From positions 23,893 to 87,892 of the IMG/VR virus record IMGVR_UViG_3300045303_000221: a stretch of 64,000 bases of DNA; one strand, written 5' to 3'. Made by a program: the position numbers and the translations under genes. Shown piece by piece: positions 1-64,000 of the stretch. Numbering within the stretch: the stretch's first letter is position 1; every line of letters begins with the position of its first letter. The notes beneath the pieces were generated by a model. The model saw nothing but the letters and a program-made list of their open reading frames with translations. It was not told the DNA's origin and did no database searches. This DNA comes from a virus.

Positions 1-24
1 TCCCGCGGGCCTCTGTCCGCGGGC

Positions 25-240
25 GTGATCCGTCCCGGGGACGAGTGGGTACTGGTGGAGCTTCGGGACGGCGTGTGGAACGTCTCGCTGCTCCATCAGC
101 CCCCTCGCGGCTACCCGACGGAGGTGTGCCGGTGCGAGCGGCGCACGCGGTGGGGCGCGGGTCGAGCAGCGCGACGGATGCTGGACGGCTGGCGGCCACG
201 AGGTCGGAAGCCGCGGGAGTGGACGGTGCACCCGTGGTGA
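25..240 (+). CDS. Hypothetical protein, 71 aa
   Basis: GTG start 24 bases inside the window, so an earlier start outside cannot be excluded. The N-terminal half reads as a folded small protein (Trp/Val-rich strands) and the C-terminal half is very Arg-rich. No family recognised. Its stop TGA overlaps a GTG (237) that could start the next gene. Confidence 0.5.
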   Translation: MIRPGDEWVLVELRDGVWNVSLLHQPPRGYPTEVCRCERRTRWGAGRAARRMLDGWRPRGRKPREWTVHPW

Positions 241-275
241 CAGAACGTGCGACACTGACCCCCCAGGAGGGGACG

Positions 276-632
276 ATGCGAACGGGACCACGGAAGACGA
301 GGGACGTGCTGCGGCGGCGTCTGGAGCACCTGGAGGCGAGGATCAGCGCCTCGCGGTCTTCGGATGGCGTGGACCTGTCGTTCGACCGCGCTGAATGCGC
401 GGCCCTGCGCTCCGCGATCCACGCTGTGGAGCGGACGATCATCCCCACGGAGGGGACGGCGCTGGTGCTGCGCGATGGCCGGGACGGCGGCGCGCAGTTG
501 CTGCTCGTGACGGACGGCGACGAGGTGGCCGAGGTGAATGCCTCGATCATCGATGGCCGGGTGCAGCTTGTCGCGAAGGGCGACGTGCTGGTGCGCTGGG
601 ACAGCGAGGTCGAGAGCGCGGACGTAGGCTGA
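276..632 (+). CDS. Hypothetical protein with N-terminal helix, 118 aa
   Basis: ATG 276 is preceded by a strong AGGAGGGG ribosome-binding site. GTG 237 in the same frame, overlapping the upstream stop, is the alternative start and would add 13 residues. The N-terminus is a charged helix (RRRLEHLEARIS), followed by beta-rich sequence. Function unknown. It lies just upstream of a methyltransferase gene. Confidence 0.6.
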   Translation: MRTGPRKTRDVLRRRLEHLEARISASRSSDGVDLSFDRAECAALRSAIHAVERTIIPTEGTALVLRDGRDGGAQLLLVTDGDEVAEVNASIIDGRVQLVAKGDVLVRWDSEVESADVG

Positions 633-634
633 GC

Positions 635-1969
635 GTGGAGTGGGCGCTGGACGACGGCGACGTGCGGATCGCGCTGGGCGACGCGGCAGAGCGGCTGCGC
701 GAGATGGCCTCGGGGTCGGTGCAGATGGTCTGCTCCAGCCCGCCGTTCTGGGGTCTACGCGACTACGGGACGGGCACATGGGAGGGCGGCGATCCGGAGC
801 ATGAGCACGACCGGGTGGGCGCACGCGGCGGTAGGGGCGGCTCCGGATCGCCGGGCAAGAACACGGTCGGCGCGACCCCGGCGACGGTGCCGGTGCCGGA
901 GTGCTCGTGCGGCGCGCTCTACGTTGATCCGCAGATCGGGATGGAGGAGACGCCGGACGAGTGGGCGGCGCGGCTCGTGGGCGTGTACCGCGAGTGCCGC
1001 CGCGTGCTCCGCGACGACGGCGTGATGTTCGTGGAGGTCGGCGACAGCTACTCCGGGACTCCCCACTGGGGAGGGAACAACGGTCTGGGTCATCCTCCGA
1101 CCGATGCGCAGGCCGGTGGGCAGAGGGGGGCGCGTCGGAGCAACGTCGCCGACGCGATCAAGCCGAAGGACATGATCGGCCAGCCGTGGCTGCTCGCGTT
1201 CGCGCTCCGTGCCGACGGGTGGTTCCTGCGCTCGGAGATCATCTGGGCGAAGGCGAACCCGATGCCCGAGTCCGTCACGGACCGCGTGACGCGGGCGCAC
1301 TCCACGGTGTTCATGCTGTCGAAGCGGCCACGCTACTTCTGGGACGCGGACGCGATTCGCGAGGCGTACATCATGGACGGCCGGAAGGTGACGACGGTGA
1401 CCGGCACCGACGCTTCTGCGCAGCACCGCGACGGCGAGCGGTGGCCGAACCCAATGGGCGCGAACGCCCGCAGCGTGTGGACTCTCGCGACCGAGCCGAC
1501 GCCGTTCGCGCACTTCGCCACCTGGCCGCAGGCGCTGGTCGAGCGGATGGTGAAGGCGAGCACGAGCGAGTACGGATGCTGCGTGGCGTGCGGCGCTCCG
1601 TGGCGGCGCGTGGTGGAGCGCGAGGGCGAGTCCACTGGGGAGCGGCTGGCCCGGAAGACGAAGCGGGACGCCGCCGCGCCGATCGCACCGCGTAGCGATG
1701 GCGGCTTGACGCAGCACGCGGCGGGGAGCCTGCTCGCCGTTCCCCGCGAGGCTCGGATGGTCGGCTGGGAGCCGACGTGCCAGTGCGGCGTCGGCCCGGA
1801 GACGATCCCGGCGACGCGGCCGTGCGTGGTGCTCGACCCGTTCATGGGATCGGGCACAACGGCGCTGGTCGCGCGGCGGCTCGGGAGGCACGCCGTCGGG
1901 GTGGAGTTGAACCCGGACTACCTGGGCATCGCGGCGCGGCGGCTCCAGCAGTTGTCGCTGCTCGCGTGA
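635..1969 (+). CDS. Beta-class DNA methyltransferase (N4-C or N6-A type), 444 aa
   Basis: Transfers a methyl group from S-adenosylmethionine to an exocyclic base amine in DNA. The catalytic motif SPPFWGLRDYG is near residue 35 and the SAM-binding motif DPFMGSGTT near residue 401. This circular order (motif IV before motif I) is typical of beta-class enzymes. A central insert carries CxxC pairs (CCVACGAP near 315, CQCG near 382) that could bind zinc. GTG 635 sits 2 bases after the previous stop. No cognate restriction gene is adjacent, so it may be a solitary enzyme protecting phage DNA from host restriction. Exact base specificity cannot be read from the sequence. Confidence 0.9.
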   Translation: MEWALDDGDVRIALGDAAERLREMASGSVQMVCSSPPFWGLRDYGTGTWEGGDPEHEHDRVGARGGRGGSGSPGKNTVGATPATVPVPECSCGALYVDPQIGMEETPDEWAARLVGVYRECRRVLRDDGVMFVEVGDSYSGTPHWGGNNGLGHPPTDAQAGGQRGARRSNVADAIKPKDMIGQPWLLAFALRADGWFLRSEIIWAKANPMPESVTDRVTRAHSTVFMLSKRPRYFWDADAIREAYIMDGRKVTTVTGTDASAQHRDGERWPNPMGANARSVWTLATEPTPFAHFATWPQALVERMVKASTSEYGCCVACGAPWRRVVEREGESTGERLARKTKRDAAAPIAPRSDGGLTQHAAGSLLAVPREARMVGWEPTCQCGVGPETIPATRPCVVLDPFMGSGTTALVARRLGRHAVGVELNPDYLGIAARRLQQLSLLA

Positions 1970-1992
1970 CCCCGCTGTGATCGTTGGTCGTG

Positions 1993-1998
1993 TACGCT
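1993..1998 (+). promoter_or_regulatory. Candidate leaderless -10 box TACGCT
   Basis: TACGCT lies 8 bases before ATG 2007, with no Shine-Dalgarno between them. Confidence 0.4.
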
Positions 1999-2006
1999 CG
2001 CAGTCG

Positions 2007-2507
2007 ATGGCGGACCGTGGGCGTCACGAGCGGCAAGAGGTGGAACGGCGGGTGGCCCGAGAGCTAGGCCGGATCGCCGACGCCCTGGAGGCGCGCGTGC
2101 GTCGGCGCGACAAACTGCCCGCGTGGGCGGAGAGGATGGAAGCGAAGATGGCGGATCTCGATCAGGCGATTCTCGACCTGCAGGCGGCAACGAAGTCGGT
2201 CGTGGAGGACGCGAAGAACGCGGTCGTGAACGAGCTTCACCGGCTCTCGGACGAGGTGCGCAACGCGCCCGACACGGACGCGGCGGCCGAGAAGATCAGC
2301 GCGGTAGCGGAGTCGCTGTCGCAGGCGGCGGTGGACATGAAGTCGGCGGTGGACGAGACGGACGGCGACGAAGCCGCTCCGGCCGACCCCGGCACCGGCG
2401 AGGCTCCGGCGGACGGCACAGCGGAGCCGCTGCCCGACCTGCCCGGCGACCCGGTGAACACCGAGGATCTGGGCACCGGCGACGGCGGCGACCTCCCCCC
2501 CGCCTGA
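2007..2507 (+). CDS. Coiled-coil protein with acidic, Pro-rich tail, 166 aa
   Basis: Residues about 5-115 are almost continuously helical and charged (coiled coil). The rest is acidic and Pro/Gly/Ala-rich, probably disordered. ATG 2007 was chosen because a TANNNT box lies 8 bases upstream; a GTG at 1977 would add 10 residues. Length and architecture would fit a scaffold-like or adaptor protein, but no family was recognised. A strong terminator follows at 2534. Confidence 0.65.
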   Translation: MADRGRHERQEVERRVARELGRIADALEARVRRRDKLPAWAERMEAKMADLDQAILDLQAATKSVVEDAKNAVVNELHRLSDEVRNAPDTDAAAEKISAVAESLSQAAVDMKSAVDETDGDEAAPADPGTGEAPADGTAEPLPDLPGDPVNTEDLGTGDGGDLPPA

Positions 2508-2533
2508 CCGACCCCTCACGCCCGATGATGTAG

Positions 2534-2559
2534 CGAAGCCCGGCTCCGGCCGGGCTTCG
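2534..2559 (+). terminator. Terminator hairpin
   Basis: Perfect 10-bp stem CGAAGCCCGG / CCGGGCTTCG with a 6-base loop, followed by TCGTTCT. It separates the upstream unit from the promoter at 2568. Confidence 0.8.
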
Positions 2560-2567
2560 TCGTTCTA

Positions 2568-2586
2568 GCTCACGACGTGTTATACT
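2568..2586 (+). promoter_or_regulatory. Regulon operator-promoter (site 1)
   Basis: CACGACGTG palindrome at 2571-2579 followed by -10 TATACT at 2581-2586 (centre 6 bp from the -10). The leader then has a 7-bp hairpin TGCGGGG/CCCCGCA (2592-2610) and GAGAGGAG before ATG 2628. Confidence 0.75.
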
Positions 2587-2627
2587 TGGGGTGCGGGGAG
2601 AGTCCCCGCAGAGAGGAGACGCAGGAC

Positions 2628-3104
2628 ATGACCCGACGGTATGTGAGTTGCGCGGAGACGGCGAAGCTGGTTCGCGCCGCACTCAAGGCGAAGTTCCCGG
2701 GGGTGAAGTTCTCGGTCCGATCCCACACCTACTCGGGTGGGGCGTCGATCGACGTGACGTGGCTGGATGGGCCGACCGGCAAGGACGTGGCGCTGGTGAC
2801 GGAGCTTTACCGCGGCTCGACCTTCGACGGGATGATCGATCTGAGGACGAGCCACACGACGCTGCTCGCCAGCCCGGACGGGTCGGTCGAGGAGGTTCAC
2901 TTCGCAGCGGACTACGTGTTCACGCACCGCAACCTGTCGCCGGAGTTCCAGGCGACCCTGGGCGCGATGTACGAGGCGGAGTACGGCGCGGTGTACGACC
3001 GCGAGGCGTACGACAACAGCGCCGACCACTACTACCGCAAGCTCGTGAGCGAGACGTGGGGGCCGCTGCGGAAGGTCGCGAAGATGGAAGGGGCGACGAG
3101 GTGA
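2628..3104 (+). CDS. LPD29-like polyvalent-associated domain protein, 158 aa
   Basis: The N-terminal 75 residues (CAETAKLVRAALKAKFPG, KFSVRSHTYSGG, VTWLDGPT) match my recollection of the 'large polyvalent protein associated domain 29', usually found in giant mobile-element proteins and here standing alone. The C-terminal half is Tyr-rich and helical. First gene of an operon driven by regulon site 1. Biochemical function unknown. Confidence 0.75.
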   Translation: MTRRYVSCAETAKLVRAALKAKFPGVKFSVRSHTYSGGASIDVTWLDGPTGKDVALVTELYRGSTFDGMIDLRTSHTTLLASPDGSVEEVHFAADYVFTHRNLSPEFQATLGAMYEAEYGAVYDREAYDNSADHYYRKLVSETWGPLRKVAKMEGATR

Positions 3105-3394
3105 AGACCTCCATCCGGATCGCGCGGGTGCTGGACTCTGCGTCCGATCAGGTGCTCGCTTCCGGGGAGGGTGTGGAGGCCGCGATCGAACTCGGCATCC
3201 GCGCCGTCCCCCGCAACCAGGCCCCGACGAAGGCGGCTGTCATCGACCACCTGTGCATGTGGTGGAACGGCGTCGGTCAGATGAAGTCGAAGAACTACTG
3301 GACGTGGGACCGCATCCGCGACTACTTCGACAACGCGCCGAACCGGGCGAGCCTGCTCAACCAGTGCGCCGACTTCTGGCGCGGAGGGAACTGA
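3101..3394 (+). CDS. Hypothetical protein, 97 aa
   Basis: GTG 3101 overlaps the previous stop (GTGA), implying translational coupling. The sequence looks globular, with Trp/Tyr-rich helices in the C-terminal half (CMWWNGVGQ, YWTWDRIRDYF). No family recognised. Confidence 0.65.
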   Translation: MKTSIRIARVLDSASDQVLASGEGVEAAIELGIRAVPRNQAPTKAAVIDHLCMWWNGVGQMKSKNYWTWDRIRDYFDNAPNRASLLNQCADFWRGGN

Positions 3395-3579
3395 TGGCGA
3401 TGAACAAGCGCGAAGGCATCCGCTACCACGTGGACGCGCTCCCGCACGGCCGGGGGCAGATGGTGGCCGACCTGATCGACGGCGGCAAGCTCGTGCAGAC
3501 GTGGCCGGTCGGAAGCCCGGCCCCGTTCGACACGGTGCAGCGCGCGGCTGATGAGGCGAACGGCGAGCGCCGGGCATGA
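3394..3579 (+). CDS. Hypothetical small protein, 61 aa
   Basis: ATG 3394 overlaps the preceding TGA; an in-frame ATG at 3400 is the alternative. The first 45 residues form a plausible small alpha/beta fold. No family recognised. Confidence 0.6.
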   Translation: MAMNKREGIRYHVDALPHGRGQMVADLIDGGKLVQTWPVGSPAPFDTVQRAADEANGERRA

Positions 3580-4061
3580 CGCTCGCGCCGGGTGATCGTG
3601 TCGCCTACGAGGCGCACGGCAACTTCGTGGTGATCGGCGACGACCACTGGCCGGGCAGGATCGGCTACGTGCTCGCCGTCGATCAGTCCTCCGCCGCCGT
3701 CGTCTGGGAGGGCGGCAGCACGAGCACGCTGCCGTTCTCGCGGCTGCGGCTGATCGCGCCGGAGCGGTTCTGTCAGATGTGCTTCCGCAACGTGTACCTC
3801 GCGCACGGCGTGCAGACCGGGCACCTGATGGAGTGGGTGCCGGACAGCGAGGGCGAGGTGACGCTGATCGGCGGCCGGGCGGTGTCGCTGGATTCGACGG
3901 AGGCTGACCGGCAGGTGCGGCGGCGGAAGATGATGCGCGCGAACGAGGAGATCAACAGGCTCGTCGCGCACTGGCGCATCTGCTCGTCGTCGCCGAAGTA
4001 CGTGGGTGTACCATCCCGACGTGGCTCACGACGTAGGCCAACTAGCGATCACCCGTCCTGA
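3576..4061 (+). CDS. Hypothetical protein with KOW-like N-terminus, 161 aa
   Basis: ATG 3576 overlaps the previous stop. The N-terminal 60 residues (MTLAPGDRVAYEAHG...GRIGYVLAV...VVWEGG) read as a small beta-barrel resembling a KOW/SH3-type domain. The C-terminal tail is Arg-rich and overlaps the next gene by 41 bases. Role unknown. Confidence 0.6.
   Translation: MTLAPGDRVAYEAHGNFVVIGDDHWPGRIGYVLAVDQSSAAVVWEGGSTSTLPFSRLRLIAPERFCQMCFRNVYLAHGVQTGHLMEWVPDSEGEVTLIGGRAVSLDSTEADRQVRRRKMMRANEEINRLVAHWRICSSSPKYVGVPSRRGSRRRPTSDHPS
4009..4014 (+). promoter_or_regulatory. Candidate leaderless -10 box TACCAT
   Basis: TACCAT is 6 bases before GTG 4021, inside the 3' end of the upstream gene. An operator-like GCTCACGACGT lies at 4024-4034, just after the inferred +1. 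Confidence 0.55.
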
Positions 4062-4278
4062 GCGGGCCTGGGACGTGCACCGGCTGACCGAGCGTCAGCA
4101 CGGCGTGCTGGAGTGGGCGCGGCTGCACGGCGACGTGCGTACCCGCGAGCTTCGCCGGGCGCATGGCTACTCGCGGCCGTCGGCGGCGTTGAAGGTGTTG
4201 GAGCGGCGGGGTCTGCTGCGGAAGGTCGGGCGCGGCCGGTACGTGCCGGTCGCCGCGCCGACCGAGGTGGCGGCATGA
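4021..4278 (+). CDS. Winged-helix DNA-binding protein, 85 aa; candidate regulator
   Basis: Residues about 24-75 form a helix-turn-helix plus wing (LTERQHGVLEWARLHG, TRELRRAHGYSRPSAALKVL, GLLRKVGRGRYVPV), as in small phage transcription factors. GTG 4021 was chosen because TACCAT lies 6 bases upstream with no Shine-Dalgarno. The first codons contain CACGACGTA, an 8/9 match to the window-wide operator core, so this protein could bind its own start and be the regulon's regulator. That link is inference. Confidence 0.65.
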   Translation: MAHDVGQLAITRPERAWDVHRLTERQHGVLEWARLHGDVRTRELRRAHGYSRPSAALKVLERRGLLRKVGRGRYVPVAAPTEVAA

Positions 4279-4394
4279 AGATGCTGGCGGCGCTCGGTCT
4301 GATCCTGTGGCTGGCCGCCGACTCGCGGTTCGGGCTGATCCTGTTCTCGGGCAGCCTCGCGCTGGCGCTGATGAGCAGCGGGAGGACGGCGTGA
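4275..4394 (+). CDS. Small membrane protein, 39 aa
   Basis: ATG 4275 overlaps the preceding stop (ATGA). Almost the whole protein is hydrophobic, with two short membrane-compatible stretches (MLAALGLILWLAA, FGLILFSGSLALALM). No function can be assigned. Confidence 0.6.
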   Translation: MKMLAALGLILWLAADSRFGLILFSGSLALALMSSGRTA

Positions 4395-4876
4395 CGACGG
4401 ACGTGAAGCCGACGTTCACCGGGCCGGGCGGGAGCGCGTGGGAAGTGGCCGTGCCGGACGCGCCGGGCCACGGGCAGGTGTGCCAGTGGCTGCTGTTCGC
4501 GCCCACCGCGCACCCGTTCTGGAACTTCCACGTCATCACGGTCGCGCACCTGCTGCCGATCGAGGGCGTGAAGGACGCGCACGTCCAGTTCCCGGGCGCG
4601 TCGCACGAAATGCTCGTGCTGGCGCTCGATCCGGAGACGGAGGACGCGATCGACCCGGCTGACGCCGCGACGCAGAAGCAGTGGATGCAGCCGCCGGACG
4701 CCGTGGTGCAGTTCATCGTCGCGAACGACGAGCAGGCGTGCGCCGTGGCGCGGTTCTCGGCGCAGGCCGTGACGCAGGGACTGATCGCCCCGGACTCGGA
4801 CTTCAGGCAAGCGTGGGAGGTGGGCGTGGCGGCGACGGCTGAGCACGTCCGGCTCGGCGAGCACCCGGAGGGCTGA
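4391..4876 (+). CDS. Hypothetical protein upstream of terminase, 161 aa
   Basis: GTG 4391 overlaps the previous stop, and the gene overlaps the terminase start by one base. The middle has a distinctive HPFWNFHVITVAHLLPIEGV segment. Position would fit a terminase small subunit, but there is no helix-turn-helix and no matching family was recognised. Left unassigned. Confidence 0.65.
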   Translation: MTTDVKPTFTGPGGSAWEVAVPDAPGHGQVCQWLLFAPTAHPFWNFHVITVAHLLPIEGVKDAHVQFPGASHEMLVLALDPETEDAIDPADAATQKQWMQPPDAVVQFIVANDEQACAVARFSAQAVTQGLIAPDSDFRQAWEVGVAATAEHVRLGEHPEG

Positions 4877-6648
4877 TGCCGTCGCACGCGATCACCACGC
4901 TGCGCGGGAAGATGGCCGGGGCGGCGACGCGGCGGCTCAACGAGGCGCGCGCGGTGCAGGCGCGGAAGGTCAGCGAGACGGGCTTCTACGAGTGGGCGCT
5001 GCGCATCCCGGAGCCGAAGACGGGGACGCTCGACTTCGACAAGTTCCCGTTCCAGAAAGAGATGTACCAGGAGTCCGGCGAGCGCGAGATCGTGGTGAAG
5101 AAGGCCACCCAGATCGGCGTGTCGGCGTACCTGATCCGGTGGTCGCTGTTCTACGCCGACACGCGCGGCTGGTCGGTGCTCTACATCTTCCCGACGGTGA
5201 AGCAGTTGTACGACCTGTCGGACGCGCGGGTGCAGCCGCTGATCGACAACACGGAGTACCTGCGCGGCCGGGTGCCGCGCACGCGGGTGCAGAACAAGGG
5301 CCTGAAGGGCGTCGGCCTCGGGCTGGTCTACTTCCGCGGCTCGGAGCGCAAGCGGGCGCTCGACTCGGTGGACGCGGACGCCATCGCCTTCGATGAGTAC
5401 GACACGCTGACGCAGGACAACCTGCCGGACGCCGAGCGGCGCGTGTCCGGCTCCGAGCACGGCCTGCTGCGCCGCGTCGGCGTGCCGTCGGTGCCGGACT
5501 TCGGGGTCAGCGCGGGGTACGAGCGCAGCGACCAGCGGCGGTGGCTGACGAAGTGCGAGGGGTGCGGCGAGTGGCAGCCGATCGACTTCTGGAAGAACGT
5601 GGACCAGGAGCGGATGATGGTCGTCTGTTTCGTGTGCCGGAAGCCGCTGGAGGTGGAGCGCGGCGAGTGGGTGGCGCAGTACCCGGAGCGCGACGTGCGC
5701 GGCTACCACGCGCCGCGGCTGATCGTGCCGCGCATCGCTCGGAACGAGAACGGTGCTCTGGAGGGCATCGTCAAGGAGAGCAAGAAGCGGAAGCCGTACG
5801 AGGTCACCGTCTTCCACAACAAGGACCTGGCCGAGGACTACGCACCGGCGGAGGGGCGGCTGACGCTGGCGGCCATCCAGGCGGCGCAGACGGCGGGCGG
5901 CGGCTACGCGCAGTTGACGGGGTACACCGGCGACCGGCTGGTGACGATGGGCGTGGACGTGGCGTCCACCCGGAACCTGAACGTGCGGATCTCTGAGCAC
6001 CTGCGCGACGGCGTGAAGCGGGCGCTCTACATCGGGGAGGCCAAGAGCTTCGATGAGGTGGGCGAGTTGATCCGCCGGTTCCGGGTGAACATGACGGCGA
6101 TCGACCACCTGCCCGAGCACCGGCTGGCGATGGGCCTGGCGGAGCAGTACGCGGGCCTCGTCTACCTGGTGAACTACTCGGCTCCGAAGGTGGGGCCGGT
6201 GCTGACCGTGAATGAGGGGCTGCGGACGGCGAGCGTGCGGCGGACGGAGGCGATCGACGCGACGTTCCAGCAGATGCGCGAGCAGCGCAACCACCTGCCG
6301 ATCGACCTGCCGGAGGGCTACGCGCAGCAGATGACGACGCTCGTGCGGCACGTGACGGTGGACGAGTCGGACAAGGTGGTCGTGAGCTACAAGGCGACCG
6401 GCCCGCACGACTATGCGCAGGCCGAGGTGTACGACCTGATCGCGGGCGAGTTGTGGACGTTCCGGCAGGCCGTCGATGCCGAGATGCAGTCGGAGCTTCG
6501 GCCGCTCGATGACATGCTGGAGTTTGAGCGCAGCGCGCTGTCGGACGAGAGCGTCGGCTACTCGCCGGGGCCGAGCCTGGACGAGGGGTTCGCGGAGGAT
6601 GAACTGCCGGACTACGACGATCCCGAGGTGGCTGGCGGCGACTGGTGA
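4876..6648 (+). CDS. terL: Terminase large subunit, GpA-like, 590 aa
   Basis: ATP-driven DNA packaging motor with a nuclease that cuts concatemers. A Walker-A-like segment KKATQIGVSAYLIRW lies near residue 75 and Walker B IAFDEYDTL near 171. Two CxxC pairs (CEGCGEW near 226 and CFVCRKPL) form the zinc insert seen in lambda-type GpA proteins. The nuclease domain starts near 355 with MGVDVAS, followed by IDHLPE and a terminal HDYAQAEVYDLIA segment. Length is normal. The C-terminal about 45 residues are acidic. The portal gene is about 20 kb downstream, an unusually long separation. Confidence 0.93.
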   Translation: MPSHAITTLRGKMAGAATRRLNEARAVQARKVSETGFYEWALRIPEPKTGTLDFDKFPFQKEMYQESGEREIVVKKATQIGVSAYLIRWSLFYADTRGWSVLYIFPTVKQLYDLSDARVQPLIDNTEYLRGRVPRTRVQNKGLKGVGLGLVYFRGSERKRALDSVDADAIAFDEYDTLTQDNLPDAERRVSGSEHGLLRRVGVPSVPDFGVSAGYERSDQRRWLTKCEGCGEWQPIDFWKNVDQERMMVVCFVCRKPLEVERGEWVAQYPERDVRGYHAPRLIVPRIARNENGALEGIVKESKKRKPYEVTVFHNKDLAEDYAPAEGRLTLAAIQAAQTAGGGYAQLTGYTGDRLVTMGVDVASTRNLNVRISEHLRDGVKRALYIGEAKSFDEVGELIRRFRVNMTAIDHLPEHRLAMGLAEQYAGLVYLVNYSAPKVGPVLTVNEGLRTASVRRTEAIDATFQQMREQRNHLPIDLPEGYAQQMTTLVRHVTVDESDKVVVSYKATGPHDYAQAEVYDLIAGELWTFRQAVDAEMQSELRPLDDMLEFERSALSDESVGYSPGPSLDEGFAEDELPDYDDPEVAGGDW

Positions 6649-6851
6649 GCGATCAGTACGGGAAGCGGTGGCGCGGCGGGGTGGACTGGCACAAGTGGGG
6701 CGTCGCGCTGATCGTGATGGTCGGCGAGTCGCGCGACGTGCCGGGGGACACGACGGTCATGTACGTGGAGCCGTGGCAGATCCACGTGCAGGTCGGGCCG
6801 TGGTGGGGCGACGTGCGTGGCCGGTTCCCGGACACGCCTGGGCCTGCCTAG
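6645..6851 (+). CDS. Hypothetical Trp-rich protein, 68 aa
   Basis: GTG 6645 overlaps the terminase stop (GTGA). Trp-rich beta-like sequence (WRGGVDWHKWGVALIVMV). The stop TAG touches the next operator. No family recognised. Confidence 0.6.
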   Translation: MSDQYGKRWRGGVDWHKWGVALIVMVGESRDVPGDTTVMYVEPWQIHVQVGPWWGDVRGRFPDTPGPA

Positions 6852-6869
6852 CTCACGACGTGCTATACT
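6851..6869 (+). promoter_or_regulatory. Regulon operator-promoter (site 2)
   Basis: CACGACGTG at 6854-6862, then TATACT at 6864-6869 (centre to -10 is 6 bp). The leader hairpin TGCGGGG/CCCCGCA (6875-6893) precedes GAGAGG. Nearly identical to site 1. Confidence 0.75.
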
Positions 6870-6909
6870 TGGGGTGCGGGGAGGGACCCCGCAGAGAGGC
6901 AGGTGCGAC

Positions 6910-7185
6910 ATGGGCACGACGAGGACCCCGACCTTCCGCGTGGAGGCGACCTCGGTACGGCTGCGCGACGGCAAGCGGTTCCACGAGGTGCTGCTCGGCT
7001 GGCGCGGCACGGCGACGGACGCGAAGCTCGCGGAGTGGGTCGAGACGTTCGACACGGCGACCGCGCCGGGCGGCGTGAACGCCCACCTCGGGCAGCACCA
7101 GACGACGCGCGCGAAGGTCGTCCGGCAGACCACCGGCGAGACGGTCGCGACGTTCGTCCGCCCGATGTTTGAGGCGGTGGCGTGA
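6910..7185 (+). CDS. Hypothetical protein, 91 aa
   Basis: First gene behind regulon site 2, with GAGAGGCAGG upstream of ATG 6910. A soluble alpha/beta-looking protein rich in Thr. No recognised family. Confidence 0.65.
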   Translation: MGTTRTPTFRVEATSVRLRDGKRFHEVLLGWRGTATDAKLAEWVETFDTATAPGGVNAHLGQHQTTRAKVVRQTTGETVATFVRPMFEAVA

Positions 7186-7445
7186 TGGCGGTTGACCACG
7201 CGACCTGGCCGTATCGCTACCCGAACACGTACGAGATGCACATGCGCAACGTCGTGACCGGCGAGGTGCGCCACGTGCTGGCGAAGGCGTTCGACTCCAC
7301 GACCGCGCTGGCGTACGTGCTGCGCAACGAGCGGACGGGCCAGTGGGTGCTGGACGGCTTCGTCTACGACGAGCAGACGGGCGGCGGAGGCCGTGCCGGG
7401 ACGCTCCACCCGCGGCAGGCCGGGACGCCGGGGTACGTGCCGTGA
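7185..7445 (+). CDS. Hypothetical protein, 86 aa
   Basis: ATG 7185 shares its A with the previous stop (TGATG); GTG 7182 is the alternative. Aromatic beta-rich N-terminus. The tail has GTLHPRQAGTPGYVP, only weakly like the recurring HPRDRRGRW motif. Function unknown. Confidence 0.6.
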   Translation: MAVDHATWPYRYPNTYEMHMRNVVTGEVRHVLAKAFDSTTALAYVLRNERTGQWVLDGFVYDEQTGGGGRAGTLHPRQAGTPGYVP

Positions 7446-7678
7446 CGGCGCTGCGCCGGGCGTTCGCCTGGGACCTGATCGGCTTCGACGGCGCGTGCCG
7501 GACGCTCCCGAACGGCCGGGCGGTGTGGGAGGCCGTGGACTACGACGACTCCCGCACGCCCGCCCGCCGGAAGGTGAAACTGTCGCGGCTCGTGGTGGAC
7601 GAGTCCGGGCTGCGGCAGGTGACGCGCTACGTCGATCCGGACCAGCCGATGGAAGTGCTGGCGGAGCCGTCGGCGTGA
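7442..7678 (+). CDS. Hypothetical protein, 78 aa
   Basis: GTG 7442 overlaps the previous stop. Compact soluble sequence with alternating hydrophobic strands. No recognised family. Translationally coupled to both neighbours. Confidence 0.6.
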   Translation: MTALRRAFAWDLIGFDGACRTLPNGRAVWEAVDYDDSRTPARRKVKLSRLVVDESGLRQVTRYVDPDQPMEVLAEPSA

Positions 7679-8154
7679 TCATCCTGGCGTTCATCGTGCT
7701 GTGCGCGTTCGCCCCGCTGATGTGGGAGATGTTCAAGACCGCGCTGGTCGTGGCCGGGTGGGCGCTGGTCGCGGCCTGGGCCGCGCTGGTCGCGGTGTGG
7801 TGGATCGCCGTTGTGATCGTGACGGCGGTCGGCGAGGCGTGGCTGTGGTGGCGCGCTCGGCGGCGGCGGCGGGCGGAGTTGCTGGCGGCGGGCAGGTTTG
7901 TGCTGGAGGGCAAGCCGGTGGTGCGGCCGGTGGCGCTCGCGAACCCGGAGTGGTGGGACCTGATTCCGGACGATGCGTTCGTGCCGCCGCTCGGGTGGCG
8001 GGTGCGCAAGAAGCTGCGGCTGCCTGCGCGTCCGCTGCCGCAGGTGCCGACGCCGGGCCGGGCTGCGCTGCCTCCTGCCACGGTGCTGCCGCCGCCGCCC
8101 GCGCGGAAGAAGAAGCCGTCCGCCGAGGGCGCTACGCTTCGATCCTCAACCTAG
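7675..8154 (+). CDS. Membrane protein, 159 aa
   Basis: GTG 7675 overlaps the previous stop. Residues about 1-58 form two membrane helices (MIILAFIVLCAFAPLMW; Trp/Ala/Val-rich second segment), followed by an RARRRRR positive-inside stretch and a Pro/Lys-rich cytoplasmic tail. Last gene of the unit, before the terminator at 8169. Role unknown. Confidence 0.65.
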   Translation: MIILAFIVLCAFAPLMWEMFKTALVVAGWALVAAWAALVAVWWIAVVIVTAVGEAWLWWRARRRRRAELLAAGRFVLEGKPVVRPVALANPEWWDLIPDDAFVPPLGWRVRKKLRLPARPLPQVPTPGRAALPPATVLPPPPARKKKPSAEGATLRSST

Positions 8155-8168
8155 TCACTCCCGACCGA

Positions 8169-8192
8169 AGCCCGCCCCTCCGGGGGCGGGCT
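8169..8192 (+). terminator. Terminator hairpin
   Basis: Perfect 10-bp stem AGCCCGCCCC / GGGGCGGGCT closed by a TCCG tetraloop. It ends the 6910-8154 unit just before the next regulon promoter. Confidence 0.75.
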
Positions 8193-8217
8193 AGTCGCTC
8201 CCGGTGACTGGCGGCTA

Positions 8218-8238
8218 GCGCACGGTGTGTGTTACAAT
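8218..8238 (+). promoter_or_regulatory. Regulon operator-promoter (site 3)
   Basis: CACGGTGTG core (centre 8225) with -10 TACAAT at 8233-8238, spacing 8. The leader hairpin TGCGGGG/CCCCGCA (8244-8262) is followed by GAGAGGAA. Confidence 0.75.
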
Positions 8239-8275
8239 TGAGGTGCGGGGACGACCCCCGCAGAGAGGAACGCGG

Positions 8276-10663
8276 ATGAGCACAACGATCGCATCGCTGG
8301 AAGTGGCCGTTCAGACGCTCGCCGCGCGTGACACTGACCGCGCTTACGAGCGCAACGGCGTCGGCTACAACAAGGCCGACTCGTGGATCGGGCACGCGCT
8401 GGCCGAGATCCCTGCGGACACCTGGGGCGACGAAACGACGTACGCAGCGTGGGCGATGCTGCGGAAGTACCGCGGCCAGCTTGCGGGGGCCGGGATCGAC
8501 TTCGACGCGATCCCCGTCCCGGCTGAGCCGGAGTACGGCGAGGATGCGGCGCGCGACACGGCGCGCACGGCGGCGTACCGCTGGCGGGTCGAGAAGCGCC
8601 GCGCTGAGCGCCGCGCCGCGAACGTGCCGACGATCGAGATGGACGCCGGAGGGTTCGGCGTCCGGTTCCCGTACGACGAGGAGCTTGTCGCCGCGATCCG
8701 CGAGGTGCCCGACCGCCGCTGGGATCGCGACCGCACGGTGTGGGTCGTCGCGCCGAAGGGCGCTGCGGCGCTGGCGGCGTGGGCTGAGCAGTACGGCGCG
8801 CAGATGTCGGCAGAGGTGGAGTCGGCTCTCGCCGGGCTGGCCGAGTGGGCGGCGGCGGAGGCCGCGAAGCCCGCGAAGCGGCTGGAGATGAGCGGCGACA
8901 CGATCCTCGTCTACTTCCCCTACGACTCCAGCATCGTCACGATCATGCGGAGCCTGAACGGCCGCTGGGACAAGGCGGCGTCGGTGTGGAAGGTGGCCGG
9001 GCGGCAGGCCGCGAAGCTGATCGACATGGCGCGCGAGCACGACTTCGACATCGCGCCGGAGATCCTGGCGGCGGTCGAGGCGCTGGAGACGCGCCGGGCC
9101 GCGAAGGTCGATGCCTCCCGCGCGCTGGACGCAGACCTGGACATCCCCGGCATCCGCGACGGGATGAAGCTGCACCCGTTCCAGCGGGCGGGCATCCGCT
9201 ACCTCCTGGAGCACGCAGACGGGCGCGGGATCATCGGCGACGAGATGGGCCTCGGGAAGACGCCGCAGACGATGTGCACGGTGGAGCACGCCGACGCCTT
9301 CCCGTGCCTGGTGGTGGTGCCGAACCTCGTGAAGCTGAACTGGCTGCGCGAGATTGACCTGTGGCTGCCGGGCCGCTCGATCACCCTGCTCGACTCCAGC
9401 AAGACGGCCGAGGTGAAGACGGTGAGCTTCCGCCGCCATCTGCTCGCGGGCGGGGGTCGCCGGACGATCCGCACGAACGATCCGACGGCGGAGTTCATGG
9501 TCGTCAACTACGACATCCTGCACAAGCTCCTGCCGCGCTTCAGCGGCAAGTCGCTGGGCGCGGTGATCTTCGATGAGGCGCACTACCTGAAGAACCCGAA
9601 GGCGCTGCGCACGAAGGCCGCGAACGCCATCGCGTCGATCGCGAAGCTGCGCCTGATGGCGACCGGCACGGCGATCCTGAACCGGCCGATCGAGCTTCTG
9701 TCGCCGCTGGAGATTCTGGGCCGGGCCGGGGAGTTCGGTGGCCGGTCGAGCTACCAGCGCCGCTACTGCAACGCGCACGAGGACTCTCGCGGTCACTGGG
9801 ACGTGTCGGGTGCGAGCAACCTGCCGGAGTTGAACGAGCGGCTGCGCGAGGTCTGCTACGTGCGGCGCGATAAGCGCGACGTGCTGACCGAGCTTCCGCC
9901 GGTGCAGCGGCAGACGGTGCTGCTCCCGATCACGAACCGCAAGGAGTACGAGCGGGCCGAGGACGACGTGGTGCAGTGGGCACGCGACAAGGCCCGGACC
10001 GACCGCGCGTTCCACGCAACGCTGGGCGGCCTGACGGCGGCGGAGCGGACGGAGGCGATCCGGGCACACGCGGCGGAGGCTGGCACTCGCGCGATGGCGG
10101 CGGAGGCGCTGCGCCGGATGGGCGCGCTGCGCAAGCTGACCGGCGAGGGTAAGGTCGCTGCGGTGAAGGACTGGGTGACGGAGTTCCTGACCGAGGAAGA
10201 CAAGCTGATCCTGTTCACCTGGCACGTGGAGGGTGTGCAGGAGGCCCTGATCGACACCTTCCCCGGCTGCGCCCGGGTGCTGGCGTCGGACTCCAAGGAG
10301 CGCCGCGACGCGGAGGTGGAGCGGTTCCAGACCGACCCGGACTGCAAGCTGATCGTCATCAGCCTGAACGTCGGCGGGGTCGGCCTCACGATCACCGCCG
10401 CGCATCACCTGGCGTTCGTGGAGCTTCCCTGGCGGCCTGGTGATGTTGACCAGGCCGAGGGGCGCGCGTACGGTCGCCTGAACGATGCGCACGGCCTCAC
10501 GAGCTACTTCCTGCTCGGCGAGGACACCTTCGATCTGGACATGGCTGACTTGCTGGACGAGAAGCGGATGGTGACCGACGCGGTGAACAGCGGCGCGGAC
10601 GGCGCGAGCGGCGACTCGATCATGGCGAGCCTGGTCGCGAAGATGGCGGAGCGGGCGGCGTGA
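8276..10663 (+). CDS. SNF2-family helicase with two HARP-like domains (SMARCAL1/ZRANB3-like), 795 aa
   Basis: ATP-dependent DNA translocase, probably able to reanneal strands or remodel forks. Two related modules, FGVRFPYDEELVAAI (near residue 126) and ILVYFPYDSSIVTIM (near 207), each end in a WDRDRTVWVV- or WDKAASVWKV-type strand, as in HARP domains. The helicase core has GDEMGLGKT (near 321), FDEAHYLKN (near 431) and GVGLTIT. The last motif reads QAEGRAYGRLN, where classical SNF2 proteins have QAxxRxxRxGQ. ATG 8276 follows GAGAGGAA under regulon site 3. Likely part of phage DNA replication or repair. Confidence 0.92.
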   Translation: MSTTIASLEVAVQTLAARDTDRAYERNGVGYNKADSWIGHALAEIPADTWGDETTYAAWAMLRKYRGQLAGAGIDFDAIPVPAEPEYGEDAARDTARTAAYRWRVEKRRAERRAANVPTIEMDAGGFGVRFPYDEELVAAIREVPDRRWDRDRTVWVVAPKGAAALAAWAEQYGAQMSAEVESALAGLAEWAAAEAAKPAKRLEMSGDTILVYFPYDSSIVTIMRSLNGRWDKAASVWKVAGRQAAKLIDMAREHDFDIAPEILAAVEALETRRAAKVDASRALDADLDIPGIRDGMKLHPFQRAGIRYLLEHADGRGIIGDEMGLGKTPQTMCTVEHADAFPCLVVVPNLVKLNWLREIDLWLPGRSITLLDSSKTAEVKTVSFRRHLLAGGGRRTIRTNDPTAEFMVVNYDILHKLLPRFSGKSLGAVIFDEAHYLKNPKALRTKAANAIASIAKLRLMATGTAILNRPIELLSPLEILGRAGEFGGRSSYQRRYCNAHEDSRGHWDVSGASNLPELNERLREVCYVRRDKRDVLTELPPVQRQTVLLPITNRKEYERAEDDVVQWARDKARTDRAFHATLGGLTAAERTEAIRAHAAEAGTRAMAAEALRRMGALRKLTGEGKVAAVKDWVTEFLTEEDKLILFTWHVEGVQEALIDTFPGCARVLASDSKERRDAEVERFQTDPDCKLIVISLNVGGVGLTITAAHHLAFVELPWRPGDVDQAEGRAYGRLNDAHGLTSYFLLGEDTFDLDMADLLDEKRMVTDAVNSGADGASGDSIMASLVAKMAERAA

Positions 10664-11181
10664 CGACGCCGGTCGAGGCGTTGCTGTTGCTGCTGGGCGA
10701 GGCGCACGACTACGTGGACCCGGCGCTGCATCCCGGCTTCCACGAGCGGGTGCACGAGGCCGTCGCTGCCTACGAGAAGCCCGGCTCGTTGTGGCTGGTC
10801 ACGTCCGGCGAATACAGCGGCTTCGGCGTGGAGTTCGCGATGCCGTCCGAGGAGGCGGCCGAGGCGTGGTGCCAGCGCGTCCTGGAGGTGCACGGCCTGC
10901 GCTACGACGTGCAGGAGGTGAGGCTGGTCGGCGACGAGGGGCCTGCGATCCTGACCTGGTACACGGCCCTCGTGACGCGGACGTTCCCGGACATGCAGGT
11001 CTTGACGCATCAGGAGTTGGAGTTCGTGATGCCGAATCTGGTGCAGGCGAAGACGACGACGCAGACCCTGCCGAACGGCGAGTGGTCGGTGCACTCGATC
11101 GGCACCGACAAGGATCGGGTGGTGAAGGCGGCGCACGATGCCGTCGCGACCGTTCGTGCCCGGGCGGCGGGCGTGTCGTGA
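10660..11181 (+). CDS. Hypothetical protein, 173 aa
   Basis: GTG 10660 overlaps the helicase stop. Soluble alpha/beta protein. The segment GSLWLVTSGEYSGFGVEF and the C-terminal beta region suggest two small domains. No family recognised. Confidence 0.65.
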   Translation: MTTPVEALLLLLGEAHDYVDPALHPGFHERVHEAVAAYEKPGSLWLVTSGEYSGFGVEFAMPSEEAAEAWCQRVLEVHGLRYDVQEVRLVGDEGPAILTWYTALVTRTFPDMQVLTHQELEFVMPNLVQAKTTTQTLPNGEWSVHSIGTDKDRVVKAAHDAVATVRARAAGVS

Positions 11182-11420
11182 TCGACTCGGGGAAGGTCGA
11201 GCTTGTCGGCGTGGAGGACGACTACGAGGGCGGCGTGCGGCTCTACTACACGCACCGGTCGATGGGCGTCTACGCGCTCGTGACCGACCCGGAGTGGGTC
11301 GCGAAGGCGCGGCAGGCGTGGGCGGGGATGGGTCGCGTGTTCATCCCGCGGCCGGAGCGTGGGCGGCGGTTCCAGGATCGCGATGCAGAGCAGTTCCCCG
11401 GCCCCGAGTGGCGGCCGTGA
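11178..11420 (+). CDS. Hypothetical protein, 80 aa
   Basis: GTG 11178 overlaps the previous stop. The N-terminal 35 residues are beta-rich ([19 protein letters not shown]) and the tail is Arg/Pro-rich. Function unknown. Confidence 0.6.
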
Positions 11421-11503
11421 TGACGTGGCTGCAGCGGATCACGATGGGGATCGTCGCGGCGCTGATCGTCGTCGGCGTCGTGACGGTGCTGGTGCGGCTA
11501 TGA
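11420..11503 (+). CDS. Single-pass membrane peptide, 27 aa
   Basis: ATG 11420 shares its A with the previous stop. One membrane helix fills residues 8-26 ([20 protein letters not shown]). The coupled ATGA junctions on both sides support translation despite the size. Confidence 0.5.
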
Positions 11504-11796
11504 CGAGCGAGCCGCGCCACTACCTGTTCGGCGGTGAGGACTACTACCCGAGCGCGCCGCCGGGCGACCTGATCCTTGTCGGCACGCTGGAGCAGTGCCG
11601 GGCGATGGCGGTGACGGTCGCCGACCGCGGCTACATACACCGCGAGGGCGGGATCGGCGGGACTCCGGTCTTCACGCTGCCGGAGAACAGCGACGACTTC
11701 TCGTTCATGCGAATGTCGATCGAGTGGTGGCGGATCCTGAACGCGGACATGGAGGTGGTCGAGCATGGTGCGGACGACAACCCCTACGGCGGCTGA
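11500..11796 (+). CDS. Hypothetical protein, 98 aa
   Basis: ATG 11500 overlaps the previous stop. Acidic, aromatic-rich soluble protein ([17 protein letters not shown]). No recognised family. Confidence 0.6.
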
Positions 11797-11799
11797 GCG

Positions 11800-12192
11800 G
11801 TGAGCGGCATCCCGATCCTGTTCCGGGGGCGCAAGCGCCAGCCGGTCACGCACCACCTGGTGAACGGCGTGGTGGTCGAGAACAACGATCCGGACAAGCC
11901 GCGCTACACGTACACGGACCTGCGGGGCGTGACGATCACGACTGACGACCGGCCGCCCGGGTTCAGCCGTCCGCCGTCGGTCTGGAGCATGAGGATCGCC
12001 GTGTCGTTGGCGGCGATCGCGGCGATAGGGATGTTCTCGCTGCTCGGCTACGTGACCGTCGTGTACGTCATCCAGGGGAAGCCGACGGCGCGCGAGCGCC
12101 AGAGGCAGAATGTCGCCGAGCTTCAGCGCGAGGTCGCCGAGTTGAAGCTGCGGGTCGATACGCTGTCTCTGCGGATCGAGGGAGAGCGATGA
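11800..12192 (+). CDS. Membrane-anchored coiled-coil protein, 130 aa
   Basis: GTG 11800 is 3 bases after the preceding stop. Residues 1-60 are soluble and polar, about 63-90 form one membrane helix ([20 protein letters not shown]), and 95-130 a coiled coil ([20 protein letters not shown]). The layout suits a membrane-tethered assembly protein. Function unknown. Confidence 0.65.
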
Positions 12193-12530
12193 AGCCGGGC
12201 CAGTGGGTGCGCGACGTGAAGCTGTCGGACGGCCCGGAGGGTCAGGTGCTGAACGTGCGGGAGTGGTGGGGGCAGTCCGGCCAGCGGCCGACGTGGCTGC
12301 TCGTGCAGTGGCGCGGCGAGGCGGGGCCGCGATCGGTGGCGCTGGAGGCGGTGGAGTTCGTGCGCGAGGGGCCGGAGCGGATCGTCGTCGTGAGCCTGCC
12401 GGTGAGCGCGCTCGTGCAACTCGTGGACGCGGCGTTCTCGGCCGAGGGCGAGGGACAGGCGGACGCGGCGTGCTCGCGGAACCTGGTGGAAGCGCTCGGG
12501 GCGGAGTGGACTGGGATGGAGCCGTGGTGA
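12189..12530 (+). CDS. Hypothetical protein with SH3-like N-terminus, 113 aa
   Basis: ATG 12189 overlaps the previous stop. Residues 1-60 ([20 protein letters not shown]...WLLVQWRGE) look like a small beta-barrel. The C-terminal half is helical. No family recognised. Confidence 0.6.
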
Positions 12531-13234
12531 CCCGCGCCGCCGTGGGGTTCGTCGTCGTGCTGCTCGTGACGGCTCCGGGCTGGAACTGGCAGTCGAAGCC
12601 GGGGCCGCCGGGGCCGCGCGGGAAGCCGGGCAAGACGGGCAAGCAGGGGCCGCGCGGGCCTCGTGGGTTCCGCGGCGTGCCGGGCGTGCCTGGTGCCCCT
12701 GGTGCGCCGGGTGCGACCGGCCCGCAGGGGCCTGCAGGGCCAGCTACGGGCGTCCCTGGGCCGCCGGGGGCTACGGGCGCGCAGGGTCCGCAGGGCGCTC
12801 AGGGGCCGCAGGGGCCGCCCGGACCGCCCGGCGCGACCGGCGGGCAGGGCGAGACTGGGCCGCGCGGGTCACGCGGGCCGCGAGGTTTACGAGGCCCGCG
12901 CGGGCCGAGAGGCGTCAGGGGCCAGCGTGGACCGCGCGGCGTCCGGGGTCGCACCGGCCCGCAGGGACCGCCTGGTCCTGGGATCACGGAGCCGGAGGTC
13001 GTGACGCATCGCAGTGACAACAGCAATGCGGACGTGAAGACTTCGACGGCGACATGTCCACCAGGCACGTTTCTCACGGGCGGTGGATTCTCGACCAACC
13101 TGCTCGATGAGCGTCTGACTCCCTTGCGGATGTTCCCGCACGGGCCGTCTTGGACGGTCACGGTAGCTGAGATCAACGGCGTCCCGAACAACGTTCTGTG
13201 GGACGTGACGGCGTACGCTGTCTGCGTGTCGTAG
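12527..13234 (+). CDS. Secreted collagen-like Gly-X-Y protein, 235 aa
   Basis: GTG 12527 overlaps the previous stop. A short hydrophobic N-terminus resembles a signal peptide. Gly-X-Y triplets, many Gly-Pro-Pro or Gly-Pro-Arg, run from about residue 25 to 152 and should form a collagen-type triple helix. The C-terminal about 80 residues are a beta-rich cap with two cysteines ([12 protein letters not shown] and AYAVCVS). Phages commonly use such repeats in fibres or surface proteins; the signal peptide here argues for export instead. A second collagen-like protein lies at 37732. Confidence 0.85.
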
Positions 13235-13251
13235 AGACGAGAGAGGAGAGC

Positions 13252-13467
13252 ATGATGGAAAGGCTCAGAGAGGCGCTGGAGCGCGTGGCGCAGGCCCTGG
13301 GGCGGCTGCTGGAGGCAGTCGCGACGGCGCTGGACAACCTCGCGCTGTTGATCGAGCGGTCGGTACGGCGGCGGACGAGGCGGCTTGAGACGCGGCGGCT
13401 CGGTGATGCGCGGAGGATGGCACGGGGCGAGCCGAGGTTCGTGGCCGCGACGGTGCGGCGACGGTGA
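13252..13467 (+). CDS. Amphipathic helical Arg-rich protein, 71 aa
   Basis: ATG 13252 follows GAGAGGAGAG, an RBS like those of the regulon leaders although no regulon promoter lies directly upstream. The N-terminal 45 residues form one long amphipathic helix; the rest is very Arg-rich. Could bind nucleic acid. No family recognised. Confidence 0.6.
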   Translation: MMERLREALERVAQALGRLLEAVATALDNLALLIERSVRRRTRRLETRRLGDARRMARGEPRFVAATVRRR

Positions 13468-13724
13468 ACTGCCGGGGCTGTGGTGCGCCGGTGAAGATGC
13501 TGGCGACGTACGGCGGGTGGCGCTACTCGCCGCCGAAGATGATGCCGCTCGACCCGGACCCGGTGGAGAACGGCAACGTCGTGATCGAACCGCCGGACGG
13601 CGCGATCCCGGCGCGGGCGCGGGTGCTGAAGAAGGGCGAGGCGGAGAACCTGCCGGAGGGCACCCTGCGATACAGGAGCCACTTCGCGACTTGCTCGGAG
13701 GCGGACAAGTTTCGACGCCGATAG
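13464..13724 (+). CDS. Small protein with N-terminal Cys knuckle, 86 aa
   Basis: GTG 13464 overlaps the previous stop. A CRGCGAP knuckle starts at residue 3 and a lone Cys lies near residue 77, so metal binding is possible but incomplete. One of many small Cys-rich proteins in the window. Confidence 0.6.
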   Translation: MNCRGCGAPVKMLATYGGWRYSPPKMMPLDPDPVENGNVVIEPPDGAIPARARVLKKGEAENLPEGTLRYRSHFATCSEADKFRRR

Positions 13725-13727
13725 TGC

Positions 13728-13733
13728 TAAGCT
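13728..13733 (+). promoter_or_regulatory. Candidate leaderless -10 box TAAGCT
   Basis: TAAGCT ends 6 bases before GTG 13740, with no Shine-Dalgarno. Confidence 0.5.
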
Positions 13734-13739
13734 CGCGGT

Positions 13740-14195
13740 GTGAGTTTGGCTGACGGACTCAGAGAGGTGGCGATGGAGTGCGATCTACTTCTGCCGGACC
13801 AGGCGATGAAGCTCCGCGCGTTCGCGAGAACGCTGGACGAGGAGGCGGCGCAGGTGCTGGCCGCTCGCGAGGGGAAGTCGCACCGCTTCGGTCAGCCGAC
13901 GGAGCACAAGGCGGCGCAGCGTCGCCTGCCGGGGTGGGGAACGCAGTGCGGCCTGCTGCTGAGGTCGATCGTGGAGCGCGGCCACGACGGCTACACCCAG
14001 AACGAGATGGAGCGGATTCCGGGGATCAGGACGAACGCGCACCGCACCCGGAAGAACGACCTGGAGGACATGGGCCTGGTGATGGACTCGGGTCGCACCC
14101 GCAAGACGGAGACGGGCACGGACGCGATCGTGTGGATCGCGACGCTGAAGGGTCACCGCTGGCACGAGGAGAACGTACGACGCCGCGCGGGCTGA
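13740..14195 (+). CDS. Winged-helix protein, 151 aa
   Basis: The N-terminal 45 residues are helical. Residues about 65-125 form a winged-helix-like domain (IVERGHDGYTQNEMERI, RTNAHRTRKNDLEDMGLV, then a beta wing). Similar domains occur in phage transcription or replication accessory proteins. The start is set by TAAGCT six bases upstream. A candidate regulator; no target is known. Confidence 0.65.
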   Translation: MSLADGLREVAMECDLLLPDQAMKLRAFARTLDEEAAQVLAAREGKSHRFGQPTEHKAAQRRLPGWGTQCGLLLRSIVERGHDGYTQNEMERIPGIRTNAHRTRKNDLEDMGLVMDSGRTRKTETGTDAIVWIATLKGHRWHEENVRRRAG

Positions 14196-14218
14196 CGCTG
14201 GCGCGACTGGCGACGCTG

Positions 14219-14353
14219 GTGCTGGTGGCGGCGATGACGGTGGTCATCGCTCAGATGACGCCGCCGTGGGCGCAGTCGATCCTGCTGGCGCTGGTCGCGT
14301 TCTACGGGACGTTCGCGATGGCGATCTGGCAGGTCGTGGAGCGCGGCGAGTGA
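14219..14353 (+). CDS. Small membrane protein, about 44 aa (start uncertain)
   Basis: The frame encodes two membrane-compatible segments (VAAMTVVIAQM and SILLALVAFYGTFAMAIW). No good upstream start exists; GTG 14219 is the first usable codon. The open frame extends upstream into the 13740 gene, so the true N-terminus may lie elsewhere. Confidence 0.4.
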   Translation: MLVAAMTVVIAQMTPPWAQSILLALVAFYGTFAMAIWQVVERGE

Positions 14354-14445
14354 GCGCGATCGTCGTGTTCATCTGTCGGCGGTGCGGCAAGGAGATGCCG
14401 CCGATCCGGAAGTGCCCGCACTGCGATTACGAGCCTGGCCGATGA
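14350..14445 (+). CDS. Zinc-ribbon micropeptide, 31 aa
   Basis: GTG 14350 overlaps the previous stop. The product has two CxxC knuckles (CRRCGKEMPP, KCPHCDYEP), a minimal zinc ribbon. Start/stop overlaps on both sides and the Cys4 pattern support it. Confidence 0.55.
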   Translation: MSAIVVFICRRCGKEMPPIRKCPHCDYEPGR

Positions 14446-14723
14446 AGGCGATCTACAAGTACCCGCTGACGGTCGCCCGTGACCAGGAGGTGTGGCTGCG
14501 GGAGGGCGCGGCCATCCTGACGGTCGCGTACGAGGGGCAAGACCTGCGGCTGTGGGCGCTGTGCGACCAGTCGCGCGAACCGGAGATGCGGAAGGTCTGG
14601 GTGTTCGGCGACGGAGCGCCGGTGCCGGGCAGCGTCTATGCGGAGATGTACCTGACGAGCGTGTTCCATCCGGGCATCGGGCTGACGTTCCACGTGTTCG
14701 TGGAGCGCGAGGTGGCGGTGTGA
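14442..14723 (+). CDS. Phage beta-protein, DUF7352-like, 93 aa
   Basis: ATG 14442 overlaps the previous stop. The pattern (IYKYPL, VWLREGAAILTV, LRLWALCD, GLTFHVFV) matches a widespread phage protein of unknown function that I associate with DUF7352. That identification is from memory. Operon internal. Confidence 0.65.
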   Translation: MKAIYKYPLTVARDQEVWLREGAAILTVAYEGQDLRLWALCDQSREPEMRKVWVFGDGAPVPGSVYAEMYLTSVFHPGIGLTFHVFVEREVAV

Positions 14724-14929
14724 CCCCGAGCGAGATAGTGGCGCGGCTGCGTGCTCGCGCCGATCTCGCGGAAGTGACGCTGGCGCGGGGCATCGGCGCG
14801 GGCGTGACAGGACACGGAACGCCGTACCCGCCGAGCCGGATCAAGCGCATCGAGGAGGCCGTCGCGCTCGACCGCGAGGCCGCCGACTTGATCGAGGTGC
14901 TGGGCGGCGTGCGAGAGGTGGCGGGGTGA
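14720..14929 (+). CDS. Helical hypothetical protein, 69 aa
   Basis: GTG 14720 overlaps the previous stop. Mostly helical, alternating Ala/Arg/Glu, with a central Gly-rich loop (RGIGAGVTGHGTPYPPS). No family recognised. Confidence 0.6.
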   Translation: MTPSEIVARLRARADLAEVTLARGIGAGVTGHGTPYPPSRIKRIEEAVALDREAADLIEVLGGVREVAG

Positions 14930-15303
14930 AGCGCTCGCCGATGAAGCGCACCCGGATCGAGCGGGACTGGACGGACGCGCGGGCGAAGTGCGTGGCCGAG
15001 GGCCGGTGCCGGGTGTGCGGGCGGAAGGGCAAGGTGGAGGCGGGGCACGTGATCGGCCGCGAGCATGACCGCCCGCGTACGCTGGGCGAGGCGAAGCTGT
15101 GGGTGAACCCGCTGGACGTGGTGCCGCTGTGCACGACGCATCACCGGGCGTACGATCACCGGAAGCTCGACCTGCTCGGGGTACTGACGGTGGAGGAGCA
15201 GGCGCGGGCGGTGTACGTGGCGGGCGGGATGATCACGGCGCTGCGCCGGATCACGGGCAATCGCGAGGTTGCTGTCACGGAAGGCGCGTCGGCAGGCTTG
15301 TAG
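14926..15303 (+). CDS. HNH-family endonuclease, 125 aa
   Basis: GTG 14926 overlaps the previous stop. CRVCGRKG (residues 26-33), GHVIGREHD, and PLCTTHHRAYDH give the zinc knuckles and HNH-like catalytic His residues of a small phage nuclease. Such proteins often sit near terminase genes and nick DNA during packaging; here it is about 8 kb downstream of terL. Role inferred. Confidence 0.8.
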   Translation: MKRSPMKRTRIERDWTDARAKCVAEGRCRVCGRKGKVEAGHVIGREHDRPRTLGEAKLWVNPLDVVPLCTTHHRAYDHRKLDLLGVLTVEEQARAVYVAGGMITALRRITGNREVAVTEGASAGL

Positions 15304-15307
15304 AGGT

Positions 15308-15487
15308 ATGGCGAATGACAAGACCCGACTCCACCAGGGCGCGCACGCGCGCACCGCATACGAGTGCTCGTGCGGCAAGATCGTCCACGGGAACGGTGCC
15401 CGCGCGTCGCACCGCGCAGCGCACGAGCGGCGCGGCGAGTTCGTGACCCTGCGGCGCTACAACCCGTACAACGCGGCGAAGCCCTAG
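15308..15487 (+). CDS. C2H2-type small zinc-finger protein, 59 aa
   Basis: ATG 15308 lies 4 bases after the previous stop. YECSCGKIVHGNG...SHRAAH gives a CxC...HxxxH zinc-finger pattern at residues 18-40. Possibly nucleic-acid binding. Confidence 0.6.
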   Translation: MANDKTRLHQGAHARTAYECSCGKIVHGNGARASHRAAHERRGEFVTLRRYNPYNAAKP

Positions 15488-15490
15488 ACT
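15485..15490 (+). promoter_or_regulatory. Candidate leaderless -10 box TAGACT
   Basis: TAGACT lies 6 bases before ATG 15497, overlapping the upstream stop codon. Confidence 0.5.
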
Positions 15491-15496
15491 CACCGG

Positions 15497-15703
15497 ATGG
15501 CTGAATACCGACTGTGGCTGCGCGGTGGCGCGAGCCTTGAGATTGACGAGGAATCGCGCGAGCACCTGATCAGCTACTTCGCGGCGGAGGATCGCGGCGA
15601 CATCCACGACCCGCCGACGATGATGCAGTTGACCAGTCCGCAGGGCAAGCAGATGGACGTGCGGATCAAGGCCGTGGACGCGATCACGTTCAACACCGCC
15701 TAG
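15497..15703 (+). CDS. Hypothetical protein, 68 aa
   Basis: Apparently leaderless. Beta-alpha-beta-looking soluble sequence (YRLWLRGGASLEIDEES...DVRIKAVDAITF). No family recognised. Confidence 0.6.
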   Translation: MAEYRLWLRGGASLEIDEESREHLISYFAAEDRGDIHDPPTMMQLTSPQGKQMDVRIKAVDAITFNTA

Positions 15704-15713
15704 CGCTTGCCCT

Positions 15714-15735
15714 AACGCACGGCGTGTGTTAGGTT
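15714..15735 (+). promoter_or_regulatory. Regulon operator-promoter (site 4)
   Basis: AACGCACGGCGTGTGTT at 15714-15730 is palindromic in 7 of 8 pairs and overlaps -10 TAGGTT (15730-15735). Two leader hairpins follow: GCCGG/CCGGC and GCCGAGC/GCTCGGC. Then GAGAGGGG and ATG 15803. Confidence 0.75.
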
Positions 15736-15802
15736 CCGTAGTACGCCGGGAGTGCAACCGGCAAAGAACGCCGAGCGGAGGCTCGGCAGAGAGGGGTACG
15801 AC

Positions 15803-16243
15803 ATGCGTGAAGGAATCAAGCGCGTCTGCATCGGGGTCGGCATTCTGCTGGCCGGTGTGGGCGTCGCGTCGGCGCTCGCTGCGTGCGGTAGCGCCGCGAC
15901 GGCAGGAACGGAGGCGGCCCCGGCCGCGACGGTGACGGTGCAGGCTCCGGCCGCTCCGGCGGTGACGGTGACGACGCCCGCTCCCGAGGACACCGCGACC
16001 GAGGACTCGACCACCGAGGACGCCCCGGCCGAGGACGTGAAGATGCCCGACTACGTGGGGCAGACGCTCGACATCGCCGAGGACGAGTTGGACTCGATGG
16101 GCGTCACCTACCACGAGGTCGGCGGCGGCACCTTCGGGATCGTCGTGCCGTCCAACTGGACGGTCTGTCAGACGAAGCCGAAGGCTGGCAAGTCGATCGA
16201 CATCGCGACCGACGTGGCCCTCATCGTGAAGCGGGAGTGCTGA
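15803..16243 (+). CDS. PASTA-domain lipoprotein, 146 aa
   Basis: Residues 1-26 form a lipoprotein signal ending in the lipobox-like ALAAC. Residues 30-75 are a Pro/Thr/Ala/Glu-rich spacer. The C-terminal 70 residues (MPDYVGQTLDIAEDELDSMG...VCQTKPKAGKSI...VALIVKRE) fit one PASTA domain, a fold that in bacteria binds peptidoglycan or lipid II. A phage-encoded surface lipoprotein driven by a regulon promoter suggests remodelling of the infected cell envelope or superinfection exclusion. That role is inference. Confidence 0.85.
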   Translation: MREGIKRVCIGVGILLAGVGVASALAACGSAATAGTEAAPAATVTVQAPAAPAVTVTTPAPEDTATEDSTTEDAPAEDVKMPDYVGQTLDIAEDELDSMGVTYHEVGGGTFGIVVPSNWTVCQTKPKAGKSIDIATDVALIVKREC

Positions 16244-16244
16244 G

Positions 16245-16487
16245 ATGAGCGACCGGGCCTGGGCGATCATCGGCGTGCTCTGCGTCATCTCGATCTCGTC
16301 GTTCATCTACATGCACACGGTCGGCGCGAAGGGCGAGTCGGCCGGTCCGGCGACGCCGTTCGTCACGCCGTCGTCCGAGACGAACCTGGACGGCACGCCG
16401 CGGGTGCTGCCGCCGGGCATCTCGCTGGAGGATCTGTGTGCGCAGAACCCGGCTCCGTCCGGCTACACCGATCCGGCGTGTGGATGA
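16245..16487 (+). CDS. Single-pass membrane or secreted protein, 80 aa
   Basis: ATG 16245 follows the previous stop by one base. One N-terminal hydrophobic helix (WAIIGVLCVISISSFIYM) is followed by a Pro/Thr/Ser-rich external segment with two Cys residues. Probably an anchored extracytoplasmic protein. No family recognised. Confidence 0.6.
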   Translation: MSDRAWAIIGVLCVISISSFIYMHTVGAKGESAGPATPFVTPSSETNLDGTPRVLPPGISLEDLCAQNPAPSGYTDPACG

Positions 16488-16744
16488 TGGGCAGGGTCAC
16501 TTCCGTGCTGGCCGTGCTGGCCTGTGCGCTCGCGGTTGCGAGCGTCCCGGCTGAGGGCGCGGCGAAGCACTACAAGAACTGCGGGGCCGTGCACAAGCGC
16601 TATCCGCACGGCATCGCGAAGTCGCGGGCGGCGGCGAACCGGCAGGTGTGGGTGACGGGCCGCCCGAAGATCAGCGCGTCGCTCTACAAGGCCAACAAGC
16701 GGCTCGACCGCGATCACGACGGGATCGCCTGCGAGGCACCGTAG
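16484..16744 (+). CDS. Secreted Excalibur-domain protein, 86 aa
   Basis: ATG 16484 overlaps the previous stop; ATG 16487 is equally possible. A signal peptide (VLAVLACALAVASVPAEGA) precedes an Excalibur domain: YKNCGAVHKRYPHGI and the terminal DRDHDGIACE calcium-binding loop with its paired Cys. Such domains are extracellular in actinobacteria and firmicutes. Third protein of the envelope cluster. Confidence 0.85.
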   Translation: MMGRVTSVLAVLACALAVASVPAEGAAKHYKNCGAVHKRYPHGIAKSRAAANRQVWVTGRPKISASLYKANKRLDRDHDGIACEAP

Positions 16745-16754
16745 CTCGACCCAC

Positions 16755-16783
16755 CGACCCCGCCGGTACGCGCGGCGGGGTCG
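16755..16783 (+). terminator. Terminator hairpin
   Basis: 11-bp stem CGACCCCGCCG / CGGCGGGGTCG with a 7-base loop. Confidence 0.7.
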
Positions 16784-16784
16784 T

Positions 16785-16805
16785 GGCTTGTGAGAGGCAC
16801 AAGCC
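16785..16805 (+). other. Second hairpin in the 16857 leader
   Basis: Perfect 8-bp stem GGCTTGTG / CACAAGCC with a 5-base loop directly after the terminator. It may stabilise the 5' end of the downstream mRNA. Confidence 0.5.
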
Positions 16806-16856
16806 GCTCATCCCCCCGAAGCCCGCCTGACCGGCGGGAGAGAGGAGCAAGCGCAG

Positions 16857-17426
16857 ATGCGCAAGCTCATCATGTTCGCGAGCGCCCTGGCGGCTCTCGT
16901 GGTTCCCTCGATCGCGTCGGCCGACGTGCCGCGCTATCAGACGCAGACGGCGAAGTTCACGATGATCCAGCCCGCGAACGAGTACCACCAGTTCGCCAAC
17001 GTCTGGACGCACGACTTCACCGTCACGACCAACCCGTGCAACGACACGTTCTCGGGCACCGGCGTGCAGACCGGCCACGACGGCAACGGCGACTACACCG
17101 CCACGTGGGACATCACCGGCAAGTTCGGCGCTGGCAACACGGTCACCTTCACGGCGACCCGCGCCGACACGCTCGTGCTCGGCCTGACCAACGCGCCGAT
17201 GGACAACGTGCTCGGCGGCACGAACGGCACCGTCACGATCGCCTCGACCGAGTTCGCCGGGCTTCCGCTCGTCACGCCCGACGTGATCGAGGAGAAGCTG
17301 TCGGCTCCGGTGTTCTCCAACCTGAGCAACTACCGCAACCACGGCGCGTACGTCTCGTCCGTCGGCGGCGGCAGCGATGCGGCTCACTCCTGCATCGGGA
17401 TGCCGATCGTCTCGGCTCGCTCGTAG
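16857..17426 (+). CDS. Secreted protein of unknown function, 189 aa
   Basis: A clear signal peptide (MRKLIMFASALAALVVPSIASA) is followed by a beta-rich, Asn/Thr-rich domain with two Cys (NPCNDTF and HSCIGMP). ATG 16857 follows a CCCGCC/GGCGGG hairpin and GAGAGGAG, the leader style of the regulon genes, though no operator palindrome is evident upstream. No family recognised. The twin terminators downstream imply strong expression. Confidence 0.75.
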   Translation: MRKLIMFASALAALVVPSIASADVPRYQTQTAKFTMIQPANEYHQFANVWTHDFTVTTNPCNDTFSGTGVQTGHDGNGDYTATWDITGKFGAGNTVTFTATRADTLVLGLTNAPMDNVLGGTNGTVTIASTEFAGLPLVTPDVIEEKLSAPVFSNLSNYRNHGAYVSSVGGGSDAAHSCIGMPIVSARS

Positions 17427-17443
17427 CTCGACGCTGCGTGCTG

Positions 17444-17475
17444 CGCGGGCGACCAGCCTCCCCTGGTCGCCCGCG
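17444..17475 (+). terminator. Terminator hairpin (first of a pair)
   Basis: Perfect 13-bp stem CGCGGGCGACCAG / CTGGTCGCCCGCG with a 6-base loop. Confidence 0.75.
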
Positions 17476-17505
17476 TGGTGCGGAGCGCCTGCTCCCGTGG
17501 AACGC

Positions 17506-17537
17506 CTCTCCCGCCGGGTCCCATACCGGCGGGAGAG
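17506..17537 (+). terminator. Terminator hairpin (second of a pair)
   Basis: Perfect 12-bp stem CTCTCCCGCCGG / CCGGCGGGAGAG with an 8-base loop, followed by TTCGTTCG. Confidence 0.75.
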
Positions 17538-17552
17538 TTCGTTCGTCCCCAG

Positions 17553-17594
17553 AACTCGCACGAAACTGGCCGAGCGCGCAGTATCGTGCGAGTT
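17553..17594. repeat. 11-bp perfect inverted repeat, 20-base spacer
   Basis: AACTCGCACGA (17553-17563) and TCGTGCGAGTT (17584-17594) flank a region containing TATCGT and GCGCGC, just upstream of the 17607 gene. It could be an operator or a third hairpin. Its half-sites (TCGTGCGAG) resemble but do not match the regulon core. Confidence 0.6.
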
Positions 17595-17606
17595 ACGGGG
17601 GTGCAG

Positions 17607-17792
17607 ATGGACTGCCCGAGGTGCGGCACGCCAATGGTGCGCGAGAAGGCTCACGACACCTGCCACTGGTGCGGCTACATCGAGCCGTGCTGCTCGGGCG
17701 AGTGCTCGCCGCCGGACTACCCCCCAACCGGCGTGCGCGCGGACCGTTCCCAACGATTCCAGGCCGCGCGTCCCTACTACCCGACAGGTTAG
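17607..17792 (+). CDS. Zinc-ribbon protein, 61 aa
   Basis: ATG 17607 (GTG 17601 also possible). CPRCGTPM and CHWCGY form a zinc ribbon at residues 3-24, followed by a second CCSGEC cluster. Its stop overlaps the 3' end of the convergent HicA-like gene. Confidence 0.55.
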   Translation: MDCPRCGTPMVREKAHDTCHWCGYIEPCCSGECSPPDYPPTGVRADRSQRFQAARPYYPTG

Positions 17793-18205
17793 GCCGCTGC
17801 GGCGGCGACGCCAAGGCTGGCGACCCCGAGGATGCTCATCAGCGTGCCGCGCGGGATCGAGCGGTTGCCGTGCATCGGCACGACCACCTTCCGGCCGCCG
17901 CCGGGCGGCTCAAAGACGGCGTGCGATCCCTTCTGGCCGATGCGCTTGAACCCGGCCTTCACGAGCATCTTGTAGACCTGCTTGGGAGTCATCGCCGGGA
18001 GCCGCGAGCCGACGAAGCTGCGCGTCTCGATCGGGTGCCCTTGGCCGTCCATCGGGATGAACTCGCCGATGCGGTTGCGGCGGTGCAGAGCCTCGTCCCA
18101 CCGGACGGACGGAGGGCGGGCCTCCATGATCCTCGCGGCGCGCAGGGCGACCGCGAGGGACACGCCGCGCGACTCGTGGAGAGCCACCCGATCCCAGAAG
18201 TCCAT
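17789..18205 (-). CDS. HicA-like mRNA-interferase-type protein with N-terminal tag motif, 138 aa
   Basis: The C-terminal about 60 residues match HicA/YcfA toxins: MTPKQVYKMLVKAGFKRIG, then QKGSHAVFEPPGGGRKVVV with the catalytic-type GSH, then PMHGNRSIPRGTLMSIL. HicA enzymes cleave translated mRNAs. The N-terminal extension contains LHRRNRIGEFIPMDG, a divergent copy of the HPRDRRGRW motif found in the phage's polyvalent proteins. No HicB antitoxin gene is adjacent. The start is set by TACGAT six bases upstream on the minus strand. It is divergent from the 18249 gene. It may be a packaged effector rather than a classical toxin-antitoxin module (inference). Confidence 0.75.
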   Translation of the reverse strand: MDFWDRVALHESRGVSLAVALRAARIMEARPPSVRWDEALHRRNRIGEFIPMDGQGHPIETRSFVGSRLPAMTPKQVYKMLVKAGFKRIGQKGSHAVFEPPGGGRKVVVPMHGNRSIPRGTLMSILGVASLGVAAAAA

Positions 18206-18211
18206 GCGTGG

Positions 18212-18217
18212 ATCGTA
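18212..18217 (-). promoter_or_regulatory. Leaderless -10 box TACGAT, minus strand
   Basis: On the minus strand TACGAT is followed by CCACGC and ATG (18205), divergent from the promoter of the 18249 gene. Confidence 0.5.
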
Positions 18218-18236
18218 GTACGACCGCTGCGACCTG

Positions 18237-18242
18237 TAGCAT
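18237..18242 (+). promoter_or_regulatory. Leaderless -10 box TAGCAT
   Basis: TAGCAT is followed by TCAGGC and ATG 18249, with no Shine-Dalgarno. Confidence 0.6.
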
Positions 18243-18248
18243 TCAGGC

Positions 18249-19844
18249 ATGGGATGGGAGGACTCCGAGGCGCGGCGGTGTGCCGTGGAGCGCCTTCTCG
18301 CGGAGGCGGACTTCAACCCGGGCCTGCACCCGCACGACCGGCGCGGCCGGTTCATGCGCACCTGGCACCGCCCGAAGATGCCCGACTACGCGCAGGGCGG
18401 GCACCCGTTCGCGTCGCGCTACAAGCCGCACATCGACGTGCTGCGCGCGCTGGACGACGCGACGATCAAGCAGCTTGCGACGGAGCACAACGCGGCGTAC
18501 CCCGAGGCGGCGGCGGAGATCGCGCAGGGCCACGGGATCGTGAAGGTGTCGATCAAGCCGGACAAGTACGGCAAGACGGCGGAGGTCGTGTTCGCGCCGC
18601 AGGTTGTGCTGGCGGACGGCGGCACGGCGTCGGCGGCCGAGCCGATGATCTTCCCGATCGCGCACGGCGGCGTGAACCGTCCGTTCCTGAAGCAGGTGAA
18701 GGGCCACTTCCGAGGGATGCAGGTGCCGGTGCACGTGGAGTCGGTGACCGGCTACTCGCGCGACACCGAGGTGATCCCTCCGACGATCCGCTCGCAGAGC
18801 CTGAGCCGTCAGGTCGCCACCGGGCAGGCCGACTCGCCGCAGCCGGTGATCCCGGGCCTCGACCCGCAGTCGCGCGCGGACGCGGTGCTGAAGCGCCTGG
18901 AGCCGCTGCGGACGATGCGGACGTACGGCGAGGGCTACGACCGGACGGTGGCGACGCACGCGAACGACGCGCAGCGGATGGCGCTGGCCGGGCGGGTGGA
19001 CGAGGCGGAGCACTGGGCGACGCACGCCGAGAAGGCGGCGGCGCACGTGCGGGAGCGAGCGGCGGAGCGTGCAGCGCGAGGCACGGAGGCGTGGTCGAGC
19101 ACGGCCTGGCAGCGCCAGCCGAGGATACGGGAGGGCGTCATGGAACTGGACCGGGACGAGGCGGTGGCCTACTACGGCCGCGCGATGGAGCGGCTGGCCG
19201 AGCACGGCTGGCGGCCTCAGCAGGCGCACACGATCGCGCTGGAGGCGGGACGCACGCGGTACGGCAGCGAGTTCAGCACGCTCGTCCTGAGCGAGGGCCT
19301 GTTCACGCGGCTCGGGCACGCCGTCGGCGGCGGCGCTACGCACTACGACAAGTCGAAGCACCCGCACGGCCGGGGCGGCAGGTTCGCGGAGACGCCGGAC
19401 GCGCCGAAGCCGGTGCGCCACGAGGCCCCGGAGCCGGAGGCGGCGCTGCCGTCCGAGCACGGCCTGGCGAACATGACGCCGAGGGCGAAGTCGCTGGTGA
19501 ACGCGGTCGCGCTCCACTACAAGGCGTTCGGCGGCTCCGACTCGGAGATGCGGTTCCGGTTTCAGTCCGGCAACCTGCATCCGCAGGATCTGCGGCGGAT
19601 GCGGGAGCAGGCGATGCGCGCTCGCGATGAGCGCAGCAAGTCGGGCGACGCGGCGGGTGAGAAGGCGGCGCGCGACACGCTCAGCGCGATCAGAGTGGTG
19701 GAGCGCGAGCTTGGTCTGAGCGCCCAGACAGCGCAGCAGGAGAAGCCTGTCTCGTCCGAGGAACTGCTACGGCGGGTGCGCAACCGGCCGGTGGAGCGGT
19801 CGATCGTTGACCCGTACGGGCACTACTCGTATCAGACGGGCTAG
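18249..19844 (+). CDS. Polyvalent-type protein with two tag motifs, 531 aa
   Basis: The tag motif LHPHDRRGRFMRTW lies near residue 25 and a second one, KHPHGRGGRFAETP, near 370. They separate an N-terminal domain of about 330 residues, with a beta-rich part (IVKVSIKPDKYGKTAEVVF, VPVHVESVTGYSRDTEV) and a helical part, from a shorter helical C-terminal domain. No enzyme family recognised. The same tags mark the giant protein, the zeta-toxin protein and others, so it is probably another co-packaged protein (inference). Confidence 0.75.
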   Translation: MGWEDSEARRCAVERLLAEADFNPGLHPHDRRGRFMRTWHRPKMPDYAQGGHPFASRYKPHIDVLRALDDATIKQLATEHNAAYPEAAAEIAQGHGIVKVSIKPDKYGKTAEVVFAPQVVLADGGTASAAEPMIFPIAHGGVNRPFLKQVKGHFRGMQVPVHVESVTGYSRDTEVIPPTIRSQSLSRQVATGQADSPQPVIPGLDPQSRADAVLKRLEPLRTMRTYGEGYDRTVATHANDAQRMALAGRVDEAEHWATHAEKAAAHVRERAAERAARGTEAWSSTAWQRQPRIREGVMELDRDEAVAYYGRAMERLAEHGWRPQQAHTIALEAGRTRYGSEFSTLVLSEGLFTRLGHAVGGGATHYDKSKHPHGRGGRFAETPDAPKPVRHEAPEPEAALPSEHGLANMTPRAKSLVNAVALHYKAFGGSDSEMRFRFQSGNLHPQDLRRMREQAMRARDERSKSGDAAGEKAARDTLSAIRVVERELGLSAQTAQQEKPVSSEELLRRVRNRPVERSIVDPYGHYSYQTG

Positions 19845-19851
19845 ACGCTAA

Positions 19852-19872
19852 GCACGCATCGTGCGCTATACT
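19852..19872 (+). promoter_or_regulatory. Regulon operator-promoter (site 5)
   Basis: CGCATCGTG core (centre 19859) with TATACT at 19867-19872, spacing 8. The leader has TGCGGGG...CGCCGCA and GAGAGGAGG before GTG 19915. Confidence 0.65.
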
Positions 19873-19914
19873 CCATGTGCGGGGCGAGTGCGCCGCAGAG
19901 AGGAGGAGCGAATC

Positions 19915-20484
19915 GTGTCTATTTTCGAGCAGCCGATCAACGTCGATACCCGAGTCGGGCGGATGCTGGACGCGCTTGCTGTGTCTGACAACCGGCGCGG
20001 GATGGTGCTCGTCACCGTCACCGTGAAGGCTGCGGACGGAGGGCGGCGCTACCACGAGGCGTTCGCGATCAAGCAGTGGGCTGGCCGGGACGGGACCCGC
20101 AACCTGAGCGTGAGCATCCACAACTCGGGCGACTGGGCGTCGGGGATCAAGCCGATCACCGTCATGCACCTGAACCTGCTCACCCGCGAGATGTTCCCGG
20201 GGCGGGACGAGCGCGGCGCTGCGCCGCTGATCCGGTACGCCGCGAACGCCGCGCTGCGGTTCGCGTGGACGGGGACGCTGCCGACTCCGGCGAACGGTTC
20301 GGTGGAGGCGGTCGAGGCGGCGAAGTGCGGCCGGTGCGGGGCGACCCTGGTCGATCCCGAGTCGATCGCGCGGGGCCTCGGGCCGGAGTGCGCGTCGAAG
20401 CCGACAGGCTCGCGGACGATCCGCTCCCGCGAGCGGCAGATGCAACTGGCCGAGCCGGAGCCGGACCTGGCTCCGACCGGCTGA
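19915..20484 (+). CDS. DUF6011-like single-domain protein, 189 aa
   Basis: GTG 19915 follows GAGAGGAGGAG. The main body is an alpha/beta domain of unknown role. Residues about 140-165 (KCGRCGATLVDPESIARGLG then PEC) match the small Cys motif of DUF6011, common in actinobacterial phages and plasmids. Likely metal binding. Monocistronic between site 5 and the terminator at 20493. Confidence 0.75.
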   Translation: MSIFEQPINVDTRVGRMLDALAVSDNRRGMVLVTVTVKAADGGRRYHEAFAIKQWAGRDGTRNLSVSIHNSGDWASGIKPITVMHLNLLTREMFPGRDERGAAPLIRYAANAALRFAWTGTLPTPANGSVEAVEAAKCGRCGATLVDPESIARGLGPECASKPTGSRTIRSRERQMQLAEPEPDLAPTG

Positions 20485-20492
20485 CTGAGAGA

Positions 20493-20523
20493 GGGGAGTG
20501 CCCTAGTCAGGGTGCTCCCCTTT
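20493..20523 (+). terminator. Terminator hairpin with T-tract
   Basis: GGGGAG(TG)CCCT / AGGG(TG)CTCCCC stem, AGTC loop, then TTTCGCT. Confidence 0.8.
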
Positions 20524-20592
20524 CGCTATCGTTCTCTGCCCGGCCGGACGGCTGGGAGTGCCACCGGGCGGACGCCCGGAGGGAGGACGACG

Positions 20593-21075
20593 ATGATCAC
20601 CCGCATCCGCGTAGAGGCCGAGGGCGAGTCCCTGGAGGTAGTGGAGCGCGACCTGCGAGCCGTTCACGCTCGGCTCGTGGCGCACCTACCGGAGCCGCAC
20701 GTCACGCACACGCGCGAGCACGTCTACGAGGAGGTCGATCACGCCGACGCGCCGATCAGCGCCCGGTGGTTCAAGGGCCGGTACGTGTTCGCGTTCCCGG
20801 TGGATACGGAGCACTCGGTGGACGCCGCTCGGCTGAACGGCGAGGCAGCGCCGCCGAGGGAGGGCTTCGTGCCCGGCTACCGGGAAGTGATCGCTGAGCC
20901 GGGGACGCCGGTGACGGCAGCCGGACTCATCGCGGAGTCACAGCGCGCGGACGCGATGGCCGACCGGATGGAGCAGGTCGCAGAGCGGATCGCCGAGAAG
21001 TCACCGGATCAGCGTGTGTCAGACCAGCTTGCCGCGATGGGCGGCGACGACGATGGAGCGCATGACGTGCGCTAG
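20593..21075 (+). CDS. Hypothetical protein, 160 aa
   Basis: ATG 20593 follows a CCGGGC/GCCCGG hairpin and GGGAGGACG. TATCGT near 20527 is a possible -10. The N-terminal half is alpha/beta (ITRIRVEAEGESLEVVERDL) and the C-terminal 40 residues form a coiled coil. No family recognised. Confidence 0.65.
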   Translation: MITRIRVEAEGESLEVVERDLRAVHARLVAHLPEPHVTHTREHVYEEVDHADAPISARWFKGRYVFAFPVDTEHSVDAARLNGEAAPPREGFVPGYREVIAEPGTPVTAAGLIAESQRADAMADRMEQVAERIAEKSPDQRVSDQLAAMGGDDDGAHDVR

Positions 21076-21078
21076 ACT
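21058..21078 (+). promoter_or_regulatory. Regulon operator-promoter (site 6)
   Basis: CATGACGTG core (centre 21065) and TAGACT at 21073-21078, spacing 8. It overlaps the end of the upstream gene. A GGCCCG/CGGGCC leader hairpin and AGGAGCAGGAG precede ATG 21125. Confidence 0.7.
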
Positions 21079-21124
21079 GTGCGCAACGGCCCGCGACCGA
21101 CGGGCCTGACGGCAGGAGCAGGAG

Positions 21125-21478
21125 ATGCTTGACACAGTGATGGACGGTCTGCGCTCCGCTGCGGCGGAGAAGCAGAGCGAGATCGAGGCGATGGAGGCTC
21201 GACTGGCCGATGCCCGGAGCGAGCTTCGGCGCGTGCACAGGGCCATCGCCGCGCTCGATCCGACGGTCGGACACGCACGCCGGGAGACGCCGGTGTTCGC
21301 GAACGAGGTGCGTCGGCTGCTCGCGGACGGGCCGATGACGAAGGCTGAGATCAGCCGCAAGATCGGCGGGCACCGGACGCGCGCCACGTACGCGCTGCGG
21401 ACGCTGATCGCGGCCGGGGAGGTCACGGCCACCGGCGAGCAGCGGTCGCGGTCCGACGAGTACGCGCTGACGGGCTAG
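21125..21478 (+). CDS. Coiled-coil winged-helix DNA-binding protein, 117 aa
   Basis: Residues 1-45 form a coiled coil, likely for dimerisation. Residues 55-115 form a winged helix (VRRLLADGPMTKAEISRKIG, TRATYALRTLIAAGEVTATG). A dimeric HTH protein behind its own regulon promoter is a good candidate regulator of palindromic operators. Not tested. Confidence 0.7.
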   Translation: MLDTVMDGLRSAAAEKQSEIEAMEARLADARSELRRVHRAIAALDPTVGHARRETPVFANEVRRLLADGPMTKAEISRKIGGHRTRATYALRTLIAAGEVTATGEQRSRSDEYALTG

Positions 21479-21481
21479 CCG

Positions 21482-21745
21482 ATGCCCATGTACCGGAAGA
21501 AGCCGGTCGTCATCGAGGCGTTCCAGTTCGACTCGGAGACGACCGGCAACGCGATCGTGAAGTGGTCGGCGGGGATGGTGCGCGGCGTGTTCGATGACGA
21601 CGAGGGGCCGTACCTGTCGATCGAGACGCACGAGGGGATCATGCGAGCGACGCTCGGTGACTGGGTGATCAAGGGCATCGCGCACGAGTATTACCCGTGC
21701 AAGGACGACATCTTTCAGGCGACGTACGACCAGGCTGGCGAGTGA
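21482..21745 (+). CDS. PGDYG-like phage protein, 87 aa
   Basis: The pattern MYRKKPVVIEAFQF, YLSIETHEGIMRATLGDWVIKG and YYPCKDDIFQATYD is that of a widespread small phage protein whose family signature is a P/L-GDW/Y turn. Function unknown. ATG 21482 is 3 bases after the previous stop. Confidence 0.75.
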   Translation: MPMYRKKPVVIEAFQFDSETTGNAIVKWSAGMVRGVFDDDEGPYLSIETHEGIMRATLGDWVIKGIAHEYYPCKDDIFQATYDQAGE

Positions 21746-21873
21746 TGACGCCGGAGCAGATCAACGCGCTCACGAACTACTGCCTGTTGTCGGTCGAGAC
21801 GATCAACCCGCGGTTCGCGTGGGGGAGTCCGAGCGGCACGCATGTGCTGACCGTGAACGCGGGCTACGAGTGA
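21745..21873 (+). CDS. Small hypothetical protein, 42 aa
   Basis: ATG 21745 shares its A with the previous stop and the stop abuts the next ATG, so it fills the operon exactly. Reads MTPEQINALTNYCLLSVET. No family. Confidence 0.5.
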   Translation: MTPEQINALTNYCLLSVETINPRFAWGSPSGTHVLTVNAGYE

Positions 21874-22200
21874 ATGGAGCGCAGCCTGGGCGGGCCAGTT
21901 TGGCACGCGAGCGCAGTGGGTAGGTCGGTTCAGTCGAGCGAGGCGATGGCGCGGCACATGCTGCGCGGCGTCGGCGACTACCGGGCGGGCGAGTGGGTGA
22001 TGGGCGGCGAGGGCACCGTGGTGCACGTCCAGCGGCGGCTCAAGCCCGAGGAGGCGGAGACGACGGGCGCGATGCGTGACGTGCGCAGGACGCCGGAGGC
22101 GGTGGCCCGGGTGGACGTGCTGGTCGAGGCGCTGCTCGCGATCGGCCATCCGATGGCTGGGATGATCCGCGACATGAGCCGCGGACTGGGGGAGGTGTGA
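21874..22200 (+). CDS. Hypothetical protein, 108 aa
   Basis: ATG 21874 directly follows the previous stop. Mostly helical. The middle (GDYRAGEWVMGGEGTVVHV) is beta-like. No recognised family. Confidence 0.6.
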   Translation: MERSLGGPVWHASAVGRSVQSSEAMARHMLRGVGDYRAGEWVMGGEGTVVHVQRRLKPEEAETTGAMRDVRRTPEAVARVDVLVEALLAIGHPMAGMIRDMSRGLGEV

Positions 22201-22454
22201 TGCCGCCAGCGCTCGTGTCGGTGCAGGTGCGGGTGCCGCCGGAGATGCGCGACCGGTGGGCGGCGAAGGCGGCGGGGCTGGGCGTGACGCTGCCGGAGTT
22301 CGTGCGCTCGTGCGTGGAGCAGACGCTGGCCGGGCCGGTGCCCGCGCCGCGCGGCTCCACGACCGGCGGCACGGGTCACGTGACGGTGGAGTGTCGCTGG
22401 CAGCAGCGGCACAAGAAGGGCGTCCGCTGCGGCTACTGCCACCAGACGCCATGA
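22200..22454 (+). CDS. Ribbon-helix-helix-like protein with Cys tail, 84 aa
   Basis: Residues 5-42 (VSVQVRVPPEMRDRWAAKAA, VTLPEFVRSCVEQTL) fit an Arc/CopG-type ribbon-helix-helix, a dimeric DNA-binding fold. A CGYC knuckle and an upstream Cys at the C-terminus may bind metal. ATG 22200 overlaps the previous stop. Another possible regulator. Confidence 0.6.
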   Translation: MPPALVSVQVRVPPEMRDRWAAKAAGLGVTLPEFVRSCVEQTLAGPVPAPRGSTTGGTGHVTVECRWQQRHKKGVRCGYCHQTP

Positions 22455-22642
22455 CGCGCCCGTCGATGCTGAGGTGTCCGCGCGACGAGGTGCACGAGGC
22501 GCACGACTGGCTGTGTCCGTGGCAGACGCCGACGGAGCGGTGGTGCCCGGGCGTCGCGCGCACGGAGACGTTCTACTACCGGGCGAATCGGCCGCGCGCG
22601 ATGGACCTGCGCGATCGACCAAAGAAGATCGACATCCGGTGA
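22451..22642 (+). CDS. Small Cys/Trp-rich protein, 63 aa
   Basis: ATG 22451 overlaps the previous stop. Contains C, HEAHDWLCPW and WCPG, possibly a single zinc site. No family recognised. Confidence 0.5.
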   Translation: MTRPSMLRCPRDEVHEAHDWLCPWQTPTERWCPGVARTETFYYRANRPRAMDLRDRPKKIDIR

Positions 22643-22690
22643 GTTTTGGCTGCCCGTAAGGGATTGCCGCGAGGGCTGCCGGAGGGCTAT

Positions 22691-22710
22691 CTCATAGCAT
22701 GTGCTATACT
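22691..22710 (+). promoter_or_regulatory. Regulon-like promoter (site 7, degenerate)
   Basis: CATAGCATG (6/9 match) centred 8 bp before TATACT (22705-22710). A GGTTG/CAACC leader hairpin and TGGAGG precede ATG 22744. Confidence 0.55.
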
Positions 22711-22743
22711 TCGGTTGGGCGACAACCAACTGGAGGCACCGCC

Positions 22744-23040
22744 ATGACCGACGAGAACGCGCCGAACACCTACCAGATCAGCAAGCTGGAGTGGTCTGAT
22801 CTGGGGAGCGGGTGGAAGCAGGCCGTCGTGCGCGTGGAGCGCGGCGAGACGGCCGACAACCCGACCAGCACGAAGCCGTGGAAGCGGCTGCTCGGGCCGA
22901 GCCTCGTGACCTACGAGCAGGCCCCCGACGGCGGCATCCGGGTGCTCGTGCAGGACCTGCCGCCGAAGCCGCGGTTCACGGACGAGGAGAAGGAATCGCT
23001 GCGTCGGCAGAACGCCGCGATCGGCGACGCCCTGCTGTAG
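22744..23040 (+). CDS. Hypothetical protein, 98 aa
   Basis: First gene after site 7; RBS TGGAGGCACC. A beta-rich core (WKQAVVRVERGETA, LVTYEQAPDGGIRVLV) with a charged helical C-terminus. No family recognised. Confidence 0.65.
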   Translation: MTDENAPNTYQISKLEWSDLGSGWKQAVVRVERGETADNPTSTKPWKRLLGPSLVTYEQAPDGGIRVLVQDLPPKPRFTDEEKESLRRQNAAIGDALL

Positions 23041-23047
23041 CAGGCTA

Positions 23048-23068
23048 GCGCACAACGTGTGATATGCT
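23048..23068 (+). promoter_or_regulatory. Regulon operator-promoter (site 8)
   Basis: CACAACGTG core (centre 23055) and TATGCT at 23063-23068, spacing 8. Two leader hairpins (GTGCGGAG/CTCCGCAC and GACGG/CCGTC) then CAGAGAGG. Confidence 0.75.
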
Positions 23069-23138
23069 CCGGGTGCGGAGTGAGTGCAAGCTCCGCACCC
23101 GGAGGACGACGGGGACCCGTCAGAGAGGATGGAGCGAG

Positions 23139-23393
23139 ATGGCAGAGATCATCGCCACACGAAGGAAGATCGGCGATCGGCGCGTGATGTACCGGCACGA
23201 GGTGTGGGTCGGCGGCCGGACGAACGAGGACGGCACGTTCACTCCCGCTCGGAAGATCGGCCAGCGCGTGTCCACCGGCCAGTACGGCTTCGCGATCCTG
23301 GACAACGTGCGGATGGTCATCGACCGGTACACGAACTCGCCGCCGACGCGCAGGCCGATGGGCAAGACCATCGTCGGGTTCACGGACATCTGA
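23139..23393 (+). CDS. Hypothetical protein, 84 aa
   Basis: Follows CAGAGAGG under site 8. Basic beta-rich protein (RKIGDRRVMYRHEVWVGG). First of a run of coupled small genes reaching 24622. No family recognised. Confidence 0.6.
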   Translation: MAEIIATRRKIGDRRVMYRHEVWVGGRTNEDGTFTPARKIGQRVSTGQYGFAILDNVRMVIDRYTNSPPTRRPMGKTIVGFTDI

Positions 23394-23575
23394 TGGGCTA
23401 CGACGAGAACGCGCCGACGCGCGCCGAGGCTGAACTGGACGAGGCCGTGTGGGGCTGGGAGGAGAACGAGGACGGCGAGATGGTCTGGACGCCTCGCCCG
23501 CGCCCGTTCACGCCCGGGCCGCCGCCGCTGGTGCCGTGGAGCGTGTGGCGCGCGGGCAAGCGGGACCCGTTCTGA
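23393..23575 (+). CDS. Acidic Pro-rich small protein, 60 aa
   Basis: ATG 23393 overlaps the previous stop. Acidic N-terminal half with Trp-Gly-Trp; C-terminal half rich in Pro and Arg. Function unknown. Confidence 0.55.
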   Translation: MGYDENAPTRAEAELDEAVWGWEENEDGEMVWTPRPRPFTPGPPPLVPWSVWRAGKRDPF

Positions 23576-23787
23576 TGCGCCGCCGCTATCGCGTCTACTG
23601 TCCCGGCCGCGAGCATTGGCGGACTGCCGCGAACGGCACCCGCTACAGGGCGTGGTGCAGCTTCGACTCGCACCGGAAGGCGGAGTCGCCGGAGGCGGCG
23701 GTCGCGAAGCCGTGTCCGCAGTGCGGCGGGTCGGTGCTGATCCACCCTGGCGACCCGGCCTACGTGTCGGGTTGGAGCAAGCAATGA
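23575..23787 (+). CDS. Zinc-ribbon-like protein, 70 aa
   Basis: ATG 23575 shares its A with the previous stop. CPG near residue 9, WCSF near 28 and CPQCGGS near 49 suggest a zinc site. Basic N-terminus. Confidence 0.6.
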   Translation: MRRRYRVYCPGREHWRTAANGTRYRAWCSFDSHRKAESPEAAVAKPCPQCGGSVLIHPGDPAYVSGWSKQ

Positions 23788-24017
23788 GCGTAGGCCGCAA
23801 GCCGTTCTCGCCGTGCACGAGGGGCTATCGCCACTGGTTCACGCGGTACAACCAGCCGGGCGAGCGGACGACGTTCTGCCAGCGGTGTGGCGGCGTCAAC
23901 CCGACGTGCATCTGGTGCGACGGGAAGGTGCGGGTGCTCGACTCGGGCCACGTCGAATGCAAGCGCTGCGGGAACATCACCGGCCCCGAGGAGAACCCGA
24001 TGCGGCGGTCGTCGTGA
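23784..24017 (+). CDS. Double zinc-ribbon protein, 77 aa
   Basis: ATG 23784 overlaps the previous stop. FCQRCGG, TCIWCDGK and ECKRCGN give three CxxC knuckles. Probably a small metal-binding nucleic-acid interactor. Confidence 0.65.
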   Translation: MSVGRKPFSPCTRGYRHWFTRYNQPGERTTFCQRCGGVNPTCIWCDGKVRVLDSGHVECKRCGNITGPEENPMRRSS

Positions 24018-24622
24018 TCCGTCGATGCACGTATGCCATCTGTGCATCGTTCGTGCTCGCGCTGTTCCCGACCACCGGCACGGCGCACACGAAGGCGGAC
24101 GAGGCGCGCGTGCTGCGGAGCCTGGCGGCGCTGACGACGGCCGCGCCGCTGTCGATGAGCGGCTACTCGCGGGACGAGTTCCCGCACTGGCGCGACCCGG
24201 ATGGCAACGGCTGCAACGCGAGGCAGGACACGCTCCGCCATGACGGCACCCGCGTCGTGGTCGGCGCGGGCTGCCGGATCGTGTCCGGCAGGTGGGTCGA
24301 TCGCTACTCGGGGACGGTGTACCGGGTAGCGAGGTCGCTCGACTGCGATCACCTGGTGCCGCTGGCCGATGCCTGGCGGAGCGGTGCTCGTCGGTGGAGC
24401 GACGAGCGGCGCGAGCGGTACGCGAACGACCCGGTGGTGCTGGTGATGACGAGCGCGCACCTGAACCGGCAGAAGGGCGACAGCGACCCGTCTGAGTGGG
24501 TGCCGCCGCGCCGGGCGTACTGGTTCACGTACGCGAAGCGGTGGGTGCGGATCAAGGCCCGCTACCACCTGGCCGTGACGCGGGCGGAGCGCAAGGCGCT
24601 GCGCGCGATGGTGACCGGATGA
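24014..24622 (+). CDS. Secreted HNH nuclease, GmrSD/DUF1524-like, 202 aa
   Basis: GTG 24014 overlaps the previous stop. A signal peptide (CTYAICASFVLALFPTTGTA) precedes a catalytic domain with LDCDHLVPLADAW and LNRQKGDSDPSEWVPP, the DHLVPL and NxxKGD motifs of the secreted DUF1524/HNH family of actinobacteria, plus paired Cys (GNGCNAR, GAGCRIV). Predicted to act outside the cell or in the envelope. A phage-encoded exported nuclease could degrade incoming competitor DNA or extracellular DNA (inference). Confidence 0.85.
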   Translation: MIRRCTYAICASFVLALFPTTGTAHTKADEARVLRSLAALTTAAPLSMSGYSRDEFPHWRDPDGNGCNARQDTLRHDGTRVVVGAGCRIVSGRWVDRYSGTVYRVARSLDCDHLVPLADAWRSGARRWSDERRERYANDPVVLVMTSAHLNRQKGDSDPSEWVPPRRAYWFTYAKRWVRIKARYHLAVTRAERKALRAMVTG

Positions 24623-24687
24623 CGCACAACGTGAGCACGTCAAGTGAGCGATCCCTGACGCAGACTCAAGGGTGCGGTTTGTCCTAG
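24619..24687 (+). CDS. Possible 22-aa peptide
   Basis: ATG 24619 overlaps the previous stop and the frame ends at the TAG abutting regulon site 9. Ser/Thr-rich with no structure visible. It may be only a non-coding spacer. Confidence 0.25.
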   Translation: MTHNVSTSSERSLTQTQGCGLS

Positions 24688-24707
24688 CGCGCATCGTGTG
24701 TTACCAT
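24687..24707 (+). promoter_or_regulatory. Regulon operator-promoter (site 9)
   Basis: CGCATCGTG core (centre 24694) and TACCAT at 24702-24707, spacing 8. The leader of about 80 bases lacks the usual CAGAGAGG but has GGAGATCGGAGAAA before GTG 24793. Confidence 0.7.
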
Positions 24708-24792
24708 CCGAGGTACAACACAAGCCGGTCGTGAAGGGGCACCACGCTGACAATGAGTCCGCCGACGCCCTGACCGGAGATCGGAGAAACCC

Positions 24793-25713
24793 GTGAGTCC
24801 ACGGGAGAACGCGAAGCCTGAGCTTCGCCAGATCGCCGTTGGCGATCTCACTGTGCTGGCACATATCCAGCGCACCCCTCGTCCGGCCCGCGTCGCGAAG
24901 ATCGCGCGTGAGTGGGACGAGAGCAAGGTCGGCATCCTCAAGGTCGCGAAGATCACGACCGGCCGCAACAAGGGCAAGTACCACGTCGTTGACGGCGGTA
25001 CTCGCTGGAAGGCGGCCGAGCTTGCCTTCGGTGACGACTACCTGTTCTGGTGCGTCGTCACGGGCGGGACGGAGTTTGAGGCAGCGGAGGACTTCCTCGC
25101 GGCCAACAACCTGTCGAAGAAGCCGACCGCGTACGAGAACTACATGGTCGGCCTGCGAGCGGACGTGGACTACTGCAACGCGATGGCGAAGGCGTTCAAG
25201 GCCGTCGGTGTCGATGCGGACGAGTCCAGCACGCGCACGTCAGTCGGCTCCATCGCTGCGTGCCGCCGGATCGTGGACCGCGCCGAGGCCGAGGCCAAGC
25301 GGACGCTGAACGGCGACTACTCGCCCGAGGACAAGCAGGATGCGGCGTGGGAGTACGGCTCCGACCGGCTCCGCGACGTGCTGATCCTCACGCGCGAGAT
25401 GTACCTCGACCGGCCGGACGGCGGCCCTCGGGCGCACGATGCCGACATCATCCAGGCGGTCGCCCGCATCTGGGAGATCAACCCAGGCAAGCTCGGTACG
25501 AACGGCTGCCGCGCCCGGTTCGTGGAGCGGATCGCCGTGGTCCGCGTCGCCGAGTGGCGGCACGACGGGCAGAAGGACACCCGGACGTACGGCGGCTCCG
25601 AGTCGCGTGCGACGGCGATGGCCCGGCTGATGTGCATGGAGCACAACAAGCGCCTCAGCCCCGACTCGCCGTGCTTCCTGAAGGGTCCGGCTGACCCCAA
25701 GCCGCGCTACTAG
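24793..25713 (+). CDS. ParB/Srx-fold protein, 306 aa
   Basis: Residues about 10-105 resemble a ParB N-terminal domain: HIQRTPRPARVAKIAREW, YHVVDGGTRWKAAELAFGDD, VVTGGTEFEAAEDFLAANN. The VVDGGTRWKA box corresponds to the ParB nucleotide-binding region. The rest is helical and poorly conserved. Such phage proteins are often annotated as ParB-like nucleases or DUF6551-type. Monocistronic between site 9 and a strong terminator, so its expression is controlled separately. Role could be DNA segregation, binding or nicking. Confidence 0.8.
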   Translation: MSPRENAKPELRQIAVGDLTVLAHIQRTPRPARVAKIAREWDESKVGILKVAKITTGRNKGKYHVVDGGTRWKAAELAFGDDYLFWCVVTGGTEFEAAEDFLAANNLSKKPTAYENYMVGLRADVDYCNAMAKAFKAVGVDADESSTRTSVGSIAACRRIVDRAEAEAKRTLNGDYSPEDKQDAAWEYGSDRLRDVLILTREMYLDRPDGGPRAHDADIIQAVARIWEINPGKLGTNGCRARFVERIAVVRVAEWRHDGQKDTRTYGGSESRATAMARLMCMEHNKRLSPDSPCFLKGPADPKPRY

Positions 25714-25732
25714 CTCGACCTGATCGACCACG

Positions 25733-25767
25733 GGGGGGCGGCACCGGCGAGACGGGTGTCGCCCCCC
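25733..25767 (+). terminator. Terminator hairpin
   Basis: 13-bp stem GGGGGGCGGCACC / GGTGTCGCCCCCC (one G-T pair), 9-base loop, then TTCTGCG. Confidence 0.8.
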
Positions 25768-25806
25768 TTCTGCGTGGGGCTGCTGGCGCGGACCCGCGGC
25801 TCTGCG

Positions 25807-25812
25807 TATCCT
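25807..25812 (+). promoter_or_regulatory. Leaderless -10 box TATCCT
   Basis: TATCCT then GACCGTC and GTG 25820; no Shine-Dalgarno. Confidence 0.5.
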
Positions 25813-25819
25813 GACCGTC

Positions 25820-25915
25820 GTGAGGCGGCTGACGCAACGGTGGGAAGCGGCGATGTTCTGGACGATCGTGCTCGCGGTCGCCGCCGTCTACGCACGCATC
25901 TTCTGGGGGGCCTGA
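25820..25915 (+). CDS. Single-pass membrane peptide, 31 aa
   Basis: GTG 25820 follows a leaderless-type -10 box. A short basic N-terminus, then one membrane helix (FWTIVLAVAAVYARIFW). The stop overlaps the next ATG. Confidence 0.5.
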   Translation: MRRLTQRWEAAMFWTIVLAVAAVYARIFWGA

Positions 25916-26178
25916 TGCCGGACACGAGGGTGCGCCAGCGCGTCGGACTGCCGCGCGTGTTCGATCCGTGCGTGACCTGTCCGGGCGGTGCGCCGATCGG
26001 CGAGGCCCCGGGCGGGAGCGGCTGCGAGTGCCGGATCGAGCGGTCGGCGATCCTCGCGTCGATCGATCCGTCGTCTCTCGTGAAGTTCTGTCTGAGCGCG
26101 GACGGCTACCAGACGTGTCCGACCTGGCAGGCTGAGAAGCAGCGCGTGTGGGCACGCCGCGCACTGCTCCCCGACTGA
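25915..26178 (+). CDS. Cys-rich small protein, 87 aa
   Basis: ATG 25915 shares its A with the previous stop. Six cysteines (CVTC, CEC, FCLS, TCPTW) suggest zinc or disulfide structure. No family recognised. Confidence 0.6.
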   Translation: MPDTRVRQRVGLPRVFDPCVTCPGGAPIGEAPGGSGCECRIERSAILASIDPSSLVKFCLSADGYQTCPTWQAEKQRVWARRALLPD

Positions 26179-26186
26179 CAGCGGAC

Positions 26187-26192
26187 TATGCT
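26187..26192 (+). promoter_or_regulatory. Leaderless -10 box TATGCT
   Basis: TATGCT then GTGTCGC and GTG 26200. It probably also transcribes the portal and MuF genes. Confidence 0.55.
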
Positions 26193-26199
26193 GTGTCGC

Positions 26200-26424
26200 G
26201 TGGCGGACACGCCGATCAAGGTGCGCGAGCCTCGGCTCGGAAGGCGGTCGCCACGGATCGGCGACTTCTACACGAACGGCCGGGAGTTGTACGAGGTGCT
26301 GATCGTGGCGGACGGCCGGGCGGCGATGGAGAACTGCCGGACGGAGTTCACCACCGAGTACGACCTGGAGACGGTGCGCCGGATGCGGCTCGTGCGCGTG
26401 GGAGGTACTGATGGGCTGGCTTGA
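26200..26424 (+). CDS. Small head-operon protein, 74 aa
   Basis: GTG 26200 is set by TATGCT seven bases upstream. Beta-rich (RIGDFYTNGRELYEVLIV). Overlaps the portal start by 14 bases. Short ORFs in this position are common in phage head operons; function unknown. Confidence 0.6.
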   Translation: MADTPIKVREPRLGRRSPRIGDFYTNGRELYEVLIVADGRAAMENCRTEFTTEYDLETVRRMRLVRVGGTDGLA

Positions 26425-28303
26425 GGGCGTGTCGAAGCGGCTACAGGAGGCGGCTGGGGTGTCGCTGGTCGCGCCGGAGGAACGGGCGGTGGAGGAGCGC
26501 CTGTTGGAGGCGACGACGCGCGAGTTGAGCGCCACCCGGAAGGACCTCGACCTGCTCGGCTGGACGGCGCTGGACTACGTGGCCGGGATGCCGCAGGACA
26601 TGCCGGTGCAGAACCGGCGCGAGCTTGTCGCGCACGCCCGGCGGGTGTGGCGGCGCGACCCGATGGCGGGCGCGGCCGTTGACCTGCTGAACGACTTCAC
26701 GTTCTCGCGCGGCGTCCCGCTGCCGCGCGCTCGGGACGAGGAAGTGCAGATCGTGATCGATGAGGCGTGGAACGACGTGGACAACAAGGCGGTGCTGACG
26801 ACGTACGCGGCGCAGCTAGCGCTCGGCACCGACCTGACGCTCCAGTCCAACGTGTTCCTGGCCGTGTTCGATGACGGCGACGACGGCAAGGTGAAGCTGA
26901 CGATCGTGCCGCACGACTCGGTGATCGACGTGGTGCGCGACCCGGACAACCCGATGCGGATCCTCTACTACGTCGTGCAGGTGAACGACACGGAGTGGGA
27001 CTTCGACGCGGACGCGCCGAAGGTGAAGGCGGCGGCGGGCGCGGCGGCGGGCACCGGCGGCACGTACAAGGCGGGGCAAGCGCCGGTCGGCCGGGTGCTG
27101 TATTTCGAGCACTGGCTGAACTGCCGGATGCTGCGAGAGGAAGGGATCGACTTCCCCGAGCCGCCAGCGGAGAAGCAGGCGGCGGGCAAGATGTACCACA
27201 TCGCCACGAATCGCGGCTCGGAGATGGCGTTCGGCGTGCCGCGGATGGAGCGGACGCTGCGCTGGCTGACGGGCTACAACGAGATCGTCGCGGCGCGCGT
27301 GGACATGGCGAAGGCGGCGGCGGCCTTCATCATGAAGCGCAAGATCACCGGCACGAAGGGGCAGGTCGAGCGGCTGGCGTCGCAGGCCATCTCGCGCCGG
27401 TCGGAGCTTGGCGCGGCGAGCGCGGCGGGCACCGGCTCGCAGATTCCTCCGGCGACCGGTTCGATCCTGAACGAGAACGAGTCGGTGCAGCACGAGCCGT
27501 TGAAGCTGGACTCCGGGTCGAGCGGGGCGATGCAGGACGCGCAGATGATCCGCGCGCAGGTGTCGGCCGCGACGCGCTGGCCGCAGCACTACCTGGGCGA
27601 CGTGAACGCTGCGAGCCTGGCCGGATCGACGGCGATCGAGCTTCCCGTGCTGAAGCTCGTGGAGGCCAACCAGGAACTGTTTGAGAACCTGTTCCGGGCG
27701 TTCCTCGACCGCGTGATCGAGCGGGCGGTGGAGGTCGGGAGGCTCGACAAGAACGCGCCCGCGCCGGAGGGTGAGGCGCTGGAGGCGGCGGACAACGACG
27801 ACGAGGAATCGACCGAGCGCGACCTGAGCTACGAGTTCAAGATGCCGTCCGCGATGCGGCGGATGATGACCGACCTGGTGACTTCGGTCGCGACGACGGC
27901 GCAGACGTTCGACCCGAACAACTCCAACCTGGAACTGAGCCGGACGCTGCTCACGATCGTGCTGGGCGAGGCGTTTGAGCTACAGGACCCGGCGGAGGCG
28001 GTCGATCGCATCTTCCCCGAGGGCTATGTCGATCCGGCGGTGCAGGCGGCGCAGGCGCAGGCGGAGATCCCCGGCACCGAGGGGTTCGATCAGGCCAGCG
28101 AGGAAGGCGCTCCGACCGGCGGCGACGGGCAGGACCAGGCGACCAACCCGTACGGCGCTCCGATGAAGTCGCCGCCGCCGGAGCAGCGGGCGCGGATGGC
28201 GGAGGCCGCCGACGGCATCGAGGAGGCGCTGTTGGACGACCCGGCGTTCCGCGAGGCGTGGATCGCGGCGGTCGGCATCGGACGCAATGGCGACGGACAC
28301 TGA
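26411..28303 (+). CDS. Portal protein, 630 aa
   Basis: Dodecameric ring at the unique capsid vertex through which DNA passes. Recognised from overall architecture: an N-terminal helical region with RRVWRRDPMAGAAVDLLNDF, a clip/stem region ending near residue 380 (RAQVSAATRWPQHYLGDVN), SLAGSTAIELPVLKLVEANQ and ELFENLFRAFLDRVIERAVE, then an acidic tail. Followed immediately by the MuF gene, the usual neighbour. ATG 26411 follows GGGAGGT. Confidence 0.9.
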   Translation: MGWLEGVSKRLQEAAGVSLVAPEERAVEERLLEATTRELSATRKDLDLLGWTALDYVAGMPQDMPVQNRRELVAHARRVWRRDPMAGAAVDLLNDFTFSRGVPLPRARDEEVQIVIDEAWNDVDNKAVLTTYAAQLALGTDLTLQSNVFLAVFDDGDDGKVKLTIVPHDSVIDVVRDPDNPMRILYYVVQVNDTEWDFDADAPKVKAAAGAAAGTGGTYKAGQAPVGRVLYFEHWLNCRMLREEGIDFPEPPAEKQAAGKMYHIATNRGSEMAFGVPRMERTLRWLTGYNEIVAARVDMAKAAAAFIMKRKITGTKGQVERLASQAISRRSELGAASAAGTGSQIPPATGSILNENESVQHEPLKLDSGSSGAMQDAQMIRAQVSAATRWPQHYLGDVNAASLAGSTAIELPVLKLVEANQELFENLFRAFLDRVIERAVEVGRLDKNAPAPEGEALEAADNDDEESTERDLSYEFKMPSAMRRMMTDLVTSVATTAQTFDPNNSNLELSRTLLTIVLGEAFELQDPAEAVDRIFPEGYVDPAVQAAQAQAEIPGTEGFDQASEEGAPTGGDGQDQATNPYGAPMKSPPPEQRARMAEAADGIEEALLDDPAFREAWIAAVGIGRNGDGH

Positions 28304-31300
28304 CCCGCTACGGGCACGACTGCGGGCGCTGACCGAGCAGGTGGTCGCGGCCGAGCCGCCGCCGGTGGAGGAGCCTCCGGCCCGGCCTGACGCGGTGACG
28401 GCGGCGACGGGCCTGGCGGCGGCGCTCGCGGCTGGTGGGGCGGTCGCTCCGGTGGTGGTCGGCGTGCAGGCGTACAAGCAGGGCGCGGACACCGTGATGG
28501 CGGGGACGGCGATGGTGCTGGCGGCCCTCGCGCACCAGGCGGGCCAGATGGACGTGGCCGAGATCGTGGCGGCGGCGATGGACGACCCGGTGTTCGCCGA
28601 CGACGACATCGAGCAGGCCATCCAGGCCGAGCGGGCGATGCAGGAGACGTTCGTGCGCAAGCAGCGCGCCCGGGTGAAGCGCGACCTGCCGAAGGCGCTG
28701 AAGCTGGAGGACGCGGCCGAGCGACGGGCGGCCGTCCAGAAGCTCGTGGAGCGCGAGAAGCGCTACTCGCAACAGCGGATCGAGGCGTTGCGTGAGCGGC
28801 TGGCCGGGATGGCGGAGATGAAGCGGGTCGAGGCGCAGTCGCCGGGCGGCGCGCTGTGGCTGCTCTCGGACGGCGTGAAGGTGCACACGCCGGACTGCAT
28901 CGCGATGAGCGGGAAGGTGTGGCCGTGGCCGGTGCTGAAGCTGTGGCACCCGCCGCTGCACCACGGCTGTCCGTGCATCCTCGTGGGCATCCCGGACGCG
29001 CTCAAGCAGGGCCTGATCAAGCCGGGGATGATCCCCACCGACCACGCCGACGCGGTGAAGCGGGCGCGGGCGATCATGCGCAAGGCGCAGCGGTTGGAGG
29101 AGGTCGCGGCCGAGGGCGAGGTGGAGGCGTACCTGGAGGCCGTGGAGGCCCGCTGGGAGCGCCGCTTCCCGAAGGGCACCGACCGGGCCGGGCAGTTCAT
29201 GCCGCGCCGGGGAGGGTCGGCGCGCGCGTTGCTGCGCGACCTGGTGCCGCGCCAGCCTCGCCGTCGGGTGACGCGGATCGGTGGGCACCGGGTGGTGATC
29301 CCCGAGGAGCGCAGCTTCAAGCGGACGATCGGCGACCACACGTACACGTCGCCGCCGGGCACGACGAAGGTGCTGCGGGACGGCAAGCCGCTCGGGCGCG
29401 ACCCGGGGGGCGAGAAGCACGACCTGACGCTGACCCGGCCGACGGGCGACCTGCGGCCGTCCACGCCGGAGCGCGAGGCGCTGGCGAAGGTGCTGAACGG
29501 CGCGCAGGCGGACACGCTCACCGGGATGCGGTACGCGGGCGTGGAGGAGGGCCTGCTGGCGCACGGGTTCATCCCCGTGGCGGTGAAGGGGGAGGACCCG
29601 CTCAACCGCTACTTCTACCGGCACCCGTCCGGCTCCACGATGACGCTGAACCTGGTGCGGTGGGCTTCCGGGCGGATGGAGGTCGGCGTCGCGTACTACT
29701 CCCCGGCGCAGGTGCCGGTGCGCGCCGACTACCCGCGCGCGAGCAGGCCGCCGGAGACGTGGGACGAGTTCCTGAAGGACGCGACGGCGCTGGCGGCGAA
29801 CATCGCGGAGCGCACGAACGCGCACCTCGGGCTGGGGACGATCGCGACGAGCGAGCACCTTACTGACCACACCGGCGACCACTCATGGGATGGCGACATT
29901 CGGCTCGCGCCGAACGTGATGGCGGACGTGCAGGATGCGCTCAACAAGCAGGCGCGGGGCGAGACGATCACGCTCCCGTCCCCGGTGTACCGCGCGTACC
30001 ACACGACCGCACACGAGCTTCTGCACGCGATCAATGCGGGCACGGCGGGCGACTACCACACGCAGGGCGGCCGGACGCTGGAGGAAGCGCTGGTCGAGGA
30101 GTTGTCGCACGTAGTGGCGCAGGAACTGCTCTCCGATCACGGCCTGGGAGAGGTCGCGCAGTGGGCGGCGAACAACCCCTCCAAGGACGCCGCGCGCGGC
30201 ACGTACATCGGGTTCCGGGCGACGCTGGACGGGATGCTGAACGACGCGGGCGTGCCCGCCGCTGACCGGCCGGGCCTGCTCTGGGCGATGAAGACGGGGA
30301 TGCAGACGGACGACCGACTGGAGTTCCTGGCGGCGCTGATGAAGACGGACGTGGAGGCGGTGCGCGGGCGGCTCACATCCAACGCGACCGGCAAGGACAT
30401 GGCCGAGTACCTGCCGATGGTCGCCGCATCGACACGGCCTGTCGTGACGCCGGGCGTGTTCCGGATGGGCGGCGAGCAGGTCGGCCGGGGCGCGCTGCTG
30501 CGGCTCAAGGACGGCACGATCACGCGGGTGGCGGACGTGGGCGACCAGAACGGCGTCGTGTTCGCGTGGACGGACGACGAGGAGGGTCACGTGCACCTCG
30601 TGACCGAGGGTGACGTGGACAGGGTGCTGACCCCGCCGACCAGTCGCGGCGACCAGGGCAGGTCGCTGGCGCTGCGCTGGGAGGGCGCTGCGGAGCACGA
30701 GGACGTGGCGATCGGCGACGTGATCGACTTCGGCGACGGTACGCACGGCCGGGTGGAGGACGTGTTCGGCCGCGGTTCCGCGACGGCGATCAGGGTCGCG
30801 ACCGATCAGGGGTCGGTGTGGGTGACCGAGAAGCGGCGCACCGTGCACCCGATCAAGGTCACGACCGGACGCGGCCCCGAGATGGAGGAGCCGCCCGAGG
30901 CGAAGGCGACCGGCACGCAGTCGATCATCGACGCCGGGTTCGGCAAGGCGGAGCAGGCCGGGGAGGAACTGATGCTGCTCCAGAGCGTGCCGCACCTCCT
31001 GCGGATGTCGCTGCACCGGGTGCTGGTGCGGCAGCGCGAGCTACAGCGGATCGTCGGCCGCGACCCGATGGCCGCGAACGCCGACGTGGTGGAGGCGGAG
31101 GCGGAGCTTCGCCGGATCGAGCGGCTGATCAAGGCGCGAGAGGCGGCGCGCGACGCCCGCGCCAAGGCGTTCAAGCGCGAGCACGGCTACTGGGCGATCA
31201 CGCAAGCCGAGTACGACGCGGCGATGGACGAGCCGAACGTCACCACCGACGACCCGCACGTGGCGCTCCCCGGCGGCGTCGTCGCTCCGAAGTCCGTGAT

Positions 31301-31451
31301 CTTCGACCACGTGCATCGGCCGGACGGGAAGATCAGGATCGTGAAGGCGCTGCGCGACGCGCGGGACGCGCCGATGTACCGCAGCGACCTGCTCTCGCAG
31401 GAGCATCGCGAGGCGGCGCTGAGGTCAATCGGCGCGTACGATCCGGACTAG
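28287..31451 (+). CDS. MuF-type minor head protein fused to zincin metallopeptidase, 1054 aa
   Basis: Residues 1-290 are the MuF part: a Pro/Ala N-terminus, long helices, then HTPDCIAMSGKVWPW and LHHGCPCILVG near 200-230, the conserved Cys/His end of MuF domains. Near 294 a tag-like FPKGTDRAGQFMPRRGG joins it to a large C-terminal extension. That part has a zincin motif HELLH at 576-580 with downstream acidic residues (EEALVEELSHVVAQEL near 600), so it is probably an active metallopeptidase. Two KOW/SH3-like segments follow (GALLRLKDGTITRVADV, AIGDVIDFGDGTHGRVEDV), then a helical C-terminus. MuF proteins carrying C-terminal effector domains are known to be packaged in the head and injected. 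Confidence 0.85.
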   Translation: MATDTDPLRARLRALTEQVVAAEPPPVEEPPARPDAVTAATGLAAALAAGGAVAPVVVGVQAYKQGADTVMAGTAMVLAALAHQAGQMDVAEIVAAAMDDPVFADDDIEQAIQAERAMQETFVRKQRARVKRDLPKALKLEDAAERRAAVQKLVEREKRYSQQRIEALRERLAGMAEMKRVEAQSPGGALWLLSDGVKVHTPDCIAMSGKVWPWPVLKLWHPPLHHGCPCILVGIPDALKQGLIKPGMIPTDHADAVKRARAIMRKAQRLEEVAAEGEVEAYLEAVEARWERRFPKGTDRAGQFMPRRGGSARALLRDLVPRQPRRRVTRIGGHRVVIPEERSFKRTIGDHTYTSPPGTTKVLRDGKPLGRDPGGEKHDLTLTRPTGDLRPSTPEREALAKVLNGAQADTLTGMRYAGVEEGLLAHGFIPVAVKGEDPLNRYFYRHPSGSTMTLNLVRWASGRMEVGVAYYSPAQVPVRADYPRASRPPETWDEFLKDATALAANIAERTNAHLGLGTIATSEHLTDHTGDHSWDGDIRLAPNVMADVQDALNKQARGETITLPSPVYRAYHTTAHELLHAINAGTAGDYHTQGGRTLEEALVEELSHVVAQELLSDHGLGEVAQWAANNPSKDAARGTYIGFRATLDGMLNDAGVPAADRPGLLWAMKTGMQTDDRLEFLAALMKTDVEAVRGRLTSNATGKDMAEYLPMVAASTRPVVTPGVFRMGGEQVGRGALLRLKDGTITRVADVGDQNGVVFAWTDDEEGHVHLVTEGDVDRVLTPPTSRGDQGRSLALRWEGAAEHEDVAIGDVIDFGDGTHGRVEDVFGRGSATAIRVATDQGSVWVTEKRRTVHPIKVTTGRGPEMEEPPEAKATGTQSIIDAGFGKAEQAGEELMLLQSVPHLLRMSLHRVLVRQRELQRIVGRDPMAANADVVEAEAELRRIERLIKAREAARDARAKAFKREHGYWAITQAEYDAAMDEPNVTTDDPHVALPGGVVAPKSVIFDHVHRPDGKIRIVKALRDARDAPMYRSDLLSQEHREAALRSIGAYDPD

Positions 31452-31471
31452 CTCAAGGTGTGCGATACGCT
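31451..31471 (+). promoter_or_regulatory. Regulon-like promoter (site 10) with leaderless start
   Basis: CAAGGTGTG (7/9) centred 8 bp before TACGCT (31466-31471), which is itself 7 bases before GTG 31479. It combines both promoter classes. Confidence 0.55.
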
Positions 31472-31478
31472 GTGGGGC

Positions 31479-31679
31479 GTGTCCGCTCTCCCTGAATCCC
31501 GGCCCGAGGTGCTGATGCCTGGGGCGTCGTCGTGCGCCGGTCTGACGCCGTACGAGCCGCTGGGCCTGCCGGGCGGCGAGGTGCTGCGCAGGCGGGTCGA
31601 GGCGCGGCTGCGGCGCGAGGGCTACAACGTGGAGGGCCTGGCTCGGGAGATCGTGCGGATGGCTGAGGAGTGCCTGTGA
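31479..31679 (+). CDS. Hypothetical protein, 66 aa
   Basis: GTG 31479 is set by the -10 spacing. Helical C-terminal half (GEVLRRRVEARLRREGYNVE). No family recognised. Confidence 0.55.
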   Translation: MSALPESRPEVLMPGASSCAGLTPYEPLGLPGGEVLRRRVEARLRREGYNVEGLAREIVRMAEECL

Positions 31680-31692
31680 GAATGGAGACGAC

Positions 31693-31878
31693 ATGGCCTA
31701 CCTGGTGAACATCGCGCACGTCTGCGGGAAGGACGGGTGCTCGGCGCGTGCGACGGTGCAGCTTTACAACCTCTCCAACGCGCCTGCCGGGTGCTACTGC
31801 AAGCGGCACGGCGACGCGGCGCTGCGCGAGATGAAGCAGCGCGAGGACGACTGGTGGAAGGCGCAGCGAGAGGCGTAG
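31693..31878 (+). CDS. Cys-rich small protein, 61 aa
   Basis: ATG 31693 follows GAGAATGGAGACG. HVCGKDGCSARATVQLYNLS and GCYCKRHGD give a possible four-Cys/His zinc site at residues 11-41, then a charged helix. Possibly nucleic-acid binding. Confidence 0.6.
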   Translation: MAYLVNIAHVCGKDGCSARATVQLYNLSNAPAGCYCKRHGDAALREMKQREDDWWKAQREA

Positions 31879-31982
31879 TGGCGGAGCACAAGCTCATCGT
31901 CATCGCCGCGTTCGTCCTCGTCGTGATCGCCGTCGTGTGGGTGATCCTGGCGGTCGCCGCGAGCAAGAGCGACGAGTCGTAG
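31878..31982 (+). CDS. Single-pass membrane peptide, 34 aa
   Basis: GTG 31878 shares its G with the previous TAG. One helix (LIVIAAFVLVVIAVVWVILA) spans nearly the whole peptide. Confidence 0.5.
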   Translation: MAEHKLIVIAAFVLVVIAVVWVILAVAASKSDES

Positions 31983-31984
31983 GG

Positions 31985-32338
31985 TCAGTGCTTCCGGCCC
32001 TTGTGGCCCTTGTGGCCCTTCCCCTTGGAGTGGCCGCGGGACGAATCTCGGCGGGGTTTCGTCCCGGCCTGACGGACGGAGCGCACGACGACTCGCCGGA
32101 CGACGACGTGGACGTGGTTGACGACCCGCACCTTCTCGTGCGTGACGGTGACCGGCGGCGGTGCGGGCACGGTGACGGGCGGCGGGGCGGGCGTCGTGAC
32201 GGTGGTCGTGCGGATGATCGGCGCGGGCGCGGCCGAGGTCGCAGCGGGCTGGCGGGCGACGTGCGTGGTGATCGCCGCGCTGGTGCTGACGCCGAGTCCG
32301 GCGGCGGCGAGCATGGCTGGGATGAGCGCGCGGTGCAC
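31985..32338 (-). CDS. Secreted Pro/Val-rich protein with basic tail, 117 aa
   Basis: GTG 32338 lies 7 bases after TAGTGT on the minus strand (leaderless). A signal peptide (ALIPAMLAAAGLGVSTSA) is followed by a Pro/Thr/Val region (TTPAPPPVTVPAPPPVTVTH), a Val/Arg beta segment and a tail of Lys/His/Gly repeats (KGKGHKGHKGRKH). It ends 3 bases from the convergent gene at 31982. Role unknown; the basic tail could bind nucleic acid or teichoic acid. Confidence 0.7.
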   Translation of the reverse strand: MHRALIPAMLAAAGLGVSTSAAITTHVARQPAATSAAPAPIIRTTTVTTPAPPPVTVPAPPPVTVTHEKVRVVNHVHVVVRRVVVRSVRQAGTKPRRDSSRGHSKGKGHKGHKGRKH

Positions 32339-32346
32339 GCGGTTGA

Positions 32347-32352
32347 CACTAC
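32347..32352 (-). promoter_or_regulatory. Leaderless -10 box TAGTGT, minus strand
   Basis: Read on the minus strand: TAGTGT, CAACCGC, GTG (32338). Confidence 0.45.
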
Positions 32353-32445
32353 CCGCCGACGCCGATCCCGAATCCGGTAGTCTCCGCGCCGGAGGCGACC
32401 GTCGGGCGTGTACCGCGAAGCCGCGACCCGGCGGGCCTCCACCTA

Positions 32446-32521
32446 GCGCGGCTGGGCAAATGGTAAAGCCACCCGGTTCAACCCTCGGGAGACAGTCTGG
32501 GTTCGACTCCCAGGCCGCGCA
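32446..32521 (+). tRNA. tRNA with apparent 8-nt anticodon loop (anticodon region CAA)
   Basis: Acceptor GCGCGGC (32446-32452) pairs perfectly with GCCGCGC (32514-32520); discriminator A32521. D arm GGC/GCC. T arm CTGGG-TTCGACT-CCCAG (32497-32513). The best anticodon stem, CCCGG (32472-32476) with TCGGG (32485-32489), leaves an 8-base loop TTCAACCC and a 7-base variable region. A standard 7-base loop TTCAACC requires a C-C mismatch. The anticodon would be CAA (Leu) or an extended CAAC. CCA is not encoded (next bases CCT), so it needs a CCA-adding enzyme; the phage encodes a related domain in its giant protein. It lies between two minus-strand genes. Confidence 0.75.
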
Positions 32522-32522
32522 C

Positions 32523-32726
32523 CTACGGCAGAAGCGGCGGCGGCTGCTGCGTGATGGTGACCGGCGGCACGACGGTCACGGTGGTCACGACCGGGATGGT
32601 GAAGATGACCTGGCGCGGCTTCGGGGCGCTGATCGTGGTGGCGTAGATGAGGCCGACGCCGACGCCGAACACGAACAGCGCGAGGGCTGCGAACAACGGT
32701 GCTGCTATGCCGCGCGTCTCATCCAC
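32523..32726 (-). CDS. Membrane-anchored Val/Pro-rich protein, 67 aa
   Basis: GTG 32726 lies 6 bases after TACACT on the minus strand. One N-terminal membrane helix (APLFAALALFVFGVGVGLIY), then an external Val/Thr/Pro segment (VVTTVTVVPPVTITQQPPP) resembling that of the 31985 gene. The two may be related secreted proteins. Confidence 0.6.
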   Translation of the reverse strand: MDETRGIAAPLFAALALFVFGVGVGLIYATTISAPKPRQVIFTIPVVTTVTVVPPVTITQQPPPLLP

Positions 32727-32732
32727 GGAGCG

Positions 32733-32738
32733 AGTGTA
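32733..32738 (-). promoter_or_regulatory. Leaderless -10 box TACACT, minus strand
   Basis: Read on the minus strand: TACACT, CGCTCC, GTG (32726). Confidence 0.5.
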
Positions 32739-32754
32739 ACGACACGGCGGCATC

Positions 32755-32775
32755 GCGCACGGCGTGCGTTAGTAT
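32755..32775 (+). promoter_or_regulatory. Regulon operator-promoter (site 11) with leaderless start
   Basis: CACGGCGTG core (9/9, centre 32762) and TAGTAT at 32770-32775, spacing 8, only 8 bases before ATG 32784. This unit has no leader hairpin. Confidence 0.7.
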
Positions 32776-32783
32776 GCGGTGTA

Positions 32784-32936
32784 ATGCTGATGCTGTACCT
32801 GATCTTCAAGGCGACCGCCGCGTTCCTCATGGCGGTGTTCGTGCTCGGCCTCCTGAGCATCGCCGCGCTCGTGTGGCTGACCGTGGAGGTCGCCCGGATG
32901 ATCGCCGAGTGGCGCGGCGACCAGCGTCGCGCGTAG
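32784..32936 (+). CDS. Membrane protein, 50 aa
   Basis: ATG 32784, apparently leaderless. Two overlapping hydrophobic stretches (LIFKATAAFLMAVFVLGLLS, IAALVWLTVEVARMI), then a basic tail. Its stop touches regulon site 12. Confidence 0.55.
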   Translation: MLMLYLIFKATAAFLMAVFVLGLLSIAALVWLTVEVARMIAEWRGDQRRA

Positions 32937-32956
32937 CGCACAGCGTGTGTTACACT
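32936..32956 (+). promoter_or_regulatory. Regulon operator-promoter (site 12)
   Basis: CACAGCGTG core (centre 32943) and TACACT at 32951-32956, spacing 8. It drives an unusually long leader of about 220 bases before ATG 33186. Confidence 0.75.
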
Positions 32957-33066
32957 GGGGGAGTACGACGATACCAACGGTCAAGTCGCGAGTGACCAAC
33001 AGGGGGCTGAAAGATCCTTCGGGAGCACGGACCACTCCCGCCCCCGATCAACCGCGAAGGTCAGGT

Positions 33067-33147
33067 GTCGCTGGTTCTGACAGGCAGACGCTCCCCCCGA
33101 CCTCACCGTGTGGGGAGCGCCGCTGGGTTCGACTCCCGGCAGCGACG
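33067..33147 (+). ncRNA. tRNA-like structure in the 33186 leader
   Basis: GTCGCTG (33067-33073) pairs perfectly with CAGCGAC (33140-33146) as a 7-bp acceptor-like stem. CTGGG-TTCGACT-CCCGG (33123-33139) is a canonical T arm, nearly identical to the tRNA at 32446. A short TCTG/CAGA hairpin sits in the D-arm position. Instead of an anticodon arm there is an 8-bp stem CGCTCCCC/GGGGAGCG with a 15-base loop. No normal anticodon is placed, so it is probably not a decoding tRNA. It could be a degenerate tRNA or a tRNA mimic used for RNase P processing or regulation. The 110 bases before it also hold CGGGAG/CTCCCG and GGGGG/CCCCC pairings. Confidence 0.6.
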
Positions 33148-33185
33148 TAACGTAGGGCGGCACCAGCCGCAGAGAGGAGCACGAC

Positions 33186-33473
33186 ATGCACGAGGGAACG
33201 TTCGTGACGCTCACCGACCTGACCCGCCTGTCGATGATCGTGAGCATGGCGGGCCGGTGCGCGAAGGTCGCACGGCAGGTGGACGGCGTTGGCATCGTCT
33301 ACGGCCAAGCTCGCTCGGTCGGCGACGAGCGCGGCAACTTCACGCCGAGCGGCGGCAACGTGATCGGCGAGTACCTGCGCGTCACCACGCGCGAGGGGAT
33401 GGAGGCGTTCTGGCCGGTCGAGGACCTGGCCGACGAGATCGCCAGCGGCCACTTCGCGGAGTACGACTGGTGA
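33186..33473 (+). CDS. Hypothetical protein, 95 aa
   Basis: ATG 33186 follows a GCGGC/GCCGC hairpin and CAGAGAGGAG. Alpha/beta soluble protein. No family recognised. First of four coupled genes. Confidence 0.65.
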   Translation: MHEGTFVTLTDLTRLSMIVSMAGRCAKVARQVDGVGIVYGQARSVGDERGNFTPSGGNVIGEYLRVTTREGMEAFWPVEDLADEIASGHFAEYDW

Positions 33474-33721
33474 CCGTCATCCCCGACCCGCTGATCACGA
33501 TCGAGATCCGCGCCGAGTCGCCGCCCTACGAGCGGCAGATGGGCGTGGACATGACGGGGCAGATCCTCGTCGCGGGCAACGTCGTCTGGGAGACGGAAAC
33601 CGAGTTCGCGAAGGGCATCCCGGACGAGCCGGAGCGGGTCGAGCGACTGCTCCGAACGAAGTGCGAGGTGCGACTCGGCGACGCCCTGGCGATCCTGCTG
33701 CGAATGCCGGAGCCGCTGTGA
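33470..33721 (+). CDS. Hypothetical protein, 83 aa
   Basis: GTG 33470 overlaps the previous stop. Beta-rich N-terminus (LITIEIRAESPPYERQMG) and helical C-terminus. No family recognised. Confidence 0.6.
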   Translation: MTVIPDPLITIEIRAESPPYERQMGVDMTGQILVAGNVVWETETEFAKGIPDEPERVERLLRTKCEVRLGDALAILLRMPEPL

Positions 33722-34401
33722 ACGCGCCATCGCCGCTCGACCTGTTCCGGGAGCCACACGAACTGCCTGTCACCCGCGAGGAGTGGCTGATGGCCGCAGA
33801 CCTCGGGCAGAAACGGCGGCGCGCGAACGATGCGACGCGCACGGCCACCCAGGACCGCGGCGACAAGAACCTGATCGGCGACGTGATGGGGTGCCTCGCA
33901 GAACTGCGGGTCGTGAACCTGTGCAAGAACCTCGGCTACCACTACGAGGCGACGCTGCTGCACGACGGCGGCGGTGCGGCGGTGCGCTGGAAGCCGGACG
34001 TGCGCATCCAGCACGACCGGTGGCTGAACTACGACGTGAAGTGCCACATGACCATGAACGCGGCGCAGCGAGCGATGGTCAACGTGCCGCCCAAGAAGGA
34101 CATGGCGCTGAGCGTGCCGTCGATGGGGAAGGCGCTGAAGGGCGGCACGGCGAACCTGCTACCGGTGATGGCCGCGCCCGGCGGCGACGTGATACTGCTC
34201 GGCCGCGTCCTGCCGATCGCGGAGGTGCTGACGTGGCCGCAGCACGACTACGGCTACGGCAGCATCGTGTACCGGATGCCGATGGCGGTCGTCGCCCCAC
34301 ACCTGTTCGGCCGCACGTTCGCCGAGTGCGAGGAGATCGTGCTGGGCGGCGCGAGCATCGCGCGACTCCACACGCTGTTGACGTACAAGGCCGCAGCGTG
34401 A
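33718..34401 (+). CDS. Possible PD-(D/E)XK-fold nuclease, 227 aa
   Basis: GTG 33718 overlaps the previous stop. The middle shows the order expected for a PD-(D/E)XK core: a Glu in a helix (GDVMGCLAELRVVNL), KPDVRI, and YDVKCHM ending the catalytic strand. The remainder, with GRVLPIAEVLTWPQHDYGY, may bind DNA. A nuclease or resolvase role is suggested only by this motif order. Confidence 0.55.
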   Translation: MNAPSPLDLFREPHELPVTREEWLMAADLGQKRRRANDATRTATQDRGDKNLIGDVMGCLAELRVVNLCKNLGYHYEATLLHDGGGAAVRWKPDVRIQHDRWLNYDVKCHMTMNAAQRAMVNVPPKKDMALSVPSMGKALKGGTANLLPVMAAPGGDVILLGRVLPIAEVLTWPQHDYGYGSIVYRMPMAVVAPHLFGRTFAECEEIVLGGASIARLHTLLTYKAAA

Positions 34402-34568
34402 TCCGCCGCGTGATCGCACTGGCGATGAAGGTCGAGTGCCCCGCGTGCGGGATGCCACCCGGCGAGCCGTGCAAGAGCCTCACCGCCTACTACCCGCAGC
34501 GCATCTTCCCACCACACCGCCAGCGCGGCGAAGCGGCGCTCAAGGCCGAGCAGAGCACGTCGGCGTAG
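34398..34568 (+). CDS. Small zinc-finger protein, 56 aa
   Basis: GTG 34398 overlaps the previous stop. CPACGMPPGEPC...YPQRIFPPH matches a small actinophage zinc-finger pattern (CxxCGxxPGxxC followed by RI and His). Confidence 0.65.
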   Translation: MIRRVIALAMKVECPACGMPPGEPCKSLTAYYPQRIFPPHRQRGEAALKAEQSTSA

Positions 34569-34571
34569 ACT
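34566..34571 (+). promoter_or_regulatory. Leaderless -10 box TAGACT
   Basis: TAGACT, GCGCGGC, ATG 34579. The box overlaps the upstream stop codon. Confidence 0.6.
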
Positions 34572-34578
34572 GCGCGGC

Positions 34579-36762
34579 ATGGACCTGACAGCGCAGATCG
34601 AGGCGGCTGCGCAGACCGCCGACCCCAACGAGCGCCGGGCGAAGCTCCGCATCCTGCGAGAGGAAGCGGAGGCGCAACTGGGGACGATCGACACCCACCT
34701 CGCCGACGTGGACTACGAGCGCGAGGCCGCCGTCCACGAGTTCACCGCCAAGGAAGCCGCCGCGCGCCACAACGCCACCCTGCGCGAGGAACTGATCCGA
34801 CGCGGCATCTCCGACGAAGCGAGCATGGACGACGCCGGACTGCTCTCCCACGCCGACCTCGACGCGCTCTCCGAGGAGGGCCTGCTGGAGCACGCACTGG
34901 ACGTGCTGTTCCCCGTCACCGAGGGGGCGGGCGGGAAGGTGTTCGGCACCATGATCCACTTCCAGGAGAAGCTGCACCCGCGCGGCCGAGGCGGCAAGTT
35001 CGCGAAGAAGCCCGGCGGTGGCGGCCCCGAGCCGAAGGCCGCGAAGCGCGCCCCGAACGTGCCCGGCAACGGCGGCGGCAAGACCAAGGCGCAGTCGCGC
35101 GCCACACCGGCACCGGCCGCCAGCGCATCACACGCACGACGCGAGGCGGAAGCCGCCCGCGCGAAAGAGTTCAAGCCGGTCGTGCCGGAGGACGTGCCGC
35201 AGCGCCCGAAGGGCCAGAGCGAGGAGAACAAGGCGAAGGTCGCGAACCTCGCAGCACGCATCGGCAAGCGCATCGCCGGAGCCGCCGCAGGCCGCCAGTC
35301 CTCACCGGAGAACACGATCTTCAACGCGAAGGGCAGCGTCTCACAGCACACGCTGCTCCAGTACGTCCGCGACGCCGCCAGCGAGCCGGACACGATGCAG
35401 CTTCACTCGCGCATGGGCCAAGACGGCCGACCCGTGTTCACCGCGGAACGCAAGGCCCTGCACGAGGCGATCATCGACATGGCGCTGCGCGCACCACGCT
35501 TCCGCCCAGACCCGCAGAAGCCCGACAAGAAGCTCCTGGAGTTCGACCCGAACGGCGCATTCCTGGAACCCGACCCCGACGGCCAGCCCAAGACGCTATT
35601 CAGCGGCGGCGGCTACGCAGCGGGCAAGGGCGCAAGCCTCGCCCGACTCGGAGACGACGAGAAGCCACGCAACGCGATCCTGCTCGACCCCGACCGGATC
35701 AAGGCGCTCCTCCCCGAGTTCCACGACGGCCTGGACAGCGACGACCCCGAAGCGAACCTGCACGTCTACCGCGAAGCGTGGGAGATCGCGCAGGAAGTGC
35801 AGCGCCGCGCCCAGGCGAAGAAGCTGAACATGGTCGTGGACGGCATCTCGGACACGACGGTGGAGGAAATCGACTCGCGCGTGCAGAGCTTCCTCGACCA
35901 CGGCTACAAGGTGCACATGGTCTACACCGACATCCCCACGGAGGAAGCGATCAGCCGCGCAGCGGGACGCGCAGCCGGGGCGAAGGCCGACAGCGACCGA
36001 CGCCACATCCCCGACACGATCATGCGCGCAGTGCACCGCGACGTGGCCGCGACGATCCCAGCCCTCATGGAGCACATGCAGTCGAAGCCGGAAGGCACCG
36101 CAAGGCCACGCATCGAGGTGTACGACAACCACCAGGGACAAGCCGACGACGGATCGTTCAACCCGCCGAAGCGAATGGCGCTATTCGACCCGGAGACGGG
36201 CCAGTTCAACGTGGAGGACGACGCGCTGTGGCAGCGCCTGCAAGCGAAGGGCGACGAGAAGATCCCCGGCCTCGACGCGCCGGAACGACCCGCGCAACCC
36301 GCGCCGGTCAGCGAAGCGGCGGAACCGCCGCAGGAAGGAGCGCCCGCCGTGCAGCCGGACGCACCCACACCGACACCCGCAGACGAGCCGCCCGCACCGA
36401 CGCCCGGCCCGAAGACGACGGACGAGATCGTGCAGGCCGGACTGCGCGTGGACGTGCCGTACGAACTGCCCGCCAGCCAGCCACTGAAGTACGAGGAAGG
36501 CGAACCGGCAGCGGAGACGCCGCCGGTGAACGCGAGCGAGATGGCCGACCGCGCGAGCGACGCGCTGGAGCGCAGCGGCATGACGAACGACCCGGACAGC
36601 AGCGCCGCGACCGGCCTGTTCCAGTACGACGCGCACGACGAGGCGGATGCCGTGAATCAAGCTCCGAAGGATGATTCACAGCCGGAAGCGAAAACGCCTG
36701 CAAATCCGGCACCGGTGAATACACCGAAGCCACCTTCGCCCACCGGCGGGACGCAGGGCTAG
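34579..36762 (+). CDS. Zeta-toxin-domain polyvalent protein with tag motif, 727 aa
   Basis: Residues 1-125 are helical. LHPRGRGGKFAKKPG near 132 is the recurring tag. A zeta-toxin kinase domain lies at about 335-520: P-loop SGGGYAAGKGAS near 342, LLDPDRIKALLPEF, VDGISDTT and AAGRAAGAKADSDRRHIP. Zeta toxins phosphorylate UDP-N-acetylglucosamine or similar substrates and block wall synthesis. The C-terminal 190 residues are Pro/Glu/Ala-rich and disordered. Codon choice (more NNA and CAC/GCA) differs from neighbours, and its last 110 bases are locally AT-richer. The gene has no epsilon antitoxin beside it. Probably a packaged effector. Confidence 0.8.
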   Translation: MDLTAQIEAAAQTADPNERRAKLRILREEAEAQLGTIDTHLADVDYEREAAVHEFTAKEAAARHNATLREELIRRGISDEASMDDAGLLSHADLDALSEEGLLEHALDVLFPVTEGAGGKVFGTMIHFQEKLHPRGRGGKFAKKPGGGGPEPKAAKRAPNVPGNGGGKTKAQSRATPAPAASASHARREAEAARAKEFKPVVPEDVPQRPKGQSEENKAKVANLAARIGKRIAGAAAGRQSSPENTIFNAKGSVSQHTLLQYVRDAASEPDTMQLHSRMGQDGRPVFTAERKALHEAIIDMALRAPRFRPDPQKPDKKLLEFDPNGAFLEPDPDGQPKTLFSGGGYAAGKGASLARLGDDEKPRNAILLDPDRIKALLPEFHDGLDSDDPEANLHVYREAWEIAQEVQRRAQAKKLNMVVDGISDTTVEEIDSRVQSFLDHGYKVHMVYTDIPTEEAISRAAGRAAGAKADSDRRHIPDTIMRAVHRDVAATIPALMEHMQSKPEGTARPRIEVYDNHQGQADDGSFNPPKRMALFDPETGQFNVEDDALWQRLQAKGDEKIPGLDAPERPAQPAPVSEAAEPPQEGAPAVQPDAPTPTPADEPPAPTPGPKTTDEIVQAGLRVDVPYELPASQPLKYEEGEPAAETPPVNASEMADRASDALERSGMTNDPDSSAATGLFQYDAHDEADAVNQAPKDDSQPEAKTPANPAPVNTPKPPSPTGGTQG
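36652..36679. repeat. Inverted repeat GTGAATCA/TGATTCAC, half-site repeated at 36769
   Basis: An 8-bp perfect inverted repeat with a 12-base spacer, inside the AT-richer 3' end of the zeta gene. TGATTCAC recurs at 36769-36776 just after the stop. It may mark a recombination junction. Confidence 0.5.
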
Positions 36763-36793
36763 CCGAAATGATTCACGCGAAAGAGGTAGCCGC

Positions 36794-37132
36794 ATGGCGA
36801 TGACCGTCCGTCGGATCGTGCTGGACGACGTGGTGGGGCCGCAGAAGGTGCAGATGGCACCGGAGGGCTTCCCGATGACCGCCACCTACTGGAGGGACCC
36901 GGACGACGAGGGGATGACCGTCTCGGCGCTGGTGCTGTACGCGGCGGCGGACGAGGCCGACTCGACCGCGGAGTGGACGGTGACGGTGGTGCGGGCCGGG
37001 GACGTGGTGCCGGACGACGGCAGCTACGTCGCGTCCACGCTGGCCGCCGACGGCCGCGTCCGGCACGTGTTCGTGACGCCGCCGGACTGGGACATCGACG
37101 GCACCGACCCGCCGTCGTCCGACGCCGCGTAG
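36794..37132 (+). CDS. Hypothetical beta-rich protein, 112 aa
   Basis: ATG 36794 follows AAAGAGG. Mostly beta strands (TVRRIVLDDVVG, MTVSALVLYAAAD, WTVTVVRAGDVV), with an acidic C-terminus. It resembles a small structural or fibre-type domain. No family recognised. Confidence 0.65.
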   Translation: MAMTVRRIVLDDVVGPQKVQMAPEGFPMTATYWRDPDDEGMTVSALVLYAAADEADSTAEWTVTVVRAGDVVPDDGSYVASTLAADGRVRHVFVTPPDWDIDGTDPPSSDAA

Positions 37133-37138
37133 ACCGGA

Positions 37139-37159
37139 GCGCACATCGCGTGTTAGGGT
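37139..37159 (+). promoter_or_regulatory. Regulon-like promoter (site 13)
   Basis: CACATCGCG (7/9, centre 37146) and TAGGGT at 37154-37159, spacing 8. It faces a 280-base non-coding structured stretch rather than a gene. Confidence 0.6.
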
Positions 37160-37164
37160 GGCCG

Positions 37165-37435
37165 CAGACCGAGCGGTGGGGAGACGCTGGCTCGGCAGAC
37201 GGTCACCCCACGTGGCCTTTGCACACGGACTCCCCCTGAGATACTGCCCCCCGAGCAGCCCCAATACGGTCGCGGCGTCCGACCCCCCGTAGGTCGCCGC
37301 GACCGGGGTGGTGGCCTAAGATGGAGGCCGGACCCACCTCCGGGTTGCCTCCCGAGTTGCACGCTAGGGTCCACGTGGGGCTGCGGCGTTTCACGCGAAC
37401 GTCGCAGTCCCACCCTGTCTGACGGTTGAGTGCGT
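37165..37435 (+). ncRNA. Structured non-coding region with pseudoknot and three strong hairpins
   Basis: No gene is evident in 37133-37448. Pairings: CCGAGC/GCTCGG (37169-37195) interleaved with GTGGGG/CCCCAC (37176-37211), an H-type pseudoknot. Next is a 10-bp stem CGGTCGCGGC/GCCGCGACCG (37267-37305) with inner GACC/GGTC. Then GGAGGC/GCCTCC with inner ACCC/GGGT (37323-37352). Last is a 14-bp stem with two G-T pairs (37377-37411) and a 7-base loop. Together with the regulon promoter at 37139 this looks like a dedicated RNA or a long regulatory leader. Confidence 0.55.
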
Positions 37436-37440
37436 AGAGT
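37435..37440 (+). promoter_or_regulatory. Leaderless -10 box TAGAGT
   Basis: TAGAGT, GCTCAAGG, GTG 37449. Follows the last hairpin of the non-coding stretch. Confidence 0.5.
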
Positions 37441-37448
37441 GCTCAAGG

Positions 37449-37739
37449 GTGAGCACCCCTCTGCCACTGCTCGCGTTGGACAGCACCGTCAGCGTGGTCA
37501 CGACGATCGTGGCGGTCGTGTCGGCGCTGTCGGCGATCGTGCTGGGCTGGCTGAAGTGGGGCCGGGAGGACGCCGGGCAGACCGCTTCGACGGCGAAGAC
37601 GCTGGTCGAGACGATGCGCGATGTGAGCGCTGAGGTGAAGGCGCAGCGGGACGAGTGCATGGTGGATCGTGAAGCGCTGCGCGTAAAGGCGCAGAATCTG
37701 GAGGCCGAGCTTGACCGGCGGGAGGCCGAGCGTGGCTGA
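37449..37739 (+). CDS. Membrane-anchored coiled-coil protein, 96 aa
   Basis: N-terminal membrane helix ([20 protein letters not shown]) followed by a long charged coiled coil. Architecture is like phage accessory lysis or tail-associated membrane proteins. Start set by TAGAGT. Overlaps the next gene by 8 bases. Confidence 0.65.
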
Positions 37740-38406
37740 GCAGCCCGAGGTCACCGAGGTGATCGAGCGAGAGGACGACGACGAGTCTGCGCTGGTGGGA
37801 GCGCTGGACGGGATGGCGGCCGAGATCCGGACGCTGCACTGGCGCTCGCGGCTGTCGCTGATCGTGATGGGCGTGCTGACGCTGTTGACGATCCTGGCGT
37901 TCGGGACGGCGGCGCTGTCGCTGCGGCAGACGGCGAACGCGGCGAAGGACCGGGCGTCGCAGGCGAAGGTGGAGGCGCAGGCGGCGAACGCCTTGCTGGT
38001 GCAGTGCCTGACGAAGCAGACGCAGGCGGAGATTCAGGCGTGCCTCGGGGTGATGCCGGGTGCTCCGGGCGAGCCGGGCGTGGAGGGCGCGGCGGGCGTG
38101 CCGGGAGTGCCGGGGACGCCGGGCGAGCAGGGCCAGCCGGGCGCGATCGGGAAGCAGGGGCCGCCGGGCGCGACGGGGCCTGCGGGTCCGGCCGGGCCGA
38201 CGGGGAAGGGAGGGCCGCGAGGCGCTACGGGATCGCGAGGGGCGACGGGTCCGACGGGGCAGACCGGCCCGCAGGGGACGCCTGGGCCGCCGGGTCGGCG
38301 TGGGCCAGCGGGGCCGCAGGGACGGCCGGGCGCTCCGGCGCAGTTCCCGCTGACGATGACGTGCCGCTCGCCGGATGGCCGCACGTTCACGTGTAACCCC
38401 GCGTGA
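37732..38406 (+). CDS. Membrane-anchored collagen-like protein, 224 aa
   Basis: GTG 37732. An acidic N-terminus, a membrane helix near residues 42-65 ([20 protein letters not shown]) and a short coiled coil. Gly-X-Y repeats run from about 108 to 206, then a small C-terminal cap with a Cys pair ([16 protein letters not shown]). It should form a trimeric collagen-like stalk on the outside of the membrane. Distinct from the 12527 collagen protein, which has a different C-terminal cap. Confidence 0.8.
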
Positions 38407-38414
38407 GCGACAGC

Positions 38415-38420
38415 TAGAGT
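38415..38420 (+). promoter_or_regulatory. Leaderless -10 box TAGAGT
   Basis: TAGAGT, CTGCTC, GTG 38427. Promoter for the giant polyvalent gene. Confidence 0.6.
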
Positions 38421-38426
38421 CTGCTC

Positions 38427-41400
38427 GTGGAGCCGCACGACGATCTGTCTGAGGCCGCTGGCGGAACGCCGCCACCGAAGCGTCGCGGTGGGCAGGGCGC
38501 GAACCAGGAGTTTGAGGGCGCGCACCCGCGATCGGCGAAGGGCCGGGTGGGCGGCGGCGAGTTCGCGAAGAAGCCCGGGCAGGGCGGCGCGGCGAAGCCG
38601 AAGATGCAGGCGGTGTCGGTCGCGTCGGCGCTGAAGGCGGCCGGGGTGAAGTCGATCGCCGAGTTCCAGAAGACGCGCGGGCTGCCGGTGACGGGCAGGC
38701 TCGACTCGCGGACGATGGTGGCGCTGCGCAACGCCTACGTCGCGCACCTCGTGGACTTGCAGTCCGGCGGTGGGACGGCGGCCGGGACGAACGCGGCGGC
38801 GAAGGCCGGGGTGACGCTCGGGCTGCACGACTACGCGAAGCGCGGGATGGGCACGAAGGCAGACCCGGACTCGCGCGTGAGCCGGGTGCAGCAGACCCTG
38901 GAGCGGCTGGGCTACGACGTGCCGATCGACGGCGTGTATAGCTCCGAGCTTGAGACGGCCGTGAAGCAGTTCCAGGCCGACCACGGACTGCCCGCCACGG
39001 GCGTCGTGAGCGTGCAGACGCTGCGGCAGATGGACAAGCTCCACTCGCAGCGCGACGCCGGGAAGGAGCCGGGCGGCGGCCTGTCGGCGGACACGCCGGG
39101 CACGAAGCACCGGGTCGGCACGGACGAGGTGAAGTCGCTCGCGAACCGGGCACGCGCCGGGCGGATCGCGCGCACCGGCCGGGTGGCGGCGACGGTGAAG
39201 ACGACCACCCCGAAGGCGAAGGCGAAGCCGACCGGCACGAAGCCGCGCAAGCCGCCTGCGACGACGGCCGTGAAGATCACCCAGGCAGCGGTCGATGAGC
39301 CGGACGAGGCGCGCTTCGACGCGCTCGTGATCGACGGCGAGGAGGTCGAGCCGACGGACGTGACGACGCTCCCCTGGTGGGACGAGGACGAGACGTTCGC
39401 GCAGGAGGCGGCGATCGACTGGCGCGAGGTGCTGCACCCCCGGAACCGGCTCGGGAAGTTCCGGCGCGTGTTCGGCGACCCGCGCCCACAGACGCACACG
39501 CAGCGGCTGGTGGCGGAGCCGCCGGTGCAGACGCGGCGCACGGCCGGGAAGCTCGGGGCGCGTCGCACACGGCGCGAGACGCCGGTGCCGGACCAGTGGG
39601 GCCAGAAGCTGATCGAGCACGCCGAGTGGAGCGACAAGGACAACAAGTGGCTCCAGGAGGGCGGGGTGCTGGCGACGGTCACGCACCTGGCGACGGCGCA
39701 CCGCTGGCCGAGCATCGCGCCGTTCCAGGGGTTCGACGCGAAGTCGCTGCGCAACTCGGAGGGCGAGCTTCGGATCAGGCCGCCGCAGGAGGTGAACGGG
39801 CAGCGCATTTTCGAGCAGTGGTGGATCACGGCCGCGATCAGCGCGGCGAAGAAGGGCGTCACCGAGATGGTGATCGCGCACGAGGTGGGGCACATGCTGG
39901 ACGCATCGCTGATGCGCCCCGAGGACGGCCAGCCCGATCCGCGCAACAAGAGGATGGACTACCACTTCCACGGCAGCGAGGCAGCGGCGAACATGTCGAT
40001 CGAGACGATCGAGCGGCAGGGCTTCGCGATGTCGGCGGAGCAGCACGCGAGGTGGCGCGAGTTCCTGAAGATCGCCGTCACGCCGTCGGTGCTGGGGCAG
40101 ACGAAGTACGCGGCGAAGTACCACCGGTCGCCCGCCGAGTTGTGGGCGCGGGCGTATGCGCAGTGGGCGGCGTCCACGCAGGGGCCGCCGCTGGGGATCG
40201 AGCGGGCCGCGATTCCGGGCATGACGTGGCCTGCGGACGAGTGGGAGCCGGTCGGCCGGGCGGTGGAGTCGGTGCTTGGCAGCTACGGGCTGCTGCACAC
40301 GGACGGCGCGTTCAAGTGGGAGGTGCAGCCGGGCGGGATCGAGCCGCAGATCATGCCGGACGCGGCGCAGAAGACGATGAACGCTGTGCACAAGTTCATC
40401 GGCGACCAGCGGATGCACGGCGCGGCGCAGGCGCTGCAGGGCTTCGACTTCAAGTACGTCGATACGGTGGGCGGCGAGCACGAGTACGAGCGCGAGGTGG
40501 GTGGCGGTCTGCTCACCGGGTTCGTCAAGCCGAACGACCCGTCGATCCGGTGGGAGTTTGAGGCGGACGTGCAGGCGACGCCGCCGTATCAGCGGAGTCG
40601 GCGGGCACCGAAGCCGATGCCGGAGTACGTGCGGCAGGAGGGCCTGAACGCGGAGGCGGAGATGGAGTCGCGCGGGGTGCCGCCGATGGGCGTCCTGCTC
40701 GACCGCGGCTTCCGCTCCGAGGACTCGCCGTCGAAGGCGCACGCGGTGTACGCGAAGACGTTCCCCGAGGGGAAGCTGCGCGCCCGGTTCAAGCACGGCG
40801 AGCACAAGGTCGAGTGGAAGTGGGAGGGCGACCTGCCGGACATCACGTCGGAGGTGAGCGCGCCGCTGCCGGTGCCGCCGAAGCCGGAGTGGGTCCGACC
40901 GGATGATCCGGAGGGCGAGTCCTCGGACGAGTTCCTGGTGCGGATGGCCCGCGAGCGCGAGCGGACGATGACGTGGGAGCAGGAGGTGAAGCGGGGCCTC
41001 TCTGTTGGCCGGTGGACGGAGGCGGAGGCGAAGGAGGCTGGCTACCACACCCAGAGCCGCGGGGAGGGATGGGAGCCGCTGCCGGACGGGCCGCTGTTCC
41101 ACGTGACGACGGCCGCGAGCGCGGTGCGGGCTGGTGGGCTGAAGACACGGTACGAGCTTGCGCAGGGTTCGGGCGCAGGGCTGGGCGGCGGCGCGGAGGA
41201 CACGATCTCGTTCACCACGGACGAGACGATCGCGCGCGCCATCGCGCTGGGCCTGCGGGAGATGCGGATGGTCGCGCGCGGGGAGGTGTCGGCCGCCGAC
41301 CTGTTGCGGCACGCGGAGAACGGCACCGCGGCTGATAGGCCGTTCGCGACCGACCTGATCCGGTACTACGACTACGCGAACCGGGCGTGGTCGCCGGGAG

Positions 41401-44400
41401 ACGAGTTGCCGTCGGAGTTGCGGCTGTTGCTGGACGGCAAGCGACGGGTCGGTCACACGCACATGCCATCGACGCGAGAGGAGGCGGCGGCTGAGGCGGG
41501 GATCGCGCCGGAGCTTCTGACGCACTCAGATCAGTCGATGCCGTTCGGACGGGGGGCGCGGAACGACTGGGTGGGGCCGATGACGGACGCGCAGTTGCGC
41601 GAGAAGACGGTGGACTTTTACCGGGCGTTCCAGACGTTCCGCGAAGGCGCGGGCGGGCCGTTCAACCCGCTGTTCTTCTCGTCCGACACGGAGGCGCTGG
41701 CGAACGTGCATCCGTCGGAGATCCGCATCCTGCGGTTCCGGCGGAAGGCGAACGGGCACGGCTACCGGACGGCGGGGATGGAGGAGATCCGCACCGGCAG
41801 CGGCGAGGCGGTGCAGTTGGAGGACGTGCTGCGCGAGGACGCCTTCGACCTGTCGGAGGCGACGCACGAGTGGACGACGCTGCGGACGGACAAGGTGCGG
41901 GTCGGCGCTACCGAGGTGATCGGCCCGGACGTGACGACGCTCTCGTGGTGGCGCGAGGAAGCTGTGCAGGAGGCGTCCTGGCGCTCGGTGCTGCACCCTC
42001 GCGACCGGCGCGGCCGGTGGCGACACACGCTCGGGAAGCCGAAGGCGCGGAGCACGATCACGATCGACCCGGGCACGTTTATGCCGCCGTCGGGGCCGCT
42101 GGCGAATGGTCGGCCGCGCACGAGGGCGAAGACGCCGGTGCTGGACGAGACGCAGCGGATGATCCGCGACGCGCCGTTCCTCGATACCGACGTGGGCGAC
42201 GAGGTGCCGACGGAGTTCAACGTGGTGATGGCGCAGGCCGTCGTCGCGGAGGCACACCGGTGGCCGGAGTTGCCGCCGCTGACGTTCGTGCTGGGCGACC
42301 TGGAGCCGGGCGTGAAGGGAGAGTTGAGCATCACGCCGCCGGTGCCGCCGTTCCAGGAGGAAGCGTGGGAGTTGGCGCTGGACGAGAAGCTGATGGGCGT
42401 GGAGGGCGCGACGACGTTCGCGCACGAGATGGGCCACGCGGTGGACGCTGCGATGGCGCGCGACGTGGGGTATGTCGAGGGCAACAACGTGCGCGGCGCG
42501 GTCGGGAACTTCGGCTACTTCGCGTCGGGCATGGCGGCGGCCGACAACCCGTACGGCGAGGTGCTGCTCGGGCCGGAACGGTTCGCGGCGTGGCGGCACT
42601 TCCTGAAGATGGCCGTCACGCAGTCGATCGTGGACGAGATGTCGTCGCCGCCGGACTACTACCGCTCCCCGCACGAGTTGTGGGCGCGCGCCTACGCGCA
42701 GTGGGTGGCGACGCAGGACGAGGCGCTGATGGGCGAGATGCACGACGTGCACGAGCACGGCTGGCCGCAGGACGAGTGGGAACCGGTCGGACGGGCCGTG
42801 GAGCGGGTGCTGGGCGCGCACGGGCTGCTCTACGAGGGGGACGAGGCGTGGGTGGCGGAGGTCGGCCCGGAGCCTGAGAGGCGGCCTCTACGGCAGCCTC
42901 CGCGGTCGCAGATCGAGACGCCGCTCCCGCCCGTCATCCGCCAGAAGGCGGTCGCGGTGATGCACGACCTGACGCACATCGACCACAACCAGACGGGCGT
43001 GACGACGGACGACGTGATGCGGACGCACGGCTTCGCGGAGCCGGAGGGAGAGGCGCTGGCCGATGCGTTCCGGGAGGGCCTGGTCGGCGTCGGCTACAAG
43101 CTGTACGTGAGGGAGTTCCCGGTGGGCCGGGCGTGGTTCCGGGTGCGGACGGGCGAGCAGCCGCCGACGGAGCCGAACTTCTCGTGGATCGGCGAGGCGC
43201 TGCCCGACCCGCTGACGTTCGTGGTCGAGGCCCCGGATGACGAGGACGACCTGGAGTGGTTCCCGCTGGCGACGCCGGACGAGGTGATCGTGGACGGCGA
43301 GGTGATCGAGGGGCCGGACGTGACGACGTTGCCGTGGTGGGACGACGACGACGTGGTGGAAGCGGTGGACTGGCGGCCCGGCCAGCATCCTCGCGATCGG
43401 CGCGGTAGGTGGCGCGACGTGCTGGAAATGCCGAAGTCGAACGTGCTCGACAGGATCTCGGTGAAGTCAAGGGCGGAGCCGGACAAGCCGCTGACGACGA
43501 AGCTCGCGGGCCACGAGGTTCCGGTCGTGGTCGGCGAGATCGACATGTCGTACGCCACGACGACGCGCGTGGTTGCGGCGTTCGCGGCGGTCAAGGATCA
43601 TCGGTTCCCGGTGGGGTTCCTGACGATCGACCGGGACAAGCACCGGGTCGAGTTGATCTACGTGGAGACGGACAACCGGCGGCAGGGGATTGCGACGGCG
43701 CTGTACCGGGCGGGCCTGGCGCTGTACCCAGACCTGATCTTCGACGCCGACCGGACGGATGAGGGGGAGGCGTTCACGACGGCGACGGGCGGGAAGCGGG
43801 AGCGGCGCAGGAAGTTCGCGACGGCGGAGGCGCGGCGTATCGGTAGCCGGTTCCTGGGGGCGATGTACGGGGCGACGGCGGAGGACATCAAGCCGATCGA
43901 GCCGCCGCAGTCGGAGGGGCCGATCAGGGTCGCCTCGCGCTCGGGCTACCCGCCGGGCGGCGAGTGGCGGCGGGCGGTCGGCCTGGGGGAGGACGCCTAC
44001 CTGGTGGGTGGCGCTCCCCGGAACCGGATCTTCGGGGAGCCGGTGAAGGACGAGGACTTCATGGCCCTGCAGACGCCGGAGGCGATCAAGGCGGCGGCGC
44101 TGGCGGCTGGGCACACGGTGGAAGACCTGATGGTGCGCGACCGGCTGGTGGGCGTGCGCGTCACCGGGTCGAAGCTGCCGTCGGGCGGGATCGAGATTGC
44201 GCCGCCGAGGGTGGAGCGCTCGACCGGCGCGGGCCGCCACGACTTTGAGATCGTGCCGCACCCGGGGATCGGGTCGGAGACGCCGGAGGTGCTGCTCGCG
44301 GCGGACGCTGCGCGGCGCGACTTCACGTTCAACGCGCTGTACGAGGACGCGGCCGGGAACATCGTGGACCCGACCGGCACGGGCCTCGCGGATGCGCAGG

Positions 44401-47400
44401 CGAAGGCGCTGCGCACGGTGTCGCCGGACAGCTTCAAGGAAGACCCGCTGCGCATCCTGCGCGGCCTGCGGTTCATGTCGCAGTACGACGTGAAGCCGGT
44501 GCCGGACACGACCACGCAGATGCGGCTGCACGCATCGTCGGTGAACGCGCTGACGAAGAAGGGCGTGAGCGGCACGGCGCGCACCGAGTTGGACAAGATC
44601 CTGATGGGGCCGCACGTGGGCGCGGCGCTGCGGCAGATGCGCGACACGGGCGTGCTGGAGCACTTCCTGCCCGAGGTCGCTCCGGCGGTCGGCTTCAACC
44701 AGGAGTCGAAGTACCACGGCCTGACGCTGGACGAGCACATCATCTCGGCGGTCGAGGCGGCGGCTGCGCAGGGCGCGTCGCTGCGGGTGCGCCTCGCGCT
44801 CCTGTTCCACGACTCGGGGAAGCCGGAGTCGGCGTGGCGGGGCGAGGACGGCCACCTGCACTACTACGCGAACCCGAAGCTCGGGAAGGACGCGCACGAG
44901 GACGTGGGCGCGGCCATCGCGCGGCGGGCGCTGACCCGACTCGGCTACCCGGCGAAGGTGACGCAGGACGTGGAGCGGCTGGTGGCGGCGCACATGCTGA
45001 TGCCGACCGACCGGCTGTCGAAGATCAGGCGACTGCGGGCCGAGCACGGCGAGCTTCTGGACGACCTGTTCGCGCACCGCCGGGCGGACATGTCGGCGAA
45101 GGGCGAGGATCACGGCGCTGAGGGGCACGATGCGCTGGAGCGGATGCACGAGGAAGTGCGGCTGAGCCGGACGCGGGGCGAGGCGGTGCGGCGCGGCGAC
45201 CTGGCCGTGACGGGCGCGGACATCGTGGCGCTCGGGGTGAAGGGGCCTGCGGTCGGCGAGGTGCTGGCCGTGCTGCTCGACTTCGTGATCGGCGACCCGT
45301 CCCTGAACCGGCGCGACTGGCTGCTCGCACGGGCTGAGAAGCTGGCGCGGCGGCACCTGAGCGAGGCGGTGCGGGTGACGCCGGTGATGGAGGCGTGGTG
45401 GCGGTCGTTGCTGCATCCGCGGGATCGTCGGGGCCGGTTCATGGACAAGCTGGGACGCCCGACTCAAGCTGTGAGTCGCGAGCGGAACGAGTACCCGCCG
45501 TCGGTGGAGTATTTCGGGCCGTTCTACGACTCGCCGTACCCGATGCAGCGGACGCGCGACGAGGAGCCGGACCTGTCACCGCAGGCCACGAAGCTGATGG
45601 ACGACATCAGCGGCGCGCTGATCCGGCCGGGCAGCAGCGACCTGGAGCGGCAGACGGCGCGGCAGACGCGGGCGTCGGCGTACGCGGTGCTGACCGCGAA
45701 CCGGTGGCCGCGCATCCCGAAGACGAGCATCGCTGTGAAGCGCGACATGGCAGAGGGCACGCACGGGCACTTCGCGACGACCGGCTCAGGGACGGACGTT
45801 GAGCGGTGGGAGATCGCGATGAGCGAGGCGTCCGTGCTCACCGGGAAGTCCGTCACCACGATCGTGCACGAGATGGGGCACGCGCTGGACGCGGCGATGG
45901 CCTACCCGGTCGGCGACGACCGGCTGGCGCTGCGGGTCTACGGCGAGGTGAAAAAGAGCCACCTGGCGTCCGGGATCGCGGCCTCGGAAAACGAGGCGGG
46001 GCACGAGATGCTGGGCCTGGAGCGAGTGGCGGCGTGGCGGCGGTTCTTCAAGGCGTCGATCACGCAGTCGGTGCTGGACGCCGACGTGCGGCCGGGCTAT
46101 CACCGTGCGCCGCACGAGTTGTGGGCGAGGGCGTACACGCAGTGGGTGGCGAGCACCGATCCGTTGCTGGCGGAGCACTTGCGGCGGCTGAACTGGAATC
46201 AGGGCTGGCCGCCGCAGGAGTGGGAGCGCGTCGGGTTGGCGGTCGAGGACGTGCTGCGTGCGCACGGCCTGCTGTACGAGCACGACTCGCCGAACGCGCG
46301 GTATGCGTGGTCGGTGGTGGACCCGGAGACGGGCGAGCCGACGGAGCCGACGATCCCAGACCTGCCGCCGCTGATGCCGCCGCGCGGGATGGCGGAGCCG
46401 CTGAAGTACGCGCTCCCGAAGGAGGCGCTGGACGACGAGGTGCGCATCCGCGACGACCTGTCGAACGTCACGGAGGCGTCCGAGCACCCGATCGATGACG
46501 CGATGCGCAAGCAAGGGTTCTCGTACGCGGGCGACGACACGGAGTTCGTGACCTGGGCGAAGGAATACCCGGAGGGGCGGGCGCTGATCCGCTACCCGGT
46601 GGGCACGAAGCCGAAGACGTTCTGGGCGTTGGGGAAGTCTGCGTGGATCGGCAGCCCGAGGCCGGACCCGCTGACGCACGTCGTGGAGATGCGGGCGACG
46701 GAGCGGCTGTGGGGCGGTGTCGGTCGGCGGATGCGGCAGCACGGCGGCTACGCGGAGCGGCTGCACCCGAGGGATCGCCGCGGCCGGTGGCGGGACACGC
46801 CTGGGCAGATCACGGTGCGGTCGGAGGACTGGCGGGCGCAGCATCGGCCGCCGAGCAAGGACGACGACGTGGGCGGGCCGCTGCACGACCTGACGCAGGT
46901 GATGCCCGCCGACGTGTATACGCACCCGCACTACTACTTCACGACGGGAGGCGATCCGGACTCGGAAGCGGCGTACCGGGAGTCGTGGGCGGCGATCCAA
47001 CGGGTGCGCGGGAAGCCGGACGCGAAGGTGCGGATCTACCGGTCGCTCCCGGCCGAGCACGCGCACAACGGCTTCCACGAGGGCGACTGGGTGACGCTCT
47101 CCAAGACGTACGCGCGGCGGCACGGGATGGGGATGGGCGATCCGCACGCGGACGACTCCGAGAACGACTGGCCGGTGATCAGCACGACCGTGCTGGCGCG
47201 CGATCTTCTGACGCACGCGGACGACCTGAACGAGTGGGGCTACGTCGGGCCGGGCCGGAACACGGCGATGGTGGCGTTCAAGGGCGGCCGGAAGCAGGAG
47301 GTGCGCCAGCACGCGGATGGCGTCGTGCGTCCGGTGAAGCGGCGCGGCGAGGGGACGATCAAGGTGCAGTCGGCCGGGTCGATCGCGAAGTGGCGCGATG

Positions 47401-50174
47401 AGGGCGGCTGGGATGCGGGCGTGTTCTTCCACGTGACGCCGCGCGAGGATGCGATCGAGCGGCAGGGCGCGGTGCTGCCGCGCGGCCACCAGGAGGACGT
47501 GCAGGCGCAGCACGCCTTCCCGGTCGATCCGGACGTTGTGTACCTGTGGCCGTCGGCGGCGAAGGCCGAGAAGCACGTCGGGTACATGGAGCGGCGCGGG
47601 GTGACGGGGTTGACGGTGGTGCCGGTGCACGCGGACGTGTCGCAGCTTGAGCCGGACCCGGAGCCGTTCCTGAACCTGTGGCGGCAGGCGTCCAACTACG
47701 AGGCGGTGGCGGGTGTGCGGCAGCGCGAGAACCTGCGCGAGCACGGCTATGCGGCGCTGGACGAGGCGCGGCACTACCCGGACCCGGTGAACCATCCGGA
47801 GGGCGAGACGCTGCGCGAGTACCTGGCGACGGTGACGCCGCCGTACGTGGTGACCTCCCCGAGCGACGACTACCCGCCGGAGATCCTGGCCGATCCGTGG
47901 ATCGAGGCGCGGCGGGTGCTGGCCGACATGCCGGTGGCGCTGCGCAGGGACGTGGCAAGGGTGTTCTCGCAGCACGGCGTGGCGGTGCTGGCCCGGGGTC
48001 GCCGTCCGCTCGCGGAGGCGGCTGTGGCGGCTCCCGAGGGCGAGTGGGACGTGATCGTGGCGAATGGCGTCCGGCGCGAGCACTTCGACGTGACGCTGAT
48101 GCCGTGGTGGCACGACCTGGCCGAGGCGAGCTTCGCGGAGCGCCTGCACCCGCGGGACCGGCGTGGCCGGTGGCGACGCGGCGTCAGCCACCTGGCGACC
48201 AGCCCGGCGGCCACCGTCTCTCGTCACGGCATCGGGACGAAGCGGACTCGGCGCGAGGTTCCGGGCGAGGCGGACATGGACCGGTTCGTGCGGCTCCTGG
48301 ACGACCGGTTCCATCGCGACCCGGAAGACCCCTACCCGTACGACGTGCCGGAGTTCGTGGCGGAGCGGGCGGCGTCTGCGCACCGGTGGCCGGAGGCGGC
48401 GTCCGACATGCTCCAGGGGATCGACATGGACTGGCTGTCGCCGGGCGTGATGGGGCAGTTCGCCGTGGACCTGGGCGAAGGCGAGTGGGCGGACGACCCG
48501 ACCTCGCCGACCGGGGTGCGGCTTGTGAGCGGCCCTGAGACGCTTGCGTGGATCAGGATCGACCCGCGGTCGATGCCGGAGCGCGAGGGCGACCCTGCGT
48601 ACTTCGGGCCGGTGCTGGCGCACGAGTTGGGGCACCTGCTCGACACGTCGCTGGCGAAGCAGGCCGGTCAGAGCGCGTGGCGGTCGGACGAGGGGCACGA
48701 CGGCGAGTTGAACGGCGCGTCGATCATGGCGGCCCTCGACCCGCCCGACCGGCGGCTGACGGACGCGCAGGTGGCGGCGTGGCGCGGGTTCTTCAAGGCG
48801 GCCGTCACCCCGAGCGTGGAGGCGATGCCGAACCCGCGTTACAACCGGTCGCCGGACGAGTTGTTCGCGCGGGCGTACGCGCAGTGGATCGGGACGACCA
48901 TGCGCGATCAGATGGAGCGCGAGTTCCAGGATGCGCCGGAGGGGATGCACCGCTGGCCGCCGGACGAGTGGGAGCCGGTGGGCGCGGCGCTGGAGGCGGT
49001 GCTGGACGAGTTCGGGCTGCTGTACGACCACCCGGATCACCGGTGGCTGGCGGAGAGCTACGTCGCGCGGCAGCATCCGCGCGACCGGAAGGGCCGCTGG
49101 CGACTGGTCGCCCCACACGTGATCGCGAAGGCGATCGAGCTACGCAACGCGCCGGGCGAGGGTCGGCAGGGGACGCGCTACGCGAGGCCGACGGGCGACC
49201 CGGAGACGGGGAAGGTGCTGCACGGCGTCGGGACGCTGCTCGACCGGGCGGCCGAGAAGCAGGGCCGGACGCGGCGCGAGTTGGACGCGAAGCTCCAGTC
49301 GCAGGTGGAGCGCCTGGTCGGCCCGGAGTCGGGGACGGTGCCGATGATGCGGGTGCGGCCGGGGTCGCTGCGGTTCGCGTTCCGGACGTGGCACTTCCCG
49401 AACGCGCACGAGTCGCCGCCGGAGCCGAAGGAGACGTACCGGGGTGCGGACTACCGGAAGGCGCGGGCGCGGAGCGAGCGCGACTGGTTCGGGATCAGCC
49501 CGAGCGCGCCGCCGGAGCACTTCCCGCACTACGGCTACATGGCGCGGCCGGACGAGGAGGACTGGCTCAAGAACCTGGTCGGCGGGTTCGGGAAGATCAG
49601 GGTGCGCCTGAAGCCGCAGACGCGCGGCCGGACGACGTTCACGTACTCGGACTCGCTGTACGTCGGCAGCCACGACGACTCGATCGTGCCTTCTCCGGTC
49701 GATGAGCCGAAGGGCTACAGCGTGAGCGCCACGTCAGCGTTCTTCGTGCCGTGGCTGGAGCACGTCGCGCGCCCGCTGGTGAAGACGACGCGCGAGCAGC
49801 CGCCGCTGACGGCAGAGGAGGAACGGGACCTGGCCGACTGGAAGCGGTACGGGCGGCACGTGATGGACCGGCAGACGGGCGAGGAAGTGCGGCTGTACGG
49901 CGACGACCTGGTGCCGGAGTTCATGCGTCGCCGCGCGCAGCGGCTGGAGGACGAGGGCGTGTGGACGGACGCGACCTGGGACGATTTCTTTGAGGCGCAG
50001 ATCCACGGCGGGGTGGAGTGGGACGACGTGGACGGGATCGACTTCCCCGAAGACCCCGGCGAGGACGTGCTGCGCGAGTTGGCGCAGCGGAACATCTCGT
50101 TCACGATCGCGGCGGAAGCGGTAGAGTCTGCGTCAGATCGCGCCCGGCGAGTGATGGAGAGGCTGCAAACGTGA
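38427..50174 (+). CDS. Giant polyvalent protein, 3915 aa: 4 zincins, GNAT, CCA-adding-type NTase + HD, ART-like domains
   Basis: One uninterrupted 11.7-kb frame. Approximate order: tag [14 protein letters not shown] (35); two peptidoglycan-binding-like domains (63-105, 147-207); tag (335); zincin 1, HEVGH 485-489 with [15 protein letters not shown] downstream; ART-like [11 protein letters not shown] (890-950); tag (1190); zincin 2, HEMGH 1333-1337; tag (1655); GNAT with NRRQGIA near 1751; nucleotidyltransferase [10 protein letters not shown] (1860), [26 protein letters not shown] (2005) and HD domain LLFHDSGKP (2128); tag (2330); zincin 3, HEMGH 2481-2485; tag (2780); ART-like [11 protein letters not shown] and [11 protein letters not shown] (2867-2940) and [10 protein letters not shown] (3000); tag (3240); zincin 4, HELGH 3399-3403; tag (3550); C-terminal domain with [13 protein letters not shown], tentatively DUF3626-like. 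Each zincin has HExxH plus a conserved ELWARAY/ELFARAY helix. Fits the polyvalent-protein class of phage and conjugative-element proteins delivered into hosts. Processing at the tags is inferred. Confidence 0.88.
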
Positions 50175-51079
50175 CGGCGTTCCGCGCGGAGCTACACCCG
50201 AGGGACCGACGGGGCCGGTGGGAGTCGGTGCCGGGCGTGCGGCTGACGAAGGGCGGGAAGATTCGCCTGCGGCTCCAGATCGGGTCGGAGCAGCACAAGA
50301 AGCTGATCGCTCGCGGGCACACGATCGCGACGCCGACCTTGAAGCCGCCGCCGAAGCGGATGACGGTGAGCGGCGACGAGGCTCGCCAGCGGGCGCTGAC
50401 GCGGCGCGGCTACACGGCGCGCGTGGGCGCGTCGAAGCCTGCGCTCTCGGTGTACCCGTACACCGGCCCGGCGGGGACGCACACGGTGGACGGCGTGACG
50501 TACTGGGAGGACGAGGATCGGGCGCGCGACGTGGCGACGAGTATGCCGCGCTCCAGGGTGGAGAAGCGGCCGAGGGGCTGGGTGATCATCCTGGCGCACG
50601 GGAAGCCGCACAACGTGACGCGGCTGCGGCCGATGAAGGGCAACACGTGGGCCGACCCGTTCGGCGACATTGACGAGTTCGGCCGCACGCGACCACGGGT
50701 GCGCGAGGCGCGGCAGCGGCGGGTGGCGGCGAAGCTGGAGCGGATCGTGCTGGCCGACATCGAGGACGAGGCGGTCGCGATCCTGGCGGCGGAGCGGTTC
50801 CTGGTGGAGGCGGCGGACAAGACGCCGGAGCCGTTCTCCAAGAGCAAGACATCGAACTGGGTGGCGCGCGCCGGTGGGCTGCCGAACTACATCCAGCACA
50901 TCGCGCACGACCTCGTGGAAAAGCGCGGCAAGTCCGAGTCGCAGGCTATCCAGATGGCGATCGGCATCGTCAAGCGGTGGTGCCGGGGCGGCGGCGACGT
51001 GAAGCCGGACACACGCGCGGCGGCGTGCAAGGCCGTCGCGGAGTGGACGGCCCTGAAGGCGAAGGCCCATGCCTCGTAG
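50171..51079 (+). CDS. Tagged protein with C-terminal NWV-GGLP phage domain, 302 aa
   Basis: GTG 50171 overlaps the giant gene's stop. [15 protein letters not shown] starts at residue 8. The middle is a beta-rich region of unknown fold. Residues about 222-300 (NWVARAGGLPNYIQHIAHDL, SQAIQMAIGIVKRW, AACKAVAEWTALKAKA) match a helical domain I recall from other phage head-region proteins; its function is unknown. Co-translated with the giant protein. Confidence 0.75.
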   Translation: MTAFRAELHPRDRRGRWESVPGVRLTKGGKIRLRLQIGSEQHKKLIARGHTIATPTLKPPPKRMTVSGDEARQRALTRRGYTARVGASKPALSVYPYTGPAGTHTVDGVTYWEDEDRARDVATSMPRSRVEKRPRGWVIILAHGKPHNVTRLRPMKGNTWADPFGDIDEFGRTRPRVREARQRRVAAKLERIVLADIEDEAVAILAAERFLVEAADKTPEPFSKSKTSNWVARAGGLPNYIQHIAHDLVEKRGKSESQAIQMAIGIVKRWCRGGGDVKPDTRAAACKAVAEWTALKAKAHAS

Positions 51080-51758
51080 CCCTGCCTGGGACGCATCCGA
51101 GCAGCGCGTGCGGTCGGTGGCGCTGCATCACCACGTGGTCGTCAGCGAGGGGCTGCTGGGGCACTTCACGGAGCGGCTGCATCCCCGGTCGCACGGCAAG
51201 TTCGCGGCGAAGCCGGGCGCGTTGAAGGGTCGCGCCGGGAAGGCCGCCGCCAAGCGGGGGGCGGAGGCGCGGGCGTCGCATTACGAGCGGCTGAAGACGC
51301 CGGAGGGGCAGGAGCACCTGTCGAAGATCAGGGGCCGGATGTCGCACGGCGAGTGGCTGGAGCATCCGGGGTCGGCGGCCGAGCGGGCGATGTCGCACTA
51401 CGCCCCGCGGACGGCGCACGCCACGTCGCACGAGCAGCAGGTGTCCGACGCGAAGCACGCGGCGGCGAAGGCGGAGCGCGACCGGATCAAGGCGGAGGAC
51501 GAGGCGTACAAGCGGGGTGTGGCGCAGGCGCGGATGGACTGGCGCAAGTCGCTGACGCCGAAGGAGCGCCACCTGCACGATGCGTTCGATGCGGCACACA
51601 AGGCGTGGGCCGCGAAGATGACGTTCGACTACGACCCGCCGGAGGAGACGCGGGCGATGCGGAAGGCGCGGGCGGCGCTGGACGCGCACGAGGCGAAACA
51701 CGGCAAGAAGCGGCCGAAGTTCCCGGAGCAGCCGTACCGGCATGTGAGCGAGCCGTAG
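51069..51758 (+). CDS. Tagged basic helical protein, 229 aa
   Basis: ATG 51069 overlaps the previous gene by 11 bases. LHPRSHGKFAAKPG near residue 37, then Lys/Ala-rich helices with many His. Could be a DNA-associated internal head protein. No family recognised. Confidence 0.65.
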   Translation: MPRSPAWDASEQRVRSVALHHHVVVSEGLLGHFTERLHPRSHGKFAAKPGALKGRAGKAAAKRGAEARASHYERLKTPEGQEHLSKIRGRMSHGEWLEHPGSAAERAMSHYAPRTAHATSHEQQVSDAKHAAAKAERDRIKAEDEAYKRGVAQARMDWRKSLTPKERHLHDAFDAAHKAWAAKMTFDYDPPEETRAMRKARAALDAHEAKHGKKRPKFPEQPYRHVSEP

Positions 51759-51762
51759 CGGC

Positions 51763-51867
51763 ATGATCTCGGCGTGGGACTGGCTGGCGGCGGGCCTGTT
51801 CCTGGTGGCGGTGTCGGCGCTGATCGCGACAGTCGTGACGTTCGTCGCGTGGTTGATCTGGGGCTGA
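51763..51867 (+). CDS. Single-pass membrane peptide, 34 aa
   Basis: ATG 51763 is 4 bases after the previous stop. Residues 8-32 form one membrane helix (LAAGLFLVAVSALIATVVTF). Confidence 0.5.
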   Translation: MISAWDWLAAGLFLVAVSALIATVVTFVAWLIWG

Positions 51868-51885
51868 GGCGGGGACCACCTGGCC

Positions 51886-51987
51886 GTGTCCATCTCCGAA
51901 CACACGCTCATCATCATCCTGATCGTGGTCGCGATCATCGTCGGCCTGATCTACCTGTGGAACAACCTCCCGCGCCGTCGGGGTTAG
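51886..51987 (+). CDS. Single-pass membrane peptide, 33 aa
   Basis: GTG 51886. One helix (LIIILIVVAIIVGLIYLW), then a basic tail NNLPRRRG, an N-out/C-in single-pass pattern. Confidence 0.5.
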   Translation: MSISEHTLIIILIVVAIIVGLIYLWNNLPRRRG

Positions 51988-52002
51988 CACACGACGGGGC
52001 GC
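51988..52002. promoter_or_regulatory. Operator-like site without a promoter
   Basis: CACGACGGG (8/9 match to the regulon core) follows the stop of the previous gene but has no TANNNT box at the usual distance. Confidence 0.35.
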
Positions 52003-52015
52003 TTCGACTGAGTGG

Positions 52016-52049
52016 TGAGGCGGGTCCGTGCTGGAGCGGGCTTGCCTCA
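52016..52049 (+). terminator. Terminator-like hairpin
   Basis: 13-bp stem TGAGGCGGGTCCG / CGGGCTTGCCTCA (three G-T pairs), 8-base loop. Sits between the half-operator and site 14. Confidence 0.55.
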
Positions 52050-52051
52050 TC

Positions 52052-52069
52052 GCTCACGTCGTGTACGAT
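52052..52069 (+). promoter_or_regulatory. Regulon operator-promoter (site 14)
   Basis: CACGTCGTG core (9/9, centre 52059) and TACGAT at 52064-52069 (distance 5). The leader of about 95 bases to GTG 52167 holds GGAAGCAGGA as RBS. Confidence 0.65.
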
Positions 52070-52166
52070 GTGGCGGTCACGTTCTCGGGCATGACGGCCG
52101 AAGTGTCCCACTCTGGGTCCACGGGAACGCCGCTCATCAGGTTCACGTGACAGGAAGCAGGATCCT

Positions 52167-52877
52167 GTGAGTGCACAGGAAAAGGCGGGCAGAACGCCCG
52201 CCACGAAGGGCGCTGCCGAGCCGATGCTGGCGTCCGAGGTCGAGGCGGAGGTCTACGAGCCTCACGCGATGACCTGGCTCGCCGAGGTCGGCCTTGTCAC
52301 GGATGACGAGGAGATCGACCGGGAGGCGTTCCGCGCGGCTGTCGCGGACGCCCTGCTCCGTCACGCTGTGGCGGAGACTTCGGACGAGCGGGACGCGAAG
52401 GCGCTCGTGTCCGGCGAGTTGACGAAGCTCGTCGTGCCGGAGGCGGAGTACGAGTCCGGGCCGGTGGCCGAGGCGGCGTTCCAGTGGATCGAGAAGAAGG
52501 TCTGGAACCTCGCTCAGAACACGCGGCGCGGCTCTGTCATCCAGACCCTGATCGGTGACGTTCTGCCGGATCACGTCGTCACGACGTGCAACGTGCGGCG
52601 CGGAACCGTTCCGGCGCGGGCGGTCTACGTGACCGGAAACGCCGACCTGCTGCTCAAGGACTTCGCCAAGGAGCGCGAGGCGAAGCTGCACGCAGCGAAC
52701 ATGACGTACACGGCGGACATGGCTCTGCTCGCCGAGCGGATCGATGATCTGCGGGCGAAGATGAACCGGCGGGTGCGTCAGCAGTTGAAGGTGTCCGGGT
52801 CGCAGGCGCTGGACCAGTACCAGCTTCTGCTCGGTCCGAGCAACGGCGACTCCGACAACGGCGACGGCAGCGAGTAG
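52167..52877 (+). CDS. Hypothetical protein, 236 aa
   Basis: GTG 52167. A helical, acidic protein with QWIEKKVWNLAQNTRRGSVI in the middle and a coiled-coil C-terminus (AERIDDLRAKMNRRVRQQL). Monocistronic between site 14 and the terminator at 52899. Not recognised; could be a DNA-transaction protein. Confidence 0.65.
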   Translation: MSAQEKAGRTPATKGAAEPMLASEVEAEVYEPHAMTWLAEVGLVTDDEEIDREAFRAAVADALLRHAVAETSDERDAKALVSGELTKLVVPEAEYESGPVAEAAFQWIEKKVWNLAQNTRRGSVIQTLIGDVLPDHVVTTCNVRRGTVPARAVYVTGNADLLLKDFAKEREAKLHAANMTYTADMALLAERIDDLRAKMNRRVRQQLKVSGSQALDQYQLLLGPSNGDSDNGDGSE

Positions 52878-52898
52878 CTAGCTGCCATCGGGACGGCT

Positions 52899-52930
52899 CG
52901 GGGGCGGCGCGCTACGGCGTGTCGCCCCCG
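52899..52930 (+). terminator. Terminator / leader hairpin
   Basis: 14-bp stem CGGGGGCGGCGCGC / GCGTGTCGCCCCCG (two G-T pairs) closed by TACG. CAGAGAGGAC follows 8 bases later, so it also occupies the leader-hairpin position of regulon genes. Confidence 0.7.
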
Positions 52931-52952
52931 GCTGACCCAGAGAGGACACGGC

Positions 52953-53660
52953 ATGACGAAGGACAAGTACGACGACCTCGTGGCCGGGCTGCACCCCATG
53001 TACGGGATCATTCTGGCGGAGGCGGCAAAGGGACCCATCACGGTGCCGAAGGTGAAGGCGCTGGTCGGTCGGCAGACCGGCATGTGGGACGAGATGAAAA
53101 GGCTCGTGAAGTTCGGGCTGCTGCGGTACGTCGGTACGGACATGGAGTCGTCTGCGGGGTCAATCAAGCCGCGCGTCTACGTGCTGGTGCCGCCGGAGGA
53201 GGTGGAGCAGGCTGCGGTGGAGGGGCAGAGGTGGGTGGCAGAGGTGGAGTTGCTGAAGGCGAAGGGCCGGAAGCGTCCAGATGCCGACCGGGAGCTTCAA
53301 CGCGAACGGGCCGCACGGAAGCGGCGCGTGACCGGCGATCGGCTGGCGTGGATCAAGTTCACGGAGGCCGTGCGACGCGAGTCGATGCTGTTGCGAGGGA
53401 TGGAGGAGATGGCGTTTTGGGCGTCGGCCGAGCCGGAGGAAATCGCTGATCTGTTGCACGAGATGACCAAGCTGATCGATGCGCAGGCGCGGGTGCTTGA
53501 GGTTGTGGCGATGCGTGCGGACGACGACGCGAAGCTCGCGACCATCGCGAAGCTCCGGAGCACGAACGGCAGGACGGCTGAGGAGGTGCGGACGATGAAC
53601 CGGCACATCGAGCGGATCAAGGCCAGCCGGAACGCGCTCGGGGACTTCTATGACACCTGA
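52953..53660 (+). CDS. Winged-helix N-terminal protein, 235 aa
   Basis: ATG 52953 follows CAGAGAGGAC. Residues 10-80 look like a winged helix (PMYGIILAEAAKGPITVPKV, MWDEMKRLVKFGLLRYVG). Residues 110-235 are helical with a Glu/Arg-rich coiled coil. The layout resembles some terminase small subunits or replication initiators, but there is no family match. Confidence 0.65.
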   Translation: MTKDKYDDLVAGLHPMYGIILAEAAKGPITVPKVKALVGRQTGMWDEMKRLVKFGLLRYVGTDMESSAGSIKPRVYVLVPPEEVEQAAVEGQRWVAEVELLKAKGRKRPDADRELQRERAARKRRVTGDRLAWIKFTEAVRRESMLLRGMEEMAFWASAEPEEIADLLHEMTKLIDAQARVLEVVAMRADDDAKLATIAKLRSTNGRTAEEVRTMNRHIERIKASRNALGDFYDT

Positions 53661-53835
53661 GCAGGAGATGCTGTTGGCCGAGATGCGCAGCGACGAGGTG
53701 TTGTGTGAGGCGCTTCGGGCGATCCTCATGGAGGAGCTTCGCGACGACGCGCGCGACGATCTGCTTGACGAGATGCGCAACGACCACGACCTGATGGACG
53801 AGCTTCGCGGCGAGCTTCGCGACGAGGTGCTTTAG
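53650..53835 (+). CDS. Acidic repetitive helical protein, 61 aa
   Basis: ATG 53650 overlaps the previous gene by 11 bases. Repeated DELRxELRDE-type heptads (MEELRDDARDDLLDEMRN, MDELRGELRDEVL) make one highly acidic coiled coil. Could mimic DNA or cap a basic partner (inference). Confidence 0.55.
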   Translation: MTPEQEMLLAEMRSDEVLCEALRAILMEELRDDARDDLLDEMRNDHDLMDELRGELRDEVL

Positions 53836-53838
53836 GCT
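53833..53838 (+). promoter_or_regulatory. Leaderless -10 box TAGGCT
   Basis: TAGGCT, AGGCCG, GTG 53845; overlaps the upstream stop codon. Confidence 0.55.
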
Positions 53839-53844
53839 AGGCCG

Positions 53845-54570
53845 GTGTTCTACTACTTCGGGTCGAAGCGGCGGGTGGCTGGGTTCTACCCGCCGCCCAT
53901 GTACGACACGATCATCGAGCCGTTCGCCGGTGCGGCGGCGTACTCGATGCGGCACCTGCGCAGCAGCGCGGTGCGGCGGGTGGTGTTGATCGAGAAGGAC
54001 GAGCGGGTCGCGGCCACGTGGGAGCGGCTGCTCGGGATGACCGTCGCCGACCTGCGGTCGCTGCGGGTGCCGGAGGCGGGGGAGGACACGAGCGACTTCC
54101 TGATGATGACGGCGGCGGCGTCGAATGCCATCTCGGACTGCTCCCGCATGACGGTGACGGAGCGGCAGCCGAGAGCGATCCGGTCGATGCTCCGGGGGAT
54201 GGAGCCGATGCTTGCTGCGGCGCGGGGGAAGGTGGAGGTGGTCTGCGGCGACTACCGTGACGCGCCTGACGTGGAGGCGACGTGGTTCGTGGACCCGCCG
54301 TATTCGATCTCGGGCAGGGCTTCGGCGGGCACGACTCGACCGCAGGGCGTGGGTTACGGGAATGGTCGGGGCGCGGCGGCGCTGGACTACGCCGAGTTGG
54401 GCGAGTGGTGCCGGGAGCGGCAGGGCCAGCGGATCGTGTGCGAGCAGGAGGGCGCGGCGTGGCTGCCGTTCCAGCACCTGCGCGGCTCGCGTGATTCGAT
54501 GGGCCGGATGGCGCGCGAGGTGTTCTGGGCTGACCCCGAGCATCAGTTGACGTTCGGAGCGACGCTGTGA
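53845..54570 (+). CDS. Dam-like (D12 class) N6-adenine DNA methyltransferase, 241 aa
   Basis: YYFGSKRR at residues 3-10 and EPFAGAAAYS at 25-34 form the SAM site. WFVDPPYS (DPPY, near 150) is the catalytic motif of N6-adenine enzymes. Length is near the Dam family norm. Start set by TAGGCT six bases upstream. The window's second methyltransferase; no restriction partner. Probably anti-restriction. Confidence 0.88.
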   Translation: MFYYFGSKRRVAGFYPPPMYDTIIEPFAGAAAYSMRHLRSSAVRRVVLIEKDERVAATWERLLGMTVADLRSLRVPEAGEDTSDFLMMTAAASNAISDCSRMTVTERQPRAIRSMLRGMEPMLAAARGKVEVVCGDYRDAPDVEATWFVDPPYSISGRASAGTTRPQGVGYGNGRGAAALDYAELGEWCRERQGQRIVCEQEGAAWLPFQHLRGSRDSMGRMAREVFWADPEHQLTFGATL

Positions 54571-54722
54571 ACCTTCAGCCGTGCCCGCACTGCGCGACCT
54601 GCGGGCTGGGGGCGAATGCCCTCGCCGCGCATATCGAGCGGCGGCACACGGGGCCGCCTGCGCCGTACGCCGTGATCCTGCCGGGCGAGCCTCGGGCGAC
54701 GATCGTGTATCCCGGGAAGTGA
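54567..54722 (+). CDS. C2H2-like zinc-finger peptide, 51 aa
   Basis: GTG 54567 overlaps the methylase stop. CPHCATCGLGANALAAHIER followed by RH matches CxxC...HxxxxH. Probably a DNA- or protein-binding accessory of the methylase. Confidence 0.6.
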   Translation: MNLQPCPHCATCGLGANALAAHIERRHTGPPAPYAVILPGEPRATIVYPGK

Positions 54723-54765
54723 CAGTCAGCGGGATGCGCAGTGCGCGGAGCAGGTGCGTGCGGTG

Positions 54766-54771
54766 TAGCAT
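54766..54771 (+). promoter_or_regulatory. Leaderless -10 box TAGCAT
   Basis: TAGCAT, CCGGGC, ATG 54778; no Shine-Dalgarno. Confidence 0.6.
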
Positions 54772-54777
54772 CCGGGC

Positions 54778-56256
54778 ATGGAGACGCTGGTGGAGCGCGA
54801 CGTTTCGCAGGACGAGCGGGACAAGCTCGCGGACAAGGGCCACGCGATGGCCGACGGCTCGTTCCCGATCAAGCACACCGGCGACCTGAAGAACGCGGTC
54901 AAGGCGCACGGCCGGGCGAAGGACAAGGCGGCTGCGAAGGCGCATATCTGCAAGCGGGCGAAGGCATTGGGGGCTGAGCACATGCTGCCGGACGAGTGGA
55001 AGCTGTCGGAGGCGTGGGATGCGTCGGCGCAGCGGGCGCGCGCGGTCGAGGGGCACCTGGCGCACATGGCGACCGACCCGGGCTACGACCCGCTGCGAGA
55101 GGCCGCCGGGTACACGGCGACGCTGCATCCTCGGGACCGGCTCGGGCGGTGGCGAGAGGTTCCCGGGTCGGCGCTGGCGCACGTCGGAGCGCAGGCTGCT
55201 CGGGCGGACTTCAGCCGGTCGCGCTCGCGCGGCGCGGGCATCGTTCCCCCGGATGCGCGGCGCGAGGCGGCGATCCGGGCGACGGTGCTGCGGCGTGATG
55301 CTCAGAGTCCGGCTGAGAAGGTGCGGGTGAACCGCGGCAAGTCGTTCGGTCACGCTCGGCCTCGGCCGCCGGAGCCTGCTGCGAGTGCACCGGCGCACGC
55401 GCCGACGGCGATGATGCGGAACATGGACGCGCTGGCGCATGACCAGTTCGCGGCGCTGACGGTGGCGAGCAAGGCGCGTGCGCGCGGCGGGCCGCGGTGG
55501 CAGTTCACGGACAACCGCGGCGTGAAGAAGGAGGGGTACGTGGAGAAGGTGTCGGATCGTGGCGGCACCGACATCACGTACTTCTTCCGCGACGACGACG
55601 ACGTGCTGTCGGTCGTGAGCGGTCCGCACGTGGTGCGGACGAAGGCGGGGCCGCTGCGTGATCGGAAGCCGGACGTGTGGGGTGACATGCACGGGCGCGG
55701 CGTGTCGATCACGGTGCAGTCGCACGGGTCGAAGGGGCCGGAGCACTTCGCGGCGCAGGCGGCGAGGCACCGCGCGACGGAGAAGGCGCTGCGCGACCGC
55801 GGCGAGCACGCGGAGGCGAAGGGCTACGGCGAGATGGCGGCGAACTACGAGGCGCGCGCCGGTGGCATGTCCCTGGAAGACCTGACCCGCCAGCACGAGT
55901 CGATGCCGAAGATCAGCAAGCGCGAGGCGAACGCCGAGGTGCGCTCGATGGTCGCCGATCGGGCGGCCCGGCTCGCGGACGAGACGCTGCCGTCGTCGCA
56001 GTCGCCCGAGCACCTGAAGACGCTCTCGCTGTCGCAACTGGCGAGCGTGATCCGGCGCGACTGGGGCGGCAAGGTCAACTACGCGGCCAAGCCGTACCTC
56101 GATGCGCTCGGGTCGCTGGAGCAGATCGAGGACAACTACGGGGCCGATCCCGGCCGGATGATCGTGGCCTACTTCCTGTCGAACGCGACCTCGTGGCGGG
56201 GGCCGACGGCGAAGGCCGTGAAGGCCGAACTGAAGCGCCGGTCGGGCCGTCGGTGA
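54778..56256 (+). CDS. Tagged protein with DUF6582-like N-terminus, 492 aa
   Basis: Residues 8-75 (QDERDKLADKGHAMADGSFP, IKHTGDLKNAVKAHGRAKD, AHICKRAKALG, LPDEW) match a helical domain found in many phage head-region proteins (DUF6582-like, from memory). The tag LHPRDRLGRWREVPG is near 116. The middle has a beta-rich region (VKKEGYVEKVSDRGGTDITY) and the C-terminus is helical. Leaderless start. Probably an internal or injected virion protein. Confidence 0.75.
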   Translation: METLVERDVSQDERDKLADKGHAMADGSFPIKHTGDLKNAVKAHGRAKDKAAAKAHICKRAKALGAEHMLPDEWKLSEAWDASAQRARAVEGHLAHMATDPGYDPLREAAGYTATLHPRDRLGRWREVPGSALAHVGAQAARADFSRSRSRGAGIVPPDARREAAIRATVLRRDAQSPAEKVRVNRGKSFGHARPRPPEPAASAPAHAPTAMMRNMDALAHDQFAALTVASKARARGGPRWQFTDNRGVKKEGYVEKVSDRGGTDITYFFRDDDDVLSVVSGPHVVRTKAGPLRDRKPDVWGDMHGRGVSITVQSHGSKGPEHFAAQAARHRATEKALRDRGEHAEAKGYGEMAANYEARAGGMSLEDLTRQHESMPKISKREANAEVRSMVADRAARLADETLPSSQSPEHLKTLSLSQLASVIRRDWGGKVNYAAKPYLDALGSLEQIEDNYGADPGRMIVAYFLSNATSWRGPTAKAVKAELKRRSGRR

Positions 56257-56789
56257 CCTGGGTCGGCTCCGAGCAGCGGGAGCGCGCTGTCGGTCGTCAC
56301 CTGGCCGTGCTGCGAGAGGCGAGCTACGCGGAGCTTCTGCACCCGCGTGACCGGGTGGGGCGGTGGCGGATCAAGCTCGGGGTGGCCGGGAAGAAGATGG
56401 GTCACGCGCTGGACAAGGCGCTGGGCGAGCCGACGCAGATGCAGCGCGGGCCGGTGACGCTGCACGACCTCGGGATCCCGGTGACGAATCTGGCGCAGCG
56501 GCCGGGGAAGATCAAGGCGTCGCTGCGGCGTGACCAGCGGTTCTTCGCGCCGCACTTCCGGATCGAGACGACGGGGGTGGACGAGCAGGGCCTGGCGACG
56601 CACTTCCCGGAGCCGATGCACGTGACGCCGGATGCGGACGTGGAGTCGTTCGCTCGCGAGGAGCGCGACAAGGTGAAGGCGAAGGGCATGGCGGTGTACC
56701 AGCGGATCCATCACATTCGCGGGAAGGGGCCGGGCGAGCAGTCGGTCGTGCATGAGCAGGGGGCGCGGCCCCGCGCGTACCGAGGCTGA
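56253..56789 (+). CDS. Tagged protein, 178 aa
   Basis: GTG 56253 overlaps the previous stop. The tag LHPRDRVGRWRIKLG is near residue 29. The rest is alpha/beta, with HFPEPMHVTPDADVESFARE. Domain unknown. Confidence 0.65.
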   Translation: MTWVGSEQRERAVGRHLAVLREASYAELLHPRDRVGRWRIKLGVAGKKMGHALDKALGEPTQMQRGPVTLHDLGIPVTNLAQRPGKIKASLRRDQRFFAPHFRIETTGVDEQGLATHFPEPMHVTPDADVESFAREERDKVKAKGMAVYQRIHHIRGKGPGEQSVVHEQGARPRAYRG

Positions 56790-56811
56790 AACACACGACG
56801 TGTGTTACTCT
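56790..56811 (+). promoter_or_regulatory. Regulon operator-promoter (site 15, perfect palindrome)
   Basis: AACACACGACGTGTGTT (56790-56806) is a perfect 8-1-8 palindrome overlapping -10 TACTCT (56806-56811). A GCCGG/CCGGC hairpin and GAGAGGAGAGG precede ATG 56849. This is the reference site. Confidence 0.85.
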
Positions 56812-56848
56812 CTGTGGGTAGGCCGGTTCCCGGCAGAGAGGAGAGGCG

Positions 56849-57037
56849 ATGCGGTACGACGACGACAAGGATACGCTGTACGAGCGGATGGTGGCCGTGG
56901 TCGATGACTGGTTCGGTCCGCACGAGATGAGCTTCACGATCCGGTCGTACCTCGTTCCGGCGCTGTTGGCGGAGGTGGATCGGCCGCTCGACTTGGGCCG
57001 GTTCGGCGGTGCGCTGGAGGCCCCCTCCGGGCGTTAG
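56849..57037 (+). CDS. Hypothetical acidic protein, 62 aa
   Basis: Monocistronic, between sites 15 and 16. Helical (DTLYERMVAVVDDWFGPHEM). No family recognised. Its own regulon promoter suggests a stage-specific role. Confidence 0.6.
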   Translation: MRYDDDKDTLYERMVAVVDDWFGPHEMSFTIRSYLVPALLAEVDRPLDLGRFGGALEAPSGR

Positions 57038-57055
57038 CACACGACGTGGTATAAT
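57037..57055 (+). promoter_or_regulatory. Regulon operator-promoter (site 16)
   Basis: CACGACGTG (centre 57044) and TATAAT at 57050-57055, spacing 6. A GCGGG/CCCGC hairpin and GAGAGGAG precede ATG 57097. Confidence 0.8.
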
Positions 57056-57096
57056 GCCCGGAGCGGGTCGGTTCCCGCAGAGAGGAGCGACAGGCG

Positions 57097-57351
57097 ATGG
57101 TAGTGCCGTTGAAGTGGGTTCGGGAGGGCGCGGGGCGTCAGGTGACGCTGTGCGGCCGGTACGCGGTGGCGCACGACGGGTTCGCCACGCACGGCTCGGT
57201 CGAGCAGCAGGACTACGACGGCGTGCGCGGCAACGAGTGGGCCGCGATCGACATGTCGGCGGGCGGCGACGGGGAGAACCTGGACTGGTTCGACACGATG
57301 CGCGAGGCGAAGGCCATGTGCGAGGACCACGCCCGGACGGTGCGCCGATGA
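57097..57351 (+). CDS. Hypothetical protein, 84 aa
   Basis: First gene of the operon 57097-58341. Beta-rich with two Cys. No family recognised. Confidence 0.65.
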   Translation: MVVPLKWVREGAGRQVTLCGRYAVAHDGFATHGSVEQQDYDGVRGNEWAAIDMSAGGDGENLDWFDTMREAKAMCEDHARTVRR

Positions 57352-57809
57352 TGTTCGTGGAGAACGACGGCGGCCGGGCGGAGGCGGGCTTCAAGGGCGA
57401 CACGGGCGACTGCGTGACGCGCGCCATCGCCATCGCCACGGGAGTGCCGTACCGGGAGGTGTACGACGCGCTGCATGAGGCGGCGCTGTCGAACCGGGCG
57501 CTGATGGCACGGCTGGAGTTGCGGTACGGCGCGCAGGCTCGGCGGCACGCGAGTCCGCGGACGGGCGCGTACCGGAAGGTCTACCAGCCGTACCTGGAGA
57601 GCCTGGGCTGGGTGTGGACGCCGGTGATGAAGATCGGCTCGGGCTGCACGATGCACCTGCGTGACGGCGAGGTGCCGGACGGCCGGGTGATCGTGTCGGT
57701 GAGCAGGCACATGTGCGCCGTGATCGACGGCGTGATTCACGACACGCACGACCCGAGTCGCGAAGGCCAGCGTTGCATTTATGGTTTCTACAAGGAGGCA
57801 ACCCCGTGA
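57348..57809 (+). CDS. Papain-like cysteine protease fold protein, 153 aa
   Basis: GDCVTRAIAIATGVPYREVY carries a nucleophile-type Cys at the start of a helix. SRHMCAVIDGVIHDTHDPS supplies His and Asp, giving a Cys-His-Asp order typical of papain-like/C39-type folds. Similar small phage proteins are known; the substrate is unknown. ATG 57348 (or 57351) overlaps the previous stop. Confidence 0.7.
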   Translation: MMFVENDGGRAEAGFKGDTGDCVTRAIAIATGVPYREVYDALHEAALSNRALMARLELRYGAQARRHASPRTGAYRKVYQPYLESLGWVWTPVMKIGSGCTMHLRDGEVPDGRVIVSVSRHMCAVIDGVIHDTHDPSREGQRCIYGFYKEATP

Positions 57810-58132
57810 CCGTGACCATCCCCACACGCGAGCCGCGCACGCTGCGCAGGCCGACGCCGGACGAGGCGGCGCGCGGGATCAAGTTCGCGCACTTCAACAA
57901 GAACTTCACGGTGTACCGGAAGCTGATCGAGGGCATCCGGCAGGAGGATCGGTTCCGGGTCGAGACGCACCCGAAGAACCACGGCCCGATGGTCTACGAG
58001 ATGTCGCGCGCCGACTTTGAGCGGACGCTGCCGCACTGGGTGTCGAGCGACAGCTATCAGTGGATGCGGGGCTGTTACTACACGCAGACCGCGGGCGAGC
58101 CGCTGGCGGAGTTGGAGCGGTTCCGCGTATGA
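57806..58132 (+). CDS. Hypothetical protein, 108 aa
   Basis: GTG 57806 follows CAAGGAGGC. A mixed, aromatic-rich soluble sequence. No family recognised. Confidence 0.6.
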   Translation: MTVTIPTREPRTLRRPTPDEAARGIKFAHFNKNFTVYRKLIEGIRQEDRFRVETHPKNHGPMVYEMSRADFERTLPHWVSSDSYQWMRGCYYTQTAGEPLAELERFRV

Positions 58133-58341
58133 CCGAGGGGAGGCCGCTGGAGCCGAACGTCGCGCGTGTGCTGCGGATGCTGCAACAGGAGGAGGCCGGG
58201 TGGCCGGTGGAGCCGATCGGGCTGGAGCAGGACGAGATCAAGCGCATCTCGGCTCGCCTGGTGCGGATGGGCCTGGTCGGCTCTAACCGGCGGCTGACCG
58301 CTGACGGCTGGGCGGCGCTGCGGCGAGCGGGCGGGCCGTGA
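58129..58341 (+). CDS. Small winged-helix protein, 70 aa
   Basis: ATG 58129 overlaps the previous stop. VARVLRMLQQEEAGWPVEPI, QDEIKRISARLVRMGLVG and RRLTADGWAALRR fit a minimal winged helix. Possibly regulatory. Confidence 0.6.
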   Translation: MTEGRPLEPNVARVLRMLQQEEAGWPVEPIGLEQDEIKRISARLVRMGLVGSNRRLTADGWAALRRAGGP

Positions 58342-58351
58342 CGGCGGACTG

Positions 58352-58372
58352 ACGCACGATGTGTGTTATGCT
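58352..58372 (+). promoter_or_regulatory. Regulon operator-promoter (site 17)
   Basis: CACGATGTG (centre 58359) and TATGCT at 58367-58372, spacing 8. The hairpin TGCGGGG/CCCCGCA and GAGGGGAG precede ATG 58409. Confidence 0.75.
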
Positions 58373-58408
58373 CTGTGTGCGGGGAGGGACCCCGCAGAGG
58401 GGAGCGCT

Positions 58409-58612
58409 ATGTACGCGATCGACAGGCCCGTCCGCTTCACCGGCACGCCGGAGGAGGCTGCGAAGAACCGCGAGACGCACGTCTGGTGCTACTACGAGGA
58501 CGAGGTGGAGTGCGGCGAGTGCTGCGCGAAGCCGTGGCACGCGGCGGCGTCGTACCCGTGCGGCGTGGATGTCCCGCGCGAGACGGTGACCGTGGCTGAG
58601 CGCGAGGCGTGA
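58409..58612 (+). CDS. Small Cys-cluster protein, 67 aa
   Basis: WCYYEDEVECGECCAKPWHA contains a four-Cys cluster and PCG follows: a likely metal site. Monocistronic under site 17. Confidence 0.6.
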   Translation: MYAIDRPVRFTGTPEEAAKNRETHVWCYYEDEVECGECCAKPWHAAASYPCGVDVPRETVTVAEREA

Positions 58613-58670
58613 CGAGCACGCGCTGACCCCCGGTGCTACCGTTGGCCGCACACCGGCCTTGGGGGCGCGC

Positions 58671-59369
58671 GTGACTGTGGCGGGATTCAATCCGAAGACC
58701 TTCCGGACGCTGGAGTTCCTGCTCCTGGTCGTGTCGAACCTGGCGGCGTGGCTGCTCGTGATCGTGGACTACATACCGGACCGGTTCGGCATCTACGCAT
58801 CGGCGGCGTCCGGCGCGCTGTACGGGCTGTGGCGGGGCCTCGCGAAGGCGAACGCCGACACGCGCGACTACTGGCACACGACGGAGTTCTGGGTGGCGGT
58901 GCTCGCGTCGGCTCCGGTGATCATCGGCGCGTTCGCGGACACGATCCACCCGACGACGTTCGGGATCCTACAGACGGGGATCATCGCTCTGACCGGCATC
59001 GCGATGGGGATCAGGAAGGAACCGAACGTCGCGGCCGGGAACCTGACGGCGCTGGATGCGCAGGGGCTGGAGGAGGCCGAGCGCGACCTGTTCGTGCCGG
59101 ACGTGGGCCATGACCCGTCCCTTGATCACGACGACTCGATCCTGGCGGTAGAGCACCACGAGGCGGTGCGGCAGGTCGAGGCCGAGGTGGCGGCGGCCGA
59201 GCCGGGCACGCTGGGGCCGGAGTTCGACACGGCCGATGACGAGGTGCCTGACCTGCCGGACGAGCCGGACACGGGGCCGGGGCCGGGCACGCCGCCGCCG
59301 ACTGGCAGTGGGCCTCCGCCGCCGATGCCACCTCCGCCGCCCCCGCCGAGGCGCGGTCGGAGGGGGTAG
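58671..59369 (+). CDS. Membrane protein, putative holin-like, 232 aa
   Basis: GTG 58671 (TTG 58659 possible). Residues 15-125 contain about three hydrophobic segments (LEFLLLVVSNLAAWLLVIVD, WVAVLASAPVIIGAFA, GIIALTGIAMGI). The C-terminal 70 residues are acidic and then strongly Pro/Gly-rich. Its position directly before an endolysin suggests a holin. The long disordered tail is unusual for one. Confidence 0.6.
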   Translation: MTVAGFNPKTFRTLEFLLLVVSNLAAWLLVIVDYIPDRFGIYASAASGALYGLWRGLAKANADTRDYWHTTEFWVAVLASAPVIIGAFADTIHPTTFGILQTGIIALTGIAMGIRKEPNVAAGNLTALDAQGLEEAERDLFVPDVGHDPSLDHDDSILAVEHHEAVRQVEAEVAAAEPGTLGPEFDTADDEVPDLPDEPDTGPGPGTPPPTGSGPPPPMPPPPPPPRRGRRG

Positions 59370-60211
59370 TGGCGACGAGGGTCCCCTTCCCCCGCACGCG
59401 CCGCGTGGGGATGAAGGGCCGCGACGTGCAGCAGGATCGGCGCGCGCTGACGCGGGCCGGGTTCTGGCCGGTGAACCGGACGACGAAGCCGCCGAGCTTC
59501 TACGACCAGCCGATCTACACGCACAAGCTGGCGATGTACGTGCGCCGGTTCCAGCGGGCGCACAAGCTGAAGGTGACGGGCGAGATAGACCTGGCGACGC
59601 ACAACGCGCTGTCGCGGGCATACAAGGGCAAGAACGGCGCGGTGCACGCCTACGGCTACTACGGCAAGGCCGGGGCGACCGTGATGACCGCCGTCACGAA
59701 GAAGCTGCGGGCGCAGGAAAAGTATCTGCTCTCGTCGGGGTCGGTGAAGTCACGGGGGGTGGCGGCGGCGCTGATGACGGTGCGGCACCGGTCGGTGATC
59801 CACTACACGCAGGGCGCGCTGCGGATGAGCGGCGTGACGCGGAAGATGTACCCGCCGAACTACCCGCACTACGCGGACTGCTCGGCGCACGCGACGTGGG
59901 TCTACTTCGTGGCCGGTGCGCCTGACCCGAACGGCCTCGGGTACAACGGCTACGGCTACACCGGCACGCAGCAGCGGCGAGGCCGGTCGGTGCGCTGGCA
60001 GGCTGCGCCGATCCTCGCGCTCGCGTTCTACGGTCGGCCGATCGGGCACGTCGGGACGGTCGTGAAGCGCGGCATGGTCGTGTCGCACGGCTCCGAGATA
60101 GGGCCGCTGCTGGTGGCGATCAACTACCGGCCGGTGGTGCTGGTGAAGGTCTACGTGCTGGTCCAACGGCCCGGCTTCAAGCCTTGGCCGCTCCGGTACG
60201 CGGCGGCCTGA
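59369..60211 (+). CDS. Endolysin: peptidoglycan-binding + NlpC/P60-like domain, 280 aa
   Basis: GTG 59369 shares its G with the previous stop. Residues 10-85 hold a peptidoglycan-binding-type domain (RDVQQDRRALTRAG...AMYVRRFQRAHKLKVTGEID). Residues 130-260 form a catalytic domain with YADCSAHATWVYF (Cys near 171) and GHVGTVVKRG (His near 227), the NlpC/P60/CHAP-type Cys-His arrangement. It would cut peptide bonds in peptidoglycan at lysis. Confidence 0.82.
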   Translation: MATRVPFPRTRRVGMKGRDVQQDRRALTRAGFWPVNRTTKPPSFYDQPIYTHKLAMYVRRFQRAHKLKVTGEIDLATHNALSRAYKGKNGAVHAYGYYGKAGATVMTAVTKKLRAQEKYLLSSGSVKSRGVAAALMTVRHRSVIHYTQGALRMSGVTRKMYPPNYPHYADCSAHATWVYFVAGAPDPNGLGYNGYGYTGTQQRRGRSVRWQAAPILALAFYGRPIGHVGTVVKRGMVVSHGSEIGPLLVAINYRPVVLVKVYVLVQRPGFKPWPLRYAAA

Positions 60212-60375
60212 TGGAGCCACCTCTGCCGCCTTCGATCGAGCAGCGCGTGCTCGTGCGGATCGGGGCCGTGGGCGTGGGCGTTACGATCGGCGTGCTGTTG
60301 TTCGCGGTCTGGGCTGGGGTCGTGTTCGGCCTTGGCTGGCTGATCTTCACGACGATCTGGGGGCTTCTGACATGA
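60211..60375 (+). CDS. Small holin-like membrane protein, 54 aa
   Basis: ATG 60211 overlaps the endolysin stop. Two membrane segments (VRIGAVGVGVTIGVLLFAVW, GVVFGLGWLIFTTIWGLL) in 54 residues between two lysins. A better holin candidate by size than the 58671 product. Confidence 0.6.
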   Translation: MEPPLPPSIEQRVLVRIGAVGVGVTIGVLLFAVWAGVVFGLGWLIFTTIWGLLT

Positions 60376-61025
60376 GCAAGGGCACGTGGGACACGATGTT
60401 CGCCGAGGGCCTGAAGCCTGCGCCGGAGACGCGCGAGGCGTGGGCGATGCTCGGGATCAAGCAGGAGTTGGTCTACTGCGGCGTCCGGCAGGGCGGGTTG
60501 CAGATGGACAGCCCGGAGTTCGGTGTCGGCACGACGCGCTGCGTGAAGGACTTCCAGCGGATGAACGCCCGCGACGGGCTGGACGTGGACGGCGTGGTCG
60601 GCCCGAAGACGGCGCACGTGCTGTTCCGCAAGCGCGCGCTGGAGGTCGAGAAGAAGTACCTCATCCAGCCGACGCTGCTCTGCAAGATGCGGACGCTGGA
60701 GTCGTCGGACGATCCGGCGTGCCTGTCGGAGGACACGAACGATCGCGGGCTGATGCAGATCAACAAGCCTGCGCACCCGGCGGTGCTGGACGAGATGGCC
60801 TACGACCCGGAGTACGCGATCGACTGGGCGGGCCGGTACGTGATCACGGCGTACCAGATGTTCCTGAAGGAGCACCCGGACTACTCCCGTCCGGCGCTCT
60901 GGGACATGGCGTGCGCGAGCTACAACGTCGGCACGAACGGCGCGCGGAAGTGGGACGCAGCGGGCCGTCCGCCGAGTTCCGTCGCCTCCACGTATGTGCG
61001 CGTCGTCCGCTCTCGCACATGCTGA
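60372..61025 (+). CDS. Lytic transglycosylase with peptidoglycan-binding domain, 217 aa
   Basis: ATG 60372 overlaps the previous stop. Residues 35-90 form a peptidoglycan-binding-type domain (TRCVKDFQRMNARDGLDVDG). The catalytic part has TLESSDDPACLSED (Glu near 110), RGLMQINKPAHP and CASYNVGTNGA, the SLT/lysozyme-like motifs E...GLMQ...YN.G. It cleaves the glycan strands of peptidoglycan. Confidence 0.85.
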   Translation: MSKGTWDTMFAEGLKPAPETREAWAMLGIKQELVYCGVRQGGLQMDSPEFGVGTTRCVKDFQRMNARDGLDVDGVVGPKTAHVLFRKRALEVEKKYLIQPTLLCKMRTLESSDDPACLSEDTNDRGLMQINKPAHPAVLDEMAYDPEYAIDWAGRYVITAYQMFLKEHPDYSRPALWDMACASYNVGTNGARKWDAAGRPPSSVASTYVRVVRSRTC

Positions 61026-61045
61026 TCTGACAGTCGCGGTTGCGG

Positions 61046-61066
61046 GAGCACGCCGTGTGCGACACT
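61046..61066 (+). promoter_or_regulatory. Regulon operator-promoter (site 18) before capsid genes
   Basis: CACGCCGTG (9/9, centre 61053). At spacing 8 lies GACACT, overlapped by TATGCG. The leader runs to ATG 61123, with CGAGGGAG as RBS. Confidence 0.65.
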
Positions 61067-61122
61067 ATGCGCTGTGTGGAAGCGCGCAGTGCGTTCGGCA
61101 GAGTCCGTGCAACGAGGGAGCT

Positions 61123-62466
61123 ATGGACGACGACCTGACCCTACATGAGCCTGCGCTCGTGGAGAGCGTGGCTGACGACGGCACCGTCCTGATTCACCTG
61201 ATCCGCCCGTGCATCGGGCGGGGCCGGGGGAAGCACCTGTACGAGGCGGACATGCTGGCGGCCAACGCGCACAAGTTCGCGGGCTGGAAGATGTTCGTGG
61301 ACCATCGCGATCCGGTAGCGCAGCGCAAGGCCAACGGCCTGCCGCGCTCGGTTCGCGATCTCGGCGGGCGCATCACCGAATCGTGGTGGGACCCCGACGT
61401 GCCCGCAGAGGGCCGCTTCGGGAAGGGCGCGGTCATCGGCCGCGCGAAGCCCACGCCGTTCATCCGGTCGCTCGTGGAGAGCGACGCGGAGCTAGTCGAA
61501 ACGTCGATCAACTCGATGGCGACCGGCGTCCGGCCGGTGAACCGCGACGGGCGGCGGGTGCTGCTCGTGGAGGGCATCCATGACCGCGGCAGCGTGGACT
61601 GGGTGACCGAGGCGGGCGCTGGCGGGAAGGTGGTCGCGCTGATGGAGGCGGCCGAGGCCGAGGGCGACGCGGAACTGGTCGCAGACATGTCCGACGACGA
61701 GTTCATCGCCTACGTGGAGGAAACGCGGCCCGGCCTGACGGCCTCGCTCGCGGAGGCCGACGACGACGAGGCGGGCGAGGACGACGAGGACGACGACGAT
61801 GCCGAGGTGGACAAGCTCGTGAAGAAGGGCCTGCCTCGGAACATGGCCGTCAAGGCCGCGAGGCGCAAGCGCTCGGCGGTCGCTGAGGCCGACGACGACG
61901 ACGAGACGGAGGACGACGCGATGGAGGTCACCATCACTCCAGAGGTCATGCAGGAAGCTCTGCAGACCCCGGAGTTCGCCGCGCTGATGCGCGGGCTGGT
62001 GGAGTCGGTGGTGGCCGAGGAGCGGGACCTGATCCGCGCCGAGGCTCGCGCCGACGCCGACCGGCAGATCGAACTGCGCGACCTGCGCGACCAGGCGGCC
62101 GGGCTGATCGCGGAAGCGCGACTCCCCGAGGCGCTTCAGGCGCAGATCCGCACCGAGTTCGCGCTGATCGAGGGCGTGCCGACTCCAGCACTGGACGTGC
62201 TGGACGAGTACGACGACGAGGGCACCCGCACGAAGACGGCCTCGCAGGTGCTCACCGAGTCGGTCGCCGAGTCGATCGGCCGGGGCCGTCAGCTTCTGGC
62301 GGAGATCCGGCCGACCAAGGTGCGCGACGTGCCGGTGTCGAAGACCAACGCCGACGGCGAGACGCAGAAGACGGAGCGCACCGTGCGCGACACGATGCCG
62401 CTCGTGGCGGGCCTCATGGAGGCCGCCAACTTCACCGAGGACGAGGTAAACCAGCTCTGGGGCTAG
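61123..62466 (+). CDS. Prohead protease-scaffold fusion, 447 aa
   Basis: Residues 1-190 look like a phage capsid maturation protease: MFVDHRDP supplies a His in a conserved position, and ETSINSMATGVRP carries the Ser-x-x-(Ser) region expected for the nucleophile. Residues 205-260 are a poly-Asp/Glu linker. Residues 270-447 form a helical scaffold-like domain. Protease-scaffold fusions directly upstream of decoration and capsid genes are standard. It is the obvious candidate to cleave the HPRDRRGRW-tagged proteins (inference). Confidence 0.8.
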   Translation: MDDDLTLHEPALVESVADDGTVLIHLIRPCIGRGRGKHLYEADMLAANAHKFAGWKMFVDHRDPVAQRKANGLPRSVRDLGGRITESWWDPDVPAEGRFGKGAVIGRAKPTPFIRSLVESDAELVETSINSMATGVRPVNRDGRRVLLVEGIHDRGSVDWVTEAGAGGKVVALMEAAEAEGDAELVADMSDDEFIAYVEETRPGLTASLAEADDDEAGEDDEDDDDAEVDKLVKKGLPRNMAVKAARRKRSAVAEADDDDETEDDAMEVTITPEVMQEALQTPEFAALMRGLVESVVAEERDLIRAEARADADRQIELRDLRDQAAGLIAEARLPEALQAQIRTEFALIEGVPTPALDVLDEYDDEGTRTKTASQVLTESVAESIGRGRQLLAEIRPTKVRDVPVSKTNADGETQKTERTVRDTMPLVAGLMEAANFTEDEVNQLWG

Positions 62467-62522
62467 TCGCCCCAGGCCGGACAGTCATGGCATTCACTCC
62501 GACAGAGAACGGGAGCTAGCAC

Positions 62523-62918
62523 ATGCCGTACAGCCGACCCGGCCGGATGTTCTACACGGTCGCGACCAAGGCAGTCAACCACGGTGCGCCAGTCATCGAG
62601 CAGGGCGTCCCGGGCGTTGCTGTCAAGCAGCGCCGGGCAGGCTCTGGCGCAGGCTCGGGCACCCCGCAGTACCAGATCGCGATCACCGAACCGTTCGCGA
62701 TCATCACGAAGGGGCAGGTGCAGGTGGTCAACACCGGCTCCGGCCTCTCGGCGGCAGCGCCGGGCACGCCGATCTACATCATCGCGGCGTCGAACCTGCT
62801 CACGACCACGGCCGCGGGCAACGTCAAGTTCGGGATGCTGGTCGAGAACGCAACCGTTCGCGGCACCCCGGCGGGCTACTGCCGGATCGACCTGGACAAG
62901 CGGGACCTGTTCGTCTAG
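62523..62918 (+). CDS. Capsid decoration protein, DUF2190-like, 131 aa
   Basis: A small beta-rich protein (YTVATKAVNHGAPVIEQGVP, AITEPFAIITKGQVQVVN, FGMLVENATVRG) fitting the DUF2190 head-decoration family. Placed between protease and major capsid genes. ATG 62523 follows GGGAGC. Confidence 0.8.
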   Translation: MPYSRPGRMFYTVATKAVNHGAPVIEQGVPGVAVKQRRAGSGAGSGTPQYQIAITEPFAIITKGQVQVVNTGSGLSAAAPGTPIYIIAASNLLTTTAAGNVKFGMLVENATVRGTPAGYCRIDLDKRDLFV

Positions 62919-62960
62919 GCCGCCTGGGCAACTACGAGGGACACGGGAGAGACACAGAAA

Positions 62961-64000
62961 ATGCGACCTTACGGCGAGTACGGCCGCCCGATCGCGATCT
63001 TCGAGGCGTATCGCGAGTGGTCGGACATGCGGCTCCAGGAGGCCGACAGCCGCGCGGACTTCCCCGAGTTCCTGTTCGGGCCGGTCCGGACGGCCCTGTG
63101 GCACGCCTACGCGCGTGTCAACCCCCAGTGGCGGCGGTACACCTCCGTCGTCCCGCTGACCGACTTCCGCGAGCGGCGGCTGCGCGGGATCAACGGCCTC
63201 CGCGGGTTCGGGTACGTGGGCGACCACGGCGAGTACCCGGGGATGCGCCGCACCGAGCGGCTGCCCGCTGTGATCGCGCTGGACACCTACGGCGGCGTCT
63301 ACTCGATCACCCGGCAGTTGATCCTGTCGGACGACACCGGCGAACTGCTGAACCGCAACCCGGGCGACATGGGCTGGGAAGCGGGCCGGTTCGTCGGCGA
63401 GGCGATCGTCTCGCTCATCGAGTCCAACCCGACGGCCGCCGACGGCACGGCGTTCTTCCACTCGTCTCGCGGCAACACCGGCGTCGCGCCCCTCTCCGAG
63501 GACGCGCTCGCGGATGCGATCTCCTGGATGGAGGCGCAGCTTGACGACGACGGCAACCACATCATGATCCGCGCCAACGCGCTGCTCGTGAAGACGGCGC
63601 GGCTCCAGATGATCGCGAACCGCGTGCTCCGCTCCCAGGAGACGGGCACGAGCGTCACGATCGCGTCGGCGGCGGGTGCCGGGTCGAACATCTTCGACAA
63701 GGGCACGATCAACTCGCTGGAGGGCATCCTTCCGGCGGACGCTGTGATCCGCGAGCCGTTCCTCACGGACGCCAACGACTGGTATCTGTTCGCCGATCCG
63801 GCGGACGTGCCAGCCTTCGCGGTCGGCTTCCTGAACGGGAACGAGCAGCCGTTCGTCGGCCTCAAGGACCCGACGGTGCGGAACGCGCTCGGGGCCGGGA
63901 TGGACCCCTACACGTACGAGTTCGACTCGATCGACTTCAAGGTCCGGCACGACTTCGGCCTCGCGGCCGTCGATCCGCGCGGGGCATTCCGGAGCGTCGC
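62961..64000 (+). CDS. Major capsid protein, Mu gpT-like, 5' part (cut by window end)
   Basis: ATG 62961 follows GGGAGAG; the frame is still open at base 64000 (about 346 codons). Features of HK97-fold gpT-type head proteins: an N-terminal arm, RLPAVIALDTYGGVYSITRQ, EAIVSLIESNPTAADGTAFF followed by HSSRGNTG, and a C-terminal FDSIDFKVRHDFGLAAVDPR stretch. Forms the icosahedral shell. Confidence 0.88.
   Translation, partial: MRPYGEYGRPIAIFEAYREWSDMRLQEADSRADFPEFLFGPVRTALWHAYARVNPQWRRYTSVVPLTDFRERRLRGINGLRGFGYVGDHGEYPGMRRTERLPAVIALDTYGGVYSITRQLILSDDTGELLNRNPGDMGWEAGRFVGEAIVSLIESNPTAADGTAFFHSSRGNTGVAPLSEDALADAISWMEAQLDDDGNHIMIRANALLVKTARLQMIANRVLRSQETGTSVTIASAAGAGSNIFDKGTINSLEGILPADAVIREPFLTDANDWYLFADPADVPAFAVGFLNGNEQPFVGLKDPTVRNALGAGMDPYTYEFDSIDFKVRHDFGLAAVDPRGAFRSV

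What the first reader, a model, noticed from the sequence alone, without database searches (positions are those of the whole stretch)
38427..50174. A 3915-residue polyvalent protein with four zincins, CCA-adding-type enzyme, GNAT and ART-like domains
A single frame strings at least ten recognisable modules between repeated linkers. Four diverged HExxH metallopeptidase copies (HEVGH 485, HEMGH 1333, HEMGH 2481, HELGH 3399) share an ELWARAY-type helix, pointing to internal duplication. Polyvalent proteins in phages and conjugative elements are a known concept, proposed to be delivered with the DNA to counter host defences. This combination and size look unusual, and the N-terminal peptidoglycan-binding-like domains could aid delivery.
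Basis: partly seen in the sequence, partly recalled or inferred. Interest (0 to 1): 0.87.

Follow-up and report, generated by a model that had tools for sequence, protein, structure and literature searches.

The report
Tagged giant phage head-cargo polyprotein
This phage gene encodes a 3,915-residue chain of enzymes (four zinc-protease-like domains, a tRNA-end-repair-type enzyme and others) whose modules are separated by a short peptide tag; the same tag joins cargo to portal and other head proteins in unrelated phages, so it probably marks proteins to be packed in the capsid, cut apart and injected.

Summary
In detail: an uninterrupted 3915-codon ORF, four HExxH…ELWARAY domains at the stated positions, two peptidoglycan-binding domains and a CCA-type nucleotidyltransferase/HD. 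GNAT and ART calls are weaker. The gene lies in the head cassette (portal upstream; cement protein and capsid downstream). It belongs to the known class of polyvalent proteins. They are a conserved tag, [LVM]xE[AGS]-x(1-3)-[YWF]xExL-HPR[DG]RxG[RK][WF]. It occurs 14 times in seven genes of this phage (shuffles: 0.007), is kept under amino-acid selection, and bounds modules that move between carrier genes in five sister phages. Found blind in unrelated phages, it lies just after portal domains in five of ten long proteins. The upstream LxE[AS] resembles the T4 gp21 cleavage site and is most enriched in the putative protease/scaffold, with capsid and portal also enriched. Best model: head-targeted cargo polyprotein, cut at the tags by the prohead protease and injected; zincins are a second possible processor or effectors. 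Head-cargo role likely (about 0.85); cleavage at tags inferred (about 0.5). I found no earlier description. Cultured Gordonia phage GodonK has the tag near the N-terminus of gp67, so the model is testable.

The parts
38427..50174 (+). giant polyvalent protein, 3915 aa
38523..38564 (+). degenerate N-terminal tag [14 protein letters not shown] (aa 33-46), conserved in sister proteins
38598..39044 (+). two PG_binding_1 domains (aa ~58-206)
   Evidence: PF01471
39435..39461 (+). tag 1 HPRNRLGKF (aa 337)
39549..40376 (+). zincin-type domain 1 (HEVGH 485, ELWARAY 571)
41124..41921 (+). LFHVTT domain, ART-like by inspection only (aa ~900-1165)
   Evidence: sequence inspection; no family hit
41994..42020 (+). 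tag 2 HPRDRRGRW (aa 1190); putative cleavage VQE1182|A1183
42099..42911 (+). zincin-type domain 2 (HEMGH 1333)
43386..43412 (+). tag 3 (aa 1654); putative cleavage VVE1645|A1646
43434..43916 (+). GNAT-like domain (aa ~1670-1830)
   Evidence: PF13673 0.0016; sister L005 0.0004
43959..45386 (+). CCA-type nucleotidyltransferase plus HD module (aa 1845-2320)
   Evidence: 50-52% identical in G005-G007
45414..45440 (+). tag 4 HPRDRRGRF (aa 2330); putative cleavage VME2322|A2323
45534..46346 (+). zincin-type domain 3 (HEMGH 2481)
46764..46790 (+). tag 5 (aa 2780), no LxE[AS] upstream
46809..47342 (+). module 5N, ART-like; 74 viral homologues (PHROG 2579 'ParB C-terminal')
48147..48173 (+). tag 6 (aa 3241); putative cleavage LAE3233|A3234
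48264..49061 (+). zincin-type domain 4 (HELGH 3399)
49074..49100 (+). tag 7 HPRDRKGRW (aa 3550); putative cleavage LAE3543|S3544
49224..50126 (+). C-terminal module, DUF3626-like; its homologue is the N-terminus of the giant MuF-like protein of G001
   Evidence: DUF3626 0.00055, below cut-off
50171..51079 (+). next gene, start overlaps the stop; tag near its N-terminus (50195-50221)
51069..51758 (+). tagged gene (HPRSHGKF, aa 38)
54778..56256 (+). tagged gene (55126-55152); its C-terminal domain is fused to the carrier in G003
56193..56789 (+). tagged gene (56340-56366)
34579..36762 (+). minor head-type protein with zeta-toxin domain, tagged (34975-35001)
18249..19844 (+). tagged gene with two tags (aa 27 and 371)
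26411..28303 (+). portal protein
   Evidence: phrog_10963 3e-27
28287..31451 (+). MuF-like minor head protein fused to a zincin-type domain (HELLH 576); MuF label from signature and synteny
60994..62466 (+). putative protease/scaffold; 15 LxE[AS] sites against 2.1 expected
   Evidence: position upstream of cement protein and capsid; no Pfam hit
62523..62918 (+). cement protein
   Evidence: PF09956
62961..63998 (+). major capsid protein
   Evidence: PF25209 3e-35

Best explanation
A capsid-cargo polyprotein. (1) It is made late with the head proteins and taken into the prohead. (2) The tag [LVM]xE[AGS]-x(1-3)-[YWF]xExL-HPR[DG]RxG[RK][WF], present at the start of nearly every module and in six other genes, is the address and/or junction by which cargo is held to the portal and inner head. 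(3) During head maturation the prohead protease cuts at LxE|[AS] about ten residues before each tag. This releases module-sized fragments, predicted in this protein at 1182/1183, 1645/1646, 2322/2323, 3233/3234 and 3543/3544. (4) The fragments are ejected with the DNA: CCA/HD enzyme to repair or protect host tRNA ends against tRNA-attacking defences, ART-like and GNAT domains to modify host proteins, zincins to trim the cargo or cut host proteins. Shown: gene, modules, tag, tag conservation, module exchange, head-gene context, tag next to portal domains elsewhere. Inferred: packaging, cleavage, injection, and every enzymatic role.
For: Tag: 14 copies in 7 genes, shuffle mean 0.007. Ten tag copies differ by 188 synonymous and 79 non-synonymous codon pairs, flanks 50 and 356. 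35 tags in six sister records: aromatic at -5 in 33, E at -3 in 22, LxE[AGS] 9-13 residues upstream in 23. Module mobility: the CCA module of this protein (1845-2343) matches G005 127-622, whose tags lie at 121 and 611. The C-terminal module is the N-terminus of a giant MuF-like protein in G001. A separate tagged gene here is fused to the carrier in G003. The carrier is 3915, about 950 and 916 aa in sisters with 51-63% identical portals. Head link: zincin fused to portal (L006) or to a MuF-like protein (L115). Of ten long tag-bearing proteins from unrelated phages, five have a portal domain ending before or at the tag, one head-morphogenesis and one protease/capsid domains, one being portal-tag-zeta toxin. 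LxE[AS] ranks first in the putative protease/scaffold of three phages (15/2.1, 15/2.0, 11/1.8), and is enriched in capsid and portal but not helicase. T4 gp21 cuts after L/I-x-E, and T4 capsid-targeting sequences combine address and cleavage site (PMC9026906).
Against: No virion proteomics; the record is a metagenomic contig without host. Tags 1 and 5, the N-terminal tag and a few others lack a [LIVM]xE[AGS] site. The conserved VTEAGAGG of the protease gene is VTQAGAGG in G003. The protease/scaffold label has no family hit. Over the whole giant protein LxE[AS] is not enriched (15 against 9.7, p 0.08). Sister tags are related sequences, so binomial p-values overstate the evidence. The peptidoglycan-binding domains are unexplained by a purely capsid-internal role.
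Confidence: 0.55

Rival explanations
1. The tag is an anchoring or targeting peptide only. The polyprotein is packed and injected whole, as phage N4 virion RNA polymerase is, and is not cut at the tags.
For: The core [FYW]xE..HPRD..GRW is shared by unrelated phages while the LxE[AS] part is lineage-specific. N4 vRNAP with a zincin domain is packed unprocessed (PMC5512222).
Against: LxE[AGS] stands 9-13 residues before 23 of 35 tags, and LxE[AS] is the motif most enriched in the putative protease/scaffold.
Confidence: 0.3
2. The zincin domains, not the prohead protease, cut the linkers (autoprocessing), in the head or in the host.
For: Proposed for polyvalent proteins and for P1 DdrB (PMC5512222). 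All four copies keep HExxH and a conserved Glu; each zincin follows a tag by 143-158 residues.
Against: Many tagged proteins carry no HExxH, including GodonK gp67. The site near the tags matches the motif enriched in other head proteins.
Confidence: 0.25
3. The protein is a tail or cell-wall entry protein whose peptidoglycan-binding domains act at the envelope during DNA entry.
For: Two PG_binding_1 domains here and in L005, three in G003; a collagen-like fibre gene lies directly upstream.
Against: Gene lies between portal/MuF-like genes and protease/cement/capsid; no cell-wall hydrolase domain found; the same modules sit on portal and MuF-like proteins elsewhere.
Confidence: 0.1
4. The tags are passive linkers spread by recombination between similar DNA stretches and have no function of their own.
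For: Tags are similar at DNA level (71-89%) and sit at module joints.
Against: Codons diverge synonymously while the peptide is kept, unlike the flanks; the tag occurs singly near protein N-termini and next to portal domains in unrelated phages.
Confidence: 0.05

Closest known systems
Polyvalent proteins of phages and conjugative elements (Iyer et al. 2017, PMC5512222)
   Same: Very large phage protein joining unrelated enzymatic domains, zincin-like peptidases as hub (1-5 copies reported), GNAT and ART-type domains, portal-terminase phage context.
   Different: CCA/HD nucleotidyltransferase module (that survey places pol-beta NTases only in conjugative-element proteins; 'CCA' has no occurrence there); modules separated by a conserved peptide tag shared with other genes.
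T4 internal proteins with capsid targeting sequence cut by gp21 (PMC9026906)
   Same: Short address peptide next to an L/I-x-E cleavage site, shared by several head-internal proteins.
   Different: Tag is internal and repeated within one polypeptide; sequence unrelated; cleavage not shown.
P1 Dar antirestriction proteins (PMC9024508)
   Same: Large head-packaged proteins with an N-terminal localisation signal; proteolytic processing of some.
   Different: No shared signal was found among Dar N-termini by BLAST; here one recognisable tag is shared.
MuF polymorphic toxins (PMC5576092)
   Same: Cargo or toxin domains on a head protein; the MuF-like gene of this phage and its sisters also carries cargo.
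   Different: The giant protein itself has no MuF domain, and no toxin/immunity pair was sought.

Membership tests
Polyvalent proteins (Iyer et al. 2017) | 2-15 domains of unrelated activity in one polypeptide | tested here: met
Polyvalent proteins (Iyer et al. 2017) | phage late / portal-terminase context | tested here: met
   portal, terminase, cement protein, capsid genes:
Polyvalent proteins (Iyer et al. 2017) | delivered into the host with the DNA | not testable with these tools
   needs virion and injection assays
Zincin-like metallopeptidases | HExxH plus Glu in a following helix | tested here: met
   H, E, H and the Glu of E[LVI][WF]ARAY invariant in eight homologues; the Glu as third ligand is inferred
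Zincin-like metallopeptidases | zincin fold | tested here: inconclusive
   model core pLDDT 70-92; collagenase and leishmanolysin among PDB matches but none significant
CCA-adding enzymes | head-domain motifs GGxxR, DxD, RRDFTxNA and EDxLRxLR | tested here: met
   alignment to 1miv, (the usual D after GGxxR is N)
CCA-adding enzymes | score above the equivalog cut-off | tested here: not met
   TIGR02692 134.9 bits against 438.8; so called CCA-type only
GNAT acetyltransferases | Pfam gathering score | tested here: not met
   18.8 against 23.6 bits; a tagged GNAT in sister G007 passes (24.6 against 20.7)
ADP-ribosyltransferases (module 5N) | ART fold | tested here: inconclusive
   model pLDDT 88.5; best PDB matches are ARTs (Vis, ExoS) but E 0.12 or worse, TM 0.26
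T4-type capsid targeting / prohead protease substrate | peptide shared by putative head-internal proteins next to a hydrophobic-x-E site | tested here: met
   (sequence only; localisation not shown)
T4-type capsid targeting / prohead protease substrate | cleavage by the prohead protease in vivo | not testable with these tools
   needs mass spectrometry
MuF polymorphic toxins | N-terminal MuF domain | tested here: not met
   no MuF family hit in the giant protein; MuF-like gene is separate at 28287-31451

The most novel reading that the evidence does not exclude
HPRDxxGRW is a portable head-cargo tag used across unrelated phages: it ties enzymes to portal or inner-head proteins. In this lineage it is paired with a prohead-protease site, so that a polyprotein is cut inside the capsid into separate injected enzymes, and phages exchange cargo tag-to-tag like cassettes.
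Probability: 0.45. Interest if true: 0.85.

Novelty: new variant of a known kind. Interest (0 to 1): 0.72.

Why it matters
How phages select and arrange proteins for co-injection is known for few phages. P1 Dar proteins showed no common signal by BLAST (PMC9024508), and the T4 signal is specific to its relatives. A recognisable tag would let head cargo be predicted from sequence across many uncultured phages, would show where polyvalent proteins are divided, and would give a simple way to load proteins into capsids. The CCA/HD module, present as cargo in four sister phages, suggests that tRNA-end repair is a function needed at the moment of entry, which points to tRNA-attacking defences in the hosts.

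Tried and rejected
Assembly chimera: rejected by constant codon bias and conserved modules in sisters. Recent tandem duplication of zincins: not supported. DNA-level relatives in phage records: none. Single-sequence scans of IMG/VR with the whole protein or module 5N found nothing; alignment queries worked. Genome scan gave only two distant zincins. Profile search of the zincin and 5N alignments against PDB sequences gave no meaningful hit. The pattern was one codon short; its 47 hits are noise and no long ORF there had an aromatic at -5. Short-tag search for the FDESEHPRD form in cultured phages: no match. In GodonK a different head-protein motif, [LF][TV]A[SA], occurs in head genes and just before the tag, but it was chosen after looking and is only suggestive. 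MuF and protease labels in the window have no family support and rest on signature, synteny and position. Literature searches in open-access PMC found no report of the tag; subscription papers were not searchable.

Full report
OBSERVATION. The ORF 38427-50174 (+) is real and open for 3915 codons. Third-position GC is 0.93-0.95 in each 500-codon block, with no shift of frame. The copies are 33-45% identical. Pfam, PHROG, NCBIfam and PDB sequence searches give: two PG_binding_1 domains; a CCA-type nucleotidyltransferase head and RNA-binding domain with an HD domain (motifs retained against 1miv); a sub-threshold GNAT; LPD1 on the ELWARAY helix; and a 'ParB C-terminal' family domain at 2784-2945. 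LPD1 is the only Pfam family that matches all eight zincin homologues, so LPD1 may be the C-terminal half of a zincin subfamily.

SURROUNDINGS. The record is an 87,892-bp IMG/VR virus. Around the gene lie terminase (4876), portal (26411), a MuF-like protein fused to another HExxH domain (28287), a minor-head/zeta-toxin protein (34579), a collagen-like fibre gene (37711), a putative protease/scaffold (60994), cement protein (62523) and major capsid protein (62961). The giant gene thus lies inside the head cassette. MuF and protease labels rest on signature and position; family searches gave no hit in the window.

SISTER PHAGES. Five other IMG/VR records have clearly related portals (about 47-63% identical): G001, G003, G005, G006, G007. 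The carrier with the N-terminal AHPR..GR.GGG.FA.K peptide and peptidoglycan-binding domains is about 950 aa in G001 (GNAT plus one zincin) and 916 aa in G003 (no zincin). G001 has instead a 4149-aa MuF-like giant protein. Its N-terminus is the homologue of the C-terminal module here (35% and 49% over two stretches), and it has two HExxH domains. In G003 the MuF-like protein carries tag, zincin, an FHATRRED domain and a second zincin, and the C-terminal domain of the separate tagged gene 54778-56256 is fused to the carrier (65% over 79 aa). G005-G007 have, 4-5 kb after the end of the portal gene, a tagged gene with a CCA module 50-52% identical to that of the window. The match runs from just after the first tag (aa 121 in G005) through the second tag (aa 611), corresponding to window 1845-2343 with its tag at 2330. 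Modules therefore move between carrier genes, and at least this one is bounded by tags.

THE TAG. Over 35 tags in six sister records the consensus is [LVM]xE[AGS]-x(1-3)-[YWF]xExL-HPR[DG]RxG[RK][WF]: aromatic at -5 in 33, Glu at -3 in 22, Leu at -1 in 30, and LxE[AGS] 9-13 residues upstream in 23. Between ten copies in this genome codon differences are mostly synonymous (188 to 79), the reverse of the following ten codons (50 to 356). The peptide is therefore kept by selection and is not a recent DNA duplication.

THE TAG ELSEWHERE. A scan of IMG/VR for HPRD..GRW by DNA pattern alone gave 75 distinct contexts; 35 have [FYW]xE at -5 to -3, against a per-position background of 0.6%. Ten of the longer proteins were searched against PHROGs: five have a portal domain ending at or before the tag, one a head-morphogenesis domain, one protease and capsid-type domains. 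One of the portal fusions continues after the tag with the same zeta-toxin/minor-head family that the window phage has in gene 34579. Zincins of this family are also fused to a portal (L006, through a different HDQKTHG junction) and to a MuF-like protein (L115, Haloferula). A cultured phage, Gordonia phage GodonK, has a 1479-aa gp67 directly after its portal gene with WNEALHPRGADGRW at aa 23-36.

CLEAVAGE SITE. T4 gp21 cuts after L/I-x-E, and T4 capsid targeting sequences combine address and cut (PMC9026906); the giant phage SPN3US protease cuts after A-x-E (PMC10052503). In G000, G001 and G003 the putative protease/scaffold gene ranks first of all genes of 200 aa or more for enrichment of [LIVM]xE[AS] (15, 15 and 11 sites against about 2). 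Capsid (G000, G003) and portal are also enriched, helicase is not. In the capsid protein of this phage LQE27|A28 lies about where similarity to other capsid proteins begins (residues 24-47). This makes LxE|[AS] the likely prohead protease site, and it stands before most tags. Contrary points: tags without the site, and VTEAGAGG changed to VTQAGAGG in G003.

MECHANISM. Most likely a head-packed cargo polyprotein cut at the tags into about five to seven fragments and ejected with the DNA. Steps shown: gene, domains, tag, module exchange, context, tag next to portal domains. Steps inferred: packaging, cleavage, ejection, activities. The CCA/HD module would restore tRNA 3' ends or heal cleaved tRNA in the first minutes; zincins would trim the cargo or cut host proteins. 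Iyer et al. already proposed zincin autoprocessing for the class, which remains a live rival.

STRUCTURE. AlphaFold of module 5N with 38 viral homologues is confident (pLDDT 88.5); its best PDB matches are ADP-ribosyltransferases, but none is significant. Zincin 2 has a partly confident core (70-92); collagenase and leishmanolysin appear among non-significant matches. ART and zincin calls thus rest on motifs and homologues, not on the fold searches.

VERDICT. The giant protein is a new, tag-divided variant of the known polyvalent proteins. The tag and its link to portal fusions and a T4-like cleavage motif are the surprising part, and they are testable in a cultured phage.

Noticed in passing
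50171-51079: The last 92 aa of this tagged gene are 90% identical to a gene of sister phage G001 (121183-121668), far above the rest of the cassette: recent exchange of a tag-linked segment.
   Followed up: no
L006 7760-10228: Portal protein with a zincin of this family at its C-terminus, joined through AGQHDQKTHGHGG, a different junction motif that may be the counterpart of the HPRD tag in other phages.
   Followed up: no
46809-47342 and loci L131-L204: The 5N domain has 74 IMG/VR homologues, solo (about 140 aa) or inside ORFs of 1000 to more than 2100 aa; none of the 39 examined has the tag.
   Followed up: partly
L113 2080-5010: The zeta-toxin head protein of sister G003 has a C-terminal extension that looks RelA/SpoT-like by eye; no family hit was obtained for it.
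   Followed up: no
L003 2693-7891 (record coordinates): 1732-aa protein with many GT(I/V)TP(A/T)G repeats and no Pfam or PHROG hit.
   Followed up: no
32446-32523: ARAGORN reports one tRNA-like gene with a four-base anticodon (caac), the only tRNA call in the window; possibly spurious.
   Followed up: no
37711-38406: Collagen-like repeat protein, tail-fibre type, directly upstream of the giant gene, inside the head cassette.
   Followed up: no
L120 4759-6636: Nodularia phages carry a DUF3626 relative of the C-terminal module a few genes after their portal gene, again in head-gene context.
   Followed up: partly
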